The translations under genes were made by a program, and so were the position numbers. A stretch of 64,000 nt of DNA from contig NZ_AP025739.1 in assembly GCF_003574315.2 (NCBI RefSeq), positions 1,116,001 to 1,180,000 on the forward strand. Direction: 5' to 3'. The notes under the pieces were generated by a model that saw nothing but the letters and a program-made list of their open reading frames with translations, did no database searches and was not told the DNA's origin. Source of the stretch: Capsulimonas corticalis. GTDB lineage: Bacteria; Armatimonadota; Armatimonadia; Armatimonadales; Capsulimonadaceae. Below, one piece after another: positions 1 to 64,000 of this stretch (its first letter is position 1; every line of letters begins with the position of its first letter).

Positions 1-334
1 CGTCGCTGTTATTGCTGACGGATTCCACAAGCGATGTCAGAGCGTCCAGACAATCCAGAAGGGCGTTGACGATATTCGTATCGACGCTTAGCTTGTCGTT
101 TCGCAGATCGTCGAGGATGTTCTCCATCTCGTGAGTCAGATCGCCAATCGCCATGAAGCCCATGGCGCGGCTGGATCCCTTGAGCGTGTGGGCGGCGCGG
201 AACAGCATCTGGAGCATCTCGATCGAGTGGTCTCCGCGCTCCATCTTCAGGATGTTGGTCTCAAGCAAATCGAGCTGCTCGCGACCTTCATCAAGAAATA
301 CGCCGAGGTATTGGGACATATCTGTGTTAATCAT
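1..334 (-). CDS. cheA: Chemotaxis histidine kinase CheA, N-terminal Hpt domain (partial)
   Basis: The visible 111 residues are the N-terminal phosphotransfer (Hpt) domain of CheA; the rest lies beyond the window start. The domain carries the histidine motif AAHTLKGSSRAMGF, whose His accepts phosphate from the kinase domain and passes it to CheY and CheB. The start ATG at 334-332 is preceded by an AGGA Shine-Dalgarno about 8 bases upstream. The gene is last in view of a minus-strand chemotaxis operon, 86 bases after cheB. CheA would sit at the inner face of the membrane with CheW and the chemoreceptor. Hpt domains also occur in other hybrid kinases, but the neighbours make CheA by far the best reading. 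Confidence 0.88.
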   Translation of the reverse strand, partial: MINTDMSQYLGVFLDEGREQLDLLETNILKMERGDHSIEMLQMLFRAAHTLKGSSRAMGFMAIGDLTHEMENILDDLRNDKLSVDTNIVNALLDCLDALTSLVESVSNNSD

Positions 335-420
335 AAGAATCATCCTGTCCGAGTTGGGAGTAAGCGCGTCAGATCATTACACAATTATTATCGGCGAACT
401 CCCCGGAATCTTTACTAGTT

Positions 421-1584
421 TTAGCGCATGGCGGCGACGGAGCGCGATCGCAGCGAATCCGTCACCGCCGAAGCGAGATCATGCAGCGGCAGCAGATGCG
501 TGACGCCGCCCAGATCGACCGCCGCCTTCGGCATGCCGTAGACGACGCACGTCGATTCATCCTCCGCGAACGTGACGGAGCCCAGGTCGTGCAGCGCCTT
601 CATTCCGCGCGCGCCGTCCTTGCCCATCCCGGTCAGCAGAACCACGGTGGCCCGCGCGCCGTAAAGGCGATGGATGGACGCCAGCGTGACATCCACCGAA
701 GGACGCACGCCATGCACTGGCGGCTCATCCGTCAAATGGATCGCGCCATGGCCGTCGACTTCCAAATGGCGGCCGCCCGGCGCAACCAGCGCGCATCCGG
801 CGCGCAGAAGATCGCCTTCGGCGGCTTCGCGCACTTCAAAGGGCGATTCGGCGTCCAGACGCTTGGCGAGCGACGCCGTAAAGCCGGGAGGCATGTGCTG
901 AACGATCAAAATGGGAACGTTCAGTCCCGCCGGCAGCGACGGAATCAATGTCTGGAGCGCGCGAGGGCCGCCCGTCGACGAGCCGACGACCAGGATGCCC
1001 CCGGCCCGAGAGCCGCCATGCATGACCGAAGCCGCCACGGGCGGCGCGGCCGGCGCGGCGGATAACCCGAGCGGAGCGCGCCGCGCCGGCGCTTCGGGCG
1101 CGGCCGGCTCCGGCCGCTTGATCACAAAATCGGGGACCGAAGCCGCGCGAGCGCTCGGACGGAACGGAGCATGCCGCAGGCGAGCGGTCGCCGCCATGCG
1201 GATCTTCACCAGAAGCTCCGCGGCGACTTTTTCAATGTCGAGCGAAATGGAGCCGGACGGCTTGCCGACGAAGTCGACGGCGCCCGCCTCCAAACATCGC
1301 ATGGTCATGTCCGCGCCAGCCTGAGTCAGCGAGGACAGCATGACGACCGCCGTGGGCCGTTTCTGCATGATCTCGGTCAAGGTCGTGTAACCGTCCTTGA
1401 CCGGCATCTCGATATCCAGAGTGATCACGTCGGGCTGCAGAGAGTCGAGCTTCTGCAGCGCATCCGCGCCGTCGCGAGCCTGACCGACAACCGTCATGCC
1501 GGCGTCACGAGAAACGATCTCGGTGATCATCTTGCGCATGAAGGCGGAATCATCCACCACGAGTACTTTGGTCGGTTCCGGCAT
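421..1584 (-). CDS. cheB: Protein-glutamate methylesterase/glutamine deamidase CheB
   Basis: This 387-residue protein has a receiver domain (residues about 5-120, acidic residues VVDDSAFMRK and phospho-acceptor Asp in TLDIEMPVKDG) and a C-terminal methylesterase domain. The catalytic triad is visible: Ser in VVGSSTGGPRAL, His in VQHMPPGFT and Asp in GMGKDGARGM. A low-complexity Pro/Ala linker (about 140-190) joins them. CheB removes methyl groups from chemoreceptor glutamates and deamidates glutamines when phosphorylated by CheA, giving adaptation. It lies between cheW and cheA. No cheR methyltransferase is seen in the operon as far as the window goes. The length is typical of the family. Confidence 0.96.
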   Translation of the reverse strand: MPEPTKVLVVDDSAFMRKMITEIVSRDAGMTVVGQARDGADALQKLDSLQPDVITLDIEMPVKDGYTTLTEIMQKRPTAVVMLSSLTQAGADMTMRCLEAGAVDFVGKPSGSISLDIEKVAAELLVKIRMAATARLRHAPFRPSARAASVPDFVIKRPEPAAPEAPARRAPLGLSAAPAAPPVAASVMHGGSRAGGILVVGSSTGGPRALQTLIPSLPAGLNVPILIVQHMPPGFTASLAKRLDAESPFEVREAAEGDLLRAGCALVAPGGRHLEVDGHGAIHLTDEPPVHGVRPSVDVTLASIHRLYGARATVVLLTGMGKDGARGMKALHDLGSVTFAEDESTCVVYGMPKAAVDLGGVTHLLPLHDLASAVTDSLRSRSVAAMR

Positions 1585-1646
1585 TGCTTTACCAATCCGC
1601 AGGTGCGGAAATCAACAGGGCTGTATCAAGAAGTCGTCTGACGAAG

Positions 1647-2183
1647 TTACGCCGCTTTTTGCAGCTTCGTCAGCGCGTCGGCGTCCTGCGCGCAGGTCGT
1701 CAGCGTCTTGTAAACATCCAGCAGGATGATCAGGCGATCGTCGGCTTTGTTGTCGCCGCCGGACGCAATGCGTCCGATCCCGGTGATGCATTCGGTCTCC
1801 AGCGAGGCGACGAGCTGCGACGGCGGATCGATGGCCGACGCCGACAGGCGCAGGACTTCCGAGACCGCATCGACGATCAGGCCGGCCATGATGCCCTGCA
1901 CATCGACGATGACGATTCGCATCGCCTTCTTGCGCTCTTCCTCAATCGGCTCCAGGCCAAATCGATCGCGAAGATCGATCACGGGGATGATCCGGCCGCG
2001 CAGGTTCATGACGCCGCGAACAAAGGCGGGAGCCTTCGGAACGTGGGTAATCGACTGCGGGGTGATGATCGTGTGGATATGCGCGATGTCCACGCCGTAA
2101 ACTTCGCCGCCCAAATGCAGCGCGACGATCTGTCGCTCGGCGTCCGTCGAAACGGCCGGGTTGTCTAAAAGCTCAGTAGCCAT
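1647..2183 (-). CDS. cheW: Chemotaxis coupling protein CheW
   Basis: This 178-residue CheW-domain protein shows the family hallmarks VYGVDIAHIHTII, FVRGVMNLRGRIIPVIDLRDRFGL and the IVIVDVQG strand. CheW bridges CheA to chemoreceptor tips. The ATG at 2183 is chosen over an upstream in-frame TTG at 2198 because GGAGG sits 8 bases before the ATG. The gene lies directly downstream of the chemoreceptor gene (59 bases) and upstream of cheB. The C-terminal tail is slightly longer than in the minimal family. Confidence 0.95.
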   Translation of the reverse strand: MATELLDNPAVSTDAERQIVALHLGGEVYGVDIAHIHTIITPQSITHVPKAPAFVRGVMNLRGRIIPVIDLRDRFGLEPIEEERKKAMRIVIVDVQGIMAGLIVDAVSEVLRLSASAIDPPSQLVASLETECITGIGRIASGGDNKADDRLIILLDVYKTLTTCAQDADALTKLQKAA

Positions 2184-2242
2184 GGTGGGTTCCTCCAAGA
2201 GTAATGCGATAAGAAAGATAACGAGATCTTTGGGCCGCCGGA

Positions 2243-4198
2243 TTAGGCGGCGCGGGCCAATGTGAAATCCTCGGTTTCGTACGGTGTTTCCGGCGCCTCG
2301 AAGCGGAACTGCTCCACGGCCTGCGTCAGATCCCGCGAAACCATAGCGAGATCCTCGGACGCCACCACCAGTTCGGCGATGGAGCGCTGCTGCCGCACGG
2401 CCGTCGCCGCCACGGTCTGCACGGAGGCAGATACTTCTTCGGCGGACGCGGACATCTCCTCGGCGGCGGCGCTGCTTTGCTCCACCACGGCCGCGACATC
2501 TTCAATCGAGTGCGAGACGTTCGCGGAGGCGGCAGCCATCTGCTCGGCGGCGGAGCAGATCCCCTGAACCTTGCCCGTCACGGTCTGCACGACTTCCTGA
2601 ATGCGGGACAGCGCCGCGCCGGACTGCTCGGCGAGCTGCGCGCCGGCCTCCACCTCGCGGGCTCCGGCCTCCATCGCGGTCACGGCTTCTTCAGTCCGGT
2701 TCTGGACATCGGCGATCAGGCCGCCGATCTCACGCGTGGCGGCGCTGGAGCGCTCGGCCAGTTTGCGGACTTCATCGGCGACCACCGCGAAGCCGCGACC
2801 CGCCTCGCCGGCCCGCGCCGCCTCGATGGCGGCGTTCAAGGCCAAAAGATTGGTTTGCTCGGAGATCGCGCTGATCGTCTGCACGATATTTCCGATCTGG
2901 CCCGACGCGTCGCCGAGCATATGGATCACGCGCGCCGATTCGGACACGGTTTCACGGATGCCGCGCATTCCCGTCACCGAGCGCGTCACGATCTCCGCTC
3001 CGGTCGCCGCGACCCGGTTCGCTTCCTCGGTCGCCTTTGTCGCCGACTCGGCGTCGCGGGCAACCTCACCCACGGTGTGAGCGAGATGCTTGAGCATGTC
3101 GGCGCTTTGCGAGATCGTCCGCGCCTGGCTGGAGTTGCCCTGCGCGACTTCGCTGGCGCCGCGCGCCGATTGTTCGCTGGCGTGGGCGACTTCCTGCATC
3201 GTGGCCCCAATCTCTTCCGCTCCGCCGCCGACGCTCTGCGCGGCGCCAGCCAGAGTGCTGGAAGCGTAGGCGATCACCGCCGCCGAATGCTGTAGTTTCA
3301 GCACCAGCGCGCCCAGCGATCCCTGCGAGACCTGGAAGGATCCCGCCATCGAATGCAGGTCCGTGAGCAATGCATTGTAGGTGTGGGCGATATCGCCGAA
3401 CTCGTCTCGAGTATCGTGCGTGAGCGCCGTTCCCCCGATCACAATTTCCTTGGAGAGGTTACCGATCTCCATCTCCTGAATGGCGTCGCTCAAACTGACG
3501 ACGCAGGTGGACCGCAGGGCGTCCAGGCTTTCGCCGACGCGGCGCAGCGTTCCATTGATATAGCGTGTGATGACCGTCGCCACACCCCCGCCTAAGAGAA
3601 TGGCGAGGATCAGCAGCAGGCCGATCAATTCATTTCCTTGTCTGTAGGCTGCGGAAGCCCTTGAGGCGTAGTTCTCCGCCTGTCGGGCGTTCCGATCCAT
3701 CATGTCCTGCACTTGGTCCGTCGTACTGAGAAACGCATCGCGCATCGGTCCGCCGAGCATCTTGGCGCTTGCCTTGAGATCCCCGGAACGGCTCAGCTCC
3801 AGAAACGAAGATTCTTGAGCCGTATTCGCCGCCCAGGACGATTTGAGCTTGTCGTAACTGGACTGCTCTTGCGCCCCAAAGACCGTCGGTTCGTAAGACT
3901 GAAGCGCCTTGTCCGCGGAAACACGCGCCGTCGCCAGATCCGTTTCGGCCTTTGCCTGCTTGGATTTGGAGGCCAGCACATGCCGGTACTCGATCGTCCG
4001 ATATTGCCGGGCGTACGAATTGAACTGCGCAAGCCGCGTCGTGCTCTTCAGGGAATCGTTTAAGATCGCCTGTGTCAGCGCGTTTACCTGGGTGTTATGG
4101 ACCAGGGCGACCGCGCCGATCGTGGCGCTCGCCGCCACTCCGGCGCCGAACGCGAGCGCCAATTTGCGCGCCGTCTTCAGATGATAGAACCAATGCAT
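2243..4198 (-). CDS. Methyl-accepting chemotaxis protein
   Basis: A 651-residue chemoreceptor. The N-terminus has a transmembrane helix (about 12-32), then a roughly 155-residue extracytoplasmic helical region of four-helix-bundle type, a second transmembrane helix (about 190-212, [20 protein letters not shown]) and a HAMP-like segment. The cytoplasmic signalling domain carries the conserved hairpin tip [19 protein letters not shown] followed by [18 protein letters not shown]. The ligand cannot be predicted. The gene lies inside the chemotaxis operon between cheX and cheW, so it is probably the dedicated receptor of this array. Its Shine-Dalgarno is weak. Confidence 0.95.
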
Positions 4199-4248
4199 AA
4201 GTCCGCGGTCTCGCTTCCGTCGTAACGACGGTAATCTCCAACCCTGCG

Positions 4249-4716
4249 TTATTTGCGTCCCTGCAGTCCCACGGTAATCGACAGCTCACCCTGCTCCAGG
4301 GTGATGGGAATGACGATCGCCGGAATGGACAGCGTGCTGATTTTGACGTTCGTGCCGCGAATAATCGTCGGCGGCGTAATATCGCAGATAAAGCCGGCTT
4401 CCGAAAGCTTGGACATGGCGTTGCCGCTGATCATGTTTCCGAGCTCCGCAATCGCGCTCGCCGCGAGCTGATCGAAGACTTTGATCGGCTGTCCGAGCAT
4501 CGTCGTCGCAATCTTATCGGCGACCTGCAGCGACATGCCGTAGATCACCTGTCCCTGCACCTGCCCCGTGACGCCGCAAACGACGTTGCACTGCTGGCTG
4601 GTGAACGTGGCGGGCTGCATCGCCAAGTTACCCTTTACGGGCCGGTTCCCCAAGACCATCTCCATAACGGAAAAGCTGGCCTCTACGAAGGGGTTGATAT
4701 ACTCTACTTTCATCAT
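4249..4716 (-). CDS. cheX: CheX-type CheY-P phosphatase
   Basis: This 155-residue protein belongs to the CheC/CheX/FliY phosphatase group. The catalytic signature S-x3-E-x2-N is visible in [14 protein letters not shown], with a proline about 22 residues later (DITPP). Only one such motif is present, as in CheX, which dephosphorylates CheY-P as a dimer. An AAGGGA Shine-Dalgarno precedes the first of two adjacent ATG codons. The gene follows cheY by 17 bases, consistent with co-production of the response regulator and its phosphatase. No cheZ or cheD is visible. Confidence 0.82.
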
Positions 4717-4733
4717 AATGATCCCTTCCCAAC

Positions 4734-5096
4734 TTATCCGATGAGTTTCTTGATGCTTTCCAGCACCCGTTCCGGCTGAAACGGCTTGACGATAAAGTCC
4801 TTGGCTCCGGCTTGGATCGCTTCAATGACCATGTTTTTCTGTCCCATAGCGGTACACATGACGACATTGGCGGCCGGGTGCTTGCCCTTGATCGTGCGCG
4901 TCGCCGTAATTCCGTCCATGATGGGCATGGTTATGTCCATCAGGACGAGGTCCGGCTGATGCGCGTCATACTTGTCTACGGCTTCCTGACCATTAGTGGC
5001 TTCCCCAACAACCTCATAGCCATTGGCTACCAGAATGTTCTTGAGTGTGACACGCATGAACAGAGCGTCATCGGTGATCAGTATTTTTTTCGACAT
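4734..5096 (-). CDS. cheY: Chemotaxis response regulator CheY
   Basis: A single-domain receiver of 120 residues with the acidic pair ITDDALFMR, the phospho-acceptor Asp in LVLMDITMPIMDG, the conserved Thr-Ala in CTAMGQK and Lys in VKPFQPE. The ATG at 5096 is preferred over an upstream frame extension because GAGGAG lies 10 bases before it and the receiver fold begins right there. It is the first gene of the minus-strand chemotaxis operon. It would carry the CheA signal to a flagellar switch or pilus motor, neither of which is in this window. Confidence 0.94.
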   Translation of the reverse strand: MSKKILITDDALFMRVTLKNILVANGYEVVGEATNGQEAVDKYDAHQPDLVLMDITMPIMDGITATRTIKGKHPAANVVMCTAMGQKNMVIEAIQAGAKDFIVKPFQPERVLESIKKLIG

Positions 5097-5523
5097 CACA
5101 GTTATGCTCCTCGATTTGGTCACGCTGCTGCGGAAAAGAACCACTCCAAAATACGCTTGGGAGCAGGCTTCCTAAAAACGTTGACCCGCGATAATTATTG
5201 GTTTCCTACCAGAAATCTAGAGTCGAAATTTCCCGGGCGCTCCCGGAGCCGGACAGACTCGCTCCGTTCGAGAAGGAACACGGCTCCGCAGAAGAGCGGA
5301 AACTGGGAAAGATACTAGGAAAATCGACGAAAAGGGTGTATACTTTCTAGCGTTGATGGGCAAGGGAGCCGGCGACGCACCCGCGAATTTATGCGCTTTC
5401 CCAAACCCGCCAGTCTTTTCTCCCGAGATCCATAGGGTCGCCAAGCACGTTCCTCGCGGCCAAGCATCGTCGCGCGCCAAACCGACGTATTCATCCCGCG
5501 AGAAATAAGGATGTCAATTCCTC
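5097..5523. other. Divergent intergenic region between cheY and the polysaccharide locus
   Basis: This 427-base stretch separates the minus-strand chemotaxis operon from the plus-strand export gene at 5524. It should hold both promoters. On the plus strand TATACT at 5339-5344 is the best -10 candidate, without a convincing -35 partner, and would give a leader of about 175 bases. No clear -35/-10 pair was seen for cheY, and no coding sequence or structured RNA was recognised. Confidence 0.5.
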
Positions 5524-8500
5524 ATGTCTAAACCTGTTCTGTCGAAACTTCGCAGCGCCGCTCCCGTCTGCCTTTTGCTGGGCGGAGCCGCCGTCGCCGC
5601 CACGATGGCGTCCGGCCAGTCCCCGCAGGACCCGCGCTACGCCGCGCCACAGCGCGCGTACTCGGACCGAGATCCGCGCACGCCCAGCATGGCGCCCACG
5701 GACCCGCAAGTCATCCCGGCGGCGCCGGCCGACGGAGCCGCTGCGAACGACCCGACGCAGCCCGAACGCCGAGCCCAGCGCGTCCGCCCGCAGCCGGCGG
5801 CTCCCGACAACCCGCTGGTGATGGTCAATCCGGAAAAGACGACAGGCAATCCCACGATCTACTACGACCGCGACGGGAAGCAAAAAACCACCAATCCCAT
5901 CGCGCCGGACCGAACCGACAAAGACTACCGGATTCAGCCGGAAGCGCCGCAGCCCAATCAAAGCAAGCAGCAGCGCCTTCCCCTGTTCGGATATAATTTC
6001 TTCCAGCCCGCGCGCCAGCTGATCACCGCGCGCCGCAGCTTCCTGCAGCAGCGATACGCCGCTCCCGCCAGCGCGAACGCGAATCGCCCCGGAGTCGCCG
6101 GCCCCGTCAGCCGCCGTCCCAATATCGGCGCCAATGGAAATCCGAACCCCGCCTTCGGCGGAAACCGCCCGCTGGACACCCAGAACGATCCGTTCGGGCT
6201 GATCGGCAATCCACCGCAGCTGAACGGCTATGGCAATGGTTACGGCGCGACGCCGAACGCCCCGTACGCGCTGAACGGCCCGGGCGCCGGCGGCAATTAT
6301 GGACAGCAAAGCGGCGTTCCGGGCCAATACCCCTCAGGGCAATACGATCCTCGCGCCGCGCAAGGCCAGTACGACCCCAACACCGGGCAGAGCTACGGCG
6401 CCGACCAGTCCGCCCCCAACCTCTATGGACGCGATACAAACGGCGACCAGCAGGACTGGCGAACGGGGGCGAGTTCCGACGCAGCGCCCGACAACGGTTC
6501 GACGCAAGATTCCCAGGGGAAAGCCGCCGCGCGAAATCGCGCTCCGAAGGATCCGTACGCCAATGAGCCGGCGAACCAGTTCCAGGATTCCAGCTCGCGC
6601 GCCTACGAAGACGGCTTGAAGCCCTACCCCGCCGGCACATACTATCCGCCCAAGCACGCCGCCGCCAGCTCCCTCGGAAGCCGGGGCGGTCTCGCTCCCT
6701 CAAGCGATCCGTACGCGCAGAATAACGGCGCTTATGGAAACCGGGGATCGTTCTACGACCCATCTCTCAATCCCAATGGGACCGGTCTGCCCTATGGATC
6801 CACGCCGGGCGGCGACGCTTACGGCGGCGCCTATGGCGATGGAACGGGCGTCGGCGGCAATAGCGCGCGCTCGGAAGAGAATCAGTTCTACGGAAACGCA
6901 TCGGGCGCGGACCAGAGTTTGACCGGCGATTCGTCCTCCAATTCGTCCGCAGGCGCGGTGGGCGGACGACCGAACACACCCGGCGATCTGAGCCGGTACA
7001 GCGATGACTCGGTCAACGCCTTCAACCAGATCTCCGACCCGCTGGACCAGCTTTACCGCAACGTCACGGCGTCCGCCCCGGCCAACTACCAGCTCTCCGG
7101 CGGCGACATCCTGACGATCCGCTACTGGACGCCAACACAGGCGTCCCGCGAGTTCTCGCGCACGGTGGACGCACAGGGCGCGGTCACGCTGGAAGGCATC
7201 GGCCGCCTGGTGGTTCGCGGACAAACGCTCGCGCAGGCGGAAAACACGCTGCGCCATCGTCTGGCCGGATACTATAAGGGCGCCGATGTCTCCGTGACGC
7301 TGCGGGAGCTGCGGACCATTCCAGTGACCGTCGGGGGAGAATCCTTCGCGCCGGGCACCTACACCGTCCCCGCCGTCTCGACCGTGTTCAATATCCTCTA
7401 CGCCGCCGGCGGCCCGACCGCCGACGGCTCCCTACGCGGCATCGAGATCCGCCGCCAGGGCAAGCTGATCGGAACATTCGACTTCTACTCGTTCATCAAC
7501 GGCAAGACGCCCGCGCCGGACGTTGCGCTGCAATCGGGCGACTTGATCTACATCCCGCCGCGTATCTCGCGCGTGATCGTCAAGGGCGAAGTGCGGCAGC
7601 CCGCGATCTTCGAGCTGAAGCCTGACGAGCGATTGGACGACGCCCTGCGCTACGCCGGCGGCGTCAAGCCCTCGGGCGTGGATCAGCGCGTGCAGGTCAG
7701 CACCGTCGTTCCCGGCGCGGAGCATGTGCTGCGCGATGTCAATGTCAAGAAAGTTACGGAAGTCAAAGCCGTGCCGTTGTACGATGGCGACGAAGTCGAG
7801 ATCTTCTCCGTGCGCAGCGTATTGGCGAACCGCGTGACTGTCGAAGGCGCGGTCGACCAGCCCGGCGACTACGCCCTGCAAAACGGCATGCATGTTTCCG
7901 ACCTGCTGGAGCGGGCTCGCGGCCCTCTTTACAACGCTTATCTGAGCCGCGCCGATCTGTACCGGTACAACTCGGACAATACGCTGACGCTCATCCCGGT
8001 GGATGTGGAAAAAGCGCTCGCTCACGATCCGACAGCCGACGTCGCGCTGACCCGCTGGGACCGCTTGAAGCTCTACTCCCGCCAGGAAGTCTCGTGGACC
8101 GGCCAGCGCGCCGTCACCATACGCGGCGCCGTGCAGCGGCCAGGGATCTACTACCGCAGCGACAACATGAGCGTCCGCGACCTGCTGCTCGCCGCCGGCG
8201 GAACTCTGCCGGAAGCGTACCTGGGACGGTCCGCCCTGCTGCATCAGCACAGCGACGGCACGTTCGCCTACGATTATGTCAACTTGGAGACGCTGCTGGC
8301 CGGCGACGCCACGCAGGATGTCAAGGTTCAGGACAACGACGTGCTCGCCGTTTACAAGATCGGCGAAGCGCAGTTCGAGCCGAACCACGTCGTGATTGTC
8401 CGCGGCGAAGTCGTGGCGCCGGGCACCTATCCGCGCGGCGAAGGCATGCGGCTGAGCGACGCGCTCAAGCTTGCGGGCGGCTTCAAGCCGAACGCCGGCA

Positions 8501-9507
8501 CGCAGGTGATCGTGACGCACGCCCACAAGATCGGCGATCCGCCGAACGCGACGCTGACCACGAGCACCGCCGTCTACGATAATGAGCGCCAGACCGTCAC
8601 GGACGGCGACCTCGTGCTGACGGATGGCGACGTGATCGCCGTCCAGGGCATCGGCGGCATCAAGGACCATGTCGGCGTCATCACCGTGAAGGGCGCGGTC
8701 AACCATCCAGGCCCGATCACGCTCACCAAGCAGCTTCGCCTGAGCGATGTCCTGCGCGAAGTCGGCGGCCTGCGGCCCGAGGCGTTCCCGGAAGGCGCCG
8801 AGTTCACGCGCGATCCGGAAGTCCTGGAGACCGCCGGACAGCGCAGCCTGACCAGCGTCATCATTCGATTGAACGATCTGCTCAACCAGAGCGCCTACAA
8901 GCGCGAACAGGCGAAATCGGACATCGAGCGCATCAAGGCGGCCGATACGGCGACGGGCAATTCGGCGATCGCGATTCCCGGCATCACCGGCGCCGCGACG
9001 CCCAGCGCCACCGCCACCGCCGTCGCCACTCGCCTGTCGCAGCGAGACCTGGTCACGCCCAGCCGCCTGCTCTCCGATGACGACCTGCAATCGAACGGCA
9101 ACATCGCTGTGAACCTGCCGGAAGCCATGCGGAAACCTGGCGGCAGCGAGGATATCCTGCTGGTAGATGGCGATACGATCACCATTCCCGAGCAGCCGAC
9201 CACGATCCAGGTCGTGGGCGCGGTCTTCAATTCGCGCAGCGTTCTGTACAAGCCCGGCGCGCCCATCTCCTACTACGTGGAGCAGGCGGGCGGCTTCGCT
9301 CCGGACTCGGCGAACAAGCAGATCGAGATCATCCACGCCGGCGGCGGCCTGATCCCGGCCGACAAGGTTCGCACACTGCGCCCCGGCGACGTCGTCCTCG
9401 TGCCGACGCGCGTTCTGGCGGAGAAGATCAGCAGAAACAGCAACGTATTCAACGATATCTTCAAGAATATCCTGAGCACGGCGCTGATCTTCAAGCTGCT
9501 GCGGTAA
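5524..9507 (+). CDS. Giant polysaccharide export protein with seven SLBB domains (Wza/OPX-like)
   Basis: A 1327-residue exported protein, several times longer than classic Wza (about 380). A signal peptide (hydrophobic LLLGGAAVAATMASG) is followed by about 480 residues rich in Gly, Asn, Pro, Gln, Tyr and Ser, probably disordered. A poly-export domain starts near residue 515 (YQLSGGDILTIRYW). After it I count seven SLBB-type repeats, each with a strand such as VIVKGEVRQP, VTVEGAVDQPG or VVIVRGEVVAPGTY followed by a LxDALxxAGG helix. The C-terminus ends in a short hydrophobic stretch. It probably forms the outer-membrane channel for the polysaccharide made by the downstream genes. The Shine-Dalgarno (AAGGA) is about 12 bases away, so the start is less certain. 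Confidence 0.85.
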   Translation: MSKPVLSKLRSAAPVCLLLGGAAVAATMASGQSPQDPRYAAPQRAYSDRDPRTPSMAPTDPQVIPAAPADGAAANDPTQPERRAQRVRPQPAAPDNPLVMVNPEKTTGNPTIYYDRDGKQKTTNPIAPDRTDKDYRIQPEAPQPNQSKQQRLPLFGYNFFQPARQLITARRSFLQQRYAAPASANANRPGVAGPVSRRPNIGANGNPNPAFGGNRPLDTQNDPFGLIGNPPQLNGYGNGYGATPNAPYALNGPGAGGNYGQQSGVPGQYPSGQYDPRAAQGQYDPNTGQSYGADQSAPNLYGRDTNGDQQDWRTGASSDAAPDNGSTQDSQGKAAARNRAPKDPYANEPANQFQDSSSRAYEDGLKPYPAGTYYPPKHAAASSLGSRGGLAPSSDPYAQNNGAYGNRGSFYDPSLNPNGTGLPYGSTPGGDAYGGAYGDGTGVGGNSARSEENQFYGNASGADQSLTGDSSSNSSAGAVGGRPNTPGDLSRYSDDSVNAFNQISDPLDQLYRNVTASAPANYQLSGGDILTIRYWTPTQASREFSRTVDAQGAVTLEGIGRLVVRGQTLAQAENTLRHRLAGYYKGADVSVTLRELRTIPVTVGGESFAPGTYTVPAVSTVFNILYAAGGPTADGSLRGIEIRRQGKLIGTFDFYSFINGKTPAPDVALQSGDLIYIPPRISRVIVKGEVRQPAIFELKPDERLDDALRYAGGVKPSGVDQRVQVSTVVPGAEHVLRDVNVKKVTEVKAVPLYDGDEVEIFSVRSVLANRVTVEGAVDQPGDYALQNGMHVSDLLERARGPLYNAYLSRADLYRYNSDNTLTLIPVDVEKALAHDPTADVALTRWDRLKLYSRQEVSWTGQRAVTIRGAVQRPGIYYRSDNMSVRDLLLAAGGTLPEAYLGRSALLHQHSDGTFAYDYVNLETLLAGDATQDVKVQDNDVLAVYKIGEAQFEPNHVVIVRGEVVAPGTYPRGEGMRLSDALKLAGGFKPNAGTQVIVTHAHKIGDPPNATLTTSTAVYDNERQTVTDGDLVLTDGDVIAVQGIGGIKDHVGVITVKGAVNHPGPITLTKQLRLSDVLREVGGLRPEAFPEGAEFTRDPEVLETAGQRSLTSVIIRLNDLLNQSAYKREQAKSDIERIKAADTATGNSAIAIPGITGAATPSATATAVATRLSQRDLVTPSRLLSDDDLQSNGNIAVNLPEAMRKPGGSEDILLVDGDTITIPEQPTTIQVVGAVFNSRSVLYKPGAPISYYVEQAGGFAPDSANKQIEIIHAGGGLIPADKVRTLRPGDVVLVPTRVLAEKISRNSNVFNDIFKNILSTALIFKLLR

Positions 9508-9512
9508 CCACG

Positions 9513-10142
9513 ATGATCATTCTCAGCCACCGCGGTTACTGGAAAGCCACGGAAGAGAAAAATACGGAGACGGCTTTTCTCCGCTCGTTTCGCCTGGGCT
9601 TCGGAACGGAAACGGACGTGCGGGATCACGATGGATCTCTGGTGATTTCGCACGACCCTCCGACCTCCGCCGCGCTATCGCTGGATCGTTTCCTGGAAAT
9701 TTACCGAGAAGAGGGCGCCGGCCTACCGCTGGCGCTCAACATCAAAGCAGACGGATTGCAGGCCGCGCTCAAGGGCGTCCTCGCGCGCTTTCAAGTCACG
9801 AACTATTTCACGTTCGACATGTCCCTGCCGGATATGCTCCATTATTTCGTTCAGAATATCCCCGTACTCACCCGGCAAAGCGAGTACGAGCCACAGCCTC
9901 TCTGCTACGAACAGGCGGACGGCGTATGGCTCGATTGTTTTCAGGGAGATTGGATCGACGAGCAAACTGTGTCGGGCCACCTCGACGCCGGTAAGCGAGT
10001 TTGTATCGTCTCTCCGGATCTGCATCGCCGGCCGCACGAAGCGTTCTGGGAGACGATGGCAGGCTGGGAAACGCGCCGGAGCAATCGGCTTCTGCTATGC
10101 ACGGACTTCCCGGAAGACGCGCGCGCCCGCTTCCAGGAATAA
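9513..10142 (+). CDS. Glycerophosphodiester phosphodiesterase-like protein
   Basis: This 209-residue protein has the N-terminal GDPD signature: SHRGYW, KNTETAF, an ETDVRD acidic motif and DGSLVISHDPP. Together these form the His, Glu/Asp metal and phosphate site of the PI-PLC-like TIM barrel. It is shorter than GlpQ (about 250 or more) and has no signal peptide, so it is cytoplasmic. It starts 5 bases after the export gene and is followed by a HAD phosphatase and nucleotidyltransferases. I infer a role in making or trimming a phosphodiester-linked substituent of the polysaccharide rather than in lipid catabolism. Confidence 0.72.
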   Translation: MIILSHRGYWKATEEKNTETAFLRSFRLGFGTETDVRDHDGSLVISHDPPTSAALSLDRFLEIYREEGAGLPLALNIKADGLQAALKGVLARFQVTNYFTFDMSLPDMLHYFVQNIPVLTRQSEYEPQPLCYEQADGVWLDCFQGDWIDEQTVSGHLDAGKRVCIVSPDLHRRPHEAFWETMAGWETRRSNRLLLCTDFPEDARARFQE

Positions 10143-10147
10143 ACGTT

Positions 10148-10783
10148 ATGGACAAGATTAAGGCAGTCATTTTCGATATGGATGGAGTGCTCATCGACGC
10201 GAAGGATTGGCACTACGACGCTCTGAACCGCGCGCTCTCCATGTTCGGATACCATATCAGCCGCTACGACCATTTGATCACCTACGATGGATTGCCGACG
10301 ATGAGCAAGCTGGAGATGCTCACGATGGAGCATGGGCTTCCGAGGTCACTGCACCGGTTTCTCAATACTCTCAAGCAGATCTACACCATGGAGATCGTAC
10401 ACGCTCGATGCAAGCCCGTCTTCCAGCATGAGTACGCGCTGTCGAATTTGAAAGCGGCGGGTTATCAGCTCGCGGTCGCCTCAAACTCCGTGCGTAACAG
10501 CGTCGAAGTGATGATGGAAAAAAGTAATTTAGCGCAGTATCTCGATCTGCTGCTCAGCAATCAAGACGTCGTGAAAGGGAAACCAGATCCAGAGATTTAT
10601 CTGAAGACGATGGACCGTCTCGGCAGGAAACCTCAGGAGTGCCTGGTGGTCGAGGATAATGAGCACGGCATCCGGTCGGCGACCGCCGCCGGCGCGCATG
10701 TCCTTGTGGTCAAAACAGTCCATGATGTTACGCTGGCGAACGTCACGCGCGCGATTCGCAAAGCGGAAGGAGAAACGGCGTGA
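10148..10783 (+). CDS. HAD-superfamily phosphatase (beta-phosphoglucomutase-like)
   Basis: A 211-residue HAD hydrolase with motif I FDMDGVLID, motif II VASNS, the lysine motif GKPDPEIY and motif III VVEDNEHGI. The helical cap lies at residues about 15-80. The DxDGVLID nucleophile and cap type match phosphosugar phosphatases and mutases. The start ATG at 10148 lies 5 bases after the preceding stop. The gene overlaps the next one by four bases (GTGA), so translation is probably coupled. It likely dephosphorylates a sugar or polyol phosphate in building a nucleotide-activated precursor; the substrate is not predictable. Confidence 0.82.
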   Translation: MDKIKAVIFDMDGVLIDAKDWHYDALNRALSMFGYHISRYDHLITYDGLPTMSKLEMLTMEHGLPRSLHRFLNTLKQIYTMEIVHARCKPVFQHEYALSNLKAAGYQLAVASNSVRNSVEVMMEKSNLAQYLDLLLSNQDVVKGKPDPEIYLKTMDRLGRKPQECLVVEDNEHGIRSATAAGAHVLVVKTVHDVTLANVTRAIRKAEGETA

Positions 10784-11523
10784 ATGTTCTTCTCCTGATG
10801 GCCGGCTCCAGCGACGCATTCAAAGACGCCGGTTACCTGTATCCCAAAAATCTGGTGGAAATCGACGGGCTGCCGCTGATCCAGCGCGTGATGGACAGTT
10901 TCGCGCCGCTGCGGCAAACGGATTCTCAGATGATCGGCCTAGTGCGCCGGGAAGAAAACGAGCACTATCATACGGGAGACGTCCTGCGCCTGCTGGATCC
11001 GCCGGCGACGATTCTGACTGTCCCATCGGAGACTGCCGGAGCCGCATGCACCGCGCTGCTTGCGATCGAACAGATCAACAACGATGAACCGCTGCTCATC
11101 GCGAACGGAGATCAGATCCTGACGGCCGACCTTCCGGCAATTGTGGATGATTTTCGGAATCGTGGCTTGGACGGCGGGATCGTCGTCTTCGAAGCCGTCC
11201 ACCCGCGCTGGTCGTACGTGCAGTGCGACGCCGATGGATATGTCATTGAAACAGCGGAGAAGCGGCCGATCAGCAATATGGCGACGGCCGGCGTGTATTA
11301 CTTCGCTCGCGGCGCCGATTTCGTCTGGGCGGCGATGGAGATGATTAAGAAAGACGCGCACGTCGAAGGCCGTTTCTTCATCTGCCCAAGCTATAACGAG
11401 CTGATTTTGCGCCAGGCCAAGATCGGCGTCAGCAAAATTCCGCGGAAGAGTTATTTCTCGCTCACCAATCCGCAGGGTGTACAGTCTTACGAGGAACATC
11501 TGCGCGAATCGCGGGAGCACTGA
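10780..11523 (+). CDS. Nucleotidyltransferase-like protein (variant active site)
   Basis: A 247-residue protein of the sugar nucleotidyltransferase fold. The N-terminus LLLMAGSSDAFKDAGYLYPK corresponds to the usual GxGxRF...PKP loop, but the loop glycines and arginine are altered, so activity is uncertain. A nucleotide-binding Asp is probable in IANGDQIL. The C-terminal half (ATAGVYYF, FICPSYNELI) is paralogous to the gene at 11859 (ATVGIYNF, YVAPAYNELI). A GTG start overlaps the HAD gene stop and has AAGGAG seven bases upstream. It may be a partner or an evolved second activity of the canonical enzyme at 11859. Confidence 0.72.
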   Translation: MNVLLLMAGSSDAFKDAGYLYPKNLVEIDGLPLIQRVMDSFAPLRQTDSQMIGLVRREENEHYHTGDVLRLLDPPATILTVPSETAGAACTALLAIEQINNDEPLLIANGDQILTADLPAIVDDFRNRGLDGGIVVFEAVHPRWSYVQCDADGYVIETAEKRPISNMATAGVYYFARGADFVWAAMEMIKKDAHVEGRFFICPSYNELILRQAKIGVSKIPRKSYFSLTNPQGVQSYEEHLRESREH

Positions 11524-11530
11524 CCACAAC

Positions 11531-11866
11531 ATGCGTCAAGAGAAACTGTCGGCGATGGTCAAGGGATGGTTTGTCGGAGATTTTGAGCCGTCTCTCTATC
11601 ATACGGGCGATGTCGAAGTCGCGGTAAAGCATTACCAGGCTGGGGACGCCGAAGAGTGGCACTATCACAAAGTGGCGACGGAGCTTACCGTGGTTGTATC
11701 CGGTGAGGTGGAGATGGCGGGGAAACGCTTTCGCGAAGGAGATATCGTCGTGATTGAGCCCGGCGAAGGAACGGCGTTCCGCGCAATCACCGACGCCGTC
11801 AATGTCGTCGTCAAGCTCCCAGGCGCAAGCAACGACAAGTATCTCCAAGAGGATTCCCATGCTTAA
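11531..11866 (+). CDS. Small cupin-domain protein
   Basis: This 111-residue single cupin has the conserved metal-site pattern EEWHYHKVATE (His, His, Glu) and a second motif around GDIVVIEPGEG. The start at 11531 is chosen because it is the only ATG near the fold start; a GGGAG lies upstream. It overlaps the next gene by 8 bases. Small cupins in polysaccharide loci can be sugar isomerases or epimerases or binding proteins; the exact role is unknown. Its position between two nucleotidyltransferases suggests it acts on the same sugar or polyol intermediate. Confidence 0.78.
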   Translation: MRQEKLSAMVKGWFVGDFEPSLYHTGDVEVAVKHYQAGDAEEWHYHKVATELTVVVSGEVEMAGKRFREGDIVVIEPGEGTAFRAITDAVNVVVKLPGASNDKYLQEDSHA

Positions 11867-12608
11867 TATCGTCATCCCGATGGCCGGACGAGGCAGCCGC
11901 TTTCAAGAAGCGGGATTTACGCTTCCCAAACCATTGATCCCGGTTCTGGGAAAACCGATGATCGAGGTCGTGGTGAATAATCTGCGCCCCGCGCAGCCGC
12001 ATCGGTTCATTTTTCTCTGCCTTCAGGAGCATATCGATACGCTCGGAATCGGGGAATCGCTCAAGAAGCTTGTCCCGGACTCCATTATTACATCGGTCGA
12101 CCGCGTGACGGAAGGCGCGGCGTGTACAGTCCTGCTGGCGAAAGAGCATATCAATAGCGCCGACCCATTGATGATCGCTAATAGCGACCAGTGGGTAGAT
12201 ATCAATATTGACGATTATCTGGCAAAGCAAAACGAAGAACGAGCTGACGGCCTGATCATGACGATGTGGGCCGACGATCCAAAGTGGTCGTTCCTGCGTT
12301 TTGACGCCAGCGGCGCGCTCTGTGAAGTGGTGGAAAAGGAAGTCGTTTCCGAGGAAGCGACCGTTGGGATATATAATTTTCGTCATGGCTCCGAATTCGT
12401 CGCCGCCGCCGAATCGATGATCGCGAAAAATCTGCGTGTGAACAACGAATTTTATGTCGCCCCGGCTTATAACGAGCTAATTGAGGCGGGCAAGAAGATC
12501 GTTTACTACAATGTGGGAAAAGAAGCAGACGGCATGTACGGGCTCGGCATTCCCTCGGATCTGAGGAAATTCGAGCAGCTAGAGGTTGCGCGGCGCGCGA
12601 CGGCGTGA
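11859..12608 (+). CDS. Sugar-phosphate nucleotidyltransferase
   Basis: A 249-residue enzyme with the textbook N-terminal signature MAGRGSRFQEAGFTLPKPL, followed by LGKPMIEVV and an acidic motif in IANSDQW. It would transfer NMP from an NTP to a sugar-1-phosphate or related phosphate. Specificity cannot be told from sequence. The start ATG lies inside the end of the cupin gene (8-base overlap), indicating translational coupling. Together with the preceding four genes it forms a cassette probably making one activated precursor. Confidence 0.85.
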   Translation: MLNIVIPMAGRGSRFQEAGFTLPKPLIPVLGKPMIEVVVNNLRPAQPHRFIFLCLQEHIDTLGIGESLKKLVPDSIITSVDRVTEGAACTVLLAKEHINSADPLMIANSDQWVDINIDDYLAKQNEERADGLIMTMWADDPKWSFLRFDASGALCEVVEKEVVSEEATVGIYNFRHGSEFVAAAESMIAKNLRVNNEFYVAPAYNELIEAGKKIVYYNVGKEADGMYGLGIPSDLRKFEQLEVARRATA

Positions 12609-12639
12609 CGAATGCGTCTCACTCTGATCTACCAAGCAT

Positions 12640-13485
12640 ATGACAACTATCCGTCCAGAAGCTAACGATTCGGTTCTTATCCTTCGTCCCGCGCAAAAGT
12701 GGCGCGCTCTGAACTTACGAGAAATTTGGCGTTTCCGCGATCTGGTGATGGCGCTGGCGAGCCGCGATGTCAAGCTGCGATACCGCCAGACAGCGCTTGG
12801 CGTCGCCTGGGTCGTCCTACAGCCGCTGATTGCCGCCGCGATCTTCGCCTTTGTATTTGGCCATGTCGCGAAGCTGAAAAGCGCCGGCGCGCCTTACTTT
12901 GCATTTGCGTTCGCCGGCATGCTCGCCTGGACCGCCTTTAACAACACACTCACCAAAGTCAGCGGGTCCCTGGTTCAGAACTCGCATCTGGTGTCCAAGA
13001 TCTTCTTTCCCAGACTCGTCCTGCCGATCTCCATGCTGCTGTCATCCGTCATCGACTTCGCCGTATCATTGGTCGTGATGGTGATTTTGATGGTGATTTA
13101 CGGGATCGCGCCCCATCTTCAAATATTGCTGACGCCGGTCTGGTTTCTACTGATTTTGCTCCTCTCGCTTGGCGTAGGCCTCATCGCCTCCGCCTTAATG
13201 GTGCCCTATCGAGACGTGCAGTATATCATTCCCGTGGCGACACAGTTTCTGCTCTACGCCAGCCCCGTCGCGTATGCGCTGGCGTCGGTCCCGGCGCGCT
13301 GGCAATCTCTCTACGGCCTCAACCCACTGGTGGGCCTTCTGGAAGGGTTTCGCTGGTCTCTTCTGGGAACGGCGGCGCCGGCCTGGCGGGAAGTGCTTTA
13401 CGCCGCGGCGTTCTCCCTGGTAATGTTCGTCTTAGGCGCGTATTATTTTAAGCACATGGAGCGGAGGTTTGCGGATGTCATCTAA
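12640..13485 (+). CDS. wzm: ABC-2 type polysaccharide exporter, permease subunit (Wzm-like)
   Basis: A 281-residue integral membrane protein with about six hydrophobic segments and the family sequence around RDVKLRYRQTALGVAWVVLQPL. This is the usual ABC2_membrane motif of O-antigen, teichoic-acid and capsule exporters. With the ATPase encoded next (11-base overlap) it would move lipid-linked glycan from the cytoplasm across the inner membrane. The length matches Wzm/TagG proteins. Confidence 0.9.
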   Translation: MTTIRPEANDSVLILRPAQKWRALNLREIWRFRDLVMALASRDVKLRYRQTALGVAWVVLQPLIAAAIFAFVFGHVAKLKSAGAPYFAFAFAGMLAWTAFNNTLTKVSGSLVQNSHLVSKIFFPRLVLPISMLLSSVIDFAVSLVVMVILMVIYGIAPHLQILLTPVWFLLILLLSLGVGLIASALMVPYRDVQYIIPVATQFLLYASPVAYALASVPARWQSLYGLNPLVGLLEGFRWSLLGTAAPAWREVLYAAAFSLVMFVLGAYYFKHMERRFADVI

Positions 13486-14716
13486 AGACTTCGCGATCTC
13501 TGTCGACAAGCTCAGCAAAGTTTACAAGATCGTACACAACGGCGCGAAACATACGACGGCCGCCGAGGCGCTCGCGTACCGAATCAAAAATCCTCTTTAC
13601 CGCCCCGAAAGCAAAAGCTTTTGGGCGTTGCGCGATATCTCGTTCGATGTGCGCCATGGGGATGTCGTCGGCGTGATCGGGCGCAACGGCGCCGGAAAAA
13701 GCACTCTCCTCAAAGTTCTTAGCCAAATCACCGAGCCCAGCGCCGGCGAGGTTCGGCTGCGGGGACGAGTGGGGAGCCTGCTGGAAGTAGGCACCGGATT
13801 CCACGCCGAACTGACGGGGCGCGAAAACATCTATCTCAACGGCGCGATCCTCGGCATGCGCCGCCGCGAGATTGACAAGCAGTTCGATTCGATTGTGGAG
13901 TTCGCGGAAGTCACTCAGTTTCTTGATACCCCGGTGAAGCGCTATAGCAGCGGCATGTATGTGCGTCTCGCCTTCGCCGTCGCGGCGCATCTGGAGACCG
14001 AAATTCTCATCATCGACGAAGTCCTCGCCGTGGGCGATGTCGAGTTTCAGAAAAAATGTCTCGGAAAGGTCGGGGAGGTGGCGAAGGCGGGCCGCACCGT
14101 GCTATTCGTCAGCCATAATATGGCGCCCATCAACGCCATGTGCAACGTCGGTATCGTGCTGGACGGCGGGCGCATTGATATGATGGGCGACGTGACCGAA
14201 TGCGTCAAGCGATATTTGATGAACGATCAGCAGACGCTTCAGGAAAAGGTCTTTACTCCTTCAGGAGGCGAGCTTTCTTTGGACCGCGCCGCCATCGGTC
14301 AGGATGGCCAAGACGATCAGTTGTGGACCTCTCGCCCAACCATCGTCGAAGTGGATATTACTTCCTCCTCCGACCTGCGGCCGGCCGATCTGATTTGCGG
14401 CTTCACGCTGCGCGACGCCTACGGAAACGACGCGTTCTCAACCTATTTCAACGACATGGCCGACTATGCTGGTAAAGAGAGCTTTCGCGGCAAGCATCGC
14501 CTGCGCTGCGAGATTCCCTCGCATTTCTTAAACGACGGAACGTACCGGATCGTCTTCAATATCGGCGTGGCGACGATCAAGCAATACACATCGGATGAGA
14601 TACACTTTCTAGAGTTCACGATCGCGAATATCGACGGGCTCGGGACGCGTCTCGGCGGTCGTCCACTGCGCCCCGGAGCGGTTCTCCCCTTGTTCCCATG
14701 GGATGTGATGGAATAA
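13475..14716 (+). CDS. wzt: ABC exporter ATPase with C-terminal glycan-binding domain (Wzt-like)
   Basis: A 413-residue protein: ATPase domain (residues about 1-245) with Walker A GRNGAGKSTLLK, signature YSSGMYVRLAFAVAAHL, Walker B ILIIDEVLAVGD and switch His VSHNM. A beta-rich C-terminal domain (about 275-400) resembles the Wzt C-terminal domain that recognises modified chain ends. The ATG at 13475 is preferred to a TTG two codons earlier because GGAGG is suitably placed. The presence of the extra domain suggests chain-end-dependent export as in E. coli O9a, so a terminal modification such as the cassette upstream may act as the export tag. Confidence 0.92.
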   Translation: MSSKDFAISVDKLSKVYKIVHNGAKHTTAAEALAYRIKNPLYRPESKSFWALRDISFDVRHGDVVGVIGRNGAGKSTLLKVLSQITEPSAGEVRLRGRVGSLLEVGTGFHAELTGRENIYLNGAILGMRRREIDKQFDSIVEFAEVTQFLDTPVKRYSSGMYVRLAFAVAAHLETEILIIDEVLAVGDVEFQKKCLGKVGEVAKAGRTVLFVSHNMAPINAMCNVGIVLDGGRIDMMGDVTECVKRYLMNDQQTLQEKVFTPSGGELSLDRAAIGQDGQDDQLWTSRPTIVEVDITSSSDLRPADLICGFTLRDAYGNDAFSTYFNDMADYAGKESFRGKHRLRCEIPSHFLNDGTYRIVFNIGVATIKQYTSDEIHFLEFTIANIDGLGTRLGGRPLRPGAVLPLFPWDVME

Positions 14717-14734
14717 GGGCGCGAGGAGCGAGCT

Positions 14735-15607
14735 TTGAAGATCTCCGTTTATATCCCTCTGTATAACGGAGGCGCATGGTGCCGAGAAGTTCCGTTACTT
14801 GATGGAGTCCACTACATCGCTTCCGACAACGGGTCCACGGATGAATCCGCAGAGATTTTAGAGGCGCGCGGCGTGACGGTCATCCGTCAGCCCGTGAGTT
14901 TAGGCCGTGTCGGCAACTGGCGTTTCTGCATCGCTCATTTTCAGGACAGCGGCGCGGATTGGATGAAGTGGATGTTCACGGGTGATAGGCTCCGTCCTGA
15001 CGCGGCGGATATCCTTCGCCGCGCCGCCGCCCAGTTTCCGGACGCACGCCAAATTATCTCGGAATTTGATATTGTGGAAGGGGATAACCGAACCCGTCAC
15101 TCCATGCTCCCAACGACGGCGCTTATCGAGCCGGCGCGGGCTATGCAGCTGGCGGCGCAGCTTGGGAATTGGTTTGGCTCCCCGATTGGATACGCGCTGC
15201 ATCGCGAAGCGCGTGTTGAAGAGTGTGATTTTGGAAGCCTGCCCTATGTCGCGGACTATCAATTCGCGATGAATATCGCCGCCCGTCATCCAACACTTTA
15301 TCTGGCGGAAAACATCGGCGATTTCGTCGTCGACGCGCGCCGATATTACAAAACGCAATCAGAGAGCCAGCAAACCGCCGTTCAAAACGCTTGGATGATG
15401 TGGCAATCCGCCGAGCGTTTCCATGAATTGACCGGGGATCGGACGGAATATGAGCGCCTGGCGCGAAGAATTGAAACCGAAGTCGCCGGCGAGATCTTTG
15501 ATCGCATGATGCGCTCGCCCGTTGCCGGCGATTATCTGGATCGGACGAGCTACCGAGCAATCGCCTCGCTGTTCGTCAAAAAGCTTCGCCGTCGGCGGCG
15601 AAAGTAA
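14735..15607 (+). CDS. GT2-like glycosyltransferase
   Basis: This 290-residue protein starts with KISVYIPLYNGGAWCREV and has ASDNGSTDESAEIL, the GT2 nucleotide-sugar binding region, though the acidic metal motif is only loosely matched (MFTGDRLRPD). It begins with TTG preceded by GAGGAG. No membrane segments are evident. It follows the ABC exporter ATPase by 18 bases and is likely one of the chain-assembly transferases. Donor and acceptor are unknown. Confidence 0.75.
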   Translation: MKISVYIPLYNGGAWCREVPLLDGVHYIASDNGSTDESAEILEARGVTVIRQPVSLGRVGNWRFCIAHFQDSGADWMKWMFTGDRLRPDAADILRRAAAQFPDARQIISEFDIVEGDNRTRHSMLPTTALIEPARAMQLAAQLGNWFGSPIGYALHREARVEECDFGSLPYVADYQFAMNIAARHPTLYLAENIGDFVVDARRYYKTQSESQQTAVQNAWMMWQSAERFHELTGDRTEYERLARRIETEVAGEIFDRMMRSPVAGDYLDRTSYRAIASLFVKKLRRRRRK

Positions 15608-15612
15608 AACTT

Positions 15613-16677
15613 ATGCGAGTTGCAATACAAAATCCGAATCTGGCGCTCGATCAATCCCGAAATTTCAACGGCTACGATTTCGAGTTTCTACGCCAATTCA
15701 AACCGATCATCTATGTTCCTGATCTCCGTGGCGTTCCGCGCCGTTACAAAGCGCTGCTTCAGCTGGGCTGGAAACCTCAGGAAATCCGTTTCGCGGTCGG
15801 ACCTCGGCAATTAAACCATATGGCCGATGTACTCGTATGCTTTGCGGGAACACCTTACGACCTTCGAAACAAGCCGCCACGCGACTTTCACGGTCTCAAA
15901 GTCTTTCACGTCATGGACTATGTCTTTCGGGCGGAGGAAAGCCATCAGATACTCGCCGACTCTGGCGTTCAGTATGTCATGGGCTACACGGACCATGGCA
16001 AATACTGTCCATTCTTTCAAAAGTATTACCCCTCATTTTGCGGCAAAGTTATCTCCGTGCCGTTCGGATACGGCGCCCGATTTGAAAACAAGCTTCCATA
16101 TGCCGACCGTACGCCCAAAGTTATCGCTCTCGGCTCTGTCAATCCTGTGGACGACCCGGCCGTGCCGGACCGAGCGATGCTAAAGGAATATATCGATTTT
16201 TATGCGAACGTGCGCTGGACACATCAATGGCGCCGTATCCTCGCGGAAAACGAAGAGAATCTCGCGAACATTATGGATTCTCAACTTCCGCATTTTCCAG
16301 AAACCAAAAACCCGGATTATGACGCCGTCGCGATGATGAACCAGTATCGGATGTTCGCCAATGACGAAGGCCTGATGGAGTTTCCACCCGCGCGCACCTT
16401 TGAGGGTACGGCCGCCGGATGCGTCATGGTAAGCTCCGACCACGCAAGTTACGGCGATTACGGATTTCTGGACGGCGTCAACTGCGTTATGCACCGCCGC
16501 CACGACCTCTCTGACTTCCAGGAGAAGGTCCGGTACTATATCGACCATCCAGACAAGCTCGCCCAGATCAGTCAAAACAGCACAGAGATGGTCCGTACTC
16601 GTTATTCGCATCCGCAGATCGCGAGCGATCTGCACGAGCATCTTCGGGAGCTATGGGGCGCCTCCACGACGTCCTAG
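15613..16677 (+). CDS. CgeB-like glycosyltransferase family protein
   Basis: A 354-residue protein with a GT-B-like C-terminal half: [20 protein letters not shown], the [10 protein letters not shown] stretch and a final helix-rich segment beginning [11 protein letters not shown]. This matches the pattern of the CgeB-type glycosyltransferase C-terminal domain. The N-terminal half has no motif I can name. It starts 5 bases after the previous gene. A role in polysaccharide assembly is inferred from context. Confidence 0.65.
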
Positions 16678-16691
16678 CCGCGAACACGCAT

Positions 16692-18224
16692 ATGACACGA
16701 ATCACATGGCTGCTTCCTGTCCGCAACGGCATGCCCTATCTGCCGAAGACACTGGAATCAATCGCCAATCAAACTTACCATGATTGGCGCATCCTGGCCT
16801 GGGACAATGGTTCGACGGATGGGACTCTAGAGGAATTGCGGCGCTGGATCCCAGATCGTCTTCCCGGTAAAATCGTCTCTGACAGACCGCTTTCTTTAGG
16901 CGCATGTCTCGCGGCGATGGTGGACGAATGCGACACGGAGTTGTGCGCGCGCATTGATGCGGACGATATCAACTTCCCGGAGCGACTGGAGCGTCAGATC
17001 GCATTTCTGGACGCGCACCCCGATGTTTCGGTCGTGGGGTCAGGATACGAAAAAATCGATATGGCGGGAAGGATCCTGGAAGGACACCCGGCGCTTCCCA
17101 GCAGCCACCAGGACATTGTTGTGACCATGCTGGCGGAAAACGCGATCGCGCACCCCACGGTGCTGTTCCGGAGAAACGCCGTCATTGACGCAGGGAACTA
17201 TGCAGATCTGAAACCGATCGAAGACTATGAACTTTGGAGCCGAATGGCTTGCAGGCGACTTCTGGCGAATCTGCCTGAGCCGCTCATCAAATATCGGGTG
17301 CATCGACAAAGCGTTACACAGCAGGCGATAAATTCCGGGCATCTCTCGAAGGAGATTTCCATACACTGCGCACGGAGCGCGGAAGCGCTTTATGGCTGCT
17401 CGGAAACCGATCTCAGACTGCTTCGGGCTAGCAAACATCCTCTGGCTCTGGCTCCACTGATTCGTATCGCTCGGCGCCTTGGAGAGAGACATAGCGCGGA
17501 AAAGGCGACTCTGCTTCGGGATCCGATATTTCTCACGGTTGCGGCGCGGCTGATTGCGCCAACGGATTTTATCAGTTCCATCACGCTGGGCGCGCTCGAT
17601 CCTCGTGTTGGATGGAAGGGCGGCTTGAAAGCAGCCCTCGTTCGTCTTTTCATGCTGGTATGGAGTAAATTTCCAATGCTGCATGGCTGGCTCGCGATAT
17701 ATAGGTTCCAAGCATGGAGACGAACACTCGCCAAGCAAGGAACGGTAATCGATCCAGCGACTCAAATTATCGCCACTAAGCAGGCCTACAGCCGTATTGA
17801 GATTGGCCATGGATCAAATCTGGAGCGCGATGTCTCTCTTTGGATTTCCGACGACGACGGCGCTCGGGCGCGACTGACCCTGGGGAACGATGTCTACGTC
17901 GGCAGGAATACATTTCTCGGGGTTTATCAGCCGATCTCTATTGGAGCCGACACAATGATCGGCGCGTATTCGTATATTATTTCCGCGAGCCACCGTTTCG
18001 ATCGGCGCGATACGCCAATACGCGAACAGGGATACTCTGGAGCTCCCATCGTCATCGAAGAGGATGTGTGGATTGGGACTCATGTCACCATCCTGCCTGG
18101 AGTCACCATTGGCCGGGGAGCGATTGTCGGAGCGGGAAGCATGGTCAATAAAGACATCCCGCCTTATGAGATTTGGGGGGGCGTACCGGCGCGCTTCATC
18201 AAGGAACGCCCAGGCTCGGCCTGA
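16692..18224 (+). CDS. GT2 glycosyltransferase fused to hexapeptide acyltransferase
   Basis: This 510-residue protein is a two-enzyme fusion. Residues about 1-230 are a GT2 domain ([57 protein letters not shown]). After a connecting helical segment, residues about 350-505 form a left-handed beta-helix acyltransferase ([56 protein letters not shown]). Such domains usually add acetyl groups to sugars. The natural reading is coupled sugar transfer and acylation. The start at 16692 lies 14 bases after the previous stop; an in-frame ATG at 16653 would overlap that gene. Confidence 0.88.
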
Positions 18225-18236
18225 AACGCAAACGAG

Positions 18237-19343
18237 ATGCCCAAAATCGCTTTTATTTCGACTATGAACGGGGGCGCATGGGGAGGCAGCGAGGAGCTCT
18301 GGAGCCAGACCGCATCCCACTTGCGTGCTGCCGGCGAAACCGTCGGAGTAAACGTGTTGCGCTGGCCTGAGACGCCTGTCCCGATCAAACAACTGGAAAC
18401 GGGCGGCTGCGCTGTCGAGCGCCGCAGCGAACTGGGGCGCGGCGCAAAGCTGCGGAACGCTCTGCGGCCGCAAGCAAATTTTGCATGGCTGGACCGATTT
18501 CAGCCGGATCTTGCGGTGATCTCTCAAGGCGCCCATATCGACGGCGCCCCCTGGATGCTGGCGTGCAAAAAACGCGGCGTCCCCTATGTTTCTATTGCGC
18601 ATTCCGCAGGAGAACAATGGTGGCCGGACGACGGAGAAGCACAAAGCATCGCGGAGGCTTACGAGGGCGCGCGCGCCGCGTATTTCGTATCGAACGGCAA
18701 TCTGGATCTCACGCGACGGCAGCTGGCGATTCCTTTGGAACATGCGCGCATTGTGCGTAACCCGTTCAGCATTCCCTATGATATCGAGGTAGAATGGCCG
18801 GAATACGCCGAGGAACTGCGTCTAGCCTGTGTCGGACGGCTCGCCCCTTCCGCAAAAGGCCAGGACCTGTTGTTTGACGTACTGCGTCAACAAAAGTGGC
18901 GGAATCGGCCGCTTCGTCTCACATTGTATGGATCTGGACCTAATGAAGCAACCCTCCGGGCGATGGCTCGGCTCTATCACTTGGATGCGGTCACTTTCGG
19001 CGGCTTCGAGACTGATATCACGGCGATATGGCGCTCTCACCACGCGCTCGTATTGCCATCACGCTTTGAAGGATTGCCAATCACCATCGTGGAAGCGATG
19101 CTCTGCGCCCGAATATGCATTGTGACGGATGTCGCTGGTAACCGTGAACTTTTGGAGGACGGAGCAAGCGGCTTCGTTGCGGCAGGACCAAGCGCCAGTC
19201 TTTTGGATGCAGCTTTGGAGCGAGCGTGGGCGCAGCGTAAGCAGTGGCGCGCAATGGGATTGAAGGCGGCGGCTCAAGTGCGCACACATATTCCTGCGGA
19301 TCCCGTGGCGGTTTTTGTCGAGGAGATTCGCACCCTTCTCTGA
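18237..19343 (+). CDS. GT4 glycosyltransferase
   Basis: A 368-residue GT-B glycosyltransferase. The N-terminal domain begins KIAFISTMNGGAWGGSEELW. The C-terminal donor domain has CVGRLAPSAKGQDLL, ALVLPSRFEGLPITIVEAML (the EX7E motif) and TDVAGNRELLEDG. It lies 12 bases after the GT2-acyltransferase fusion. It is a retaining transferase acting on a nucleotide-sugar; specificity is unknown. Confidence 0.87.
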   Translation: MPKIAFISTMNGGAWGGSEELWSQTASHLRAAGETVGVNVLRWPETPVPIKQLETGGCAVERRSELGRGAKLRNALRPQANFAWLDRFQPDLAVISQGAHIDGAPWMLACKKRGVPYVSIAHSAGEQWWPDDGEAQSIAEAYEGARAAYFVSNGNLDLTRRQLAIPLEHARIVRNPFSIPYDIEVEWPEYAEELRLACVGRLAPSAKGQDLLFDVLRQQKWRNRPLRLTLYGSGPNEATLRAMARLYHLDAVTFGGFETDITAIWRSHHALVLPSRFEGLPITIVEAMLCARICIVTDVAGNRELLEDGASGFVAAGPSASLLDAALERAWAQRKQWRAMGLKAAAQVRTHIPADPVAVFVEEIRTLL

Positions 19344-19374
19344 ACGCGCCTTCCCAGCAATTTTAAGAAATTCT

Positions 19375-20349
19375 ATGTCTTATTCCGTCTCCATCCTCAT
19401 TTGCACACGCAATCGCGCCGCACAGCTCGCCGAAACCCTCAGGGCGCTTGCCGCAATCGATTACGATGCGCCGGAGACCACCGAGATCCTCATCGTCGAC
19501 AATGGGTCCACCGATGAGACAGCAAGCGTCATTAATGCTTACTGCAATGGATCAGTCGAAACATCCCATTTGATGGAGGCGCGAGCCGGTCAAACCTACG
19601 CCCGCAATCGCGCGATTACGGAGGCTCGGGGCGATATCCTCTTATGGACCGATGATGATGTCAAACCATCGAAAAACTGGATCCAGGCGATGTGCGCGCC
19701 AATCATTTCCGGAAACGCCGACGCTGTAGCCGGCGGCATCTTGATGGCCCCTCACTTGCGACGCTCATGGATGAAGGGGTTGCATAAGATCATGCTGGCG
19801 TCAACGGAAAACTTCCCTGAGGAAGCTCCAATCAATCTGATTGGAGCGAATATGGCGTTTCATCGCCGAGTGCTGGAAAAAGTCCCAAGCTTTGATACGG
19901 AATTAGGCCCGGGCCAGCTTGGTTTCCAGGATGATGCTTTATTTTCGCGTCAACTGGAAAATGCAGGCTATCGCATTTCTCGCTCTCTGGATATCTGCGT
20001 CGAACACCATTTCGCTCCCGACCGGCTGCTGCGCAAGAATTTTCTTGATCGCATGATCCGCGAGGGTAAGTCGGAGGCGTATGTCGCGCATCATTGGGAG
20101 CATCGGGATTTGGAAGATTCCTGGAAATACGATGTGAAGGAAATCCTGCTCCCTCTTTACCGTTTGCTGCGCCCCGCGAAGGATGATGCGGAAGGCGGGA
20201 TTTCCGCGCGGGAGATGGGATGGCTGAAGGATCTAGCGTTTCGGAGCCAAATGCAGATCGAGCGAACGCGCCCTCGAAACTATGAGAAGTTTGGTCTGGT
20301 CAAGCTCAATCAAAGCTCCGCCGATATTCCCGTCGCCGAGAAACGTTAA
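19375..20349 (+). CDS. GT2 glycosyltransferase
   Basis: A 324-residue GT-A fold enzyme with ILICTRNRAAQLAETLRAL, IVDNGSTDETASVI and the metal motif LLWTDDDVKPS. The LGPGQLGFQDDALFSRQLE segment gives the acceptor-side acidic motif. The ATG at 19375 is chosen because the fold begins there; an upstream extension overlaps the previous gene. It sits 31 bases after the GT4 gene and 3 bases before the next one. Confidence 0.87.
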   Translation: MSYSVSILICTRNRAAQLAETLRALAAIDYDAPETTEILIVDNGSTDETASVINAYCNGSVETSHLMEARAGQTYARNRAITEARGDILLWTDDDVKPSKNWIQAMCAPIISGNADAVAGGILMAPHLRRSWMKGLHKIMLASTENFPEEAPINLIGANMAFHRRVLEKVPSFDTELGPGQLGFQDDALFSRQLENAGYRISRSLDICVEHHFAPDRLLRKNFLDRMIREGKSEAYVAHHWEHRDLEDSWKYDVKEILLPLYRLLRPAKDDAEGGISAREMGWLKDLAFRSQMQIERTRPRNYEKFGLVKLNQSSADIPVAEKR

Positions 20350-20352
20350 CCC

Positions 20353-21447
20353 ATGCGCGTCGCTTTCGACTATTTGATCTTCTCCATGCAGCAGTATGGC
20401 GGCATCTCACGTTACTTCCATGAGCTTGGGGCGCATCTGTCCTCGTTCGAGGACGTCGAGCTCTCGTGGCCGGTCTTCGCGCACGGCAATAGCTATTTGC
20501 GTGAGAGCTCCAACGGGCATTATGTTTCGATCGCCCCGGACACGCGCATCAAGCGCGGCGTCCGTAAGCTGGCGAACGCGACGATGACGAAGGCGTGGCT
20601 GGCGGCTCATCCGCAGGATATCATTCACGAGACGTTCTACCGAACGACCCCGTGGCCGGGCCGGCATCGTACCGTGGTGACGGTTCATGATATGATCGTG
20701 GAGAAGCATCCGGAAGAAAATCCCAACGCCGTAGCGGATGCGGCGATCAAACGCGCGGCTGTGATGCGGGCGGACCATGTGATCTGCATCTCGGAGAACA
20801 CAAAGAAAGATCTGCTGGAATTGGTGGACGTCGCCCCTAGCCACATCTCCGTCATTCCTCATGGATGGCGTCGTTTCCCAGAGGCTGCGGCTACGAACCT
20901 GCCGGCGAATATCGTTAAGCCGTTTTTGCTGTACGTGGGCGCGCGATCGACGTACAAGAACTGGAAGAATTTCATCGCCGCCTATGCGCAATCGTCGCTT
21001 CCTGCGGATTTCCAGATTGTCTGCTTCGGGGGCGGGGAGTTCACCCCAGAAGAAATGGCGACGCTGGCGAAATATAAGTTAACGGAAATACAAGTGACGC
21101 AAGCGGGGGGCGGCGACGCAATACTGGGAACGCTTTACCAAAACGCCGCGCTATTCGTATATCCTTCGCTGTACGAAGGCTTCGGAATGCCGCTGCTGGA
21201 GGCGATGGCCGCCGGATGCCCGGTGGCGTGCGGTGATGTCAGCTCCCTGCCCGAAGTGGCGGGCGCCGCCGCCGAGTATTTTGATCCGATGAGCAGCGAG
21301 AGCATCGCCGCCGCGATCCAGCGCGTTGTGTCGTCCAAAGCACACGCCGAAGAACTTGTCCGCCAAGGCGAGCAGCGCCTCCCGATGTTCTCCTGGGAAC
21401 GCTGCGCGGAGCAGACGAGAGACGTGTATCGAAAACTTGCGGGCTAA
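20353..21447 (+). CDS. GT4 glycosyltransferase
   Basis: A 364-residue GT4 enzyme with YGGISRYFHELGAHL near the N-terminus, VTVHDMIVEKHPEE, LYVGARSTYKNWKNFI and the donor motif PSLYEGFGMPLLEAMAAG followed by GDVSSLPEVAGAAAEYF. This resembles mannosyltransferases of the WbaZ/MtfB sort, which would suit a GDP-sugar pathway, but specificity is inference. It ends the first part of the locus; a 264-base gap follows. Confidence 0.88.
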   Translation: MRVAFDYLIFSMQQYGGISRYFHELGAHLSSFEDVELSWPVFAHGNSYLRESSNGHYVSIAPDTRIKRGVRKLANATMTKAWLAAHPQDIIHETFYRTTPWPGRHRTVVTVHDMIVEKHPEENPNAVADAAIKRAAVMRADHVICISENTKKDLLELVDVAPSHISVIPHGWRRFPEAAATNLPANIVKPFLLYVGARSTYKNWKNFIAAYAQSSLPADFQIVCFGGGEFTPEEMATLAKYKLTEIQVTQAGGGDAILGTLYQNAALFVYPSLYEGFGMPLLEAMAAGCPVACGDVSSLPEVAGAAAEYFDPMSSESIAAAIQRVVSSKAHAEELVRQGEQRLPMFSWERCAEQTRDVYRKLAG

Positions 21448-21485
21448 TTACCAGGAGAGGGCGTCTTTGCGCGCGCCGGCGAAGA

Positions 21486-21526
21486 GTCGGCGCAATGTCG
21501 GCGCAATGTCGGTTTGCAGGTATAAT
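21486..21526 (+). promoter_or_regulatory. Direct repeats and candidate -10 upstream of gmd
   Basis: Two perfect copies of GTCGGCGCAAT (21486-21496 and 21497-21507) and a five-base third start (21508-21512) lie just before TATAAT at 21521-21526. No clear -35 is present; the repeats occupy that position. They could bind an activator for the gmd-fcl-wzz segment, giving a leader of about 180 bases. The remainder of the 21448-21711 gap shows nothing recognisable. Confidence 0.35.
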
Positions 21527-21711
21527 AACGTATTGCGCCAGAAACACACGCGGCGCTGTTTCCTTGGAAGCGGCGTAATCGAGTTCCCGAAAGAAATCCA
21601 CCGTTCACCCCGCGCGTTTCATCTCCGCCGGATACGATCCTGCGCGGCGCCGCACGGACGGCGCGGACGCCGAAGAGATGGCGGCGGGCGAAACCCAATC
21701 AAGGCAGATCG

Positions 21712-22761
21712 ATGAAGAAAACCGCTCTTATCTCCGGTGTTACGGGCCAGGACGGCTCGTATCTCGCCGAGCTATTGCTGGCGAAAGATTACGAAGTCCA
21801 CGGGATCATTCGACGATCCAGCAGCTTCAACACCGGCAGGATCGAGCATCTGTATGTCGATCCGCACACGCTCGGCGCGCGTCTTTTCCTGCATTACGGC
21901 GACCTCGCGGACTCGTCCAACCTGCGTCATCTGGTCGAGAAAGTGCGTCCGGACGAAGTCTATAACCTCGGGGCTCAGTCCCATGTCAAAGTCTCTTTTG
22001 AAGAGCCCGAATATACCGTCGATGTGGACGCGGTCGGAACGCTGCGCTTTTTAGAGGCGATTCGCGATTACCGGGACCGGACCGGACACGATGTCCGTTT
22101 CTATCAGGCGAGCAGTTCGGAGATGTTCGGCGCCGCGCCTCCACCGCAGGGCGAAAGCACCCCGTTCCATCCGCGCAGTCCATACGCCTGCGCCAAAGTT
22201 TACAGTTATTGGCAGACAGTCAACTATCGCGAGAGCTACAGCATGTTCGCCTGCAACGGCATTCTGTTCAACCATGAAAGCGAGCGCCGGGGCGAAACGT
22301 TCGTGACGCGCAAGATCACACGCGCCGCCACTCGGATCAAGCTCGGCCTCCAGGACAAGCTCTATTTAGGCAATCTGAACGCGAAACGCGACTGGGGTTT
22401 CGCGGGAGACTATGTGGAGGCGATGTGGCGGATGCTGCAAGCAGACCAGCCGGACGACTATGTTGTCGCCACCGGGGAAGCCTACTCGGTGCAGGAGTTC
22501 GTGGACAAGACATTCGCTCTGCTGGATCTCGATCCCGCCAAATACGTCGAAGTCGACGAGCGTTATTTCCGGCCCGCGGAAGTCGACTATCTGCTCGGGG
22601 ACCCCTCTAAAGCGCGGGCGAAACTGGATTGGAAGCCTCTGGTGTCCTTTGACGCTTTAGTCGAGCGTATGGTGGAGCACGATCTTTCTCTCGCCCGCCG
22701 CGAAAAGACTCTTCTGGATTCCGGCCACAGCATCAGCGATCAAGCGAGGCAGCCCCGGTAA
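21712..22761 (+). CDS. gmd: GDP-mannose 4,6-dehydratase
   Basis: A 349-residue extended SDR enzyme converting GDP-D-mannose to GDP-4-keto-6-deoxymannose. The NADP-binding loop is [29 protein letters not shown] is the Gmd-specific stretch, and the catalytic residues are in [10 protein letters not shown] and [10 protein letters not shown]. It overlaps the next gene by a single base (TAATG), as usual for the gmd-fcl pair. It supplies the activated intermediate for GDP-fucose or a rhamnose-type sugar used by the neighbouring transferases. Confidence 0.96.
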
Positions 22762-23708
22762 TGGATCGAACCGCACGTATTTTTGTCGCCGGACATCGAG
22801 GTCTCGTAGGCTCAGCGATCGTACGCGCTTTGGAGCGCGCGGGGTTCGGCAATCTTCTTCTCAAATCCCGCACTGAGCTGGACTTGCAGAATGAGGCGGC
22901 GGTAACCGCGTTCTTCGAGAAAGAGCAGCCGGAGTATGTGTTTCTGGCGGCGGCGAAGGTCGGCGGGATCCTGGCGAACAGCACGCAGCCGGTCGAGTTC
23001 CTCACCGAGAATCTCCGCATCCAAAACAACGTAATCCTCGGAGCGCATCAAGGCGGGGCGCGCAAGCTGCTGTTTCTGGGCAGCTCCTGCATTTACCCAA
23101 AGTTCGCCCCTCAGCCGATCCACGAGAGTTCGCTTCTGACCGGCGCTCTGGAACCCACGAACGAAGCGTACGCGATCGCTAAGATCGCCGGCATTACGCT
23201 GTGCCGGTCGCTGGCGCAGGAGTACGGCGCAAACTTCCTCTCCGTCATGCCGACAAATCTTTATGGCCCCAATGACAATTTCGACTTGAAGACATCGCAT
23301 GTGCTCCCGGCGCTGATCCGAAAATGCCATGTCGCTTCGGTCACCAAATCCCCAAGCCTGGAGCTCTGGGGCACCGGTTCGCCGCGCCGCGAATTCCTGC
23401 ACGCCGACGACCTCGCCGAAGCCTGTGTGTTTCTGATGGAAAATTACGACAGTCCGGAGATTATCAACATCGGCGTGGGCGAAGATATCTCGATCCTGGA
23501 GCTAGCGCGCCTGGTGCAGTCGGTGGTTGGCTATGAAGGCGAGATCGTCTTTGACGCCTCCAAGCCCGATGGGACGCCGCGCAAACTTCTGGATGTCTCC
23601 AAACTGCATGGGCTAGGCTGGCGGCATCGCATTTCGCTGGAAAAAGGAATTACTGCGGTTTACCAACAGGCGGATAAAGGCGCCTGGGTTTCAGCTATTC
23701 GCGTTTGA
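22761..23708 (+). CDS. fcl: GDP-L-fucose synthase
   Basis: This 315-residue epimerase/reductase has the NADPH loop [16 protein letters not shown], the catalytic [15 protein letters not shown] and the Tyr/Lys pair [11 protein letters not shown]. It converts the Gmd product to GDP-L-fucose. It overlaps gmd at TAATG, so the two are co-translated. The pair shows that the polysaccharide very probably contains fucose. Confidence 0.96.
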
Positions 23709-23762
23709 GGTTTCGATAGCGCCGCCGCTGGACGATATTCCGACGGATTAACTACTAACATC

Positions 23763-25208
23763 ATGAGCAAGCTTCACTCTACCTCCGAGCCGTTCGCGGA
23801 CAACCTCGCCGCCGATATTGACAGAGGCAACACGCCCGCGCCGGCAAAAAACCGGCTGCTGCCGCTGGGTCTCGCGGTCGTCGCAGGCGTTGTCGCCTTT
23901 GGCGTCGCTTCCGTGCTTCCCAAGCAATATCGCACCGAAAGCACGCTTTATTTCCCTTCCGCCGGTGATTCCGGAGCGGGGTCGATCATCAGCGCGCTGA
24001 ATGGTTTTGGCGGAGGAGGAGTAGGCGATAAGGGCGGAAGCGTCGGCTTGCTGGGAGGCATGATCAGTTCCCCCCAAGTCGCCAGCGGCCCGAACACTTC
24101 CATTGCGATCCTCACAAGCGTCCGCTGCCAAACGCAGGTGGCGCAAATATGTCATCTCCAAGAGCACTACCACACGACAAGAATGCCGATTGTGCTGAAG
24201 ATGCTCACAGCCGCGTCAACATTCGCCGTGAACAAAAATGGACTCCTTCAGGTCGAAATCGCCGATCAAGACCCGCACGTTGCGGCGGCGATTAACCAGG
24301 CCTACCTGGATACGCTTAAGTCGATCGCCACGGACCTGAGCGTAGACGTATCGCGGCGAAACCGCATCTTTATTGAAGAGCGCTTGAAGACACAGCGCGC
24401 GAAGCTGACAGCCCAGGAAAGCTTATATTCGGAGATGCAAAAATCTCCCACACAGGCGCTGACCGGAACTGCCGGCTCTGATAAGCTGGTGTCCGCATAT
24501 GTCGAGCTTCAGACCCAGGCCAATCAGGCGGCGATTGATTTGAGCGCGGTCGACGCGCGGATCCGCTGGCAAACAGGAGTGGCGAAGGCGGCGTCCGGCC
24601 CCAGCCTCGACGCCGCGTCCGTCATTCCCAAAGTCCAGCCGTCAGTCGAACGCCTGAGAGGTTTGGAATCCCGTTTCAGCATCGCCCAGGCGACTCTGGG
24701 GCCGGACAACCCAGACTATCGATACCTCCAGATCCAAGTCGAACTGGCGCGCAGGGAAGTGCGCTCCGAAGTTGAGCGGGAGCTCAACCAGACACAATCC
24801 GGTATCGCCCCGGAGGTGTCCACTCTTTACGCCACGCGGGCGGCCCTGCAAGCGCAGCACGATGGTCTCAATCGATCACTGACCCAGCTCAAAGATAAGG
24901 TCGTCGCGATCCCCGTCACAAAGATGCGGGAAGCGCACATGACGGCTGAGGTCGAGACGGGCGAGAAGCTTGTCGCGATGCTGGAGACCGAGGCGGAGCG
25001 GGCGCGTTTAGCCGAAGCCCGAGACAGCACCACATTCGAAGTCATCGATCCTCCCACGCCGCCGGACGAACCGTTTGCTCCTCGACGCGCATTCATCGCG
25101 GGGATCGCGGCGCTGGCGGGGTTCCTGCTGGGCCTCGCCTGGCTGGCGGCCAAATCCCTTGGCAAAGACGGGCTCATGGGCATGGACGCCAAGCACGATT
25201 CTCTGTGA
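23763..25208 (+). CDS. Wzz-type polysaccharide co-polymerase (chain-length determinant)
   Basis: A 481-residue protein with an N-terminal transmembrane helix (about 32-52), the post-helix motif KQYRTESTLYFPS, a long helical and coiled-coil periplasmic region and a second transmembrane helix near the C-terminus (about 440-462, FIAGIAALAGFLLGLAWLAA). No Walker motifs follow, so it is a Wzz-like protein without a fused tyrosine kinase. It would set chain length together with the Wzy-like protein encoded next. It starts 54 bases after fcl. Confidence 0.88.
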   Translation: MSKLHSTSEPFADNLAADIDRGNTPAPAKNRLLPLGLAVVAGVVAFGVASVLPKQYRTESTLYFPSAGDSGAGSIISALNGFGGGGVGDKGGSVGLLGGMISSPQVASGPNTSIAILTSVRCQTQVAQICHLQEHYHTTRMPIVLKMLTAASTFAVNKNGLLQVEIADQDPHVAAAINQAYLDTLKSIATDLSVDVSRRNRIFIEERLKTQRAKLTAQESLYSEMQKSPTQALTGTAGSDKLVSAYVELQTQANQAAIDLSAVDARIRWQTGVAKAASGPSLDAASVIPKVQPSVERLRGLESRFSIAQATLGPDNPDYRYLQIQVELARREVRSEVERELNQTQSGIAPEVSTLYATRAALQAQHDGLNRSLTQLKDKVVAIPVTKMREAHMTAEVETGEKLVAMLETEAERARLAEARDSTTFEVIDPPTPPDEPFAPRRAFIAGIAALAGFLLGLAWLAAKSLGKDGLMGMDAKHDSL

Positions 25209-25218
25209 AAGCGCCCAC

Positions 25219-26748
25219 ATGAGATTCCCTGTACAGCCATTCACATCGGGAGCCAGCTCCGGTCGAACGTACCTCCTCCTCGGCGTCCTTGCATGCGTCA
25301 TCGGCGTACTGGCGCCCAGTTTGCAGCTAGTGTTTCTTATCTGCGGTCTGGCGATCGTCACAACAGCGATGCGCTTTACGGAAAAGCTGAGCATAGCGAC
25401 ATTTTGGGCGCTGCCTTACATGGCGGCGAACCTGCCGCTCAGCGCATTTACGCTCAAACTTCCCGAAGCAGTCGCTTACTTGTTTACCGCCGCCGTCCTG
25501 CTGAAAGCCGCCGTGCGCCGGGAAACCATCGTGACGCCGCCGGTGACGCCTCAGGTAATGCTCTATCTCGTGGCGTTATGTTTGTCGACGATTTTTGCCC
25601 CATTTGTTCCCGCCCCGTACCTGGGAGCAATCGAACCCTCGAACCGCAATTCGCCGGGCATTCGTCCGCTCAGCGTGATCATCTGGCTGGGAATATCCTG
25701 GGCAGTCGTCATTGCGCTCTATCACATGGTTCATGAGCGGCCACAACTGCTCCGGCAATGGCTGCGAGCGCACATTCTCGGCAGCGCGCTTGCCTGCCTC
25801 ATCAGCATCTCGATGTACTTTATGGCGCTGGGCGGCGCCACCTTTATCAATATCGGCGGTCTCCAGGCTCGCAGCCTTGTTGTCGCCAGCGGCGTCTCCG
25901 ATGGACTGTCCGTATTGCGTTTGGCGGGTGTGGCGTATGAACCGCTATTCCTCGCGTTTTATCTGCTGACCGTCATGCCGCTTACGGTCTTAACAGTGAT
26001 CTATTCACCGGCATGGATGCCACGGAAGCTCGCCGCTCCGATCTTAGGAATACAAACCCTCACCATGCTGATGACGATGTCGTCGGGCGGGTGGGCAGGC
26101 CTATTTACCGCCCTAATCGTCATCTTTCCACTAATCCGAAAGTATCGAGTGGAGCGGCGCGTTAAGATCGGTTTTGGCCTCGCGATTCTGGTTACGACCC
26201 TCCTCGTTACCGTCCTGCTCGCCAGCAGTCAAGTTTACCTGGAGGGCGCGCAGGGGGCCGTGACCAAGATCATCAATGGGGGCGACAAGATTCGTGACCG
26301 CGAATGGGCGGTCGGAAAGCGCCTCTTTCAGGCATATCCCTTGCTTGGATGCGGTCCGGGATTGGCGAACTTTTTCTTCCCGAGATATCATGATTTGTAT
26401 CAAGCGCAGCCGATTGACGGCGCGAACGAAGTCAATAACGTTCCGCTGAACGTTCTTGCGGAATCGGGCCTGGTGGGCTTCGCGGCCGTCGGATGGTGCA
26501 CGATTGCCGGCCTCGGTACGCTTCTCTCGGCAATTTTGCGCTCACGATACATCAATGCTCCGACATTGATGGCCCTGACCGCGAGTTTAGTCGGCTGCGC
26601 CGTGCAGTACATGAGTATGAATCCGCTGTTCCTTATCTATTTTTCCGCTCTAGTGGGTCTTGCGCTCGCAGCAGTGCGAGCCAGCCGCCGGCCGGGCGCC
26701 GTCGATCCTCTGCTCGGCGAAGCGACAACAGGAGCGGCGGTTTCATGA
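25219..26748 (+). CDS. O-antigen polymerase/ligase-like membrane protein (Wzy/WaaL type)
   Basis: A 509-residue protein with roughly ten or more hydrophobic segments and a large loop between late helices (REWAVGKRLFQAYPLLGCGPG, then a stretch of about 60 residues). This is the architecture of Wzy_C/O-antigen ligase proteins. The ATG at 25219 is preferred over upstream in-frame codons that overlap wzz. It ends in an ATGA overlap with the next glycosyltransferase gene. It would polymerise or transfer undecaprenyl-linked repeat units outside the inner membrane; the two roles cannot be separated from sequence. Confidence 0.85.
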   Translation: MRFPVQPFTSGASSGRTYLLLGVLACVIGVLAPSLQLVFLICGLAIVTTAMRFTEKLSIATFWALPYMAANLPLSAFTLKLPEAVAYLFTAAVLLKAAVRRETIVTPPVTPQVMLYLVALCLSTIFAPFVPAPYLGAIEPSNRNSPGIRPLSVIIWLGISWAVVIALYHMVHERPQLLRQWLRAHILGSALACLISISMYFMALGGATFINIGGLQARSLVVASGVSDGLSVLRLAGVAYEPLFLAFYLLTVMPLTVLTVIYSPAWMPRKLAAPILGIQTLTMLMTMSSGGWAGLFTALIVIFPLIRKYRVERRVKIGFGLAILVTTLLVTVLLASSQVYLEGAQGAVTKIINGGDKIRDREWAVGKRLFQAYPLLGCGPGLANFFFPRYHDLYQAQPIDGANEVNNVPLNVLAESGLVGFAAVGWCTIAGLGTLLSAILRSRYINAPTLMALTASLVGCAVQYMSMNPLFLIYFSALVGLALAAVRASRRPGAVDPLLGEATTGAAVS

Positions 26749-27602
26749 CGACCATCTCCGTCATCGTCGCCGTTTACAACGGCGCTGCGACATTGCAGCG
26801 ATGTATCGATAGTTTTACGCGTCAAACCTATCCGAACAAGCAGCTAATCGTGATGGATGGTGGGTCCAGCGATGCGACGCTGCAGATCCTGACGGCGAAC
26901 GCATCGCATCTCTTTTACTGGGAATCCGAGCGTGACCGCGGGATTTATCACGCCTGGAACAAGGGCGTCGCGCGGGCGACCGGCGACTGGATCTGTTTTC
27001 TCGGCTCCGATGATTACCTTTGGGCGGACGATGTCCTTGAAAAGATTGCGTCCCGGCTGGATCAGATTCCCATGGAGATCAAAGTAGCGTACGGTCAGGC
27101 GGCGATCGTAACGAAATCTGGAGGCGTTTTGCGGATGGAGGGTCAGCCCTGGGAAGAGGCGAAAAAGGCCTTTTGCCATACAATGACGATCCCCCATCCT
27201 GGCCTGATGCATCGGCGATCGTTCTTCGAGGAGCATGGGCTATTCGATGAATCCTTCCGGATCGTCGGCGACTACGATTTGCTTCTGCGTGAGCTCAAGA
27301 CGGGCCGTGCGCAGTTCATGGACGGCGTCACCACGGTCGGCTTCCAGCATGGCGGCGTCAGCAATTCTCCCACGGCGATGCGCCCGATGCTGCGGGAGCT
27401 GGCGCGAGTCCGCAAAACCCATCACCTGCACGCCGCGCAGATTCGCCGCTTTTCCAGCGTCCGTCTCAAGATGAACGTTTGCAGCATTCTTGTCAGCATC
27501 GTCGGCGACAGAGGATTCCGCTGGATCGCCGATACGGGCCGGCGGCTGACGGGACGGCCCGCGATCTGGGGCGAGGACGCCCACGCCGAAGGCGGCAAAT
27601 AA
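26745..27602 (+). CDS. GT2 glycosyltransferase (WcaA-like)
   Basis: A 285-residue GT-A enzyme with ISVIVAVYNGAATLQRCIDS, VMDGGSSDATLQIL, SERDRGIYHAWNKGVARATG and the metal motif CFLGSDDYLWADD. The SERDxGIYxAxNKG pattern is frequent in colanic-acid type transferases. It is translationally coupled to the polymerase gene (ATGA). Confidence 0.9.
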   Translation: MTTISVIVAVYNGAATLQRCIDSFTRQTYPNKQLIVMDGGSSDATLQILTANASHLFYWESERDRGIYHAWNKGVARATGDWICFLGSDDYLWADDVLEKIASRLDQIPMEIKVAYGQAAIVTKSGGVLRMEGQPWEEAKKAFCHTMTIPHPGLMHRRSFFEEHGLFDESFRIVGDYDLLLRELKTGRAQFMDGVTTVGFQHGGVSNSPTAMRPMLRELARVRKTHHLHAAQIRRFSSVRLKMNVCSILVSIVGDRGFRWIADTGRRLTGRPAIWGEDAHAEGGK

Positions 27603-27609
27603 CACCCCT

Positions 27610-28809
27610 ATGAGATCCCATCTTCCCCTGCGGCGTCCCGTCCGAATCCTCCACGTCACAACCGGCCTGGAAAGCGGCGGAGCGGAAATGCTGCTTTATA
27701 AACTGGCGGCGAAGACCAATCGCGATCGCTTTGCCCCCTCGGTCGTTTCGCTGACATCCGAGGGGCCGATTCTGGGGGAAAAGATCCGAGCCGCCGGCGT
27801 CCCGGTCCAGGCCCTGGGGTATCCGCGCGGCGCGGCGCACCCAAAGCTGCTCTGGAGCATGATGCGCCAAATTCACGAATCTCGGCCCGACATTATCCAA
27901 ACATGGCTCTATCATGCGGATCTATTGGGGGGATTGGCGGCCCGGCTCGTCACGCACGCTCCGGTCATCTGGGGCATCCACAATACCGAGCTGGATGCCG
28001 CTAAGGTAAAGCGGTCGACAATGGCGGTCATTCAAACGAATGGGCTCCTTTCGCATGTGCTTCCCACCGGCATTGTTTGCTGTTCGGGCGCGGCGCGAGA
28101 CGCGCACGTCAAGCTGGGATACGCCGCCGAACGGATGCGGACGATTACCAACGGCGTCGACACAACGGAGTTCACTTACGTACCTGACGCGAGAGAAGCG
28201 ATTCGCAAGGAATTGGGCCTCGCCGCCAATACTCCTCTTGTCGGCCTGGCGGCGCGCTTCGATCCGCAAAAGGATCACGAGACCTTTATCCGCGCCGCGG
28301 GATTACTGCATAAGATTCGGCCGGACGTTCATTTTGTGCTGTGCGGAGGCGATGTCACCGAGCAGAACACCACTCTCGCCGACTGGATTCAGCGGGAGCG
28401 GATTGCGCCGGTGACGCATTTGCTGGGGCTGCGGCGAGATATGCCGACCGTGACGTCCGCACTGGATGCGGCGACGATCTGCTCGGTGTACGGAGAATCC
28501 TTCGCGCTGGTGATCGGCGAGGCGATGGCGTGCGGCGTCCCTTCCGTCACGACGGACCTGGAAGGTCCGATGTCCGTCGTCGGCGACGCCGGGTGGGTCG
28601 TGCCCATTCAGGATCCTCGGGCGCTGAGCGACGCCTGGAAAGAAATGCTCGCCATTTCCGAGCCGAAGCGGCGAGAAATTGCGGCGTGCGGGCGCAGCCG
28701 CATCGTCGATAATTTTTCGATTGAGAAGATGGTCCGCTCCTACGAAGCGCTTTATGAGGAAATCGCGGACGGCGCCGGTCAGCGCCGTCCGCTGGAAGCC
28801 GTTACGTAA
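27610..28809 (+). CDS. GT4 glycosyltransferase
   Basis: A 399-residue GT4 enzyme with ILHVTTGLESGGAEMLLYKL, IVCCSGAARDAHVKLGY, TNGVDTTEF, GLAARFDPQKDHETFIRAA and the donor motif SVYGESFALVIGEAMACGVP. It is the last gene of the polysaccharide locus. Its 3' end overlaps the convergent signalling gene by 8 bases, so no room exists for a separate terminator between the two. Confidence 0.9.
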   Translation: MRSHLPLRRPVRILHVTTGLESGGAEMLLYKLAAKTNRDRFAPSVVSLTSEGPILGEKIRAAGVPVQALGYPRGAAHPKLLWSMMRQIHESRPDIIQTWLYHADLLGGLAARLVTHAPVIWGIHNTELDAAKVKRSTMAVIQTNGLLSHVLPTGIVCCSGAARDAHVKLGYAAERMRTITNGVDTTEFTYVPDAREAIRKELGLAANTPLVGLAARFDPQKDHETFIRAAGLLHKIRPDVHFVLCGGDVTEQNTTLADWIQRERIAPVTHLLGLRRDMPTVTSALDAATICSVYGESFALVIGEAMACGVPSVTTDLEGPMSVVGDAGWVVPIQDPRALSDAWKEMLAISEPKRREIAACGRSRIVDNFSIEKMVRSYEALYEEIADGAGQRRPLEAVT

Positions 28810-30355
28810 GCATGCGCCGCCGCGCCTGGACGAAGACCGCGACGCAGTGGGGATCCCACTGGGCGCCGGCGCCCTCTTCCAGAATCTGGAGGGCGCGTTC
28901 CTGGGACATCCCTTTGCGGTACGGACGATCGGTCGTCATGGCGCTGTAGGCGTCGGCGACCGCCATCAGACGCGCGACGAGAGGCGTCTCCTCGCCGCAG
29001 AGTCCAAACGGATACCCCTCCCCGTCCCAGCGTTCATGATGGTGGCGCGTGGCGTCGAGCGCTCCTTCGAAGCCCGGCACGGATCCGATCATCATGGCGC
29101 CCATCATGGGATGCTGTTTGACGGCCTGATATTCGTCGTCCGTCAGCTTTCCCGGCTTGCGCAGGATCGCGTCGGGAACGCCGATTTTGCCGACATCGTG
29201 CAGCAGCGCGGCCACCTGCACTTGATACTGCGCTCGCTCGTCGAGTCCAAGCTCCCGCGCGATTTGCAGGCTATAAGTCATGACGTCCTCGGAGTGACGC
29301 CTGGTGTATCGGTCTTTATTGTCCACGGCGGTCACAAGCGCGTCCAGCATCGTAAATCCGTCCACGGACCGCGCCAGACGGTCGCGCAGATGCTCGGCGT
29401 CCTCCGCGCCGCCTCCGAATTTGTCGCGCGCCAGCCGGAAATCGGCCGCCGCGAGAAGCTCCAGGGTTCCCGGCCCGTCATCCGGCAGCTTCGCCGTTCC
29501 CACGGAAAACGTCATCGGCACATCCTGTTCGTAGCCCGGCGGGCGGTAAGACACGCCTGTCAGCACATCCCGCATCCTCTCGCCGACCTGCTCCATCTCC
29601 GACACGGTATTCCCCTGGACCAGAACCGCGAACTCATCGCCGCCGAAGCGGGCGAGCGCGCTTAGATCTCCCGAGGACGCCGTAGCGCCTTGAAGCAGGC
29701 GGGCGATTTGACGCAGGACGTCATCCCCCACCGTATGGCCGTATACGTCGTTGAAGAATCGAAAATTATTCAAATCCATCAGCACGACGCCCACCGGGTC
29801 GCCATGCCGAATATGCCGCTCCACAATCCCCTTCAGCCGATCGTGAAACGCCCGATGATTGCATAATCCCGTCAGCGCGTCGTAGTCGGCGCGCTCGATC
29901 GCTTCCGACAGCAGCTGCTCGCGCTCCAGCTCCATCGCCTTGTACATCGTGACATCATACAGCGACACCAGGCGCGCCGCGCGTCCCTGATAATTGATCC
30001 CATTTGAAGAAACGTCGACCCACAGGATCGAGCCGTCTTTACGGCGGTGGCGCCACGCTCCATTCGGCGAGCGTCCCTGCGCCAGCCGCAGCACTGTCTG
30101 GCGCACGGCCGCTTCCTCGCCCGGCGGACGGATGTCTTCTAAGGTCAGATTGAGAAATTCCTGGCGGGAGTAACCGTAACTGGCGACCGCCATTTCGTTG
30201 ACTTCCAGCACACGCAGAGTTTGGGGATCGTAGACCCACATCGGCTGAGGATGGAACATAAATAGATCCGTATCCTCAAGGGTCGAGATCGTGGCGAGCC
30301 GGCGCGCGAAAGTCGGGCGAGCCGGCGCCATTCTTGGACTGCACAGTCCCTCCAT
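28802..30355 (-). CDS. PAS-GGDEF-HD-GYP signalling protein
   Basis: A 517-residue cytoplasmic protein with three domains. A PAS domain (about 30-150, MWVYDPQTLRVLEVNEMAVA). A GGDEF domain with intact active site ARFGGDEFAVL (about 160-315). A complete HD-GYP domain (about 325-515, LLHDVGKIGVPDAIL, HHHERWDGEGYPFGL). It could both make and degrade cyclic di-GMP, tuned by the PAS sensor. The ATG at 30355 has GAGGA five bases upstream; ATG 30376 and GTG 30439 are alternative longer starts. It converges on the polysaccharide locus, a likely target of c-di-GMP control, but that is inference. Confidence 0.92.
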   Translation of the reverse strand: MEGLCSPRMAPARPTFARRLATISTLEDTDLFMFHPQPMWVYDPQTLRVLEVNEMAVASYGYSRQEFLNLTLEDIRPPGEEAAVRQTVLRLAQGRSPNGAWRHRRKDGSILWVDVSSNGINYQGRAARLVSLYDVTMYKAMELEREQLLSEAIERADYDALTGLCNHRAFHDRLKGIVERHIRHGDPVGVVLMDLNNFRFFNDVYGHTVGDDVLRQIARLLQGATASSGDLSALARFGGDEFAVLVQGNTVSEMEQVGERMRDVLTGVSYRPPGYEQDVPMTFSVGTAKLPDDGPGTLELLAAADFRLARDKFGGGAEDAEHLRDRLARSVDGFTMLDALVTAVDNKDRYTRRHSEDVMTYSLQIARELGLDERAQYQVQVAALLHDVGKIGVPDAILRKPGKLTDDEYQAVKQHPMMGAMMIGSVPGFEGALDATRHHHERWDGEGYPFGLCGEETPLVARLMAVADAYSAMTTDRPYRKGMSQERALQILEEGAGAQWDPHCVAVFVQARRRMLT

Positions 30356-30572
30356 GGTTTCCTCATACTTCCTCATCAGGAGACAATCAGCGCCAGGTTT
30401 TGCCGCGACATACGCTGAGTTTTCTTCGCGGCAGAGCACGAAATCGCCGCAAACTTAGATTGCAACGATATCATCCAGACAACTAAAACTGAATATTCCT
30501 CGGATATATTGAATATACCCATCTTCTCTGGGTTAGAGATCGTAATAATTGCGTGTTTCCGCGAAGATTCTG

Positions 30573-30581
30573 TGTTACAAT
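30573..30581 (+). promoter_or_regulatory. Extended -10 promoter for the S53 peptidase gene
   Basis: TGTTACAAT is an extended -10 element (TGN plus TACAAT). No good -35 is at the right distance; TTGCGT is 21 bases away. Transcription would start near 30588, leaving a leader of about 57 bases with an AAGGA before the ATG at 30645. The 30356-30572 gap is AT-rich and otherwise featureless to me; it must also hold the minus-strand promoter of the PAS-GGDEF-HD-GYP gene. Confidence 0.45.
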
Positions 30582-30644
30582 AAGAGCACGAATCGGAGGC
30601 TTCCCCAGACTCCTTCTCCGAAGATTTTTGCAAGGAATGCAGGC

Positions 30645-33110
30645 ATGCCCCACTTCTTCCAGTCCCTCCAGCGCTTCTCATCACTGATGGTCGCCGTCGC
30701 GGCGATAACGAGCGCCGCGCAGGCGTCCTCTCACGCGAATATCGCGGTTTCCGGCAGCCCGGCCGCCCGGCATGGCGCCTTGATGGACGCCGCCGCTCCG
30801 GCGTCGGGCGAGACGCTGCATTTGGTGTTCGCGCTCTCCAGCAGCCGCCGCGCGGATCTGGACGCCTTTGTCCAATCCCAGTACGATCCGTCCTCGCCGA
30901 ATTACCGGCATTGGCTGACTCCGGACGAGTTCGGCGTGCGCTTCGGCGCGTCTGACGCCGATATCGCCGCCGTGACGCAGTACGCGCGGTCTCAGGGATT
31001 TGCGGTGACTCAGGTGTGGCCGAACCGGCTGTTTGTCTCCGTGGACGCGCGCGGCGCGGACGCCGAGCGCGCCTTTGGAGTCAAACTCCACGGCTACGCT
31101 CGGCCGCAAAGCGAAATCGCCGCCGGGCTTCCCTCGACATTCCACGCTCCGGACCGGGCGCCGGCGCTGCCGCCGGAAATCGCCGCGCGAGTCGCCGGGC
31201 TGTTCGGCCTTTCCAGCGAAAACGCGGCGCGGCCGGCGCTGGCGAAACGCGGCCTTGCCGCCGAACCAGCGCAGAGTCTCGCCGCCGCGGTCCCGCTGGC
31301 TGGACTTTCCAGCCCGGCGACGCCCTCCACGCTGGCGGCTTACTACGGTTTCGATAAACTGCACCTGCATGGGTTCAATGGCGACAATCAGTCGATCGCC
31401 ATCTTCTCGCCGACGCATTACAGCACGAGCGACTTCACAGGTTTTAAAGCGGCCTACGGCATCACCGGCGTCACCGTCACCGAGGTGCTCGTGAACGGCG
31501 GCGCGACCAGCTTTAGCGGAGAGGACGAAGCCGCGCTGGATATGGACGTGATCGCAGGCCAGGCGCCCAACAGCCACATCTATCTCTACGAAAGTCCGCC
31601 CGACGGCAATCTTCAGATCTGGAATAAGATCGCGGCGGACAATCTCCCCGTCGTCTCGTGCAGCTGGGGCAATAGCGAGCAGGAGCTCACGGCAGACGAC
31701 GCCGCCTCCGTCAACACCATTCTCCAGCAGATGGCGTCACAGGGACAAAGCGTCTTTGTCGCCTCCGGCGACAACGGAGCGTTTGATATCACTTCGCGAA
31801 CGCCGTCGGTCGACTTCCCGGCCTCCAGTCCTTACGTCACGGCGGTCGGCGGGACTTCCGTCTCCTCCACCGGCGCGGAAACTGGGTGGACGAAGTCCGG
31901 GGGCGGTCTGAGCACGTTCTTCACCCGCCCGTTGTGGCAGGCGGGGCCGGGAGTCATCAACACCAGCAGCACCGGATTCCGGCAGCTGCCCGATGTCTCC
32001 GCGATGTCCGATCCCTATTCGCCCGGCTACTACATCTATACCGGCGGCTCCCTTCAAATCTACGGCGGGACAAGCGCGGCGGCTCCGCTCATGGCGGCGG
32101 CGAACACGCTGATCGATCAGGGTCTGAATGGGCGCACCGGACAGCTAACGCCGATCCTCTATCAGATCGGGACCGATTCCGCGAAATCATCTCTGGTGTA
32201 CAACGATATTCTCCAGGGAAACAACGGCTTTTACAACTGCGCGACCAACTGGGACTTTGTGACGGGATGGGGCAGCCCCAGGATCACGGCGCTGTATTCC
32301 CAGATCGTGCCGACAGCGCTAGGCCCCGACCCGCCGACGATCAGTCTGCTGACGCCCAGCTCCGCGCCGGCGGGAAGTCCGAGCGCCACATTCACCGTCA
32401 CGGGAACGAACTTTACGGCGTCGTCCAAAGTGCTGTGGAACGGCGCGGCGCTGCCGACCCAGGTCGTCTCGACCACCGCGCTGACGGCGACCGCGCCTGC
32501 CTCCCTGCTGCTCACCGTCGGAACGGTGGCGGTGACGGTGACCGATCCGGACGGTCCCACGCCTGCGGGTCCGCTCACATTCACCGTTACTACGCCGCAC
32601 ACCTTCGCGGCCGGCCTGCAAATGATCTCGGCGCCTTACGACTATACGGGCGTGTCCTTCGCGACGCTCTTTGTGAACCCAGGCGTCAAGATCGCAACAT
32701 GGGATCCGACTCTCACGCAATATGTGCTGAACCCGACGGCTCCCTCGGACACGTTCCACCTGGGCCGCGCTTACTGGGTGCGCTTCGCCTCGGCGTCCAG
32801 CCTCCCGAGACTGGGAACGCCCGCAGCAGCGAACACGTCCTATGCGCTGACCCTGAACGCCGGATGGAATATGATCGCCGTCCCGTTCAACACCGACTCG
32901 CCGATGGCGACTCTGCAAGTCACTTCGGGAGGCTCGACCACTTCATTCGCCTCGGCGGTGACGGCGGGAGCCATCAGTGGGACTTTATATCGTTACGACT
33001 CAACTCTCAAATATTACGTTGGGCAAACCAGCGGAGCGTTGACTCCCTACGAGGGTTACTGGATTTACGCGAATCACTCCTGCTCGCTGGTGTTTCCAAG
33101 TCTAAATTAG
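30645..33110 (+). CDS. Secreted S53 (sedolisin/kumamolisin-type) serine-carboxyl peptidase with TIG domain
   Basis: An 821-residue exported protease. A signal peptide (about 1-28) precedes the pro-kumamolisin activation domain (about 55-200, YDPSSPNYRHWLTPDEFG). In the peptidase domain the Glu-Asp pair is in GEDEAALDMDVIAG, the oxyanion Asp region is near SCSWGNSEQEL and the catalytic Ser is in YGGTSAAAPLMAA. A TIG/IPT domain follows (about 565-645, FTVTGTNFTASSKVLWNG). A beta-rich C-terminal domain of about 170 residues has two similar halves (LQMISAPYDYTG, WNMIAVPFNTDS). S53 enzymes are acid-acting endopeptidases. The start ATG at 30645 has AAGGA upstream and begins the signal peptide. Confidence 0.9.
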   Translation: MPHFFQSLQRFSSLMVAVAAITSAAQASSHANIAVSGSPAARHGALMDAAAPASGETLHLVFALSSSRRADLDAFVQSQYDPSSPNYRHWLTPDEFGVRFGASDADIAAVTQYARSQGFAVTQVWPNRLFVSVDARGADAERAFGVKLHGYARPQSEIAAGLPSTFHAPDRAPALPPEIAARVAGLFGLSSENAARPALAKRGLAAEPAQSLAAAVPLAGLSSPATPSTLAAYYGFDKLHLHGFNGDNQSIAIFSPTHYSTSDFTGFKAAYGITGVTVTEVLVNGGATSFSGEDEAALDMDVIAGQAPNSHIYLYESPPDGNLQIWNKIAADNLPVVSCSWGNSEQELTADDAASVNTILQQMASQGQSVFVASGDNGAFDITSRTPSVDFPASSPYVTAVGGTSVSSTGAETGWTKSGGGLSTFFTRPLWQAGPGVINTSSTGFRQLPDVSAMSDPYSPGYYIYTGGSLQIYGGTSAAAPLMAAANTLIDQGLNGRTGQLTPILYQIGTDSAKSSLVYNDILQGNNGFYNCATNWDFVTGWGSPRITALYSQIVPTALGPDPPTISLLTPSSAPAGSPSATFTVTGTNFTASSKVLWNGAALPTQVVSTTALTATAPASLLLTVGTVAVTVTDPDGPTPAGPLTFTVTTPHTFAAGLQMISAPYDYTGVSFATLFVNPGVKIATWDPTLTQYVLNPTAPSDTFHLGRAYWVRFASASSLPRLGTPAAANTSYALTLNAGWNMIAVPFNTDSPMATLQVTSGGSTTSFASAVTAGAISGTLYRYDSTLKYYVGQTSGALTPYEGYWIYANHSCSLVFPSLN

Positions 33111-33143
33111 TGATTGCAATATTCCCATTCAGGACCAAAACTA

Positions 33144-33152
33144 TGGTATAAT
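33144..33152 (+). promoter_or_regulatory. Extended -10 candidate (distal)
   Basis: TGGTATAAT matches the extended -10 form TGN-TATAAT just downstream of the peptidase gene. No -35 is properly spaced. It could give a longer transcript of the gene at 33365. Confidence 0.35.
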
Positions 33153-33247
33153 TACCAGTATCCCGTCCATTTAGCCATAATTTTTGTAAGAATCACCAAT
33201 TTTGCCACGAATCCTGGTATGAGTGTCGATTAAAAAATCGAGAATCG

Positions 33248-33256
33248 TGATATAAT
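33248..33256 (+). promoter_or_regulatory. Extended -10 promoter upstream of the Thr/Gly-repeat surface protein
   Basis: TGATATAAT is a perfect extended -10 element about 110 bases before the ATG at 33365. A -35 consensus is not visible. The surrounding 33111-33364 gap is AT-rich compared with the genes and holds no ORF or RNA I recognise. Confidence 0.45.
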
Positions 33257-33364
33257 GACTCAGCGCGGGAAAGTTATGTTCGCCCGCTTCCGTTCTTTTT
33301 ATCGACACTCTCGCTCTACTTTATTCTTGCTCCTGAACGTATAGGACGGATAAGAAAGATAACC

Positions 33365-34570
33365 ATGATTCGCAAAGCTTCAACATACTCCAAGCCGCTG
33401 GCCCAGGCGACTCTGGTGATGTCGCTAAGCCTGCTCGGGACCGGCATGCAGTCCGCTCACGCGGCGCGTGTCTCCCATAGCGTTCCGCCTGCGTCTTTCA
33501 TCAACTACCACGTCGATACCGTCCAGCAGCTCTCACAGCAAGTCGAGCTTGATCCGGCGGTGCGCGCGCGGCTGGCGCGCCACTTCCACATGACCGGCCC
33601 ACAGCTGGTCTCTTACATCAACCACCATCTGAAATTGAAGCGCCTCAGCGCGGCGAAGAAATACCGGGTCTACTGCGTCGACCGCAATGGCCGCGAATTC
33701 TTCATCATGACGCGGCTTCCCGCCGGCACCCCCGTCTTCGTCTCGAAGTCGACCGGGCAGCCGATCCTGAAGCTGGCTTGCGGCAACCCGATGGTTTCCG
33801 TCCTTCCGCATGCGGATATGGAAAGCAACGCCGGCCCCGGCGCGCTCAGCGGCAAGAAGAAGCAGCTGGCGGCCGACCTGGCTCCGTCTCCGTTCGATAC
33901 GCTGAACGGCCACAATCCGCACAGCGAGGATTCGGACATCACATCACCGGCGCCGGGCGACGTCATGGTGACGAAGAATATCCCCGATGTGCCGGGCGCG
34001 GATTACTTCACGCCCCCGCCCTCGCCGGTACATATTCCTCCGATCCACGGCGGCTTCAGCCCGCTCTGGTTTGTGCCGATTATCGGCGGCCTGGCGTCAA
34101 ACCATGGCGGCAGCAGCACGGGCGGCACCACAACCGGAACGACCACCGGCAGCACGAATACGACGACGGGCTCCACGACCGGCGTGACGACCACCGGCGG
34201 AACAACCACGGGTGGAACGACCACCGGCGGAACGACCACAGGTGGCACGACCACGGGTGGAACAACCACCGGTGGAACGACCACCGGTGGAACGACCACG
34301 GGCGGCAGCACAACCGGAACGACCACGGGCGGAACAACCACCGGTGGAACGACCACGGGGACGACTACGGGCGAAACGACTGGGACTACCACCGGCGTGA
34401 CAACCAGTGATACCACCGGAACGACGACAGGCAACACGATCGGCACGAGCACCACGGGAAACACGACCGGCAACACGCCCGTCCCCGAAACGGGCTCCGG
34501 ACCGGCCGTCGCGATTGGCGCGTTCCTGCTGGCGGCTCAGTTCCTGATCCGACGGCGGCGTCTGTCCTAA
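33365..34570 (+). CDS. Exported Thr/Gly-repeat protein with C-terminal sorting-like tail
   Basis: A 401-residue secreted protein of unknown function. It has a signal peptide (hydrophobic core about 15-32). A globular N-terminal domain (about 45-155) has a Tyr/Arg-rich strand set and ends with LPAGTPVFVSKSTGQPILKL and CGNPMVSVLP. A proline-rich linker follows. Then comes a Thr/Gly tract of about 115 residues made of TTTGG-like units. The tail PVPETGSGPAVAIGAFLL plus RRRR looks like a PEP-CTERM or LPXTG-type sorting signal: short motif, hydrophobic helix, basic end. I infer surface anchoring, with the Thr tract as a likely O-glycosylation stalk. A strong terminator follows. Confidence 0.75.
   Translation: MIRKASTYSKPLAQATLVMSLSLLGTGMQSAHAARVSHSVPPASFINYHVDTVQQLSQQVELDPAVRARLARHFHMTGPQLVSYINHHLKLKRLSAAKKYRVYCVDRNGREFFIMTRLPAGTPVFVSKSTGQPILKLACGNPMVSVLPHADMESNAGPGALSGKKKQLAADLAPSPFDTLNGHNPHSEDSDITSPAPGDVMVTKNIPDVPGADYFTPPPSPVHIPPIHGGFSPLWFVPIIGGLASNHGGSSTGGTTTGTTTGSTNTTTGSTTGVTTTGGTTTGGTTTGGTTTGGTTTGGTTTGGTTTGGTTTGGSTTGTTTGGTTTGGTTTGTTTGETTGTTTGVTTSDTTGTTTGNTIGTSTTGNTTGNTPVPETGSGPAVAIGAFLLAAQFLIRRRRLS
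34196..34357 (+). repeat. 15-base tandem repeat encoding a Thr/Gly stalk
   Basis: Ten 15-base units close to GGTGGAACGACCACC, with one 12-base unit (34316-34327), run head to tail. Each encodes GGTTT. Variation is mostly at third codon positions. The in-frame unit length means copy-number change would alter stalk length without breaking the frame. Confidence 0.9.
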
Positions 34571-34584
34571 CCATCATCGAAGAA

Positions 34585-34620
34585 GGCGGGAAGAGCGAAA
34601 TTCGCTCTTCCCGCCTTTTT
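34585..34620 (+). terminator. Rho-independent terminator
   Basis: A 13-base-pair perfect stem GGCGGGAAGAGCG/CGCTCTTCCCGCC with an AAATT loop is followed by TTTTT. It lies 14 bases after the stop of the Thr/Gly-repeat gene and before the convergent membrane-protein gene. Confidence 0.92.
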
Positions 34621-34657
34621 ATTGACTGAAGTTACGCAGAGGTGTGGCCGGCGCATC

Positions 34658-35338
34658 TCAGAAGATATTTACGACACGGCCCGCCAGCAGCACGATCACG
34701 GCCAGAGAAATGAGCGATTGGACCATCATCAGCACCTTCGCCCAGCGCGTCAGGACCAATGTGTCCGTGGGCGAAAAGGCGGTGCTGGTGTTGAACGCCA
34801 GGAATAAGTAATCGACAAATGTCGGCGCCCAGTCCTCTTCCCCGGCCAGCTTCCTCGCCTCCTCGCTCATCGTCATCTGCGGAAAAAGAAACGCGCCGTC
34901 CATATGGCCCAGTGTTTTCCCGCGCACGAAAGGGCCGCCCGCATCCAGCCGCCAGTACCATTGCGCGAAGACAAGGACATTGCTCGCCCATAGCGCGACC
35001 GCTGATCCCAGCAGCTGCTTCGGGTTTTCCGTATGCAGCGGCAGCGCGTGGACCAGCAGGGCCAGAGAAAACGTCATCGATACAGTGATGATTCCCAGGA
35101 TCAAAAAACCAAGCCGGCGCTGTGCGTCATGATGTCCGGTCCACATGGCGATAAAGGTCGGGATCAACAGCAGGCAGACGATCTCCAGCAGCAAGCCGCG
35201 CGGTCCAAGCGTCAGGCTGCGCGGGAGCGCCATATACAAGCCGCCAACCGCCAGCAGCGTCACCAAAATCGGCCAATGCGGCTCCGGGGCGTCACCGCGT
35301 TTTCCATTCTCCTGAGAAGCGTTCTTCACACTCGTCAT
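34658..35338 (-). CDS. DUF1345-like / ion-channel-like membrane protein
   Basis: A 226-residue protein with about six hydrophobic segments. The C-terminal part (FVDYLFLAFNTSTAFSPTDT followed by a final transmembrane helix) resembles the pore-loop region of DUF1345 and two-helix potassium-channel-like proteins, but the TxGYG filter is absent. The ATG at 35338 is preferred over GTG at 35341 because GAGGAGG lies seven bases before it. It follows the alpha-galactosidase gene by 37 bases on the same strand, so they may be co-transcribed. Function is unproven. Confidence 0.7.
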   Translation of the reverse strand: MTSVKNASQENGKRGDAPEPHWPILVTLLAVGGLYMALPRSLTLGPRGLLLEIVCLLLIPTFIAMWTGHHDAQRRLGFLILGIITVSMTFSLALLVHALPLHTENPKQLLGSAVALWASNVLVFAQWYWRLDAGGPFVRGKTLGHMDGAFLFPQMTMSEEARKLAGEEDWAPTFVDYLFLAFNTSTAFSPTDTLVLTRWAKVLMMVQSLISLAVIVLLAGRVVNIF

Positions 35339-35375
35339 CACGCTTCCTCCTCACACAAAATTCCCGGAGAATCCG

Positions 35376-37160
35376 TCACGCCGATCCTCGCCCGCAGCGC
35401 AGCAGGCCGGACGGCGGAACCGCGAACGCATGGAGCCCGGCGGACAGCGCCCGGCGCTCCGCATGCACGAGCCTTCCCCGACAGTCAAAGATCTGAAGAT
35501 CCCGCTCTCCCAAATCTTCCAACACCTCCAGCGCAATCCGGGCGGCGCGAGTTCCATTGACCGCGAAAATCGTCCGCTCGCCGGGCCGGCCCAGCGCGGC
35601 GAGTGCGCCTTCGCCATAGATGGCGGCCACGAGCTTGCTATCCGTCGAAGCAAGGACCAGGGGGTACATCTGCTCCGGATGCAGCGGCTCCAGCCGGCCG
35701 TCGAGAAGCGCGTCCCGGTGCGCGGTCCAGAAGCTCATCCAGAACCGCAGCATCTCCCGATGGTCGCTGGGGATACGGTCCAGCAGCACCGAGATCTGGG
35801 GAACGGAAAACAGCACATTCAAAAACTGAAGCGCGGCCGCTTCGACCGGCTCGCCCGCGTTCCACATCAGCATGTCGGCGTGCGCGGCCGTATCGCCGCA
35901 AAGCAGCCGGATATCCAGGGTCCGGATGCGATTGGCGGCGGCGTCATTGGGGCAGTCCCCAGCACGGAACAGATTGCCGTACTTGCGCATCAAGGGGCCG
36001 ATATAGCTCTGCCGAAACTCAATCATGATGTCCGGCTTGATCGCGCGCAGCCGCGCCATCACATCCGTCAGCAGCCGGTCCGCCGCCTCCGACACGGAAT
36101 CGTAATCTCTGCCGTCGCCAGTCCGCGCGGCCGCCTCCGCCGTATCTCCGATGGAATCGACGAAATCGAGCTTGAAGCCATCCAGGTCCCAGTCACGCAG
36201 CGCGCGCTCGTAGATCCCGATCAGATATTCCCGCGCTTCGGGGAAACGCGGGTCCAGAATGCCGGCGCCAAAATGGTCGCTGTCGGCGAGGAACTTGCCC
36301 TGAAACGTTTGGTAAGCCTCGCTATGGCGTCCGATAAAGGGCACGGAGTACCAGAGCAGGAACGCCATGCCCTCGTCGTGGACCGCCCGCACAAAGCCCT
36401 TCATATCTGAGATGCGCTCGGAGCGCCAATCCCCGCAGTACGCATACCCCCGGGTGGCGTCCCCCGTCTGCCATCCATCGTCGACAATCACCGCGTCGCA
36501 GCCCAGCGGCTTCGCCAGACGGCACTGCGCCAGCACGCTTTCCGGCGTGAGGGTTTGATGGAAGCTGTACCAGGTGGAGTACATCGGCCGGCGCGCCAGA
36601 TCCGGAACGGCGCACGGCTCATATCCGGGCAGCGACGCCCACCACTCCGACACGCCGTACAGAGCATCGTAGTAGGGCGTTTCGCGCGTATCGAGCCGCA
36701 ACGTCAGTTCATATCGCTCGATCGGCGGCGAGGGGTCGGTGAACAGCGCCACGGAGCATTGAAACTCCGCCGTTTCTTCATCCACCCCGGCGGCGCAGCG
36801 CAGTCCATGCAGCGCGTCCGAGGCGGCGAATGTCAGGCGATTGGCTCCCGACTGGCTGTACAAACACAGGACGGGCGCATTGGTGGTCGCCTTCGAAGGA
36901 AACCCCTTCCCCAGGTGGTAGGTAATTCCCCGGTTCCACCCCGAGGCCGTCGTCCACGACGCCTGGATGTCGATATTGGGATGGCGCCACGCCAACTTCA
37001 CATTCGGCGGCGCCGCCGGTCGCCCGGCGGTCAGCGTGACGGTCACGGTCGAGAGCCCGGGTTCAAGGCGCTCCGTGGAAAGCTCCGCGCGAAATGCGCC
37101 AAGATCTCCTTCCAGACGGATTTCGTGCGGATCGGCTGAGAGGATCGGTGTTGTGGTCAT
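35376..37160 (-). CDS. Alpha-galactosidase, GH36-like
   Basis: A 594-residue enzyme. An N-terminal beta-sandwich (about 1-190) precedes a TIM barrel containing VIVDDGWQTGD, the nucleophile Asp in DGFKLDFVDS (about residue 331), IEFRQSYIGP and the acid/base Asp in FRAGDCPNDA (about 401). A C-terminal beta domain follows. These are hallmarks of GH36/clan GH-D alpha-galactosidases. No signal peptide is seen, so it hydrolyses alpha-galactosides in the cytoplasm. The ATG at 37160 has GAGG eight bases upstream; a longer frame has no Shine-Dalgarno. Confidence 0.88.
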   Translation of the reverse strand: MTTTPILSADPHEIRLEGDLGAFRAELSTERLEPGLSTVTVTLTAGRPAAPPNVKLAWRHPNIDIQASWTTASGWNRGITYHLGKGFPSKATTNAPVLCLYSQSGANRLTFAASDALHGLRCAAGVDEETAEFQCSVALFTDPSPPIERYELTLRLDTRETPYYDALYGVSEWWASLPGYEPCAVPDLARRPMYSTWYSFHQTLTPESVLAQCRLAKPLGCDAVIVDDGWQTGDATRGYAYCGDWRSERISDMKGFVRAVHDEGMAFLLWYSVPFIGRHSEAYQTFQGKFLADSDHFGAGILDPRFPEAREYLIGIYERALRDWDLDGFKLDFVDSIGDTAEAAARTGDGRDYDSVSEAADRLLTDVMARLRAIKPDIMIEFRQSYIGPLMRKYGNLFRAGDCPNDAAANRIRTLDIRLLCGDTAAHADMLMWNAGEPVEAAALQFLNVLFSVPQISVLLDRIPSDHREMLRFWMSFWTAHRDALLDGRLEPLHPEQMYPLVLASTDSKLVAAIYGEGALAALGRPGERTIFAVNGTRAARIALEVLEDLGERDLQIFDCRGRLVHAERRALSAGLHAFAVPPSGLLRCGRGSA

Positions 37161-37243
37161 GGAAGCGCCTCGGGATTTATTGTCGTGATAGCGCCTCTTT
37201 GTACGGTAAGAACAAGAGGATTTCCTGCGCGTTGATCCCAATA

Positions 37244-37278
37244 CCCCGCGCTTTGGGAAAGCTTTCGCAAGCGCGGGG
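37244..37278. repeat. Inverted repeat between minus-strand genes
   Basis: Ten base pairs CCCCGCGCTT/AAGCGCGGGG flank a loop of about 15 bases. It lies between the 37290 gene end and the alpha-galactosidase start. There is no T-run on either side, so it may be a processing or stabilising hairpin, or a weak terminator. Confidence 0.5.
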
Positions 37279-37289
37279 GAATCGGGCCG

Positions 37290-38180
37290 CTAAGGCGGAG
37301 GCGCCGCAGCGGCCGCGCTGGGCGGGTTCATGGTCAGCACGGTCCGCAGGTTCTTTGCCCAGGAGTTCGCGAGGACGACTGAGCTGGGCGCCTTCGCCGC
37401 GTCGGCTTCGGTGGATTCGACGACGATCATGGGACGGTCTCCCATCAGGATCAGCGAAGGGCCGAAAATGGGGTACCCGCTGAGATCGACGACTTTGACG
37501 GAATCCGCGGCGCCGTCGCCGAGGCGATGCGCGACGACGTTGAGGCGCGGTCCTAAGATGTCCGCGTACTCGGCGGCGGTGAAGCCGCCGGGCTGAGGAC
37601 CGCGCAGCACGGCGACGAGTTTATCGCGCAGATAGATCTGGCCGGTCGAGCCGCCGACCTCAGAAAAGTCACTCGTAATCGTCAGGGGAGGGTTTTCGGG
37701 AACCGTGGGCTCCGGTTCGTTGGGCCGCCGGTAGTTGACGCGCGGCAAAAGCTGCTGGAGCTTTTTCGCCCATCCGGTGGCGAGCTTGAGAGATTCGCCC
37801 GGACTGCCCGCCGAGGCGGCGGTCTGGTCATCCACTTCGATCAAACGCCGCCCCAGCGCGTAAAGCACCGGCGGTTTTCCCGCCGGTGTATAGATCACGA
37901 CATCGGCGGGGGTGATATCCGGAATGGCCAGCAGACGCGTTAGCCTCTCCTCAATCGCCCCCACCCGCTGCTGCGGCGTCAGCCCACCGGCGGACGACCG
38001 CAGACGCATCACCACTTCACCGCCGAGCGTGACGTCCGCCGCAGTATCCTGGGCAAAAACACGTCCTCCTGCGCAAGCCGCCAGCGCCGCCGCGGCCATA
38101 ATTCTCCGGCAATTCGCCGTACACGTTCGCGCCCAACATGAGCGTCCGTTACGCTGTTCCACCACACATCGCACCTCCAT
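37290..38180 (-). CDS. Exported protein with a duplicated domain, unknown function
   Basis: A 296-residue protein with an Arg-rich N-terminus and a hydrophobic signal-like stretch (MAAAALAACAGGRVFAQ). The mature part has two related halves. Each has a strand motif (TLGGEVVMRLRS; YLRDKLVAVLRG), an acidic helix (RVGAIEERLTRLL; YADILGPRLNVVA), a central strand and a closing helix (LATGWAKKLQQLL; LANSWAKNLRTVL). The first half resembles the periplasmic N-terminal segment found on some MscS-type channels, but no channel domain follows. The start is uncertain: ATG 38180 or the GTG five codons later, which has GGAGGTG upstream. A longer frame would overlap the divergent gene. Confidence 0.6.
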   Translation of the reverse strand: MEVRCVVEQRNGRSCWARTCTANCRRIMAAAALAACAGGRVFAQDTAADVTLGGEVVMRLRSSAGGLTPQQRVGAIEERLTRLLAIPDITPADVVIYTPAGKPPVLYALGRRLIEVDDQTAASAGSPGESLKLATGWAKKLQQLLPRVNYRRPNEPEPTVPENPPLTITSDFSEVGGSTGQIYLRDKLVAVLRGPQPGGFTAAEYADILGPRLNVVAHRLGDGAADSVKVVDLSGYPIFGPSLILMGDRPMIVVESTEADAAKAPSSVVLANSWAKNLRTVLTMNPPSAAAAAPPP

Positions 38181-38302
38181 ACTTCCTAAGCTGCGACTTC
38201 GGCGCAATCGCCTGTCGTCATCCGGGAGCGCATCCGCGCGTCCCAGGGTATTGACTGATACCCAAATCGCAAGGTTCCCACTCCGGCTCCGTGTTTGTGA
38301 AA

Positions 38303-38318
38303 CTTCCCTGATGGGAAG
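38303..38318. promoter_or_regulatory. Palindrome next to a candidate -10
   Basis: CTTCCC-TGAT-GGGAAG is a perfect 6-base inverted repeat immediately 5' of TAAAAT (38321-38326), in the divergent region between the genes at 38180 and 38404. It could be an operator. No matching -35 is present. Confidence 0.3.
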
Positions 38319-38403
38319 AATAAAATTCACCCCTTTTCTGATTGGCGATCGCTCAAACATGAGCGCTGAAAAACAAGTGCTGCGAAAGAAAGGTTGGCGT
38401 TCG

Positions 38404-38799
38404 ATGTCCGAGTATGAACATTCCATCGTGGTCGAAGCCGCGCCGGAGGCCGTGTTCGACTTCGTATCCGACATCCAAAATTCGCCGGTCTCCATCCCGG
38501 CCGCGCTCCCGTCCAACACGCAAAGCCTCGCCGAGGCGCGCGCGACTGATGGATGGGTGCGCATCTATGCGGGCGAATATCTCCTGGAGTGGGGCTCCGA
38601 TGGAGATCAATCCTATTCAGGCTGGCTTCAGATCGAGGAGATGGATGACGACATTTCTGAGATCACCATGCATCTTTCCTACCCCAGCCGGCTGGATTTC
38701 AGCGAGGCGGCCGTTCGGCAGGAGCTACTTTCCGCAATGCAGCGGATCAAAGAACGGGTCGAACGGCGGCCTCAGAGTCTCGATACGCTTTCGCTGTAG
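38404..38799 (+). CDS. SRPBCC (polyketide cyclase/START-like) protein
   Basis: A 131-residue single-domain protein starting EYEHSIVVEAAPEAVFDFVS, the typical first strand and helix of the SRPBCC ligand-binding fold, and ending in the long C-terminal helix (EAAVRQELLSAMQRIKERVE). Such proteins bind hydrophobic ligands; the ligand is unknown. The ATG at 38404 is chosen because AAAGG precedes it; an in-frame ATG at 38359 lacks a Shine-Dalgarno. Confidence 0.78.
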   Translation: MSEYEHSIVVEAAPEAVFDFVSDIQNSPVSIPAALPSNTQSLAEARATDGWVRIYAGEYLLEWGSDGDQSYSGWLQIEEMDDDISEITMHLSYPSRLDFSEAAVRQELLSAMQRIKERVERRPQSLDTLSL

Positions 38800-38817
38800 T
38801 TTCGCCTCCTCTCACCG

Positions 38818-38855
38818 CGCCGCATTTCACGACGAAAGTTCGCTGAAGTGCGGCG
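38818..38855 (+). terminator. Terminator-like hairpin after the SRPBCC gene
   Basis: CGCCGCA and TGCGGCG pair, extended by TTCA/TGAA with one mismatch, around a 14-base loop. The sequence after it (CTTCGTATTTTCC) is only moderately T-rich, so efficiency is doubtful. The rest of the gap to 39038 is AT-rich with no recognised element. Confidence 0.4.
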
Positions 38856-39038
38856 CTTCGTATTTTCCTATACGGTCATTCTTCCACTTTCCATTCAAAA
38901 TATTCTATTCGCGAAATACGCAATTTATTTTTGTGATATTAAATACTTCTTAAGATTGTTTTAATGTGACAAATTGAAGGATATCGCGACTTTGACCACG
39001 AATATCGCCTGAAGCAAACGTATTGATTGGAAAATGTT

Positions 39039-39620
39039 ATGACATATCTCCGAGGCCGGCGCTCGATGCTTCCGGCCGTCGCTGCTCTTCTCTCGGTATC
39101 GCTTCTAGCGCCGCCGGCCGCGCGAGCGGACAGCAATGACCGCAAAGTCGCCAGTTTTGCATCCGGGAGCGGAAGCATTATCTTTCTCGCGGCCGGATTG
39201 GCGCTGCCGCTGCTGCGCGATGGCGATCAGGGCAAAAACCATTCGCTTCGCGTCGCGGACAGTCTGGGAACGACCTTGATTTTGACCGAAGGACTCAAAG
39301 CGCTCACTAAAGAAAAGCGGCCGGACAGCAGCGAGCATAACAGCTTTCCCAGCGGCCATACGTCCGCCGCATTCGCCGTCGCCACGATGGAAAGCGCCTT
39401 CCATCCGAAGGAAGCGCCGCTGTGGTATCTGGGAGCGGCGACCATCGGCTGGTCGCGCCTCCGGCTGAACCGCCACCATCCGCAGGATGTCGCCTTCGGC
39501 GCGCTGCTTGGCTTCGGCGTATCGCGCTGGGAGCTTTCGAAGGCCCACGGAATCATTCTCACGCCCTATATCGATCCGGAAAATCGTTCCATGCGCCTGG
39601 AGTTCAACCGTACGTTTTGA
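39039..39620 (+). CDS. PAP2-family phosphatase, exported
   Basis: A 193-residue protein with all three PAP2 motifs: K-x6-RP in KALTKEKRPDSS, PSGH in SFPSGHTSAAFA and SR-x5-H-x3-D in SRLRLNRHHPQD. A signal peptide (LPAVAALLSVSLLAPPAARA) leads it. It probably dephosphorylates a lipid phosphate such as undecaprenyl pyrophosphate or phosphatidic acid at the periplasmic face, useful for recycling the glycan carrier; the substrate is inferred. A TTG four codons upstream is an alternative start. Confidence 0.87.
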   Translation: MTYLRGRRSMLPAVAALLSVSLLAPPAARADSNDRKVASFASGSGSIIFLAAGLALPLLRDGDQGKNHSLRVADSLGTTLILTEGLKALTKEKRPDSSEHNSFPSGHTSAAFAVATMESAFHPKEAPLWYLGAATIGWSRLRLNRHHPQDVAFGALLGFGVSRWELSKAHGIILTPYIDPENRSMRLEFNRTF

Positions 39621-39753
39621 CGGGCGCCGGCGTCCCTAAGCCCGCCTGCCCTATTGCTTTGCCGTTATTCCACCGATAACACAACAGATGGCCCTCGTTC
39701 TCCATTCGAAAGCGTCCCATAACGTTGGGCGCGGCTATAAGCAGGGTTGACGT

Positions 39754-42135
39754 ATGAATTGGCTGCGTAAATTTGGCGTCGGATATCGGCTGCCCGCGAG
39801 TTTTATTGCGGTCATTGTGCTGGGCGTGTCTGGATACGCCTACGTCGTCGTCGTCACCCGCCAGGCCGCCGCCCGCCACGCCTCCATGGACGTCACCATG
39901 GAGGAAAGCGTCGACACCGCGCACCAAGCTTCGCACGCCGCTCAAGAGATCGCGCTCAGCACCGTCGAATACGTCTACACCGGCAATCCGCGCTACAAGG
40001 CGGCGGAAGACCACGCGGACGCCGCGGCGGAGACCTGCTACCAATCTCTGCGCTCATCCCTGAGCGCGCTTCCGCACAATCAATCCCTGCTGGCAAGTTT
40101 GGACACGCTGATTCGACAGGACGAACAGGTCTGCGATCCTCTGGGCTCCGAGGCCATACGCCTGGCGGGCAGCGGGCGCCGGGAGGAAGCGATCGCTCTA
40201 GTCGAAGGCCGATACGCGGTCGCGCGGGCGGAGCTGGAGACGGAAAACCTCAAACTGGAGGAGCAGTTCGATCGATATCGCGGAAGCGAAGTCTCGGACA
40301 TGCAGCGGCGGGTGTCGCTGGCGGTGACGATCGGATGGGTCGTCCAGGGGCTGGCGCTCGCCATTTCGCTGGTGATCGCCGCCATTATCTGCCGCTCGAT
40401 CGCCGCCAATCTGCGGCGACTGCTCCAGGCCCAGAATGAGCTTCAGCGCAGCGAAAAACGGTTCCAGTCGCTGATTCGGCACGCTTCGGATGTCGTGGCG
40501 GTCTTTTCGCCCGCCGGCGAGCTCCAATACCTCAGTCCCGCCTCGCGGCGGCATTTCGGCTACGACGCGGCGGATTACGACGGCCGCACATTCTTCGATT
40601 TCGTTCACCCGGACGACCAAATGCGCGCCCGAGCGCTCTTCACGGAAGCGGCGGCGCAGCCCGCCGGCAACATCGCGAGCGAGCTCCGCCTGTCTCACCA
40701 GGACGGCGAATGGCGGCCCGCCGAAATCCAGGTACAGAATCTTATTGCCGACGTCAGCGTCGGCGGCATCGTCATCGCGTACCGGGACATCACCGAGCGC
40801 AAGGCGTTCGAGCAGGAGCTCGCGCATCAGGCGTTCCACGATCCGCTGACCGCGCTGCCTAACCGCGCCCTGTTCCTGAACCGGCTGGAAAACGCGCTCG
40901 CGCGCGCCCTGCGCCGCAAGGACACCGTCGGGGTGATGTTTATCGACATCGATAACTTCAAGCTCATCAACGACAGCCTGAGCCGTCAAGCCGGCGATGA
41001 GCTGCTGAAGGCGGTTTCCGAGCGGCTGCAAAGCTGTCTGCGCACGGGCGACACCGTGGCGCGGATCGGCGACGATGAGTTCAGCATCCTCCTGGAAAAT
41101 ATCGGCTCCGCCGACGACGCCTCCCTCTTCGCGGGCCGCATCACATCGCATCTCCGCCAGCCGATCACCATCCATGGACACGACCTTTTCGTCACATCCA
41201 GCATCGGCGTTGCGATCTCCACGCACGTGGAGGTAAGCGCGGAGGACCTGCTGCGGGACGCCGATATCGCCATGGTCCATGCGAAGAACTCCGGCAAGGA
41301 CACGCACGCGCTGTTCGAGCACAGCATGAACGCGCAGGCGACCGAGCGCCTGGAGATGGAAGCGATGCTCCGCCGCGCCGTCGCCTCGGACCAGATGCGG
41401 GTCTACTACCAGCCGATCATCGATCTGGAGACAAAGCAGATCCGAAAATTCGAAGCTCTCGTCCGCTGGCAGCATCCGACGCTAGGGCTGGTCCCGCCGC
41501 TGAAGTTCATTCCGCTGGCGGAGGAGACCGGCGTGATCGGCCCGCTGGGAGACTGGGTGATGCGCGAAGCCTGCCGCCAGTGCCGCGCATGGCAGATCGC
41601 CTCCCCCGAACAGGAAGAACTGTCCATCGCCGTCAACCTCTCGGCCCGCCAGCTTCAGCTTCCGGGCCTCGCGCATCAAGTGGCGCAGATCCTCAGCGAA
41701 ACCGGTCTGAGCGCGAACCATCTGGAGCTTGAGATCACGGAAAGCGTGATGATGGGCGACCCCGACGCCGCCATTCGCACGCTCCAGGAGCTGAAAAGCC
41801 TGGGGGTCCATATCGCGGTGGATGACTTCGGCACGGGCTACTCATCCATGCAGTATTTGAGCCGTTTCCCCATCGATACTCTGAAGATCGATCGTTACTT
41901 CATTCAAAAGATGGTGGAGCCCGAGGGCTTCGCCATCGTCCACGCGATCGTGGACCTGAGCAAATCGCTGCATCTGCGCGTTGTCAGCGAGGGAATTGAG
42001 ACGGAAGAACAGCTCTCAATGCTTCAATTGCTGGATTGCAATTTCGGCCAGGGATATCTGATCTCGGCTCCCGTTCCGGCGGCGAACGCCGAATCGCTGC
42101 TCGCTTTCCCCTCCAGCGGCGCCGTCGCCGCGTGA
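39754..42135 (+). CDS. Membrane PAS-GGDEF-EAL cyclic di-GMP protein
   Basis: A 793-residue protein. Two transmembrane helices (about 12-33 and 190-212) flank an extracytoplasmic helical sensor. A PAS domain (about 235-355, FDFVHPDDQMRAR), a GGDEF domain and an EAL domain follow. The GGDEF site reads RIGDDEFSIL, so the second glycine is Asp and cyclase activity may be lost. The EAL site is complete: FEALVRWQHP, LELEITESVMM, VDDFGTGYSSM, LKIDRYFI and SEGIETEEQL. I infer mainly a c-di-GMP phosphodiesterase. No adjacent gene reveals the signal. Confidence 0.92.
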   Translation: MNWLRKFGVGYRLPASFIAVIVLGVSGYAYVVVVTRQAAARHASMDVTMEESVDTAHQASHAAQEIALSTVEYVYTGNPRYKAAEDHADAAAETCYQSLRSSLSALPHNQSLLASLDTLIRQDEQVCDPLGSEAIRLAGSGRREEAIALVEGRYAVARAELETENLKLEEQFDRYRGSEVSDMQRRVSLAVTIGWVVQGLALAISLVIAAIICRSIAANLRRLLQAQNELQRSEKRFQSLIRHASDVVAVFSPAGELQYLSPASRRHFGYDAADYDGRTFFDFVHPDDQMRARALFTEAAAQPAGNIASELRLSHQDGEWRPAEIQVQNLIADVSVGGIVIAYRDITERKAFEQELAHQAFHDPLTALPNRALFLNRLENALARALRRKDTVGVMFIDIDNFKLINDSLSRQAGDELLKAVSERLQSCLRTGDTVARIGDDEFSILLENIGSADDASLFAGRITSHLRQPITIHGHDLFVTSSIGVAISTHVEVSAEDLLRDADIAMVHAKNSGKDTHALFEHSMNAQATERLEMEAMLRRAVASDQMRVYYQPIIDLETKQIRKFEALVRWQHPTLGLVPPLKFIPLAEETGVIGPLGDWVMREACRQCRAWQIASPEQEELSIAVNLSARQLQLPGLAHQVAQILSETGLSANHLELEITESVMMGDPDAAIRTLQELKSLGVHIAVDDFGTGYSSMQYLSRFPIDTLKIDRYFIQKMVEPEGFAIVHAIVDLSKSLHLRVVSEGIETEEQLSMLQLLDCNFGQGYLISAPVPAANAESLLAFPSSGAVAA

Positions 42136-42198
42136 GGCGTCTCACACATCTGGGTACACTCATAAGCGAATCCGCATGCTTGCGGCAGGAGTGGCCCC

Positions 42199-43509
42199 AT
42201 GACGTCTCCATCGAACCAACCCAGTGAATCTCCACGCCCGCGCGTCGTGATTATCGGCGGCGGTTTTGGCGGTTTGAACGCCGCGCAGGCTCTGCGGGAC
42301 GCCCCTGTCGAAATCACCCTGCTCGACCGCACCAATCACCACTTATTCCAGCCGCTGCTCTACCAGGTCGCGACGGCGACGCTGCCGCCCAGCGATATCA
42401 CCGCGCCGCTGCGCAGCATTTTGCGCCATCAAAAGAACGTGACGGTGCTGCTCGGCGAAGCTTCCGGGATCGATGTCACCCATAAAACCGTCCAGGTAAA
42501 GGGCCAGCCGGACCTTCCCTACGATTATCTGCTGGTGGCCGCCGGCGCGCGCCATTCCTATTTCGGGCATCCGGAGTGGGAGGCGCTGGCGCCGGGCCTC
42601 AAAAGCATCGACGACGCGCTGGAGATCCGGCGCCGCTTTTTGATGGCGTTCGAGAAAGCCGAGGAGGCGAGCGATGAGGAAGACCGCTCCCGCTATCTCA
42701 CTTTCGTGATTGTCGGCGGCGGCCCGACCGGCGTGGAGCTTGCCGGGATCATGATCGAGATCGCGCGCCAAGCGCTCCGCGAGGATTTCCGGCGTATCGA
42801 TACCGCGCGCACGCACATCATCCTGCTGGAGGGCGGCCCGCGCATTTTGCCCGCGTTCCCCGATTCTCTGTCCCTAACGGCGAAGAAAAACCTGGAGGAT
42901 TTCGGCGTCGAAGTGCGGACGGGCGAGATGGTCACGCGCATTGAGCCGGACGCCGTGTGGGTCGGCGACGAACGCATCGGCGCGCGCACCGTGTTCTGGG
43001 CCGCCGGCAACGCCGCTTCGCCTCTGGCGAAGTCGCTCGGCGTTCCGCTGGACAAAGCCGGCCGCGTGGAGGTCAACGCCGATCTCTCGGTCCCCGGTCA
43101 TCCCGAAATCTTCGTGGTCGGCGATCTCGCCCTGGTGCTTCAGCGCGGCAAGCCGGTCCCGGGAGTCGCGCAGGGCGCGATCCAGGGCGGCCAAACCGCC
43201 GCCGAGAATATTCGGCGCTCTCTCGCCGGTGAGGCGCGCATTCCATTTCGCTATTTCGACAAGGGGAACCTCGCGACAATCGGCCGCGACCGGGGCATCG
43301 CCGACCTGCGCGGCCTGCATCTCTCGGGACGTCTCGGCTGGTGGCTCTGGCTGACGGTGCATATCCTATTTCTGATCGGCTTCCGCAACCGCGCCAGCGT
43401 TCTTCTGCAATGGGCGATCTCGTACCTCACCTACCAGCGCAGCTCCCGGCTGATCACGCACATCGACCCGCCGCAGGGCGTTCCGGAAGCGGCGAACACC
43501 GGGCCGTAA
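42199..43509 (+). CDS. ndh: Type II NADH:quinone oxidoreductase
   Basis: A 436-residue flavoprotein with the FAD loop VVIIGGGFGGLNAAQAL, QPLLYQVATATLPPSDI (the NDH-2 quinone-side signature), the NADH loop VIVGGGPTGVELAG, FVVGDLAL and the quinone-site PGVAQGAIQGGQTAAENI. A hydrophobic amphipathic C-terminal region binds the membrane. It transfers electrons from NADH to quinone without pumping protons. A GGAG Shine-Dalgarno precedes the start. Confidence 0.93.
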   Translation: MTSPSNQPSESPRPRVVIIGGGFGGLNAAQALRDAPVEITLLDRTNHHLFQPLLYQVATATLPPSDITAPLRSILRHQKNVTVLLGEASGIDVTHKTVQVKGQPDLPYDYLLVAAGARHSYFGHPEWEALAPGLKSIDDALEIRRRFLMAFEKAEEASDEEDRSRYLTFVIVGGGPTGVELAGIMIEIARQALREDFRRIDTARTHIILLEGGPRILPAFPDSLSLTAKKNLEDFGVEVRTGEMVTRIEPDAVWVGDERIGARTVFWAAGNAASPLAKSLGVPLDKAGRVEVNADLSVPGHPEIFVVGDLALVLQRGKPVPGVAQGAIQGGQTAAENIRRSLAGEARIPFRYFDKGNLATIGRDRGIADLRGLHLSGRLGWWLWLTVHILFLIGFRNRASVLLQWAISYLTYQRSSRLITHIDPPQGVPEAANTGP

Positions 43510-43527
43510 GATGGAAAAAAATTCCTC

Positions 43528-43557
43528 TTGACATAGCGAACATATGTTTGCTACAAT
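43528..43557 (+). promoter_or_regulatory. Consensus sigma-70 promoter, predicted leaderless
   Basis: TTGACA (43528-43533), an 18-base spacer and TACAAT (43552-43557). The ATG at 43563 is five bases after the -10, so transcription should start at or within a base of the A of ATG. It is the strongest promoter match in the window. Confidence 0.8.
43537..43550. promoter_or_regulatory. LexA (SOS)-box-like operator inside the promoter spacer
   Basis: CGAACATATGTTTG matches the Gram-positive type SOS box (CGAACRNRYGTTYC) at 13 of 14 positions and sits between -35 and -10, an ideal place for repression. The core AACATATGTT is a perfect palindrome. The recognition is from memory of the LexA consensus; no lexA is in the window. 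Confidence 0.5.
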
Positions 43558-43562
43558 GCGGC

Positions 43563-44423
43563 ATGAAAAACAGCAGCCGATCTCCCATCCTGGCGGCCGT
43601 CGCCGCGCCAAAACAAACCGCGCTGATCTTCGCCGAACCGCCGGCCAAGCCTACCAGGGCTGCTGCGCCGAAGGCGAATACTGCGCCGCCGGCAAACCCA
43701 TCGAAATCCGTCCGAAAACCCACCCCGCCGCCAGTCGCGGCGGCTGCCGCCCCGACGGCGCCAGCGCGTTCACAGCGCAAAGCCGCCGGCGCGCCGCCCA
43801 GCGCCACCCGCACGCCCCCGGTGAATGTCGCCGCCGTCTCGGAGAAGCCGGCAAAGTCCAACCTGTCCAAGACGCCCCCAGCGCCTGCCGTAAAGACGTC
43901 CGCTGCGGCGGCAAAACCGGCGGCGGGGCAGGTTTCACCGCCCCTTCGGAAAGAAGCGGCAAAGCCCCCGGCGACTCCGGCGGCTGCCGCGAAGCCCGCA
44001 GCGAAGGCGGCGGTTGCCGCAAAGGCGGTGAAACCCACCGCGCCGCCGATCAAGACGCCGGCCGTCAAGCCAGCGGCCATCAAGACACCGACCGTCGCCA
44101 AGCCTCCCATGAAAACCTCTGCTAAGGCGTCGGCGGTGAAGACTGCGTCCAAATCGACCGCCGCGCCTGTGCGGGCGCCGCGAGTTCCTGCCGCGCCCCC
44201 GGAGCCGATCCTGGAGCTGGGACGGATGTGGCGGATGAGCGGGCGGCATGGGGTGGCGTATGTCAAGAACGCGCAGCTGGCGGTGGAGCTGCTGAATATC
44301 GAGCCCCGGAACTTGACGAAAGAAGCGATGGCGGTCTATTACGACCGCAAGGGGCGGGCTTTTGCCTGGCAGATCCGCATCGACACGGCGCGCTGGGACG
44401 ACCTCGTTCGTCGGCTTTCCTGA
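43563..44423 (+). CDS. Lys/Ala/Pro-rich protein with small C-terminal domain
   Basis: A 286-residue protein. Residues about 20-210 are almost entirely Ala, Pro, Lys, Thr and Val, in an AKPAAK-like style as in histone H1-like and nucleoid-associated tails. The last 75 residues form a folded domain (LGRMWRMSGRHGVAYVKNAQ, MAVYYDRKGRAFAWQIRID). The start is fixed by the promoter: the ATG lies where transcription should begin. I do not recognise the C-terminal domain. The basic tail suggests nucleic-acid or polyanion binding, and the LexA-like box suggests damage induction; both are inference. Confidence 0.65.
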   Translation: MKNSSRSPILAAVAAPKQTALIFAEPPAKPTRAAAPKANTAPPANPSKSVRKPTPPPVAAAAAPTAPARSQRKAAGAPPSATRTPPVNVAAVSEKPAKSNLSKTPPAPAVKTSAAAAKPAAGQVSPPLRKEAAKPPATPAAAAKPAAKAAVAAKAVKPTAPPIKTPAVKPAAIKTPTVAKPPMKTSAKASAVKTASKSTAAPVRAPRVPAAPPEPILELGRMWRMSGRHGVAYVKNAQLAVELLNIEPRNLTKEAMAVYYDRKGRAFAWQIRIDTARWDDLVRRLS

Positions 44424-44444
44424 CACAAGCCAAGGCGTCCGCCA

Positions 44445-44474
44445 TTGACCTATGGGCGGCGAAACCAGTATCAT
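44445..44474 (+). promoter_or_regulatory. Sigma-70 promoter for the MarR gene
   Basis: TTGACC (44445-44450), an 18-base spacer and TATCAT (44469-44474). CCTATG (44449-44454) and CATAGG (44472-44477) form an inverted repeat across the spacer, a possible autoregulatory site for the MarR protein. The predicted start falls at about 44481. Confidence 0.6.
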
Positions 44475-44480
44475 AGGGGA

Positions 44481-44537
44481 ATGATCGATTACAGCAAGAC
44501 CGCACCGGCGACGCAGGGCATGGAGGCGGGCCGATGA
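44481..44537 (+). CDS. Possible 18-codon leaderless leader peptide upstream of marR
   Basis: An ATG exactly at the predicted transcription start opens an 18-codon frame (MIDYSKTAPATQGMEAGR). It ends in TGA overlapping the ATG of the MarR gene as ATGA. The MarR Shine-Dalgarno GGAGG is inside it. It could couple translation of the regulator to the leader. It may equally be chance; there is no conservation evidence here. Confidence 0.35.
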   Translation: MIDYSKTAPATQGMEAGR

Positions 44538-44986
44538 GCGACGCGTTTGAGTCGCATTACGGCAGTCCGAACGAAAGCCCCGGATTTCAGCTCTGGCGCG
44601 TCAGCAACCTCTGGCAGCGGCAGATCCGCAAGGCGCTGCAGCCGTTCGAGCTGACTCACGTGCAGTACGCCATTTTGACCGTGACCGCCTGGCTCTCCGA
44701 CCGCGACGAGCCAATGACCCAGGCGGAAATCGCCCGTTTGGCCGGCACCGACGAGATGATGACCTCCCAGGTCGTCCGCGCCCTGGAAGCGCGCGGCCTG
44801 CTCTCCCGCGAACGCCACCGGCAGGATTTCCGCGCCTTCCAAATTTTGGTCACCGACGCCGGCCGAGAAATGGCCGAAAGCGCCCTCAAGTGCGTCGAAT
44901 CCACCGACGAAGCATTCTTCACGAAGCTCGGCGACGAATCCCCGTACCTGACGTATCTGCTCAGCCGGCTATCAGAAACGGAATAG
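44534..44986 (+). CDS. MarR-family transcriptional regulator
   Basis: A 150-residue winged-helix repressor. The helix-turn-helix lies in MTQAEIARLAGTDEMMTSQV with the recognition part VVRALEARGLLSRERHRQDFR, followed by a wing and a C-terminal dimer helix. MarR proteins are dimers released from DNA by small ligands or oxidation. Its likely targets are its own promoter and perhaps the adjacent Lys/Ala/Pro-rich gene. GGAGG precedes the ATG. Confidence 0.9.
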   Translation: MSDAFESHYGSPNESPGFQLWRVSNLWQRQIRKALQPFELTHVQYAILTVTAWLSDRDEPMTQAEIARLAGTDEMMTSQVVRALEARGLLSRERHRQDFRAFQILVTDAGREMAESALKCVESTDEAFFTKLGDESPYLTYLLSRLSETE

Positions 44987-45081
44987 TCTTTTGGGGTGGC
45001 GCGAAGCGCCGGGATAGGTAGAATCCGGAGAGGTCGCCTGAAGGCCAGGGGTGGGTTTGCCATCGCAAGAGATAGAACGCA

Positions 45082-45115
45082 CAAAGGGCGCAGGCAAATG
45101 GATTTGCCAGCGCCC
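45082..45115 (-). terminator. Hairpin terminator for the minus-strand stress operon
   Basis: GGGCGC-A-GGCAAA/TTTGCC-A-GCGCCC forms a long stem with a TGGA loop and one A-A mismatch. On the minus strand it is followed by TTTGT. It is 17 bases beyond the 45132 gene stop. A smaller GGCGC-GAA-GCGCC hairpin lies nearer the MarR stop on the plus side. Confidence 0.65.
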
Positions 45116-45131
45116 CAAACAAAATCGCAGA

Positions 45132-45845
45132 TCAGCGAATCACGGTCGAGCCAGACGTTTGTTCTTCATCGATCGCCTCATCATCCCGGTCGACTTCCGT
45201 TCCCGGATCGCCGCGCAGAGCGGGGGTGCGTTCGTAGCCGCGCCAGGCTTCGCGCTCGCGTGCGATCTCGTCGTCTTCATAGGCGGGCGCATTGGGATCG
45301 TATCCCGAGTAGCCCGTGCTGTGGAAGTGCTCGGCGCGGCGGTCGATATCGACCGCGCCGTGATTGTGAAAGACTTCCAGCGCGCGCTGCGCCAAATGCT
45401 CGGCCGCCGTCACGGTGATCAGGGTTCCGCCGCGACGGACGCCTTCCGCGTAGTATTTGGCGTGCTTCTCCGGAACGCCCGCCTCCACGAGGGCCGCGAT
45501 CACGCCGCCGCTTTGCGCGCCGGCGCCGGCAAGCGTGGCGATCAATGGGCCGGCCGCGAAAATCGCGCCGATTCCAGAGAGCGACATGGAGCTCATGCCG
45601 CCGGCCAGCAGCCCGCCCATCGGAACAATCGCCACGGGATCCGTGATTCCCGCGTCTCCTCGTTCATCCCGGATCTCACGCGCGCGGTCCACGGTGTAAA
45701 GCTCGTCCCGATCACTGAATCCCGCGCCCCGGCGATTGGCCGCGACGCTGATATTGTCACGAGAGATTCCCGCATCGGTGAGGCTGCGCACCGTGGCGCG
45801 CGCGTCTTCGAATTCGTCGAACAGACCGACGATCGTTTTGGCCAT
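45132..45845 (-). CDS. General stress protein-like glycine-rich protein (DUF1269/YflT-like)
   Basis: A 237-residue protein. The N-terminus (TIVGLFDEFEDARATVRSLT, then DNISVAANRRGAG) is the fold of general stress protein 17M/YflT. A central Gly/Ala hydrophobic stretch (MGGLLAGGMSSMSLSGIGAI and the next 20 residues) resembles a soluble glycine-zipper. A second alpha/beta unit (YYAEGVRRGGTLITVTAAEH) is followed by an acidic, charged tail. It probably responds to osmotic or envelope stress. AAGGTGAG lies eight bases before the ATG. It is co-directional with the BON lipoprotein gene. Confidence 0.75.
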   Translation of the reverse strand: MAKTIVGLFDEFEDARATVRSLTDAGISRDNISVAANRRGAGFSDRDELYTVDRAREIRDERGDAGITDPVAIVPMGGLLAGGMSSMSLSGIGAIFAAGPLIATLAGAGAQSGGVIAALVEAGVPEKHAKYYAEGVRRGGTLITVTAAEHLAQRALEVFHNHGAVDIDRRAEHFHSTGYSGYDPNAPAYEDDEIAREREAWRGYERTPALRGDPGTEVDRDDEAIDEEQTSGSTVIR

Positions 45846-45911
45846 GATTTCTCACCTTCATTCCCAGCCGCCGGTCTGTCGCTCACGCACCTTCGAACGA
45901 CGCCCGTACGG

Positions 45912-46385
45912 TTACTTCTTCACCGTCAGCTGATTGATGACTTGCTTGACGCCCTCGATCTTCTTGGCGTCGGCGACGGCCGCTGAGATCGACGCCGCGT
46001 CGGCTTGCGTCCCGCGCAGCACGACGGTCTCGCTCTTGGTGTCCACGTTGATATCCTTCGCGGCGACCTTCGAGTCGACGATCAGCGCATTCTTCACCTT
46101 CATGGTGATCTGCGCGTCGCCAATCGCACCGTTCGGATTCGTCGACGGCTTGTTCATCATGGTGCCGCCCGGACCGCCCGGCGCTGTCGCCGGCGGAGCG
46201 TTCGTCGTCGCGGTGGCGCCGGCCCCAGCCGCCGGAACCGGCGTCATTGTGGAGGGCTGCGACGGAGGCGGAGCCGTTTCTTCGTCCTTCTTGCCGCAGC
46301 CGGCGGTCAGCGCGACGGCCAGAGCCGCCGCGAGCGAAAGCGCAGCCCACCGATTTTTCGTAACGCCGCTCATTTGGTCAGTCAT
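45912..46385 (-). CDS. BON-domain lipoprotein
   Basis: A 157-residue lipoprotein. The signal peptide ends in lipobox LTAGC (Cys about residue 30). A Pro/Ala/Thr-rich spacer (about 35-85) precedes one BON domain (about 90-157, ALIVDSKVAAKDINVDTKSE to VKQVINQLTVKK). BON proteins bind phospholipid and protect the outer membrane under osmotic stress (OsmY-like). A perfect AAGGAGG lies eight bases before the ATG at 46385. It is upstream of the stress gene at 45132, likely one transcript. Confidence 0.88.
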   Translation of the reverse strand: MTDQMSGVTKNRWAALSLAAALAVALTAGCGKKDEETAPPPSQPSTMTPVPAAGAGATATTNAPPATAPGGPGGTMMNKPSTNPNGAIGDAQITMKVKNALIVDSKVAAKDINVDTKSETVVLRGTQADAASISAAVADAKKIEGVKQVINQLTVKK

Positions 46386-46541
46386 CCTTGATGCCTCCTT
46401 GATAATCCTCTTCCTGCGAACATGCAGGAACAAATCGCTTATACCCCAGGCGCGCGGCAAGCAAACTTCATTCACGAGAATGCAACTTTTCCGGCCGGTT
46501 ACTGTCTCACCCTACAGAGCAAGAGTTTTCAAGGAGTATTT

Positions 46542-47276
46542 ATGAAATTCGCATTCGGATTTGCCGGAGTCGCCACCCTCATTTTGGTCGCCGGCGTAAG
46601 CCGGGCGGACATTACGACCGTGACGCATATGAGCATGGATATGCCGGGGATGCACAATGGGCCTCAGATGCCGGCGGCGGCGCAGGCGCAGCTCGATTCG
46701 ATGAGCAATACGACGACTTACATGAGCGGGCATAAAGTGCGCACGGACAGTTCGTTTATGTCGTTCATCGTGAATCCCGACGCCGGGAAGATGTGGTTCC
46801 TGAACAACACCGCTCATACCTACACCGTCACCCCGTTCGACGCCGCGCAGTCCAAGCAAATGATGCAGAGCATACTCAAGGGGCGCGCCGTGGACATGAA
46901 CGCCGCGAATTATAAGGTCACCGACACCGGCCGCACCACCAAGATCCTGGGCCATACGGCGCGGCATTATATCGTCAAAATGTCGATGACGCTGATGGGG
47001 CAAGCCACAACAATGACTCAGGATATTCTCGCGGCGCAGGATCTGTCCGCGGCGGACACCGGCGCGTTTGGAGGCGGATCTGGGCCAGGGCAGGTGCACG
47101 GCCTGCCGCTTGTCACGACCACGACTTACCACAGCGGCCTCACCGAAGGCATGATCTCAAAGCAAGTCGTCACGTCACTCACCACAACCCCCATTCCGGC
47201 CTCGACATTCGATCTGCCCGACGGTTACACGCTGACGGAAAACAAAGACACGACCTCGGGCATGTTTGGGAAATAA
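46542..47276 (+). CDS. Secreted DUF4412-like protein
   Basis: A 244-residue exported protein with a signal peptide (FAFGFAGVATLILVAGVSRA). The body is rich in Met and Thr and has the antiparallel beta pattern typical of DUF4412 proteins: THMSMDMPGM, TTYMSGHKVRTDSS, TTKILGHTARHYIVKMSM, PIPASTFDLPDGYTL. These resemble LolA/LppX-like lipid-binding folds, but function is unknown. AAGGAG is well spaced before the ATG. A terminator follows. Confidence 0.72.
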   Translation: MKFAFGFAGVATLILVAGVSRADITTVTHMSMDMPGMHNGPQMPAAAQAQLDSMSNTTTYMSGHKVRTDSSFMSFIVNPDAGKMWFLNNTAHTYTVTPFDAAQSKQMMQSILKGRAVDMNAANYKVTDTGRTTKILGHTARHYIVKMSMTLMGQATTMTQDILAAQDLSAADTGAFGGGSGPGQVHGLPLVTTTTYHSGLTEGMISKQVVTSLTTTPIPASTFDLPDGYTLTENKDTTSGMFGK

Positions 47277-47305
47277 CGCTCTCGCAGCCCTGAGTTTATC
47301 CGATG

Positions 47306-47343
47306 AAAAGCGCGTCGCTCAAACGTGGGCGAGGCGCTTTTTT
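47306..47343 (+). terminator. Rho-independent terminator
   Basis: AAAAGCGC-G-TCGC pairs with GCGA-G-GCGCTTTT (one G-G mismatch) and runs into TTTTTT. It ends the 46542 transcript before the TIG-repeat gene. Confidence 0.85.
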
Positions 47344-47503
47344 GGATTCCAAGCCGATCGTTTCCTCCGCCCGCCTCCGAACCCCCTATTGCCCTGCGGC
47401 GTTTCCTCCGATAATTTGGCGTGATACGCCGTCTTCCGTCTGCGTCGCGTCTGCAAAAGGCGCTCGCGACAAGCTCATGGAATCGGCGGCCAAAGGAGTT
47501 CTC

Positions 47504-50500
47504 ATGCGTCCTCGCACGATCAGGATCGCTTTACATACCGTCGCCTTGCTCTGGATCGCCCTCGCCGCCGCGCCGAAAATCGCTCATGCGGACCCGGCGA
47601 TCGATACGCTTTCGCCCACCTCCATTTCGGCAGGGACGGGCAGCGTCACACTGACCATCACGGGAAGCGGTTTCGATACGTCATCCCAGGTTCGTTTCAA
47701 CGGCGACTTGCTGGCGCCGGCGTCGGTAACGCCGGCGCAAATCACCGTCACCGTCCCGGCGGCGGATACCGCCAGCGGCGGTTATATGAGCGTCTCCGTT
47801 GTTGGAGCCTCCGCAGAATCACCCTTCAAGCTCTTTACCGTCCAGAACAACGCCCCACAGATCGCGGCGCTGGTTCCCAGCACCGCCTTCGCCGGCGGAA
47901 ACTTCTTTACGCTGACGCTCATCGGTTCAGGTTTCAACGCGCAGACGCAGGTTATCTTCGGCCCAGACCAACTCACGCCGGACACGGTCAGTCCCACTCA
48001 GCTGACGGTCACGGTGCCGGCCGGCGAGATTGTCAACATCGGTCCCATCACCATCTCTGCGGTCAACCCGGACCCCGTGACCGGTTCTTCCAATACCCAG
48101 ACGTTCACAGTGATGACGCCCGTTCCAGTCCTTGCCAGCGTCGCCCCCAGCGCTATCGTTGCGGGATCGCCGGATACGACGATCACGCTGACGGGACAGA
48201 ACTTCCGAAGCGCATCGACCGCGCAGTGGAATGGCGCCCCGCTGGCGACAACACTGATGAGCCCCGCCTCGCTCACGGCCGTCGTTCCCGCCGCAAACCT
48301 CTCGTCCGCGACCACGGCGAATGTTACCGTCTCGGACCCGGATTACGGGGTCTCCGGCGCCGTCTCATTTGTCGTTACGCCGCCGGCTCCGACGGCGTTA
48401 TCGCTGAGTCCCAGCACCGCGAATAGCAGCGATCCCGACTTTACGCTCACCGTCAACGGCGTGAACTTCCTCGCGAACTCGACGATCAAGTGGGGCAACA
48501 CCGTCCTCACGACAACATTTGTCTCGGCCACACAGCTCACGGCCGTCGTTTCGTCGAATTTTGTCTGGACTCCCATCACGGCGCCGATCACGGTGACGAC
48601 GCCCATCAACGGCAAGACGGTCGTGACCGCGCCGCTCACCTTCACCGTCAACGCCAGTATTCCGACGATCAGCACATTAAATCCGGCGACCAAAGTCGCG
48701 GGAAGCGCGGGATTTACGCTGAACGTCACGGGAGCGAAGTGTCTCAAGGGCGCTGTGATTAACTGGAATGGAACCCCGCTGCCGACAACGATCATTTCCT
48801 CTGGTTTCCTGACGGCGAATATTTCGGCCGACATGATCGCCACGGCGGGAACGGCCGCCGTCACACTGACCAACGTCGGCGCCAGCGCGCCGTCGAAGCC
48901 GCTCACCTTCCAGATCACGCCCCAACCGACGCCAAAGCTCACCTCGCTCAACCCGAGCACGGTTTCCGTCGGCGCGGCCGACACCCAGATCACCATAAGC
49001 GGCTCCAGCTTCCGAAGCTCCTGTGTGGCTCAGTGGAACGGGGTCTCGCTGCCGACGACGTTTGTCAGCGATTCGTCGCTGACGGCCGTGATCCCCGCCG
49101 CGGACTTGGCCGCCGCGACATCCGCGAACATCACCGTTTCGGATCCGGACGCCGGCGTCTCCAACGCCCTCCCGTTCACGGTGACGGCGCCTACGGCGCT
49201 GTCGCTCAGCCCAAATTCGGCGAATAGCGGTGATCCGGACTTCACGCTGACGGTCAATGGCGCGAACTTCCTGGCGAACTCCGCGATCAAATGGGGCGAC
49301 ACAATCCTGGCGACCACGCTCGTGTCATCCAGCAAATTGAGCGCGACGATCCCCGCCGCTTTGGTCTCGGCTCCTGGCTCGGTCTCCGTCACCGTCACCA
49401 CGCCGATCAAAGGCGCCGCGATCGCAACGGCGGCGCTCACTTTCACGGTCAACGCCAGCGTTCCGACGATTACCGCTCTGACCCCGTCGTCGGAAATCGC
49501 CGGCGACCCTGGATTCATGCTAAGCGTTACCGGAGCCAGATGCCTGCCGGGCGCGACGATCAATTGGAACGGCGCTCCGCTGCCGACGACATTCGTCTCG
49601 TCCAGCCTGCTGACGGCCAGCGTCTCGGCGGATAAGATCGCCAATTCGGGAACGGCGTCGATTACGCTTTCCAACCCCGGCGCGGCGCCGTCGGCTGCGC
49701 TCTCCTTCCCAATCGCCGTTCGGCCGATCCCGGCGATTACCGCCCTGACGCCAAACAGCGCGCCGGCGAAATCGCCTGATGTCACGATCCTTCTCAGCGG
49801 CGCCTACTTCAACAGCCGCTCCGCCGTCCGTTGGAACGGCGCGCCGCTGCCGACCACATTCGTGAGCGCCAGCGCGCTGACCGCGACGATTCCGGCCGCG
49901 AATATCGCGGCGGCGGGAAGCGGCGTAATCACGGTCTCCGATCCGAACTATGGCGTCTCGAACGGCGTCCTGTTCACGATTACCGCGCCCATCCCAGTGG
50001 CGCTCTCGCTTAGCCCTAACTCCATCTACAGCGGCGCCTCGGATTTCACTTTGACGGTAAACGGTTCGGACTTCCAGCCCGGCTCGGTGATCCGCTGGAG
50101 CAATATGTCCCTGCCGACCACCTTCGTCTCGCCAACCCAGCTGACGGCCACGGTCGCGGCCAGCATGGTCTGGACGCCCACGACCGCGCCGGTCGTCGTC
50201 TGCACGACCCTGAGCGGCAAGATGGTCGCCACCGCGCCGCTGACATTCACGGTCAACCCGAGCACGCCGATCATCTCCACGCTCAATCCGCCCTCCAAGG
50301 TCGCCGGAGCCGCCGCCTTCACGCTGACCGTCACGGGCGCCAAGTGTCTGAAGGGAGCGACCATCAACTGGAACGGCGCGCCGCTCGCGACCACGATTAT
50401 CTCGTCCGGCATGCTCCAGGCGAATATTTCGCCGGACATGATCGCCAACGCGGGTTCGGTCGCCGTCACACTGAGCAATGCTGGGTCCGCGCCATCCGTC

Positions 50501-52195
50501 CCGCTCACCTTCCAGATCCTTCCGCGCATCGCGCCGACGATCACCAGCCTGAGCCCCAATAGCGCCGCCGCGCAGTCCCGAGATATTCGTCTGAGCGTGT
50601 CGGGAACGGGTTTCACCAGGAATTCCTCTGTCTGCTGGAACGGCGCGCCGCTGACGACCGCGTTTGTGAGCGCCGCCACTCTTGTCGCGATCATCCCGAC
50701 ATCGGATCTCACCACGCCCGGCTCGGCGGCGGTGACTGTCTCGGACCCGGACTACGGCGTGTCCACACCCGCCGCATTCACCGTGACGGCGCTGCCGACC
50801 CTGACGGCGCTTAGCCCGAACGCGGCGAAAAACGGCGACCCCGACTTTACGCTCACCGTCACCGGAACGAATTTCCAGGCAAGCTCCGTCGTCTGGTGGA
50901 CCAACATGCCGCTGGCGACGACATTCGTCTCAGCCAATAAGCTCACGGCGACGGTTCCCGCCGCCTTTATCGGAGCGCCGAATACATTCGCCGTGACTGT
51001 GACCACGCTCGTGAGCGGGAAGTCGATAACAACGGCGCCGCTGAGCTTCACGGTCAACCCCTGCACTCCGATCATCAGCAGCCTGACTCCGGCGTCCGCG
51101 CTCGCCGGCGGCGGGTCGTTTACGCTGACCGTGCGCGGCTCCAAGTGTATGAGAAGCGCCACGGTCAATTGGAACGGCGCGCCGCTTGTAACCACCGTCC
51201 TCTCCTCCGGAGTGGTGACGGCGGTCGTACCGGCGGAGAATATCGCCTCGGTGGGCGCGGCGTCCATCACGCTCTCCAATCCCAGCGCGGCTCCGTCGTC
51301 CGCCCTCACGTTCCAAATCGCCGCGCCGCCCACGCCGAAGATCAGCGCGCTGAACCCGAACACCGCCGCCGTGACGCCGGCGAGCACCGGGGCGGCGTCG
51401 GCACAGAACGCGCCGAGTGTCCAGATCCTCGTCACCGGATCGAACTTCAACGCGAGATCTGTCGTCTGCTGGAACGGAGCCGCGCTGCCGACGGCGTTTG
51501 TGAGCGTAACCTCGCTGAAGGCGACGATCCCGGCGGCGAACCTGACGGCGGCGGCCACGGCGAGCATCACGGTCAAAGACCCCAATTACGGCGTCTCCAG
51601 CCCGGCGCCGTTCATGGTGATCGTACCGCCGCCTTCCGTGACGACGCTCAGCCCAAGCTCGGTCAATAGCGGCGCGACAAACTTCACTTTGACGGTAAAC
51701 GGTTCGGACTTCCAGCCCGGCTCGGTGATCCGCTGGAGCAATATGTCCCTGCCGACCACCTTCGTCTCGCCAACCCAACTGACGGCCACGGTCGCGGCCA
51801 GCATGGTCTGGACGCCCACGACCGCGCCGGTCGTCGTCTGCACGACCCTGAGCGGCAAGATGGTCGCCACCGCGCCGCTGACATTCACGGTCAACCCGAG
51901 CACGCCGATCATCTCCACGCTCAATCCGCCTTCCAAGGTCGCCGGAGCCGCCGCCTTCACGCTGACCGTTACGGGCGCCAAGTGTCTGAAGGGAGCGACC
52001 ATCAACTGGAACGGCGCGCCGCTCGCGACCACGATTATCGCATCGGGCGTGCTTCAGGCGACTATCTCCACGGACATGATCGCGACCGCAGGTTCGGCGG
52101 CTATCACGCTGGCCAATCCCGGCTCCGCGTCTTCCGCGCCGCTTACGCTCCAGATCACGAATCTCTCAGGAACGGGCTCATCCGCCAAGTCCTGA
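47504..52195 (+). CDS. Secreted protein of 17 TIG/IPT repeats
   Basis: A 1563-residue exported protein. A signal peptide (IALHTVALLWIALAAAPKIAHA) is followed only by TIG/IPT immunoglobulin-like repeats of about 85-95 residues, 17 by my count. After the first two, they run as five A-B-C triplets. A repeats contain SDPDYGVS-like endings. B repeats start LSPNSANSGDPDFTLTVNG. C repeats carry GAKCLKGATINWNGAPL with a conserved Cys. No anchor, catalytic domain or C-terminal sorting signal is visible. It is probably a fibrous adhesin or cell-surface scaffold. AAGGAG six bases before the ATG at 47504 decides the start over a longer frame from 47303. A terminator follows. Confidence 0.88.
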   Translation: MRPRTIRIALHTVALLWIALAAAPKIAHADPAIDTLSPTSISAGTGSVTLTITGSGFDTSSQVRFNGDLLAPASVTPAQITVTVPAADTASGGYMSVSVVGASAESPFKLFTVQNNAPQIAALVPSTAFAGGNFFTLTLIGSGFNAQTQVIFGPDQLTPDTVSPTQLTVTVPAGEIVNIGPITISAVNPDPVTGSSNTQTFTVMTPVPVLASVAPSAIVAGSPDTTITLTGQNFRSASTAQWNGAPLATTLMSPASLTAVVPAANLSSATTANVTVSDPDYGVSGAVSFVVTPPAPTALSLSPSTANSSDPDFTLTVNGVNFLANSTIKWGNTVLTTTFVSATQLTAVVSSNFVWTPITAPITVTTPINGKTVVTAPLTFTVNASIPTISTLNPATKVAGSAGFTLNVTGAKCLKGAVINWNGTPLPTTIISSGFLTANISADMIATAGTAAVTLTNVGASAPSKPLTFQITPQPTPKLTSLNPSTVSVGAADTQITISGSSFRSSCVAQWNGVSLPTTFVSDSSLTAVIPAADLAAATSANITVSDPDAGVSNALPFTVTAPTALSLSPNSANSGDPDFTLTVNGANFLANSAIKWGDTILATTLVSSSKLSATIPAALVSAPGSVSVTVTTPIKGAAIATAALTFTVNASVPTITALTPSSEIAGDPGFMLSVTGARCLPGATINWNGAPLPTTFVSSSLLTASVSADKIANSGTASITLSNPGAAPSAALSFPIAVRPIPAITALTPNSAPAKSPDVTILLSGAYFNSRSAVRWNGAPLPTTFVSASALTATIPAANIAAAGSGVITVSDPNYGVSNGVLFTITAPIPVALSLSPNSIYSGASDFTLTVNGSDFQPGSVIRWSNMSLPTTFVSPTQLTATVAASMVWTPTTAPVVVCTTLSGKMVATAPLTFTVNPSTPIISTLNPPSKVAGAAAFTLTVTGAKCLKGATINWNGAPLATTIISSGMLQANISPDMIANAGSVAVTLSNAGSAPSVPLTFQILPRIAPTITSLSPNSAAAQSRDIRLSVSGTGFTRNSSVCWNGAPLTTAFVSAATLVAIIPTSDLTTPGSAAVTVSDPDYGVSTPAAFTVTALPTLTALSPNAAKNGDPDFTLTVTGTNFQASSVVWWTNMPLATTFVSANKLTATVPAAFIGAPNTFAVTVTTLVSGKSITTAPLSFTVNPCTPIISSLTPASALAGGGSFTLTVRGSKCMRSATVNWNGAPLVTTVLSSGVVTAVVPAENIASVGAASITLSNPSAAPSSALTFQIAAPPTPKISALNPNTAAVTPASTGAASAQNAPSVQILVTGSNFNARSVVCWNGAALPTAFVSVTSLKATIPAANLTAAATASITVKDPNYGVSSPAPFMVIVPPPSVTTLSPSSVNSGATNFTLTVNGSDFQPGSVIRWSNMSLPTTFVSPTQLTATVAASMVWTPTTAPVVVCTTLSGKMVATAPLTFTVNPSTPIISTLNPPSKVAGAAAFTLTVTGAKCLKGATINWNGAPLATTIIASGVLQATISTDMIATAGSAAITLANPGSASSAPLTLQITNLSGTGSSAKS
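50045..50400 (+). repeat. Near-identical 356-base direct repeat, copy 1
   Basis: It matches 51683-52038 with three mismatches that I can see. It encodes most of TIG repeat 10 and the start of 11. The offset between copies is exactly 1638 bases (546 codons). Confidence 0.9.
51683..52038 (+). repeat. Near-identical 356-base direct repeat, copy 2
   Basis: Second copy of the 50045-50400 repeat, encoding TIG repeat 16 and the start of 17. The intervening triplet (repeats 12-14) is much more diverged. Confidence 0.9.
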
Positions 52196-52241
52196 TTTCA
52201 CCGCAGCCATTTCATTCCGCGCATCGCCGACTTCTGGAGCG

Positions 52242-52275
52242 AACGCCGTCCGCAAATTTTGCGGGCGGCGTTTTT
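52242..52275 (+). terminator. Rho-independent terminator after the TIG-repeat gene
   Basis: AACGCCG-T-CCGCAAA pairs with TTTGCGG-G-CGGCGTT and is followed by TTTTT, 46 bases after the stop. It isolates the TIG gene from the P47-like operon, so the latter needs its own promoter. Confidence 0.88.
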
Positions 52276-52308
52276 GCGTCACTTTTGGATTTTATTGCAA
52301 AAGGCGCG

Positions 52309-52326
52309 TCACAAACGTTTTTGTGA
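52309..52326. promoter_or_regulatory. Inverted repeat upstream of the P47-like operon
   Basis: TCACAAA-CGTT-TTTGTGA is a perfect 7-base inverted repeat about 90 bases before the first P47-like start. A possible -10 (TATTAT, 52334-52339) is just downstream, but no -35 is convincing. It is a candidate operator or activator site. Confidence 0.4.
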
Positions 52327-52416
52327 ATCGTCTTATTATTGTGCGCGGCTTGCACCCGAAGAGCGGCGCCCAAATGACGAAGGTTCGTCACATAATTTAC
52401 TCAAGAGGTGAAAGCC

Positions 52417-53982
52417 ATGTCCACAGAAACATTGATTAAGCCTACAGAAGAAATGTTAACCCAGGCGTCTACATTTCACACGTTTCCACTGCCGCATCAG
52501 TCCAGTTTCGCTCCGGAAGTGTTCATCCACCGCAGCGAAATCCCCAGCTATGTGCTTGCCGCGGAAGCCAACACATACGGCTGGGACACCGTCAACTGTA
52601 TCCGTCTTCCCATCGTCAACGAGGTGCTCAAAAAATCCCAGCAATTTCCCGCCCATCTGGAGATGACGATCGATGAATCGACGGGCTGGAGCATCGCGGC
52701 GGACTTCGACGCCTGGCAAGTCGCCCAAGGCGGATCGGGCGCTATCCTAATGATGAAGCTGCCGCTGAAATCCGCCGCGATGAATTACAGCGCCGGTGAA
52801 AACAACCAGAAAACGCTGAACATCACCAACGGATACGCCTTGATTTCGATCAAGCTGCGATATCTCCCGCAGGCGTCTCCGGCCCGCGCCGCCGGAGACA
52901 ATCCGCTGGAGATCGAGCAGCTGCTGTCGGACCCGTTCCCGAGATCCAGCGACGATCCGGCGGTCGTCGTCCAAAAAATCGACTACGGTTCCGCCACGCC
53001 CGATGAGGTCGCCAAGAGTCTCTTTGTGGCGGCGTTCTCGCTGCTTATGACCGACAATCTCGACAAATTCACCCACATATTCGCGGTCGTGAACCTCAAC
53101 GCCAAAGCTGCCCACGAAGAGTATCTCTGGCTCAAACCGACCTACACGAGCTATGCGTATTTCCAGGGACTGGATGAGAAAAGCAGTTACTTCGCCGTCT
53201 TGAATCAGACAGAAGGACGAAGCACGGATGGGCTGACCAATCAGGCGCCCGGCTCCGCCATTCCCGCCGACTGCGACGCCGCCATTCTGATTTCCCTGCC
53301 GCTCTTCCTCCAGAAGGTGATGCTGCCGGGCATGACCCGCGCGTTTACTCAGGCGCCGGCCGACGCCTTTATCGTGAAGAATTTGGGCCAAGTCATTGAA
53401 AACACACAACGAGTCAAGATGAACTCCGTGAAAGTCGCAGGCTCCAATTACACTCCCTATCTCGATGAACTGGTGCTGCAAGTTGTGGGCGACGAACTTC
53501 AGATGCAGACTCGCGTCTCCATCAATATCAGTCCCGGCATCGACGCTTATGTCAACGCCACGTATTACAACGCCATCGGTCTGGTGCAGAAGCCGGACCT
53601 CACGTACACCCTCGACTTTGAACAGAGCCGGGATCCCATCATCGAAAGCTATTACAAGGTGGCCCCCGGCGTCATCATCACACAGATCATCGTCGGAATG
53701 ATCGGTACGATCATTGGAGCCGTCGTCTACGAAGTCCTCAAGGAAGGCGTCATGCGGGTGATTATCGTGGCGCTGATTACGATCGTGTCTGGCGTCGCCG
53801 CCGCCACGCCGACCATCATCGCGGAGGCGGTGAAAGAAGGGCTCACCTCGGTGCTGCCGGGGATCGGCCCGCTGGTGAACGACGCGACCGATCCCGTGCA
53901 GTGGCCGTCGTCCTCCGGATTCTCGATTAAGACGGCGGAGCTGAATGGCTCGTTTCAAATGGGCGGAACGCTGCTGAAGTAA
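52417..53982 (+). CDS. P47-like TULIP-family protein, paralogue 1
   Basis: A 521-residue protein without a signal peptide. After an N-terminal extension of about 50 residues it has NTYGWDTVNCIRLPIVNEVL, the P47 start pattern, then DAWQVAQGGSGAILMMKLPL, DDPAVVVQKIDYG, IFAVVNLN with WLKPTYTSYAYFQG, GRSTDGLTNQAPGSAIP and YLDELVLQVVGDELQMQTRV. Near the C-terminus two or three hydrophobic segments (about 420-475) are absent from clostridial P47 as I know it. It ends with QWPSSSGF and ELNGSFQMGG. P47/OrfX proteins are TULIP folds with a lipid-binding groove, known from botulinum toxin clusters; the role here is unknown. AGAGGTG precedes the ATG. Confidence 0.75.
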   Translation: MSTETLIKPTEEMLTQASTFHTFPLPHQSSFAPEVFIHRSEIPSYVLAAEANTYGWDTVNCIRLPIVNEVLKKSQQFPAHLEMTIDESTGWSIAADFDAWQVAQGGSGAILMMKLPLKSAAMNYSAGENNQKTLNITNGYALISIKLRYLPQASPARAAGDNPLEIEQLLSDPFPRSSDDPAVVVQKIDYGSATPDEVAKSLFVAAFSLLMTDNLDKFTHIFAVVNLNAKAAHEEYLWLKPTYTSYAYFQGLDEKSSYFAVLNQTEGRSTDGLTNQAPGSAIPADCDAAILISLPLFLQKVMLPGMTRAFTQAPADAFIVKNLGQVIENTQRVKMNSVKVAGSNYTPYLDELVLQVVGDELQMQTRVSINISPGIDAYVNATYYNAIGLVQKPDLTYTLDFEQSRDPIIESYYKVAPGVIITQIIVGMIGTIIGAVVYEVLKEGVMRVIIVALITIVSGVAAATPTIIAEAVKEGLTSVLPGIGPLVNDATDPVQWPSSSGFSIKTAELNGSFQMGGTLLK

Positions 53983-54004
53983 GCGGCGCACCGACACGCA
54001 TTAA

Positions 54005-54037
54005 GATGCATGCGGCGTCCGCCGGACGCGATGCATC
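54005..54037. repeat. Intercistronic hairpin between paralogues 1 and 2
   Basis: GATGCAT/ATGCATC and GCGTCC/GGACGC nest around a GCC loop with small bulges. It lies between the stop at 53982 and the AAGGAG of the next gene. No T-run follows, so it looks like an RNA-stabilising or processing element rather than a terminator. Confidence 0.55.
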
Positions 54038-54057
54038 GCCTCAAGGAGAAGAAAATC

Positions 54058-55590
54058 ATGAGCGGCGCGAGCACATTAATTCGTCCAAAAACATTTCGAA
54101 ACTATCGCATTCCGCGCTACGACGAAGTTCGCCCAGACTTCTTCGTCCCGCGCCATTGGATTCCCAAAGAGCTTCTGGCGTCCGAGGCCGATACCCAGGG
54201 CTGGGATTGCGCCAGCGCAGTTCGGCTTCCTCAGGTCAATCAAGCCCTCGCCAAAGCCAACGTCTCCCCCAAGGATTTTCAGCTCACCGTCCAGAGCGGA
54301 TGGGAGATCGAGGGCAAATTCGGGCTGTGGACGATGGCGCGCGGAGGATCCGGCTCCATCGTCTTTCTGAAGATGCCGCTGAACGCCGTTACCATGAAGT
54401 TCAGCGGCATGAACATGAATTTCTCCGGCGGCTCGGCGACGATTCAAGTCAAATTGAATTACCTCCCGCAGCCTTCCGATAAGCCCGATCCTCAGAAGGG
54501 CGATCAGAACAATCTGGTCACCAATCCAACACCGCGCTCCGCCGATGATCCCGCCGTGGTCGTGCAGCGCATCGATTACGGCCCCAATCCCGTGCCAGAC
54601 GAAATGAAGGCCCTATTTCTCTACGCCCTGGGAAAATGGTTCAACGAGAACCTGGCGACGTTTAACTACGTCTTCGCGGTCGTGTCCTTGAACCAGCTCT
54701 CCACATTCCCTCAGTTCCAGTGGCTGAAGCCGACCTATACGAGCTACGCCTACTATAACGGAGGCAAGGATGATCCGGACGAATCGGCGTACTTCGGAGT
54801 GCTGACGATGACCGGCGGACGGTCTCCCGACGGCCTGGCGAACCAGCTCCCGGCCAGCGCCATTCCGGTGGGACTGGGCGGCGGCCTGCTGATCGGCATG
54901 AAGCTGTATCTGGAGAATCTGGTCCTGCCCGGCGCGCTCGGGGCGTTTCCCAAGGCGAGCATCAACGACTTCTCCATCACGAATGACAATACGTCGATCG
55001 TCCTGAATCACAACATGGAGATGGAGCCAGTCACAGTCGGGCTTCTCGACTACACGCCGATCGCCGAGGAATTCATCCTCCAGATCGTCGGCGAAGAGAT
55101 TCAAACCCGCACGAAGATCCACGTTCCCATTAGCCCCGGAATCGACGCTTACGTCACCACCGAAAGCTGGTATAAGCTCAAGCTCACCACTAAGGACGAT
55201 GGGAAACAGACAATCACCTGGGAAGAATCCCGCCCCGCCAAGAAGGATCACTGGTATGTCAAAGCGACATGGGTGACGATCACTGAGGCCATCGTCGCGA
55301 TCATCGGAGCGGTCGCGGCGTTCGTCGCGGGCAAGATCCTAACGGGAATCGTTCGCGTAGTGGTGATTATCATTATCGCTATTGTTGCGGGACTTGCGGC
55401 GGCGGTCCCGGAGCTGATCGCCAAGATAATCTCCGACGGAGCCGCCAAGGCGCTGCCGCCGATCGAGAAGATGCTCGAAGAGTTTGTGCAGCCCGTGGAA
55501 TGGCCCGATACGCTGAGCTTCCTGCTCAAGAGCGTTCAGCTCAACGGCTCATTCCAATTGAGCGGGGACTTCGTCATGGCGGGCGGCTAG
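54058..55590 (+). CDS. P47-like TULIP-family protein, paralogue 2
   Basis: A 510-residue paralogue of the preceding gene, aligned over its full length: DTQGWDCASAVRLPQVNQAL, GLWTMARGGSGSIVFLKMPL, DDPAVVVQRIDYG, YVFAVVSLN and WLKPTYTSYAYYNGG, GRSPDGLANQLPASAIP, FILQIVGEEIQTRTKI, ISPGIDAYV. Hydrophobic segments (about 415-455, AIVAIIGAVAAFVAG and VVVIIIIAIVAGLAAAVP) precede the terminal EWPDTLSF and QLNGSFQLSG. No signal peptide. AAGGAG lies upstream of the ATG at 54058. The strong similarity shows tandem duplication within the operon. Confidence 0.75.
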   Translation: MSGASTLIRPKTFRNYRIPRYDEVRPDFFVPRHWIPKELLASEADTQGWDCASAVRLPQVNQALAKANVSPKDFQLTVQSGWEIEGKFGLWTMARGGSGSIVFLKMPLNAVTMKFSGMNMNFSGGSATIQVKLNYLPQPSDKPDPQKGDQNNLVTNPTPRSADDPAVVVQRIDYGPNPVPDEMKALFLYALGKWFNENLATFNYVFAVVSLNQLSTFPQFQWLKPTYTSYAYYNGGKDDPDESAYFGVLTMTGGRSPDGLANQLPASAIPVGLGGGLLIGMKLYLENLVLPGALGAFPKASINDFSITNDNTSIVLNHNMEMEPVTVGLLDYTPIAEEFILQIVGEEIQTRTKIHVPISPGIDAYVTTESWYKLKLTTKDDGKQTITWEESRPAKKDHWYVKATWVTITEAIVAIIGAVAAFVAGKILTGIVRVVVIIIIAIVAGLAAAVPELIAKIISDGAAKALPPIEKMLEEFVQPVEWPDTLSFLLKSVQLNGSFQLSGDFVMAGG

Positions 55591-55597
55591 CGCCCAG

Positions 55598-55623
55598 GTG
55601 GGCGCCGGGAAACCGGCGCCCAC
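55598..55623. repeat. Intercistronic GAAA-loop hairpin between paralogues 2 and 3
   Basis: GTGGGCGCCGG-GAAA-CCGGCGCCCAC: eleven perfect base pairs closed by a GNRA tetraloop, directly after the stop of paralogue 2 and ahead of the AGGAG of paralogue 3. There is no T-run; it may attenuate or protect the mRNA. Confidence 0.7.
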
Positions 55624-55645
55624 TTCATTCAGGAGAATCCACCCG

Positions 55646-56920
55646 ATGAATACTTATGGCTGGGACACGGTCTTTATCGTCAATGAAGACCGAATCAACA
55701 CGATCATGGCGGCGCATAAAGATACCGTCACGCAGTGTTTTGAGATGGCGGTTCCAGGTACTCCCACGCAAAAAGCGTCCGGCCTCTTTGGCGCCTGGCA
55801 AGTGGCTCAAGGCGGATCGCACGAGATCATCCACCTGCGTTTACCCATCGATCAAGGCGTGCTTTCCTCGCCGGACGGCCCGATCAACCTGGCGGGGCTG
55901 ACGCTCGTGATCGCGGTGCAGCTGAGATGGCTCGAAGTCCAGGGAAACCAGAATCAGCAGGCGCTAAAGTTCGATTACCGCAGGCTGGCCGAGCCCAACA
56001 ACCCGCCGACACAGGACGAACTCTCCGTCATTGAGCTGCGCGATCCGGATTCGGTCCTCACTCCCGCGCAGAACGCGCTTCTCTCCTACGCCCTCGGAAA
56101 GTACCTCGTCGCTAACGCCGACCAGGCGCGCTTTACGTTTGCGACCGTGAATCTGGTCCCTCCGACCATTAACTCGTGGCTGGCGCCAAAAAAAAGCGCC
56201 TACGCGTATCTCCAAAAAGAGTCCAGCGATACGGGCTACCTTGTCATCTTCAGCGTCACCACGGACCGCGACATCTCGAATCTCGAACGAAGAGTCGATG
56301 AGAAGGCGTTTCCCACGGCGACCAATGCGTCGTTCTTGATCTCGGACAAGCTCTTTCTCCTGAATTCAGTCGCGCCCGCGCTCGCCAAGGCGTTCAATAC
56401 CAACTCTGAGGCGTTCGTATTCATGGAGGGTGAGCGTACACTGCGAAACAAGCACGCGCTCTGGGCGCGCACCGTGCGCGTGGGGCTGATCGATTACACT
56501 CCATCGATCTCGACGCTGATCGTGCGCAGCGGTGAGAATAACCTGGATGGGATCTATTCGGGCAGTGTGGATATGCGGGCCGGCATCATGCTGTACTACA
56601 ACATTCACGCCAAAAATCCGGGATACTACGACAGCGGCAACGGGATGCTCGCGTTCCAGCCAGATCCCCATCCGGTCGAATCGCATAATGCGGATATTCC
56701 GTGGTGGTTCTATCTGACGGGGATCATCGTGATCGCGATCGTGGAAATCGTCGTCAAGGTCATCTCGGACGATCTCGCCAGACAGATCACGGACGACAAC
56801 CGGGAGCGGCTGGCGCTGGGCAAAAACCCGCCTTCGTCCATTAGCTGGGGCTATGATTCCGGCTGGTCGGTTTCCTTTGTCGGCATCAACGGCGCCGTCT
56901 ATCTCCATGGAAACGTCTGA
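55646..56920 (+). CDS. P47-like TULIP-family protein, paralogue 3 (short form)
   Basis: A 424-residue member that begins directly with MNTYGWDTVFIVNEDRINTI, the closest match to the P47 N-terminus, without the extension of the other two. It shares AWQVAQGGSHEIIHLRLPID, FATVNLVPP, SAYAYLQK, KLFLLNSVAPALAKAFNT and YTPSISTLIV. One transmembrane-like helix (about 350-372, PWWFYLTGIIVIAIVEIVVK) is followed by SWGYDSGW and GINGAVYLHG. It diverges more from its neighbours than they do from each other. AGGAG lies about 11 bases before the ATG. A strong terminator ends the operon. Confidence 0.75.
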   Translation: MNTYGWDTVFIVNEDRINTIMAAHKDTVTQCFEMAVPGTPTQKASGLFGAWQVAQGGSHEIIHLRLPIDQGVLSSPDGPINLAGLTLVIAVQLRWLEVQGNQNQQALKFDYRRLAEPNNPPTQDELSVIELRDPDSVLTPAQNALLSYALGKYLVANADQARFTFATVNLVPPTINSWLAPKKSAYAYLQKESSDTGYLVIFSVTTDRDISNLERRVDEKAFPTATNASFLISDKLFLLNSVAPALAKAFNTNSEAFVFMEGERTLRNKHALWARTVRVGLIDYTPSISTLIVRSGENNLDGIYSGSVDMRAGIMLYYNIHAKNPGYYDSGNGMLAFQPDPHPVESHNADIPWWFYLTGIIVIAIVEIVVKVISDDLARQITDDNRERLALGKNPPSSISWGYDSGWSVSFVGINGAVYLHGNV

Positions 56921-56966
56921 TCGGATTTGAAATGGCGCGCCGCTGCGCCGGGGAGTGGGAAGCTTT

Positions 56967-56990
56967 GGGAAGCAATGCTTCCCTTTTTTT
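56967..56990 (+). terminator. Rho-independent terminator of the P47-like operon
   Basis: GGGAAGC-AAT-GCTTCCC followed by TTTTTTT, 46 bases after the last stop. Between here and the sigma-factor gene a further inverted repeat GACGCCG-TGGAT-CGGCGTC (57024-57042) lacks a T-run. Confidence 0.93.
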
Positions 56991-57081
56991 CACAAGACAG
57001 GCCGGCGGATCGTCTTATTGATAGACGCCGTGGATCGGCGTCCAATTCGACGCCCAGTGAGGATTCGGACGTATCGGCGAT

Positions 57082-57624
57082 CTAACCGCGAATGAAGCTC
57101 CAGTTTGTTTGGCTCCGGATGGCGCTTGCCGCGAGTTGGACTCGTTTGCGCGCATTTGTGTCGGTGATGCCGACGCGGCGAGCGATCTCCGAATACTCCA
57201 TCTCCTCGTACTTGCGCAGCCGGTAGACGTCGCGCAAGTGCGCCGGCAAATCGTTGACCGCGTTGCGCAAGTCCTGAGAGCGCTCTCGTGTCAGCAGGAT
57301 GCTTTCCGGGCTCGCGGCCTCCAGGCGCGGATCGGCGATGTCTTCTTCCGCTTCGTCGGTGTTGACCGTGCGCAGCTCCGCGCGGCGCCGGCGGCGCAGA
57401 TCGTCGATACAGAGATTTTTCGTCAGGCGGATCAGCCAGCGGCGCTGCAAGCGCGCATCCGACATGTCCGAGCAAAAGGAATACAGCGCTTTATACCGCG
57501 CGCTCGCCATGGCGTCTTCCGCATCGTCATGGCGTCCGCCCATATAGCGCAGGCAAATCCGAAACAGCTCCTCCTCGTGGACACTCCAGCGAGACCAAAA
57601 AGTTTCTTGTGCTGACGGCGGCAT
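57082..57624 (-). CDS. ECF-type RNA polymerase sigma factor
   Basis: A 180-residue sigma-70-family protein. Region 2 is at about 12-90 (ELFRICLRYMGGRHDDAEDA, LQRRWLIRLTKNLCIDDLRR) and region 4 at about 118-175 (LPAHLRDVYRLRKYEEMEYS, EIARRVGITDTNARKRVQLA). Regions 1 and 3 are absent, as in ECF factors. No anti-sigma factor is adjacent. It converges on the P47-like operon and is downstream of the SARP operon, so it may be part of its control. GGGAG lies eight bases before the ATG. Confidence 0.88.
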   Translation of the reverse strand: MPPSAQETFWSRWSVHEEELFRICLRYMGGRHDDAEDAMASARYKALYSFCSDMSDARLQRRWLIRLTKNLCIDDLRRRRRAELRTVNTDEAEEDIADPRLEAASPESILLTRERSQDLRNAVNDLPAHLRDVYRLRKYEEMEYSEIARRVGITDTNARKRVQLAASAIRSQTNWSFIRG

Positions 57625-57734
57625 TTCAGTTCTCCCATTCGCGGCGCCGTGACGATTACGACGCGAGATGAGGACATACTACTGGCCATGCCTTAACGCA
57701 CCCTTAAATCCGAATCGAAAATAAATTCACAAAT

Positions 57735-57765
57735 AAAAAAGAGGGTGGCCGGAGCCGCCCTCTTT
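57735..57765 (-). terminator. Rho-independent terminator of the SARP operon
   Basis: On the minus strand GAGGG and CCCTC flank an inner GGC/GCC stem with one mismatch, followed by TTTTTT. It lies 26 bases after the stop of the 57792 gene and ahead of the sigma-factor gene, which therefore has a separate promoter within 57625-57734. Confidence 0.88.
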
Positions 57766-57791
57766 CCACAATAAACGTTGACGGGAAGAGA

Positions 57792-58226
57792 TTACTCTTC
57801 GCCGTCCTCCGTGTCGTTGTGCTCCGCCAGCATCGGATGCGAGCCGCTTGAGACAGGACCGCTCACTCCCTGCCCTACTCCCTCCACGGTAAAGTCGGTC
57901 ACGGAATAGCCAGTCGTGACGTTCCAGTTCGAATAGGGGCAGTAAATGTTGGGATTGGTCAGCGTGACCTGTGTCGGCGGAATGGGATTGAAATATGTCC
58001 CCAAATTCGCCGTAGCGATTACCGTTCCCTGATAGCTATAGGTCAACGTGACGGCCACGGGCCAAGGCGGGTTTCCGGCGGTTCCCGTACCGACCGCGGA
58101 GATCCGTCCCAGCGTCACCGTCTCCTCATCAAGCGGCGGATTGATCGTTTTGATCGCGATCGTGGTCAAAGATCCCGAAGTGAAAACATCTTCCGGCTGA
58201 CCGGATAGTTCTGTGTTGAGCTCCAA
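57792..58226 (-). CDS. Small protein of unknown function downstream of the SARP regulator
   Basis: A 144-residue protein I do not recognise. It starts ELNTELSGQPEDVF and is rich in Thr, Val, Asn and Pro, with a beta-strand-like pattern (VAVTLTYSYQGTVIATANLG, NPNIYCPYSNWNVTTGYSVT) and an acidic tail. No signal peptide or membrane segment is seen. The TTG start at 58226 is chosen because AAGGAG lies seven bases before it; upstream extension overlaps the regulator gene. It follows the SARP regulator by 26 bases and is probably its co-expressed target. Confidence 0.6.
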   Translation of the reverse strand: MELNTELSGQPEDVFTSGSLTTIAIKTINPPLDEETVTLGRISAVGTGTAGNPPWPVAVTLTYSYQGTVIATANLGTYFNPIPPTQVTLTNPNIYCPYSNWNVTTGYSVTDFTVEGVGQGVSGPVSSGSHPMLAEHNDTEDGEE

Positions 58227-58252
58227 ACAATATCTCCTTATCGAATCCTGTT

Positions 58253-61200
58253 CTATCTGATCCTGGCGTAATCGAACGTCTGCGGAATCCGTAAGTGCTG
58301 GATAGGCATATCTCGGTCGATCGAAGCGACATTTTCGGCAAGCGTGAGTAATTCCGGCTCGGTCATCGTCGTCCACGCAGCCGAATCGACAAGCCTCCTT
58401 TCTTCGTGAGTATCGCCCGTCAAAAGCGGCGTCAAAATTTGAAAGCGCGCATCCTCAGTGGAGTTCGACGGAAACCTTCCGATATTTTGCAGATGATCCG
58501 ATAGGGCGGCGAGCCGCGCGGCCGATTCCGGACTGCCGGAGTGATGCGCCATCAGCGCCATATCACGCAGGGAATCGGGAAAATTGGAGCGGTCGTTCAG
58601 TTCCCGCCGAATCCGCCAATTCTCCTGAAACAGCTTGCGCGCCTCCTCGAATTCCTCGGAGACAATTAAGACATGGCCGTAATTGCGCAGGGCGTTGGCG
58701 AGCGCCAGACGGTTGCCGCTGCGCCAGAGCACCGGGATCGCCTCGGAAAGGCGCGCGCGAGCCCCTTCGTAGTCGCCCGAGCACTCCTCCACTCGCGCCA
58801 GATTACTCAAAGCCATCGCCCGCTCGACAGTATCGCCCAGCCGGGAATAGCGCTCAATGCTTTCCAGGAAGTAGTGCTTCGCTTCCTCAAGCCGTTCCTG
58901 CTCCGTGAGCACCAGGCCGAGATTGTTCAGCAGGCACGCCTGCTCCGATTCTTCCGGCATCGCGGCCAGCGCCCCGCGAAACATCGCTTCCGCCGACATC
59001 AGATCTCCATCCGCCCAGTCGAGCGCGCCGGCGGCGTTCTGCGCGACCCCGCGCCAATGCGGGTCGCCGGCTAGAGGCTCGTCAAGCAGTTCATGAAGGC
59101 GCCGCCGCCCCTCCTCCAGGAATCCCCGGATGAGCCAGAAGCGATGCAGCGACGAGGCGAAATACAAACGGCGATCCTGAGACGCCGGGTATTGCAGCGC
59201 CAAGCGCAGGTTTGCGCACTCCTCGTCGAAACACTGAAGCGCCGCTTCGGTCTCCGAACTCTCAACTTTCTGCCCGATCGCGTGGGCAAGATCGTAGTAA
59301 AATCGCCAGTGCCGCGTCCGAATCGTCTCCGCCTCATCCGACGCGGCCAAGAGCTCGGCGGCGTACTCGCGCACCGTCTCCAGCATCCGATAGCGCAGGC
59401 CGCTCGGCGCTTCTTCCGCCAGGACCAGGCTGAACTGGCGGAGACGCCAGATGTGCTCGAAGATTTCGGGATCGTCGCAGATCCGCCCGGCGGCGTCCAG
59501 CGTGAATCCGCCATGAAATACGGAGAGCCGCCGAAACGATCGCGCGAGATCCTCCGGCAGCAGGTGATGGCTCCACGCGATTGCCGCGCGCATGGTCTTG
59601 TGACGGTCCGGGGCGTCCCGCTTCCCGCCGGACAGCAGCGCGAACCGGTCGCTGAGCTGCTCCAGCATCTGCTTCGGGGTCAGCACGGAGCTACGGGCGG
59701 CCGCAAGCTCAATCGCAAGCGGGATTCCTTCCAGGCCGTGGCAAAGACTGAGCAGCGCGCCGGTATTGGCCGCCGTCATCTGAAAATCGGGCCGCACGAT
59801 CCGGGCGCGGTCCACGAAGAACTGGATGGTCTCCGACCGCGCCGCTTCCTGAAACGACGCCGACGCGGGAGGCGCGGACAGCGGCGAGACGACAAATTCC
59901 TGCTCGAAGGACAGCCCAAGCAGACAGCGCGACGTGATCAGACAGGTCAGCCGAGGAGATCGCTCGATCATCTCCCGCACGGCGCCGGCGGCGCTATCGA
60001 CGAGCTGGTCGAAGTTGTCCAGGATCAAAAGCGTCGGCTCTTCGGCGAAGGCCGCGGCGGCGGTGTCGGACAGCGAGGTCCCCAGCGGCGCCGAAACGCG
60101 CAGCGCGGTCAGAATGCCGCGCAGGAACGCTTCTTCCGTGTCCACTCCCGTCAGCGGGATAAAAAACGCGCGCCCTCGCCACCGATCTTCCAGGCGGCGC
60201 GCCGTCTCCAGCGCCAGTCGCGTCTTGCCGACGCCGCCCACGCCCGAGAGAGTCACCAGGCGCGCCGGAGCGTCGAGAAGAATTCGGGAAAGCTCCTCAA
60301 TCTCGAGCACCCGGCCAAAAAATCGGTTGAACGACAGCGGCAGCGACGCCGGTTCGCCGCTCGGCGCGGCGATGGGCGGGAACGCCGCCGGCAGTCCGGG
60401 AGCCGCCGCCTGGAAGATGCGGACGATATCGCCGGCGAGCTGGTAGCGCCCCAGATCCCGGAAGCCGACTTCCAGAACGCAGTCCTGGCGCAGCAAAAGC
60501 GCCGTCGATTCGCCGCAAAGGATCTGCCCGGAGTGCGCCGACGCCAGCACGGCGTCCAGGCGCTCCTGAAAAGCCCGCCGGCGCGGCGCCGCGTCGTCCA
60601 CATCCCCCGAGGGCAGATCGATCGTGTCCAGCGCCATCCGGACGCCGCCCATCTCCTCGGCATCCTGCCGCAATACGCGCTGCGCTTCCAGCGCCGCCGC
60701 AAGGGCGTCCGCCGCGCCGTCAAACGACCACCGCAGCGAAGACCTTTCGGGAGAAAGCGCGGAGCCGCCGTTGGCGCGCGCGCAGCGCTCGATCGTTTCA
60801 AGGCGCCGCGCGCGGCGCTCCCGCTCCTCCTCTTCGTCCACCGGGCGCGCCGGCGCGCCCACGTCTCCCACGGCCTCCGCCCATAGGAACGTATATGTCC
60901 CATGGGCGGCAGAGCCGGCCGGAGACACCGAGCCGGCGGCGATCGTCTCCGACTGCCTCTCAAACGCGTCAGCGCTCACCGGAGACGCGCCTTGCGAGGG
61001 AAGCGAGTCCCCCAGCCGCTCCAGCGACGGCGACGGCGAAGATCCCGCTCGCTGAAGGATCTCCGCCACCCGGCGATAATGGGCAAGCGCTTCCGGCAAT
61101 CGGCCGGCCTGTTTTAAGATCTTCAGAAGTCCGAAATGGATATCCTCACGCAGCGGATCCATTGTGGATCCCAGATACGCGAGCTCCATGGCGGCCTCAA

Positions 61201-61732
61201 TGTCGCCCCGGCGCGCGCGGTCCTGGATGAGCCAATCCAGCGTGTGGAAGTATTTTTCCTCTAAGTGACGCTGGTGGGGCTGGATCCAGTCATCGTAGAA
61301 GCCGCCCAGCAGCGGCCCCCGATAAAGGTTGAGCGCCGCGCGGAAAAGCACAGACTTTTCCACGTCGCTGGCGCACTTCTCGGCTTTGCCGAGCAGATGG
61401 ACGAACTCCGCGACATCGGTCGTCACGGCGTCCGAGCTCATGCGCACGGTCGATCGATCGGCCACAATCACCGAACCGGCGGGAGACAGCGTTCCCTCCA
61501 GTTGGGCGCGCAGCGAGGAAAGCGCGACGCTCAGGCAGTTGCGTCCCGCTTCGAGGTCTTGATCGGGCCAAAAAAGGTCGATCAGCGCCTCACGCGTGTG
61601 GCTTCGCCCCCGATGATACGCAAGATAAGCCAGCAGCCCCGCGATTTTGTGGGTCCGAAACCGGGTGATTTCGAACTCCCCAAAATGGGCGGAGATATCG
61701 CCAAAGAGCACGATTTTCCATGGCTCATTCAT
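58253..61732 (-). CDS. SARP/AfsR-type regulator: BTAD, degenerate cyclase, NB-ARC ATPase, TPR
   Basis: An 1159-residue regulator. Winged-helix DNA-binding domain (about 1-90, FRTHKIAGLLAYLAYHRGRS). BTAD domain (about 95-240). A segment (about 275-450) resembling a class III cyclase domain that has lost its catalytic residues (AHSGQILCGESTALLL, GFRDLGRYQLAGDIVRIFQA). NB-ARC-type ATPase with P-loop SGVGGVGKTRLALE (about 490), Walker B LLILDNFDQL, CLITSR and GIPLAIELAAAR. A TPR array (about 840-1110). Such proteins are activators switched by ligand and ATP, typical of actinobacterial secondary metabolism. It follows a DUF1559 gene by 8 bases. Confidence 0.9.
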   Translation of the reverse strand: MNEPWKIVLFGDISAHFGEFEITRFRTHKIAGLLAYLAYHRGRSHTREALIDLFWPDQDLEAGRNCLSVALSSLRAQLEGTLSPAGSVIVADRSTVRMSSDAVTTDVAEFVHLLGKAEKCASDVEKSVLFRAALNLYRGPLLGGFYDDWIQPHQRHLEEKYFHTLDWLIQDRARRGDIEAAMELAYLGSTMDPLREDIHFGLLKILKQAGRLPEALAHYRRVAEILQRAGSSPSPSLERLGDSLPSQGASPVSADAFERQSETIAAGSVSPAGSAAHGTYTFLWAEAVGDVGAPARPVDEEEERERRARRLETIERCARANGGSALSPERSSLRWSFDGAADALAAALEAQRVLRQDAEEMGGVRMALDTIDLPSGDVDDAAPRRRAFQERLDAVLASAHSGQILCGESTALLLRQDCVLEVGFRDLGRYQLAGDIVRIFQAAAPGLPAAFPPIAAPSGEPASLPLSFNRFFGRVLEIEELSRILLDAPARLVTLSGVGGVGKTRLALETARRLEDRWRGRAFFIPLTGVDTEEAFLRGILTALRVSAPLGTSLSDTAAAAFAEEPTLLILDNFDQLVDSAAGAVREMIERSPRLTCLITSRCLLGLSFEQEFVVSPLSAPPASASFQEAARSETIQFFVDRARIVRPDFQMTAANTGALLSLCHGLEGIPLAIELAAARSSVLTPKQMLEQLSDRFALLSGGKRDAPDRHKTMRAAIAWSHHLLPEDLARSFRRLSVFHGGFTLDAAGRICDDPEIFEHIWRLRQFSLVLAEEAPSGLRYRMLETVREYAAELLAASDEAETIRTRHWRFYYDLAHAIGQKVESSETEAALQCFDEECANLRLALQYPASQDRRLYFASSLHRFWLIRGFLEEGRRRLHELLDEPLAGDPHWRGVAQNAAGALDWADGDLMSAEAMFRGALAAMPEESEQACLLNNLGLVLTEQERLEEAKHYFLESIERYSRLGDTVERAMALSNLARVEECSGDYEGARARLSEAIPVLWRSGNRLALANALRNYGHVLIVSEEFEEARKLFQENWRIRRELNDRSNFPDSLRDMALMAHHSGSPESAARLAALSDHLQNIGRFPSNSTEDARFQILTPLLTGDTHEERRLVDSAAWTTMTEPELLTLAENVASIDRDMPIQHLRIPQTFDYARIR

Positions 61733-61740
61733 GATGCCGA

Positions 61741-62646
61741 TCAGCCGCCTTTATCGAGTGACCAGAGGAACTTTGTGGGGTCGGTGATCTTGACTTCAGT
61801 GTTGGCGATTCCGGGAGCCCAATTCGTTCCCGCCGCCAGCGCCGCCGGCGTCATCCAGTGGACATGGCCGTCGCAGAACGCGACGTTTCCGCCGCCATGA
61901 TGCCGCGCGTCGAAACTTCCCGTCGATGTCGGGTCGGCCCCCAGGGTTGGATCGTCGCCGGTGGATCCCACTCCCCAGCCCTGCGTGTAAATGCCGCAGT
62001 CCGTGGGAGGGAGCGCGACCGCCGGGCTGTCGACAAAGTCGCTGGCCAGCGGCGCCGACGTGGCGTCCCCAAAGAGTTTGACGTCCGTCAGCATAACCGT
62101 CCGCGACGGCTCCTGGATCTGCGAGAGATTCACCGGAGGGCCGGCAATAATGGCCAGGCCGTAGTTATCCGTCAGTATCGGAGTCGTTTCGCACGGCTGC
62201 CAGGGGTTGAGGTAGTTGTAGTTGTAGCCGTAGGACGGCGACGATTGCAGATGATAAAAGTTGGCGTCCGTTGGGGTTTGCCAGGCGTTGCGCGGATCGT
62301 GCTCGGCGTCGGGGCAGCGTAGGATACTCCAATTTTTGGCGTACGGCTGCACAACGCGGGCCCAGGTAAAGTAATCATTGGGCTTGACGGCGCCGTCCAC
62401 GGTGTATTCGACCATGGGAACGGTCTCGTCATTGTCTTGAATGTACTGGAGGATCGACATCGACAACTGCCGCAGATTGCTGGAGCACGACGTCTGCCGC
62501 GCCTTCTCGCGGGCTTGCGCGAACACAGGGAACAGAATCGCGGCGATGATTCCGATGATGGCGACAACTACTAAAAGCTCGATCAGCGTGAACGCGCTGA
62601 GACGGGGTTTGGATATGGCGGGCGGAAGCGAGCGCTCATGGGTCAT
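61741..62646 (-). CDS. DUF1559 prepilin-like protein
   Basis: A 301-residue pseudopilin. A short basic leader ends before the type IV pilin N-methylation motif FTLIELLVVVAIIGIIAAIL (Phe about residue 19) and continues FPVFAQAREKARQTSC. The globular C-terminal domain ends with the family H-x9-DG signature ARHHGGGNVAFCDGHVHWM. DUF1559 proteins are greatly expanded in Armatimonadota and Planctomycetes, and their function is unknown. It appears to be the first gene of the SARP operon, which is unusual company for a pseudopilin. The ATG at 62646 is used; GGGAG lies upstream. Confidence 0.9.
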   Translation of the reverse strand: MTHERSLPPAISKPRLSAFTLIELLVVVAIIGIIAAILFPVFAQAREKARQTSCSSNLRQLSMSILQYIQDNDETVPMVEYTVDGAVKPNDYFTWARVVQPYAKNWSILRCPDAEHDPRNAWQTPTDANFYHLQSSPSYGYNYNYLNPWQPCETTPILTDNYGLAIIAGPPVNLSQIQEPSRTVMLTDVKLFGDATSAPLASDFVDSPAVALPPTDCGIYTQGWGVGSTGDDPTLGADPTSTGSFDARHHGGGNVAFCDGHVHWMTPAALAAGTNWAPGIANTEVKITDPTKFLWSLDKGG

Positions 62647-62806
62647 CACAGCGGTTCTCCCTATCTGAACCGAGCAAGATTGCGTGGCTCTCAACGAACG
62701 GCGTGTCGCTCTGGGGACCGGCGAAAAGGCAATTGAGACACGAAATCAACCGGATATATAATTATGACTGAGTGGGGAATGGCTGTCAACTGCCGGACAA
62801 TATTTT

Positions 62807-62846
62807 GGGCCGGATCGCGTGCGCAAGCGCGCACGCGATCCGGCCC
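62807..62846. repeat. 18-bp perfect inverted repeat
   Basis: GGGCCGGATCGCGTGCGC and its exact complement flank an AAGC loop. It lies just after the SDR gene stop (minus strand) and upstream of the DUF1559 gene. It is followed on the minus strand by AAAATATT, not a T-run, so it is not a classical terminator, though it may still end or protect the SDR transcript. Confidence 0.7.
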
Positions 62847-62853
62847 GGAAAAC

Positions 62854-63654
62854 TCACACCGCGCCGTGCTGGAAGTCGGCGTATTGGACCATGGCGCCGT
62901 CGACATAGATCTGCGAGCCGTTGATGTACTCGGCCTCGGACCCGCAAAGGAACGAGACGACGTTCGCCACATCTTCGGGCTGGCCGATGCGTCCCCACGG
63001 AATTTTGGCGTTGAGCAGCTTGGAGAGCTCAGGATCGCCCCAGACATTCTGGTTGATCGGGGTGGCGATAGCGCCGGGACAAACCGTCACCGCCCGGATC
63101 TTGTGCTCGGCGAGCGCGACCGCCATACATTTGGTCAGCATGGACAGGCCGGCCTTGGCGCTGCAATAATGCGCGAAGTGCGACCACGGAATCACATCGT
63201 GGACGCTGGAGATATTGATAATGACGCCGCCGGTCTGGTTGGCCGCCATCCAGCGCGCCGCCGCCTGCGCGACGAGAAACGGACCGGTGAGGTTGACATC
63301 GATCACGCCGCGCCAGACCTCGGCGGGCATCTCCAAAAACTCGTGGTCGTTCTCATACCCCGCGTTGTTGACGACGATATGGATACCGCCGAGCTGATCG
63401 ATCACCGTCTGGATATCCTGCTGGTCATTGACGGCGTCGGCGACATTTCCTTCCACCGCGATCGCGCGTCCGCCGGCGTCCGTAATCGCCTTGACCACGG
63501 CGTCGGCCTTGGACGAATCTTTGCCAAACCAGCCAACCGCGACCGCCGCGCCGTCGGCGGCGAGCTTCTTGCACATCGCGGATCCCAGGCCGCCGTCGCC
63601 GCCCGTCACAAACGCCACCTTGCCCGCGAGCCTCTGCCCTGTGTCATTCGCCAT
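62854..63654 (-). CDS. Short-chain dehydrogenase/reductase (glucose 1-dehydrogenase-like)
   Basis: A 266-residue classical SDR with the cofactor loop VTGGDGGLGSAMCKKL, NNAGYEN, the catalytic Ser in INISSVHDVI and the YxxxK pair HYCSAKAGL. PGAIATPIN and the C-terminal YINGSQIYVDGA are typical. It resembles glucose 1-dehydrogenase and 3-oxoacyl-ACP reductase types, and substrate is unknown. The ATG at 63654 has GAGGAG upstream and is preferred over a frame extension. Confidence 0.9.
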   Translation of the reverse strand: MANDTGQRLAGKVAFVTGGDGGLGSAMCKKLAADGAAVAVGWFGKDSSKADAVVKAITDAGGRAIAVEGNVADAVNDQQDIQTVIDQLGGIHIVVNNAGYENDHEFLEMPAEVWRGVIDVNLTGPFLVAQAAARWMAANQTGGVIINISSVHDVIPWSHFAHYCSAKAGLSMLTKCMAVALAEHKIRAVTVCPGAIATPINQNVWGDPELSKLLNAKIPWGRIGQPEDVANVVSFLCGSEAEYINGSQIYVDGAMVQYADFQHGAV

Positions 63655-63716
63655 GTTTCCGCGTCTCCTCAAGATTGTAAATGCGATCAGCCCCATAGTA
63701 CCCAGTTTCCGCCGGG

Positions 63717-63722
63717 TATAAT
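63717..63722 (+). promoter_or_regulatory. Candidate -10 of the aminopeptidase gene
   Basis: TATAAT lies 28 bases before the ATG at 63751. A -35 partner is not evident. Confidence 0.4.
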
Positions 63723-63750
63723 GGGCCAAGCCTGCCGTCAAGGAGTTTCT

Positions 63751-64000
63751 ATGCGCGACCCACGTGTGGCCCGATTGGCCGAAATCCTCGTTACTTATTC
63801 CACCAAAGTCCAGCCCGGCGAAAAGGTGCTGATTGAAGCGTACGACATTCCGAACGAAGTCGTGAGCATCCTGGTGGATGAAGTCGCCAAAGCGGGCGGT
63901 TTACCGTTCGTCACCCTCAAAAGCAACGCCGTACTGCGGTCGCTCTTTTTGAACGCCAGCGAAGAGCAGATCCAGCTGATCGGCAAGCTGGAAAAGGACC
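63751..64000 (+). CDS. M29-family aminopeptidase (AmpS-like), N-terminal part
   Basis: The first 83 residues of a protein cut by the window end. The sequence RVARLAEILVTYSTKVQPGE followed by KVLIEAYDIPNEVVSILVDE and GGLPFVTLKSNAVLRSLF is the typical N-terminal domain of thermophilic-type M29 metallo-aminopeptidases. The metal-binding residues would lie downstream and are not visible. AAGGAG lies seven bases before the ATG. Confidence 0.85.
   Translation, partial: MRDPRVARLAEILVTYSTKVQPGEKVLIEAYDIPNEVVSILVDEVAKAGGLPFVTLKSNAVLRSLFLNASEEQIQLIGKLEKD

Follow-up and report, generated by a model that had tools for sequence, protein, structure and literature searches.

The closest described counterparts of the locus analyzed here are the EcbF/BcbF capsule modules, known from the O-antigen clusters of Escherichia coli O78 and O20, which combine a TIGR01689 phosphatase, a fusion of a nucleotidyltransferase-like domain with an APH-type kinase, and a BcbE-type nucleotidyltransferase. 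Genes of this type share a cluster with WavE in O78, Caballeronia, and Citrobacter and, in the form of a kinase without the nucleotidyltransferase domain, in Legionella. Pairs of an active nucleotidyltransferase and a paralogue regulating or shaping it are known from GMPPA/GMPPB, GalF/GalU, and large/small ADP-glucose pyrophosphorylase. In a 64,000-nucleotide stretch of Capsulimonas corticalis DNA (NZ_AP025739.1; hereafter the window), five adjacent genes unite elements of both arrangements. We consider it likely that they represent a self-contained, horizontally moving module and that it supplies surface-glycan synthesis with a single nucleotide-activated unit (NDP-X).

All five open reading frames proposed by the initial annotation were confirmed on the plus strand at positions 9513-12608. 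They encode a compact GDPD-fold phosphodiesterase of 209 amino acids without an evident signal peptide (9513..10142), a 211-amino-acid HAD-IA hydrolase/phosphomutase of the beta-phosphoglucomutase-like group (10148..10783; HAD_2, 1.1e-35), the nucleotidyltransferase paralogue NT1 with a GTG start and a degenerate NTP loop (10780..11523), a single-domain cupin of 111 amino acids (11531..11866; Cupin_2, 3.6e-7), and the nucleotidyltransferase NT2 with a GRGSRF and PKPLI signature (11859..12608; NTP_transferase, 6.2e-13). Two junctions overlap with the starts as given, HAD/NT1 by 4 bp and cupin/NT2 by 8 bp, rather than three as had been proposed; the GDPD and HAD genes lie 5 bp apart, and NT1 and the cupin 7 bp. 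A gene on the same strand for a Wza-like SLBB polysaccharide export protein (5524..9507; Poly_export, 1.7e-14; SLBB, 1.7e-55) lies directly upstream, with its stop 5 bp ahead of the GDPD start. As noted initially, the cassette immediately precedes ABC exporter genes, which are neighbors outside the module and encode a Wzm-like permease (12640..13485, plus strand; ABC2_membrane, 9.5e-23) and a Wzt-like ATPase (13469..14716, plus strand; ABC_tran, 1.7e-21), overlapping by 17 bp.

Similarly to the EcbF/BcbF modules, the cassette combines a small HAD protein with two nucleotidyltransferase domains, one from the family found there and a second one without the loop. However, the loop-less domain is free in the cassette and fused to the APH kinase in the EcbF/BcbF modules, whose phosphatase is HAD-III-like and not HAD-IA, and which possess a kinase and no cupin in place of the GDPD-fold enzyme and the cupin. 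No kinase was found by Pfam among the five cassette proteins, which do not fit an EcbF/BcbF module. The closest solved relative of both NT1 and NT2 is a nucleoside-diphosphate-sugar pyrophosphorylase from Vibrio cholerae (PDB 4evw; E values of 1e-17 to 3e-28), although its motif MAGMSSRF...PKYML follows the pattern of the EcbF/BcbF-type nucleotidyltransferases, unlike NT2. Another related arrangement was detected on E. coli plasmid NZ_CP145712 and a Hirschia baltica plasmid, where two nucleotidyltransferase domains are fused. These clusters share with the cassette a GDPD homolog (98-102 bits), an HAD protein, and two nucleotidyltransferase domains, but both of their nucleotidyltransferase halves contain the GxGxR loop, they include a PRK-type kinase and a class II aldolase, and the cupin is absent.

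The five-gene set recurs in many phyla. Searching genomes with NT2 yielded 80 loci. All five families were present in 65 of them, in 57 cases within 3.8 kb. The gene order was GDPD-HAD-NT1-CUP-NT2 in 41 full loci, NT2-GDPD-HAD-NT1-CUP in 18, and CUP-NT2-GDPD-HAD-NT1 in 2, with 4 showing other orders. Judged from sequence comparison, the three main orders are circular permutations of each other, and the genes travel together with correlated divergence: across 63 loci, the Mantel r of the ten possible gene pairs ranged from 0.48 to 0.73, a value that 0 of 999 permutations reached for any pair. When 72,556 plasmids were searched independently for NT2, GDPD, and HAD, the strong matches fell in the same 24 records. 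In 20 of 20 whole genomes, the GDPD and cupin subfamilies each occurred as a single copy, located inside the cassette; the scattered occurrence in relatives that would have contradicted the initial proposal was not observed for them. The module is present in about ten phyla, sometimes plasmid-borne, and partly in phages; cyanophages carry related gene sets, including an HAD-NT2 fusion. A member was truly missing within the region in sight in 5 of the 80 loci (L043, L049, L059, L063, and L099). The cupin was present in 7 of the 24 plasmid records, and GDPD was retained in the 17 where it was absent. Viral contigs with HAD-NT2-cupin lacked NT1 (1 of 80), and three genomes of the phylum to which the window belongs showed HAD-NT2-GDPD with neither NT1 nor the cupin within the stretch fetched. 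Real erosion of NT1 was seen in Scandinavium and Acetobacter pasteurianus, where only remnants are left. Since NT1 is missing or eroded in some sets, it is not strictly required by every NT2. A literature search, largely of papers available without subscription, did not reveal a description of the five-gene cassette.

NT1 and NT2 are, as initially annotated, paralogues (34% identity) that differ in the catalytic loop, which reads GSSDAF in NT1 and GRGSRF in NT2. In the NT2 family, relatives of which at 57-71% identity are spread over many phyla, the GxGxRF...PKP loop is conserved (G12 in 82/84, R14 in 82/84, and K24 in 84/84), and window NT2 matched PF00483 with 49.3 bits (cut-off 21.2); we class it as a sugar-phosphate nucleotidyltransferase by this loop and domain match alone. 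The second metal-ligand Asp of sugar-phosphate nucleotidyltransferases usually resides in a W-x-D-x-G motif. At the aligned position, NT2 has G228 in 82 of 84 sequences, in the context M-Y-G-L-G. Because of this replacement, catalysis by NT2 is something we infer, and another residue may serve as ligand. The NT1 family does not have the GxGxRF loop, its Gly being retained in 0 and its Arg in 2 of 65 sequences; of these 65, 39 keep K24 and 47 the metal Asp. Loss of the loop is graded, with a variant clade showing GRQF, AVRF, and AKQF and deletion of the loop as the extreme, while the pocket positions T-x-G-A, E-K, P-x-S, and A-x-G are still conserved. NT1 forms one clade, separated from NT2 with an SH-aLRT support of 98. 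A finite dN/dS was obtained for 11 of 13 NT1 pairs and amounted to 0.02-0.10, similar to the 0.04-0.12 of NT2, which speaks against a decaying pseudogene despite the erosion in Scandinavium and Acetobacter pasteurianus. On these alignments, NT1 originates from one old duplication, and its NTP-binding loop has been lost across the family under persisting purifying selection. Given this family-wide degeneration, a second enzyme acting on a different substrate is less likely than a partner subunit, and we predict that NT1 is a non-catalytic partner of NT2. NT1 and NT2 are fused in Azospirillum and Rhizobium plasmids. The putative pair would resemble GMPPA/GMPPB, GalF/GalU, and the ADP-glucose pyrophosphorylase subunits, and its loop-less member is well suited for studying how a dead nucleotidyltransferase may regulate an active one.

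The window GDPD protein matched no Pfam model at an E value of 0.01, and just 5 of 43 relatives matched PF03009. We assign it to the GDPD/PI-PLC superfamily from the motif HRGxW...N...ExDxRD...H near its N terminus, from weak sequence similarity to GDPDs of solved structure, and from an AlphaFold (AF2) model with a mean pLDDT of 97.6, for which Foldseek returned GDPDs at TM scores of 0.64-0.73. The modeled TIM-barrel fold and the HR...N...E.D...H...K residues place it among the GDPDs, with H6, R7, N17, E33, D35, H47, and K78 invariant or nearly so in the family. Position 76 is an invariant Asn, where GDPDs usually have the Glu that acts as third metal ligand. The fold and motif residues agree with the initially proposed phosphodiesterase, the Pfam search and the replaced Glu do not, and we regard hydrolysis of glycerophosphodiesters as a putative activity. 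The HAD protein scored above the cut-off of TIGR01509 (68.1 versus 29.4 bits) but did not reach those of TIGR02009 (118.2 versus 153.35 bits) and TIGR01990 (94.6 versus 189.4 bits) and so falls outside the defined beta-phosphoglucomutases; TIGR01689 was absent among the best 25 of its 41 NCBIfam matches. It displays the DxD, Lys, and E-D motifs of the HAD-IA hydrolase superfamily, with D10, D12, K145, E169, and D170 invariant. Its nearest solved relatives are 3e58, 3kbb, the MtlD phosphatase domain, and beta-PGM, and its matches, to phosphatases as well as mutases, do not discriminate between the two functions. The cupin has the Cupin_2 fold and the HxH...E metal ligands, with H44, H46, and E51 invariant as a putative three-ligand metal site. 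The fourth metal ligand of Cupin_2 cupins is a His in motif 2, a region that reads P77-G...F83, without His, in the window protein. A search of the cupin profile against sequences of solved structures gave no match; its AF2 model (pLDDT 94.5) retrieved generic cupins, including an archaeal phosphomannose isomerase and KdgF, suggesting a putatively isomerase- or epimerase-like protein.

In the pathway that we favor, the GDPD-fold enzyme would release X-phosphate from a phosphodiester, a step standing in for the APH-type kinase of the related EcbF/BcbF modules. The HAD protein might move or trim a phosphate, and the cupin might act on the same path as a metal-dependent isomerase or epimerase. 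NT2 would then couple X-phosphate to an NTP, with NT1 bound to it as a non-catalytic subunit of structural or ligand-sensing function, and a locus-encoded transferase would add X to the glycan, presumably of the WavE family in many relatives and another one here. We think it rather unlikely that, instead, the cupin isomerizes a ketose phosphate, the HAD protein acts as phosphomutase to provide a (beta-)sugar-1-phosphate, NT2/NT1 produce an NDP-sugar, and the GDPD-fold enzyme repairs cyclic or misrouted phosphodiesters. The position of the HAD protein in the beta-PGM-like group, with a solved beta-PGM-like protein as its nearest relative, and the archaeal phosphomannose isomerases among the cupin fold matches would fit such a sequence of steps. 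However, the phosphate-binding Arg and the hinge Thr of Lactococcus lactis beta-PGM are replaced by Thr51 and Ala18 in the window HAD protein, the cupin matches are generic, and retention of GDPD without the cupin in 17 of 24 plasmid records would be odd for mere repair. Two enzymes of different specificity yielding two activated compounds would account for the purifying selection on NT1 and its preserved pocket positions but appear improbable in view of the loss of G12 in 65/65 and R14 in 63/65 NT1 sequences, the incomplete conservation of K24 and the metal Asp, and the graded degeneration up to loop deletion. As HAD, cupin, and nucleotidyltransferase domains belong to common families, these carbohydrate genes might even lie together by chance, or form an operon for scavenging that has nothing to do with the polysaccharide. 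We regard this as extremely improbable given the fusions and the correlated divergence, and a chance neighborhood is ruled out by the co-occurrence, the single-copy counts, and the Mantel correlations.

The initial annotation proposed that the cassette makes and activates a phosphodiester-linked cap serving as export signal. With respect to making and activating a phosphorylated compound this is a fair reading, since NT2 keeps the nucleotidyltransferase signature, and the five genes function as a single unit associated with loci for surface polysaccharides; the export-signal role was not supported. A terminal cap read by the C-terminal domain of Wzt would agree with the position of the cassette directly upstream of Wzm/Wzt in the window and with the ABC exporter adjoining it in one Pseudomonas plasmid, one Enterobacteriaceae plasmid, and some genome loci. 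However, Wzm and Wzt were both present in at least 11 of the 65 full loci, including at least 6 of the 43 with full flanks, counts that are lower bounds based on the fetched flanks only and on HMMs seeded from the window. The cassette was also found in a flippase/O-antigen-ligase locus, and related gene sets are carried by cyanophages. Wzt export of the O9a type via the chain terminus uses a chain-terminating kinase or methyltransferase, and Pfam revealed neither among the five cassette proteins. The Wzt_C domain of the window ATPase is weak, at 17.4 bits below the cut-off of 30.4. We consider such a cap very improbable, and as a general function it was not supported by the exporter content of the full loci and the flippase and phage contexts.

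The spread of the module over about ten phyla points to a common surface-glycan component. It is tempting, if tentative, to speculate that this is an undescribed bacterial and phage building block, formed kinase-free via a phosphodiesterase, activated by a nucleotidyltransferase pair with a dead paralogue, and transferred by WavE, and that donors of the kinase-type module were perhaps missed in the E. coli O78 and O20 O antigens as acid-labile or phosphodiester-bound. Probing of E. coli genomes with one Kosakonia and one Pantoea cassette detected no close five-gene copy, so that a serotype of known structure can be linked only to the kinase-type sister module. As O78, a serotype known for a long time, combines WavE with a related nucleotidyltransferase and a pseudo-nucleotidyltransferase/kinase, the chemistry could be sought there. 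A PF07507 (WavE) search of the C. corticalis genome gave no match; the control matched in no genome, and the same search was positive in 10 of 20 genomes. Since WavE was not found, the glycosyltransferase-like pair at 14735-15607 and 15613-16677 on the plus strand (Glycos_transf_2 at 23.1 bits, just below its cut-off of 23.3, and Glyco_trans_1_2 at 46.4 bits) represents the candidate users of the product in this locus. Searches of the WavE and C10 profiles against solved structures yielded no match, and C10 matched no Pfam family. The donor of WavE can be predicted from its association with these nucleotidyltransferases: it adjoined a member of their family in 8 of 8 WavE-bearing plasmid records found and, in all 9 of the 9 cassette genomes selected for WavE, occurred at no other place, being present in just 38 of the 80 loci.

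The five genes at 9513-12608 on the plus strand encode a GDPD, a HAD protein, a cupin and two nucleotidyltransferases (NTs), NT2 with a GxGxR loop and its paralogue NT1 with a degenerate one. They are present as the initial annotation described, although our reading of the ORFs gives two overlapping junctions instead of three. The set recurs elsewhere: scanning a species-genome collection with NT2 revealed 197 relatives, and among the best 80 returned (57-71% identical; Cyanobacteriota, Planctomycetota, Pseudomonadota, Bacillota, Bacteroidota, Verrucomicrobiota, Spirochaetota, Acidobacteriota, Myxococcota, and others), 65 loci contained all five families, within at most 3.8 kb in 57 of the 65 and in circularly permuted orders. 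Eight of the 15 incomplete loci are cut by a contig end (L037, L041, L042, L044, L057, L092, L103, L112), in two an NT2-like variant occupies the place of NT1 (L078, L106), and in five a member is truly missing in sight (L043, L049, L059, L063, L099). Collection via NT2 biases this set towards NT2; plasmids and whole genomes provide less biased tests. Searched separately in 72,556 plasmid records, NT2, GDPD, and HAD matched strongly in the same 24 records, beyond which the next HAD and GDPD were 33% and 31.6% identical, respectively. In 20 whole genomes from the 80 loci, GDPD and cupin profiles each matched once per genome, in the cassette. Divergence was correlated for all ten gene pairs (r 0.48-0.73; 63 loci), to which shared ancestry of the hosts contributes part. 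It is near certain that the five-gene module is real, and it is likely a dedicated surface-glycan precursor pathway. The literature searched contained no description of it.

In the C. corticalis genome (7.65 Mb, single contig), a gene for a Wza-like SLBB protein (5524-9507) lies upstream of the GDPD gene with a 5-bp gap. Genes for Wzm/Wzt (12640-14716) and then glycosyltransferases follow the cassette, and a GDP-mannose 4,6-dehydratase and a second epimerase/dehydratase (21712-23708) are encoded further downstream. The stretch 25075-26748, which shares the locus with this ABC exporter, encodes a Wzy_C protein and a GNVR chain-length-type protein. Gene content around the cassette thus marks a surface-polysaccharide locus that combines components of ABC-type and Wzy-type systems. 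A hexapeptide acyltransferase fused to a glycosyltransferase family 2 domain is encoded at 16653-18224, and the product of an ORF at 33365-34570 combines an extended Thr-Thr-Gly-Gly repeat with a hydrophobic C terminus.

The cassette had been proposed to make a phosphodiester-linked cap read by the exporter as an export signal. Its distribution argues against this, since Wzm and Wzt were both found in 11 of the 65 full loci, a lower bound (at least 6 of 43 where flanks are complete). A Ruegeria plasmid carries the cassette together with WavE (PF07507 transferase family), a flippase, and an O-antigen ligase-type protein, and phages carry parts of it, with no exporter beside the partial gene set in the stretches read. 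An export role is thus doubtful; a phosphodiester bond in the product is possible.

HAD, NT1, cupin, and NT2 of the window match Pfam models. The window GDPD matched none, and 5 of 43 of its relatives matched the Pfam GDPD model; its predicted structure (pLDDT 97.6; Foldseek to GDPDs, TM 0.64-0.73) is that of a GDPD barrel, with conserved residues H6, R7, N17, E33, D35, H47, and K78. Judged by sequence, the HAD protein is beta-phosphoglucomutase-like, which fits a phosphatase and a mutase alike. The cupin keeps H44, H46, and E51 and resembles many cupins in a fold search. For both NTs, the nearest solved structure is PDB 4evw, a V. cholerae NDP-sugar pyrophosphorylase.

NT1 is likely a non-catalytic partner. 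In an alignment of 84 NT2 and 65 NT1 sequences, G12, R14, K24, and D110 are kept in 82, 82, 84, and 84 NT2 and in 0, 2, 39, and 47 NT1 sequences, respectively; NT1 retains T85, G87, E160-K161, P163-S165, A168, and G171. Gene decay is ruled out by dN/dS values of 0.02-0.10 for NT1 (11 of 13 close pairs giving a finite value). In a 116-row tree from a quick search without bootstrap and containing long branches, NT1 stands opposite NT2, with the NT1 half of an Azospirillum fusion and a variant clade on the NT1 side (SH-aLRT 98). The loops of this clade (GEGRQF, GKAVRF, GQAKQF) are intermediate between NT2 and NT1. Azospirillum and Rhizobium plasmids encode NT1-NT2 as a single polypeptide, and a C-terminal extension of ~110 aa, which looks like an NTF2/SnoaL-like domain, is found on NT2 in L051, L072, and L100 and on NT1 in L052, L079, L087, and L088. 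These fusions and the swapping of the extension point to a putative complex shared by NT1 and NT2. After the fusion, the Azospirillum and Rhizobium plasmids encode a third NT-like protein that lacks the loop (L119:7747-8466, L223:8126-8806).

A sister module, likewise adjoined by an NT of the same family, has a TIGR01689 EcbF/BcbF phosphatase and a ~520-aa protein instead of GDPD and HAD-IA. The latter protein joins a loop-less NT-like N-terminal part to an APH kinase part; a loop-less second NT domain beside an active NT therefore recurs. The kinase stands in the GDPD's stead, which suggests that the phosphomonoester provided by the kinase in the sister module may come from GDPD action in the cassette. 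In E. coli, the O-antigen clusters O20 (L224:8854-11566) and O78 (strain H10407; L225:5798-11728) encode an EcbF/BcbF-like phosphatase, a pseudo-NT/APH-kinase fusion, and a related NT, and O78 additionally encodes WavE. The O78 repeat is reported to contain only mannose and N-acetylglucosamine. If this is correct, NT, pseudo-NT/kinase, and WavE there lack an assigned product and a labile component of the O78 O antigen may have been overlooked, which we offer as a lead. NT-NT fusions with both loops intact and GDPD and GT2 genes nearby occur in L137-L139 (from the window's phylum), L118, and L122, accompanied in the two plasmid cases by a PRK-type kinase and a class II aldolase.

The likely user of the product in many relatives is a WavE-family transferase. 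Among the best 80 of 197 NT2-relative loci, WavE was found in 38, the protein family C10 in 12, and either in 43, by profiles built from these same loci. All 11 PF07507 matches in nine genomes picked for WavE in the locus fall in the cassette locus, and ten genomes picked without it had no match; the twentieth (L107) had three, on the same contig some 36-54 kb from the cassette. Two WavE queries in plasmids, which were not exhaustive and missed the annotated WavE of Ruegeria, yielded 8 records, each with a same-family NT no more than 6.7 kb away; five of the records contain the cassette and three the sister module. WavE matched neither in the window's genome nor in 291 genomes of its phylum, where the control matched nothing either. 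The user of the product here would therefore be another transferase, perhaps one encoded at 14735-16677. C10 proteins (~400-700 aa; L069:11061-12836, L046:11092-12873) also occur in 27 of the best 80 of 478 viral loci and had no Pfam or PDB match.

HAD was detected at E 1e-40 or better in 6 of the 291 genomes, at 1e-110 in the window's genome and 1e-47 to 1e-62 in the other five, and the nearest relatives of the window's NT1 and NT2 in the tree belong to Verrucomicrobiota, Cyanobacteriota, and Thermodesulfobacteriota. Given this rarity and distance within the phylum and the proximity to other phyla, the cassette was probably acquired through horizontal transfer.

Reduced forms exist. Three genomes of the window's phylum have HAD-NT2-GDPD, with NT1 and cupin not in the stretch fetched, and the cupin is present in 7 of 24 plasmid records. 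In PHROGs, GDPD, NT, and cupin correspond to families annotated as function-unknown, and HAD also has a counterpart; 478 IMG/VR viral-contig stretches encode a cupin relative. Among the best 80 of these (L140-L219; contigs up to 494 kb), HAD-NT2-cupin sets are common: NT2 was found in 55, HAD in 49, and GDPD in 54 (weak matches of 17-32 bits except in L146). NT1 occurred in one of the 80 (L146) and therefore belongs to the bacterial form. HAD is fused to NT2 in cyanophages DSL-LC03 (L123:1797-3182) and S-CAM9 (L124:5341-6726), and in both isolates the fusion adjoins a second HAD gene and a short GDPD-like ORF.
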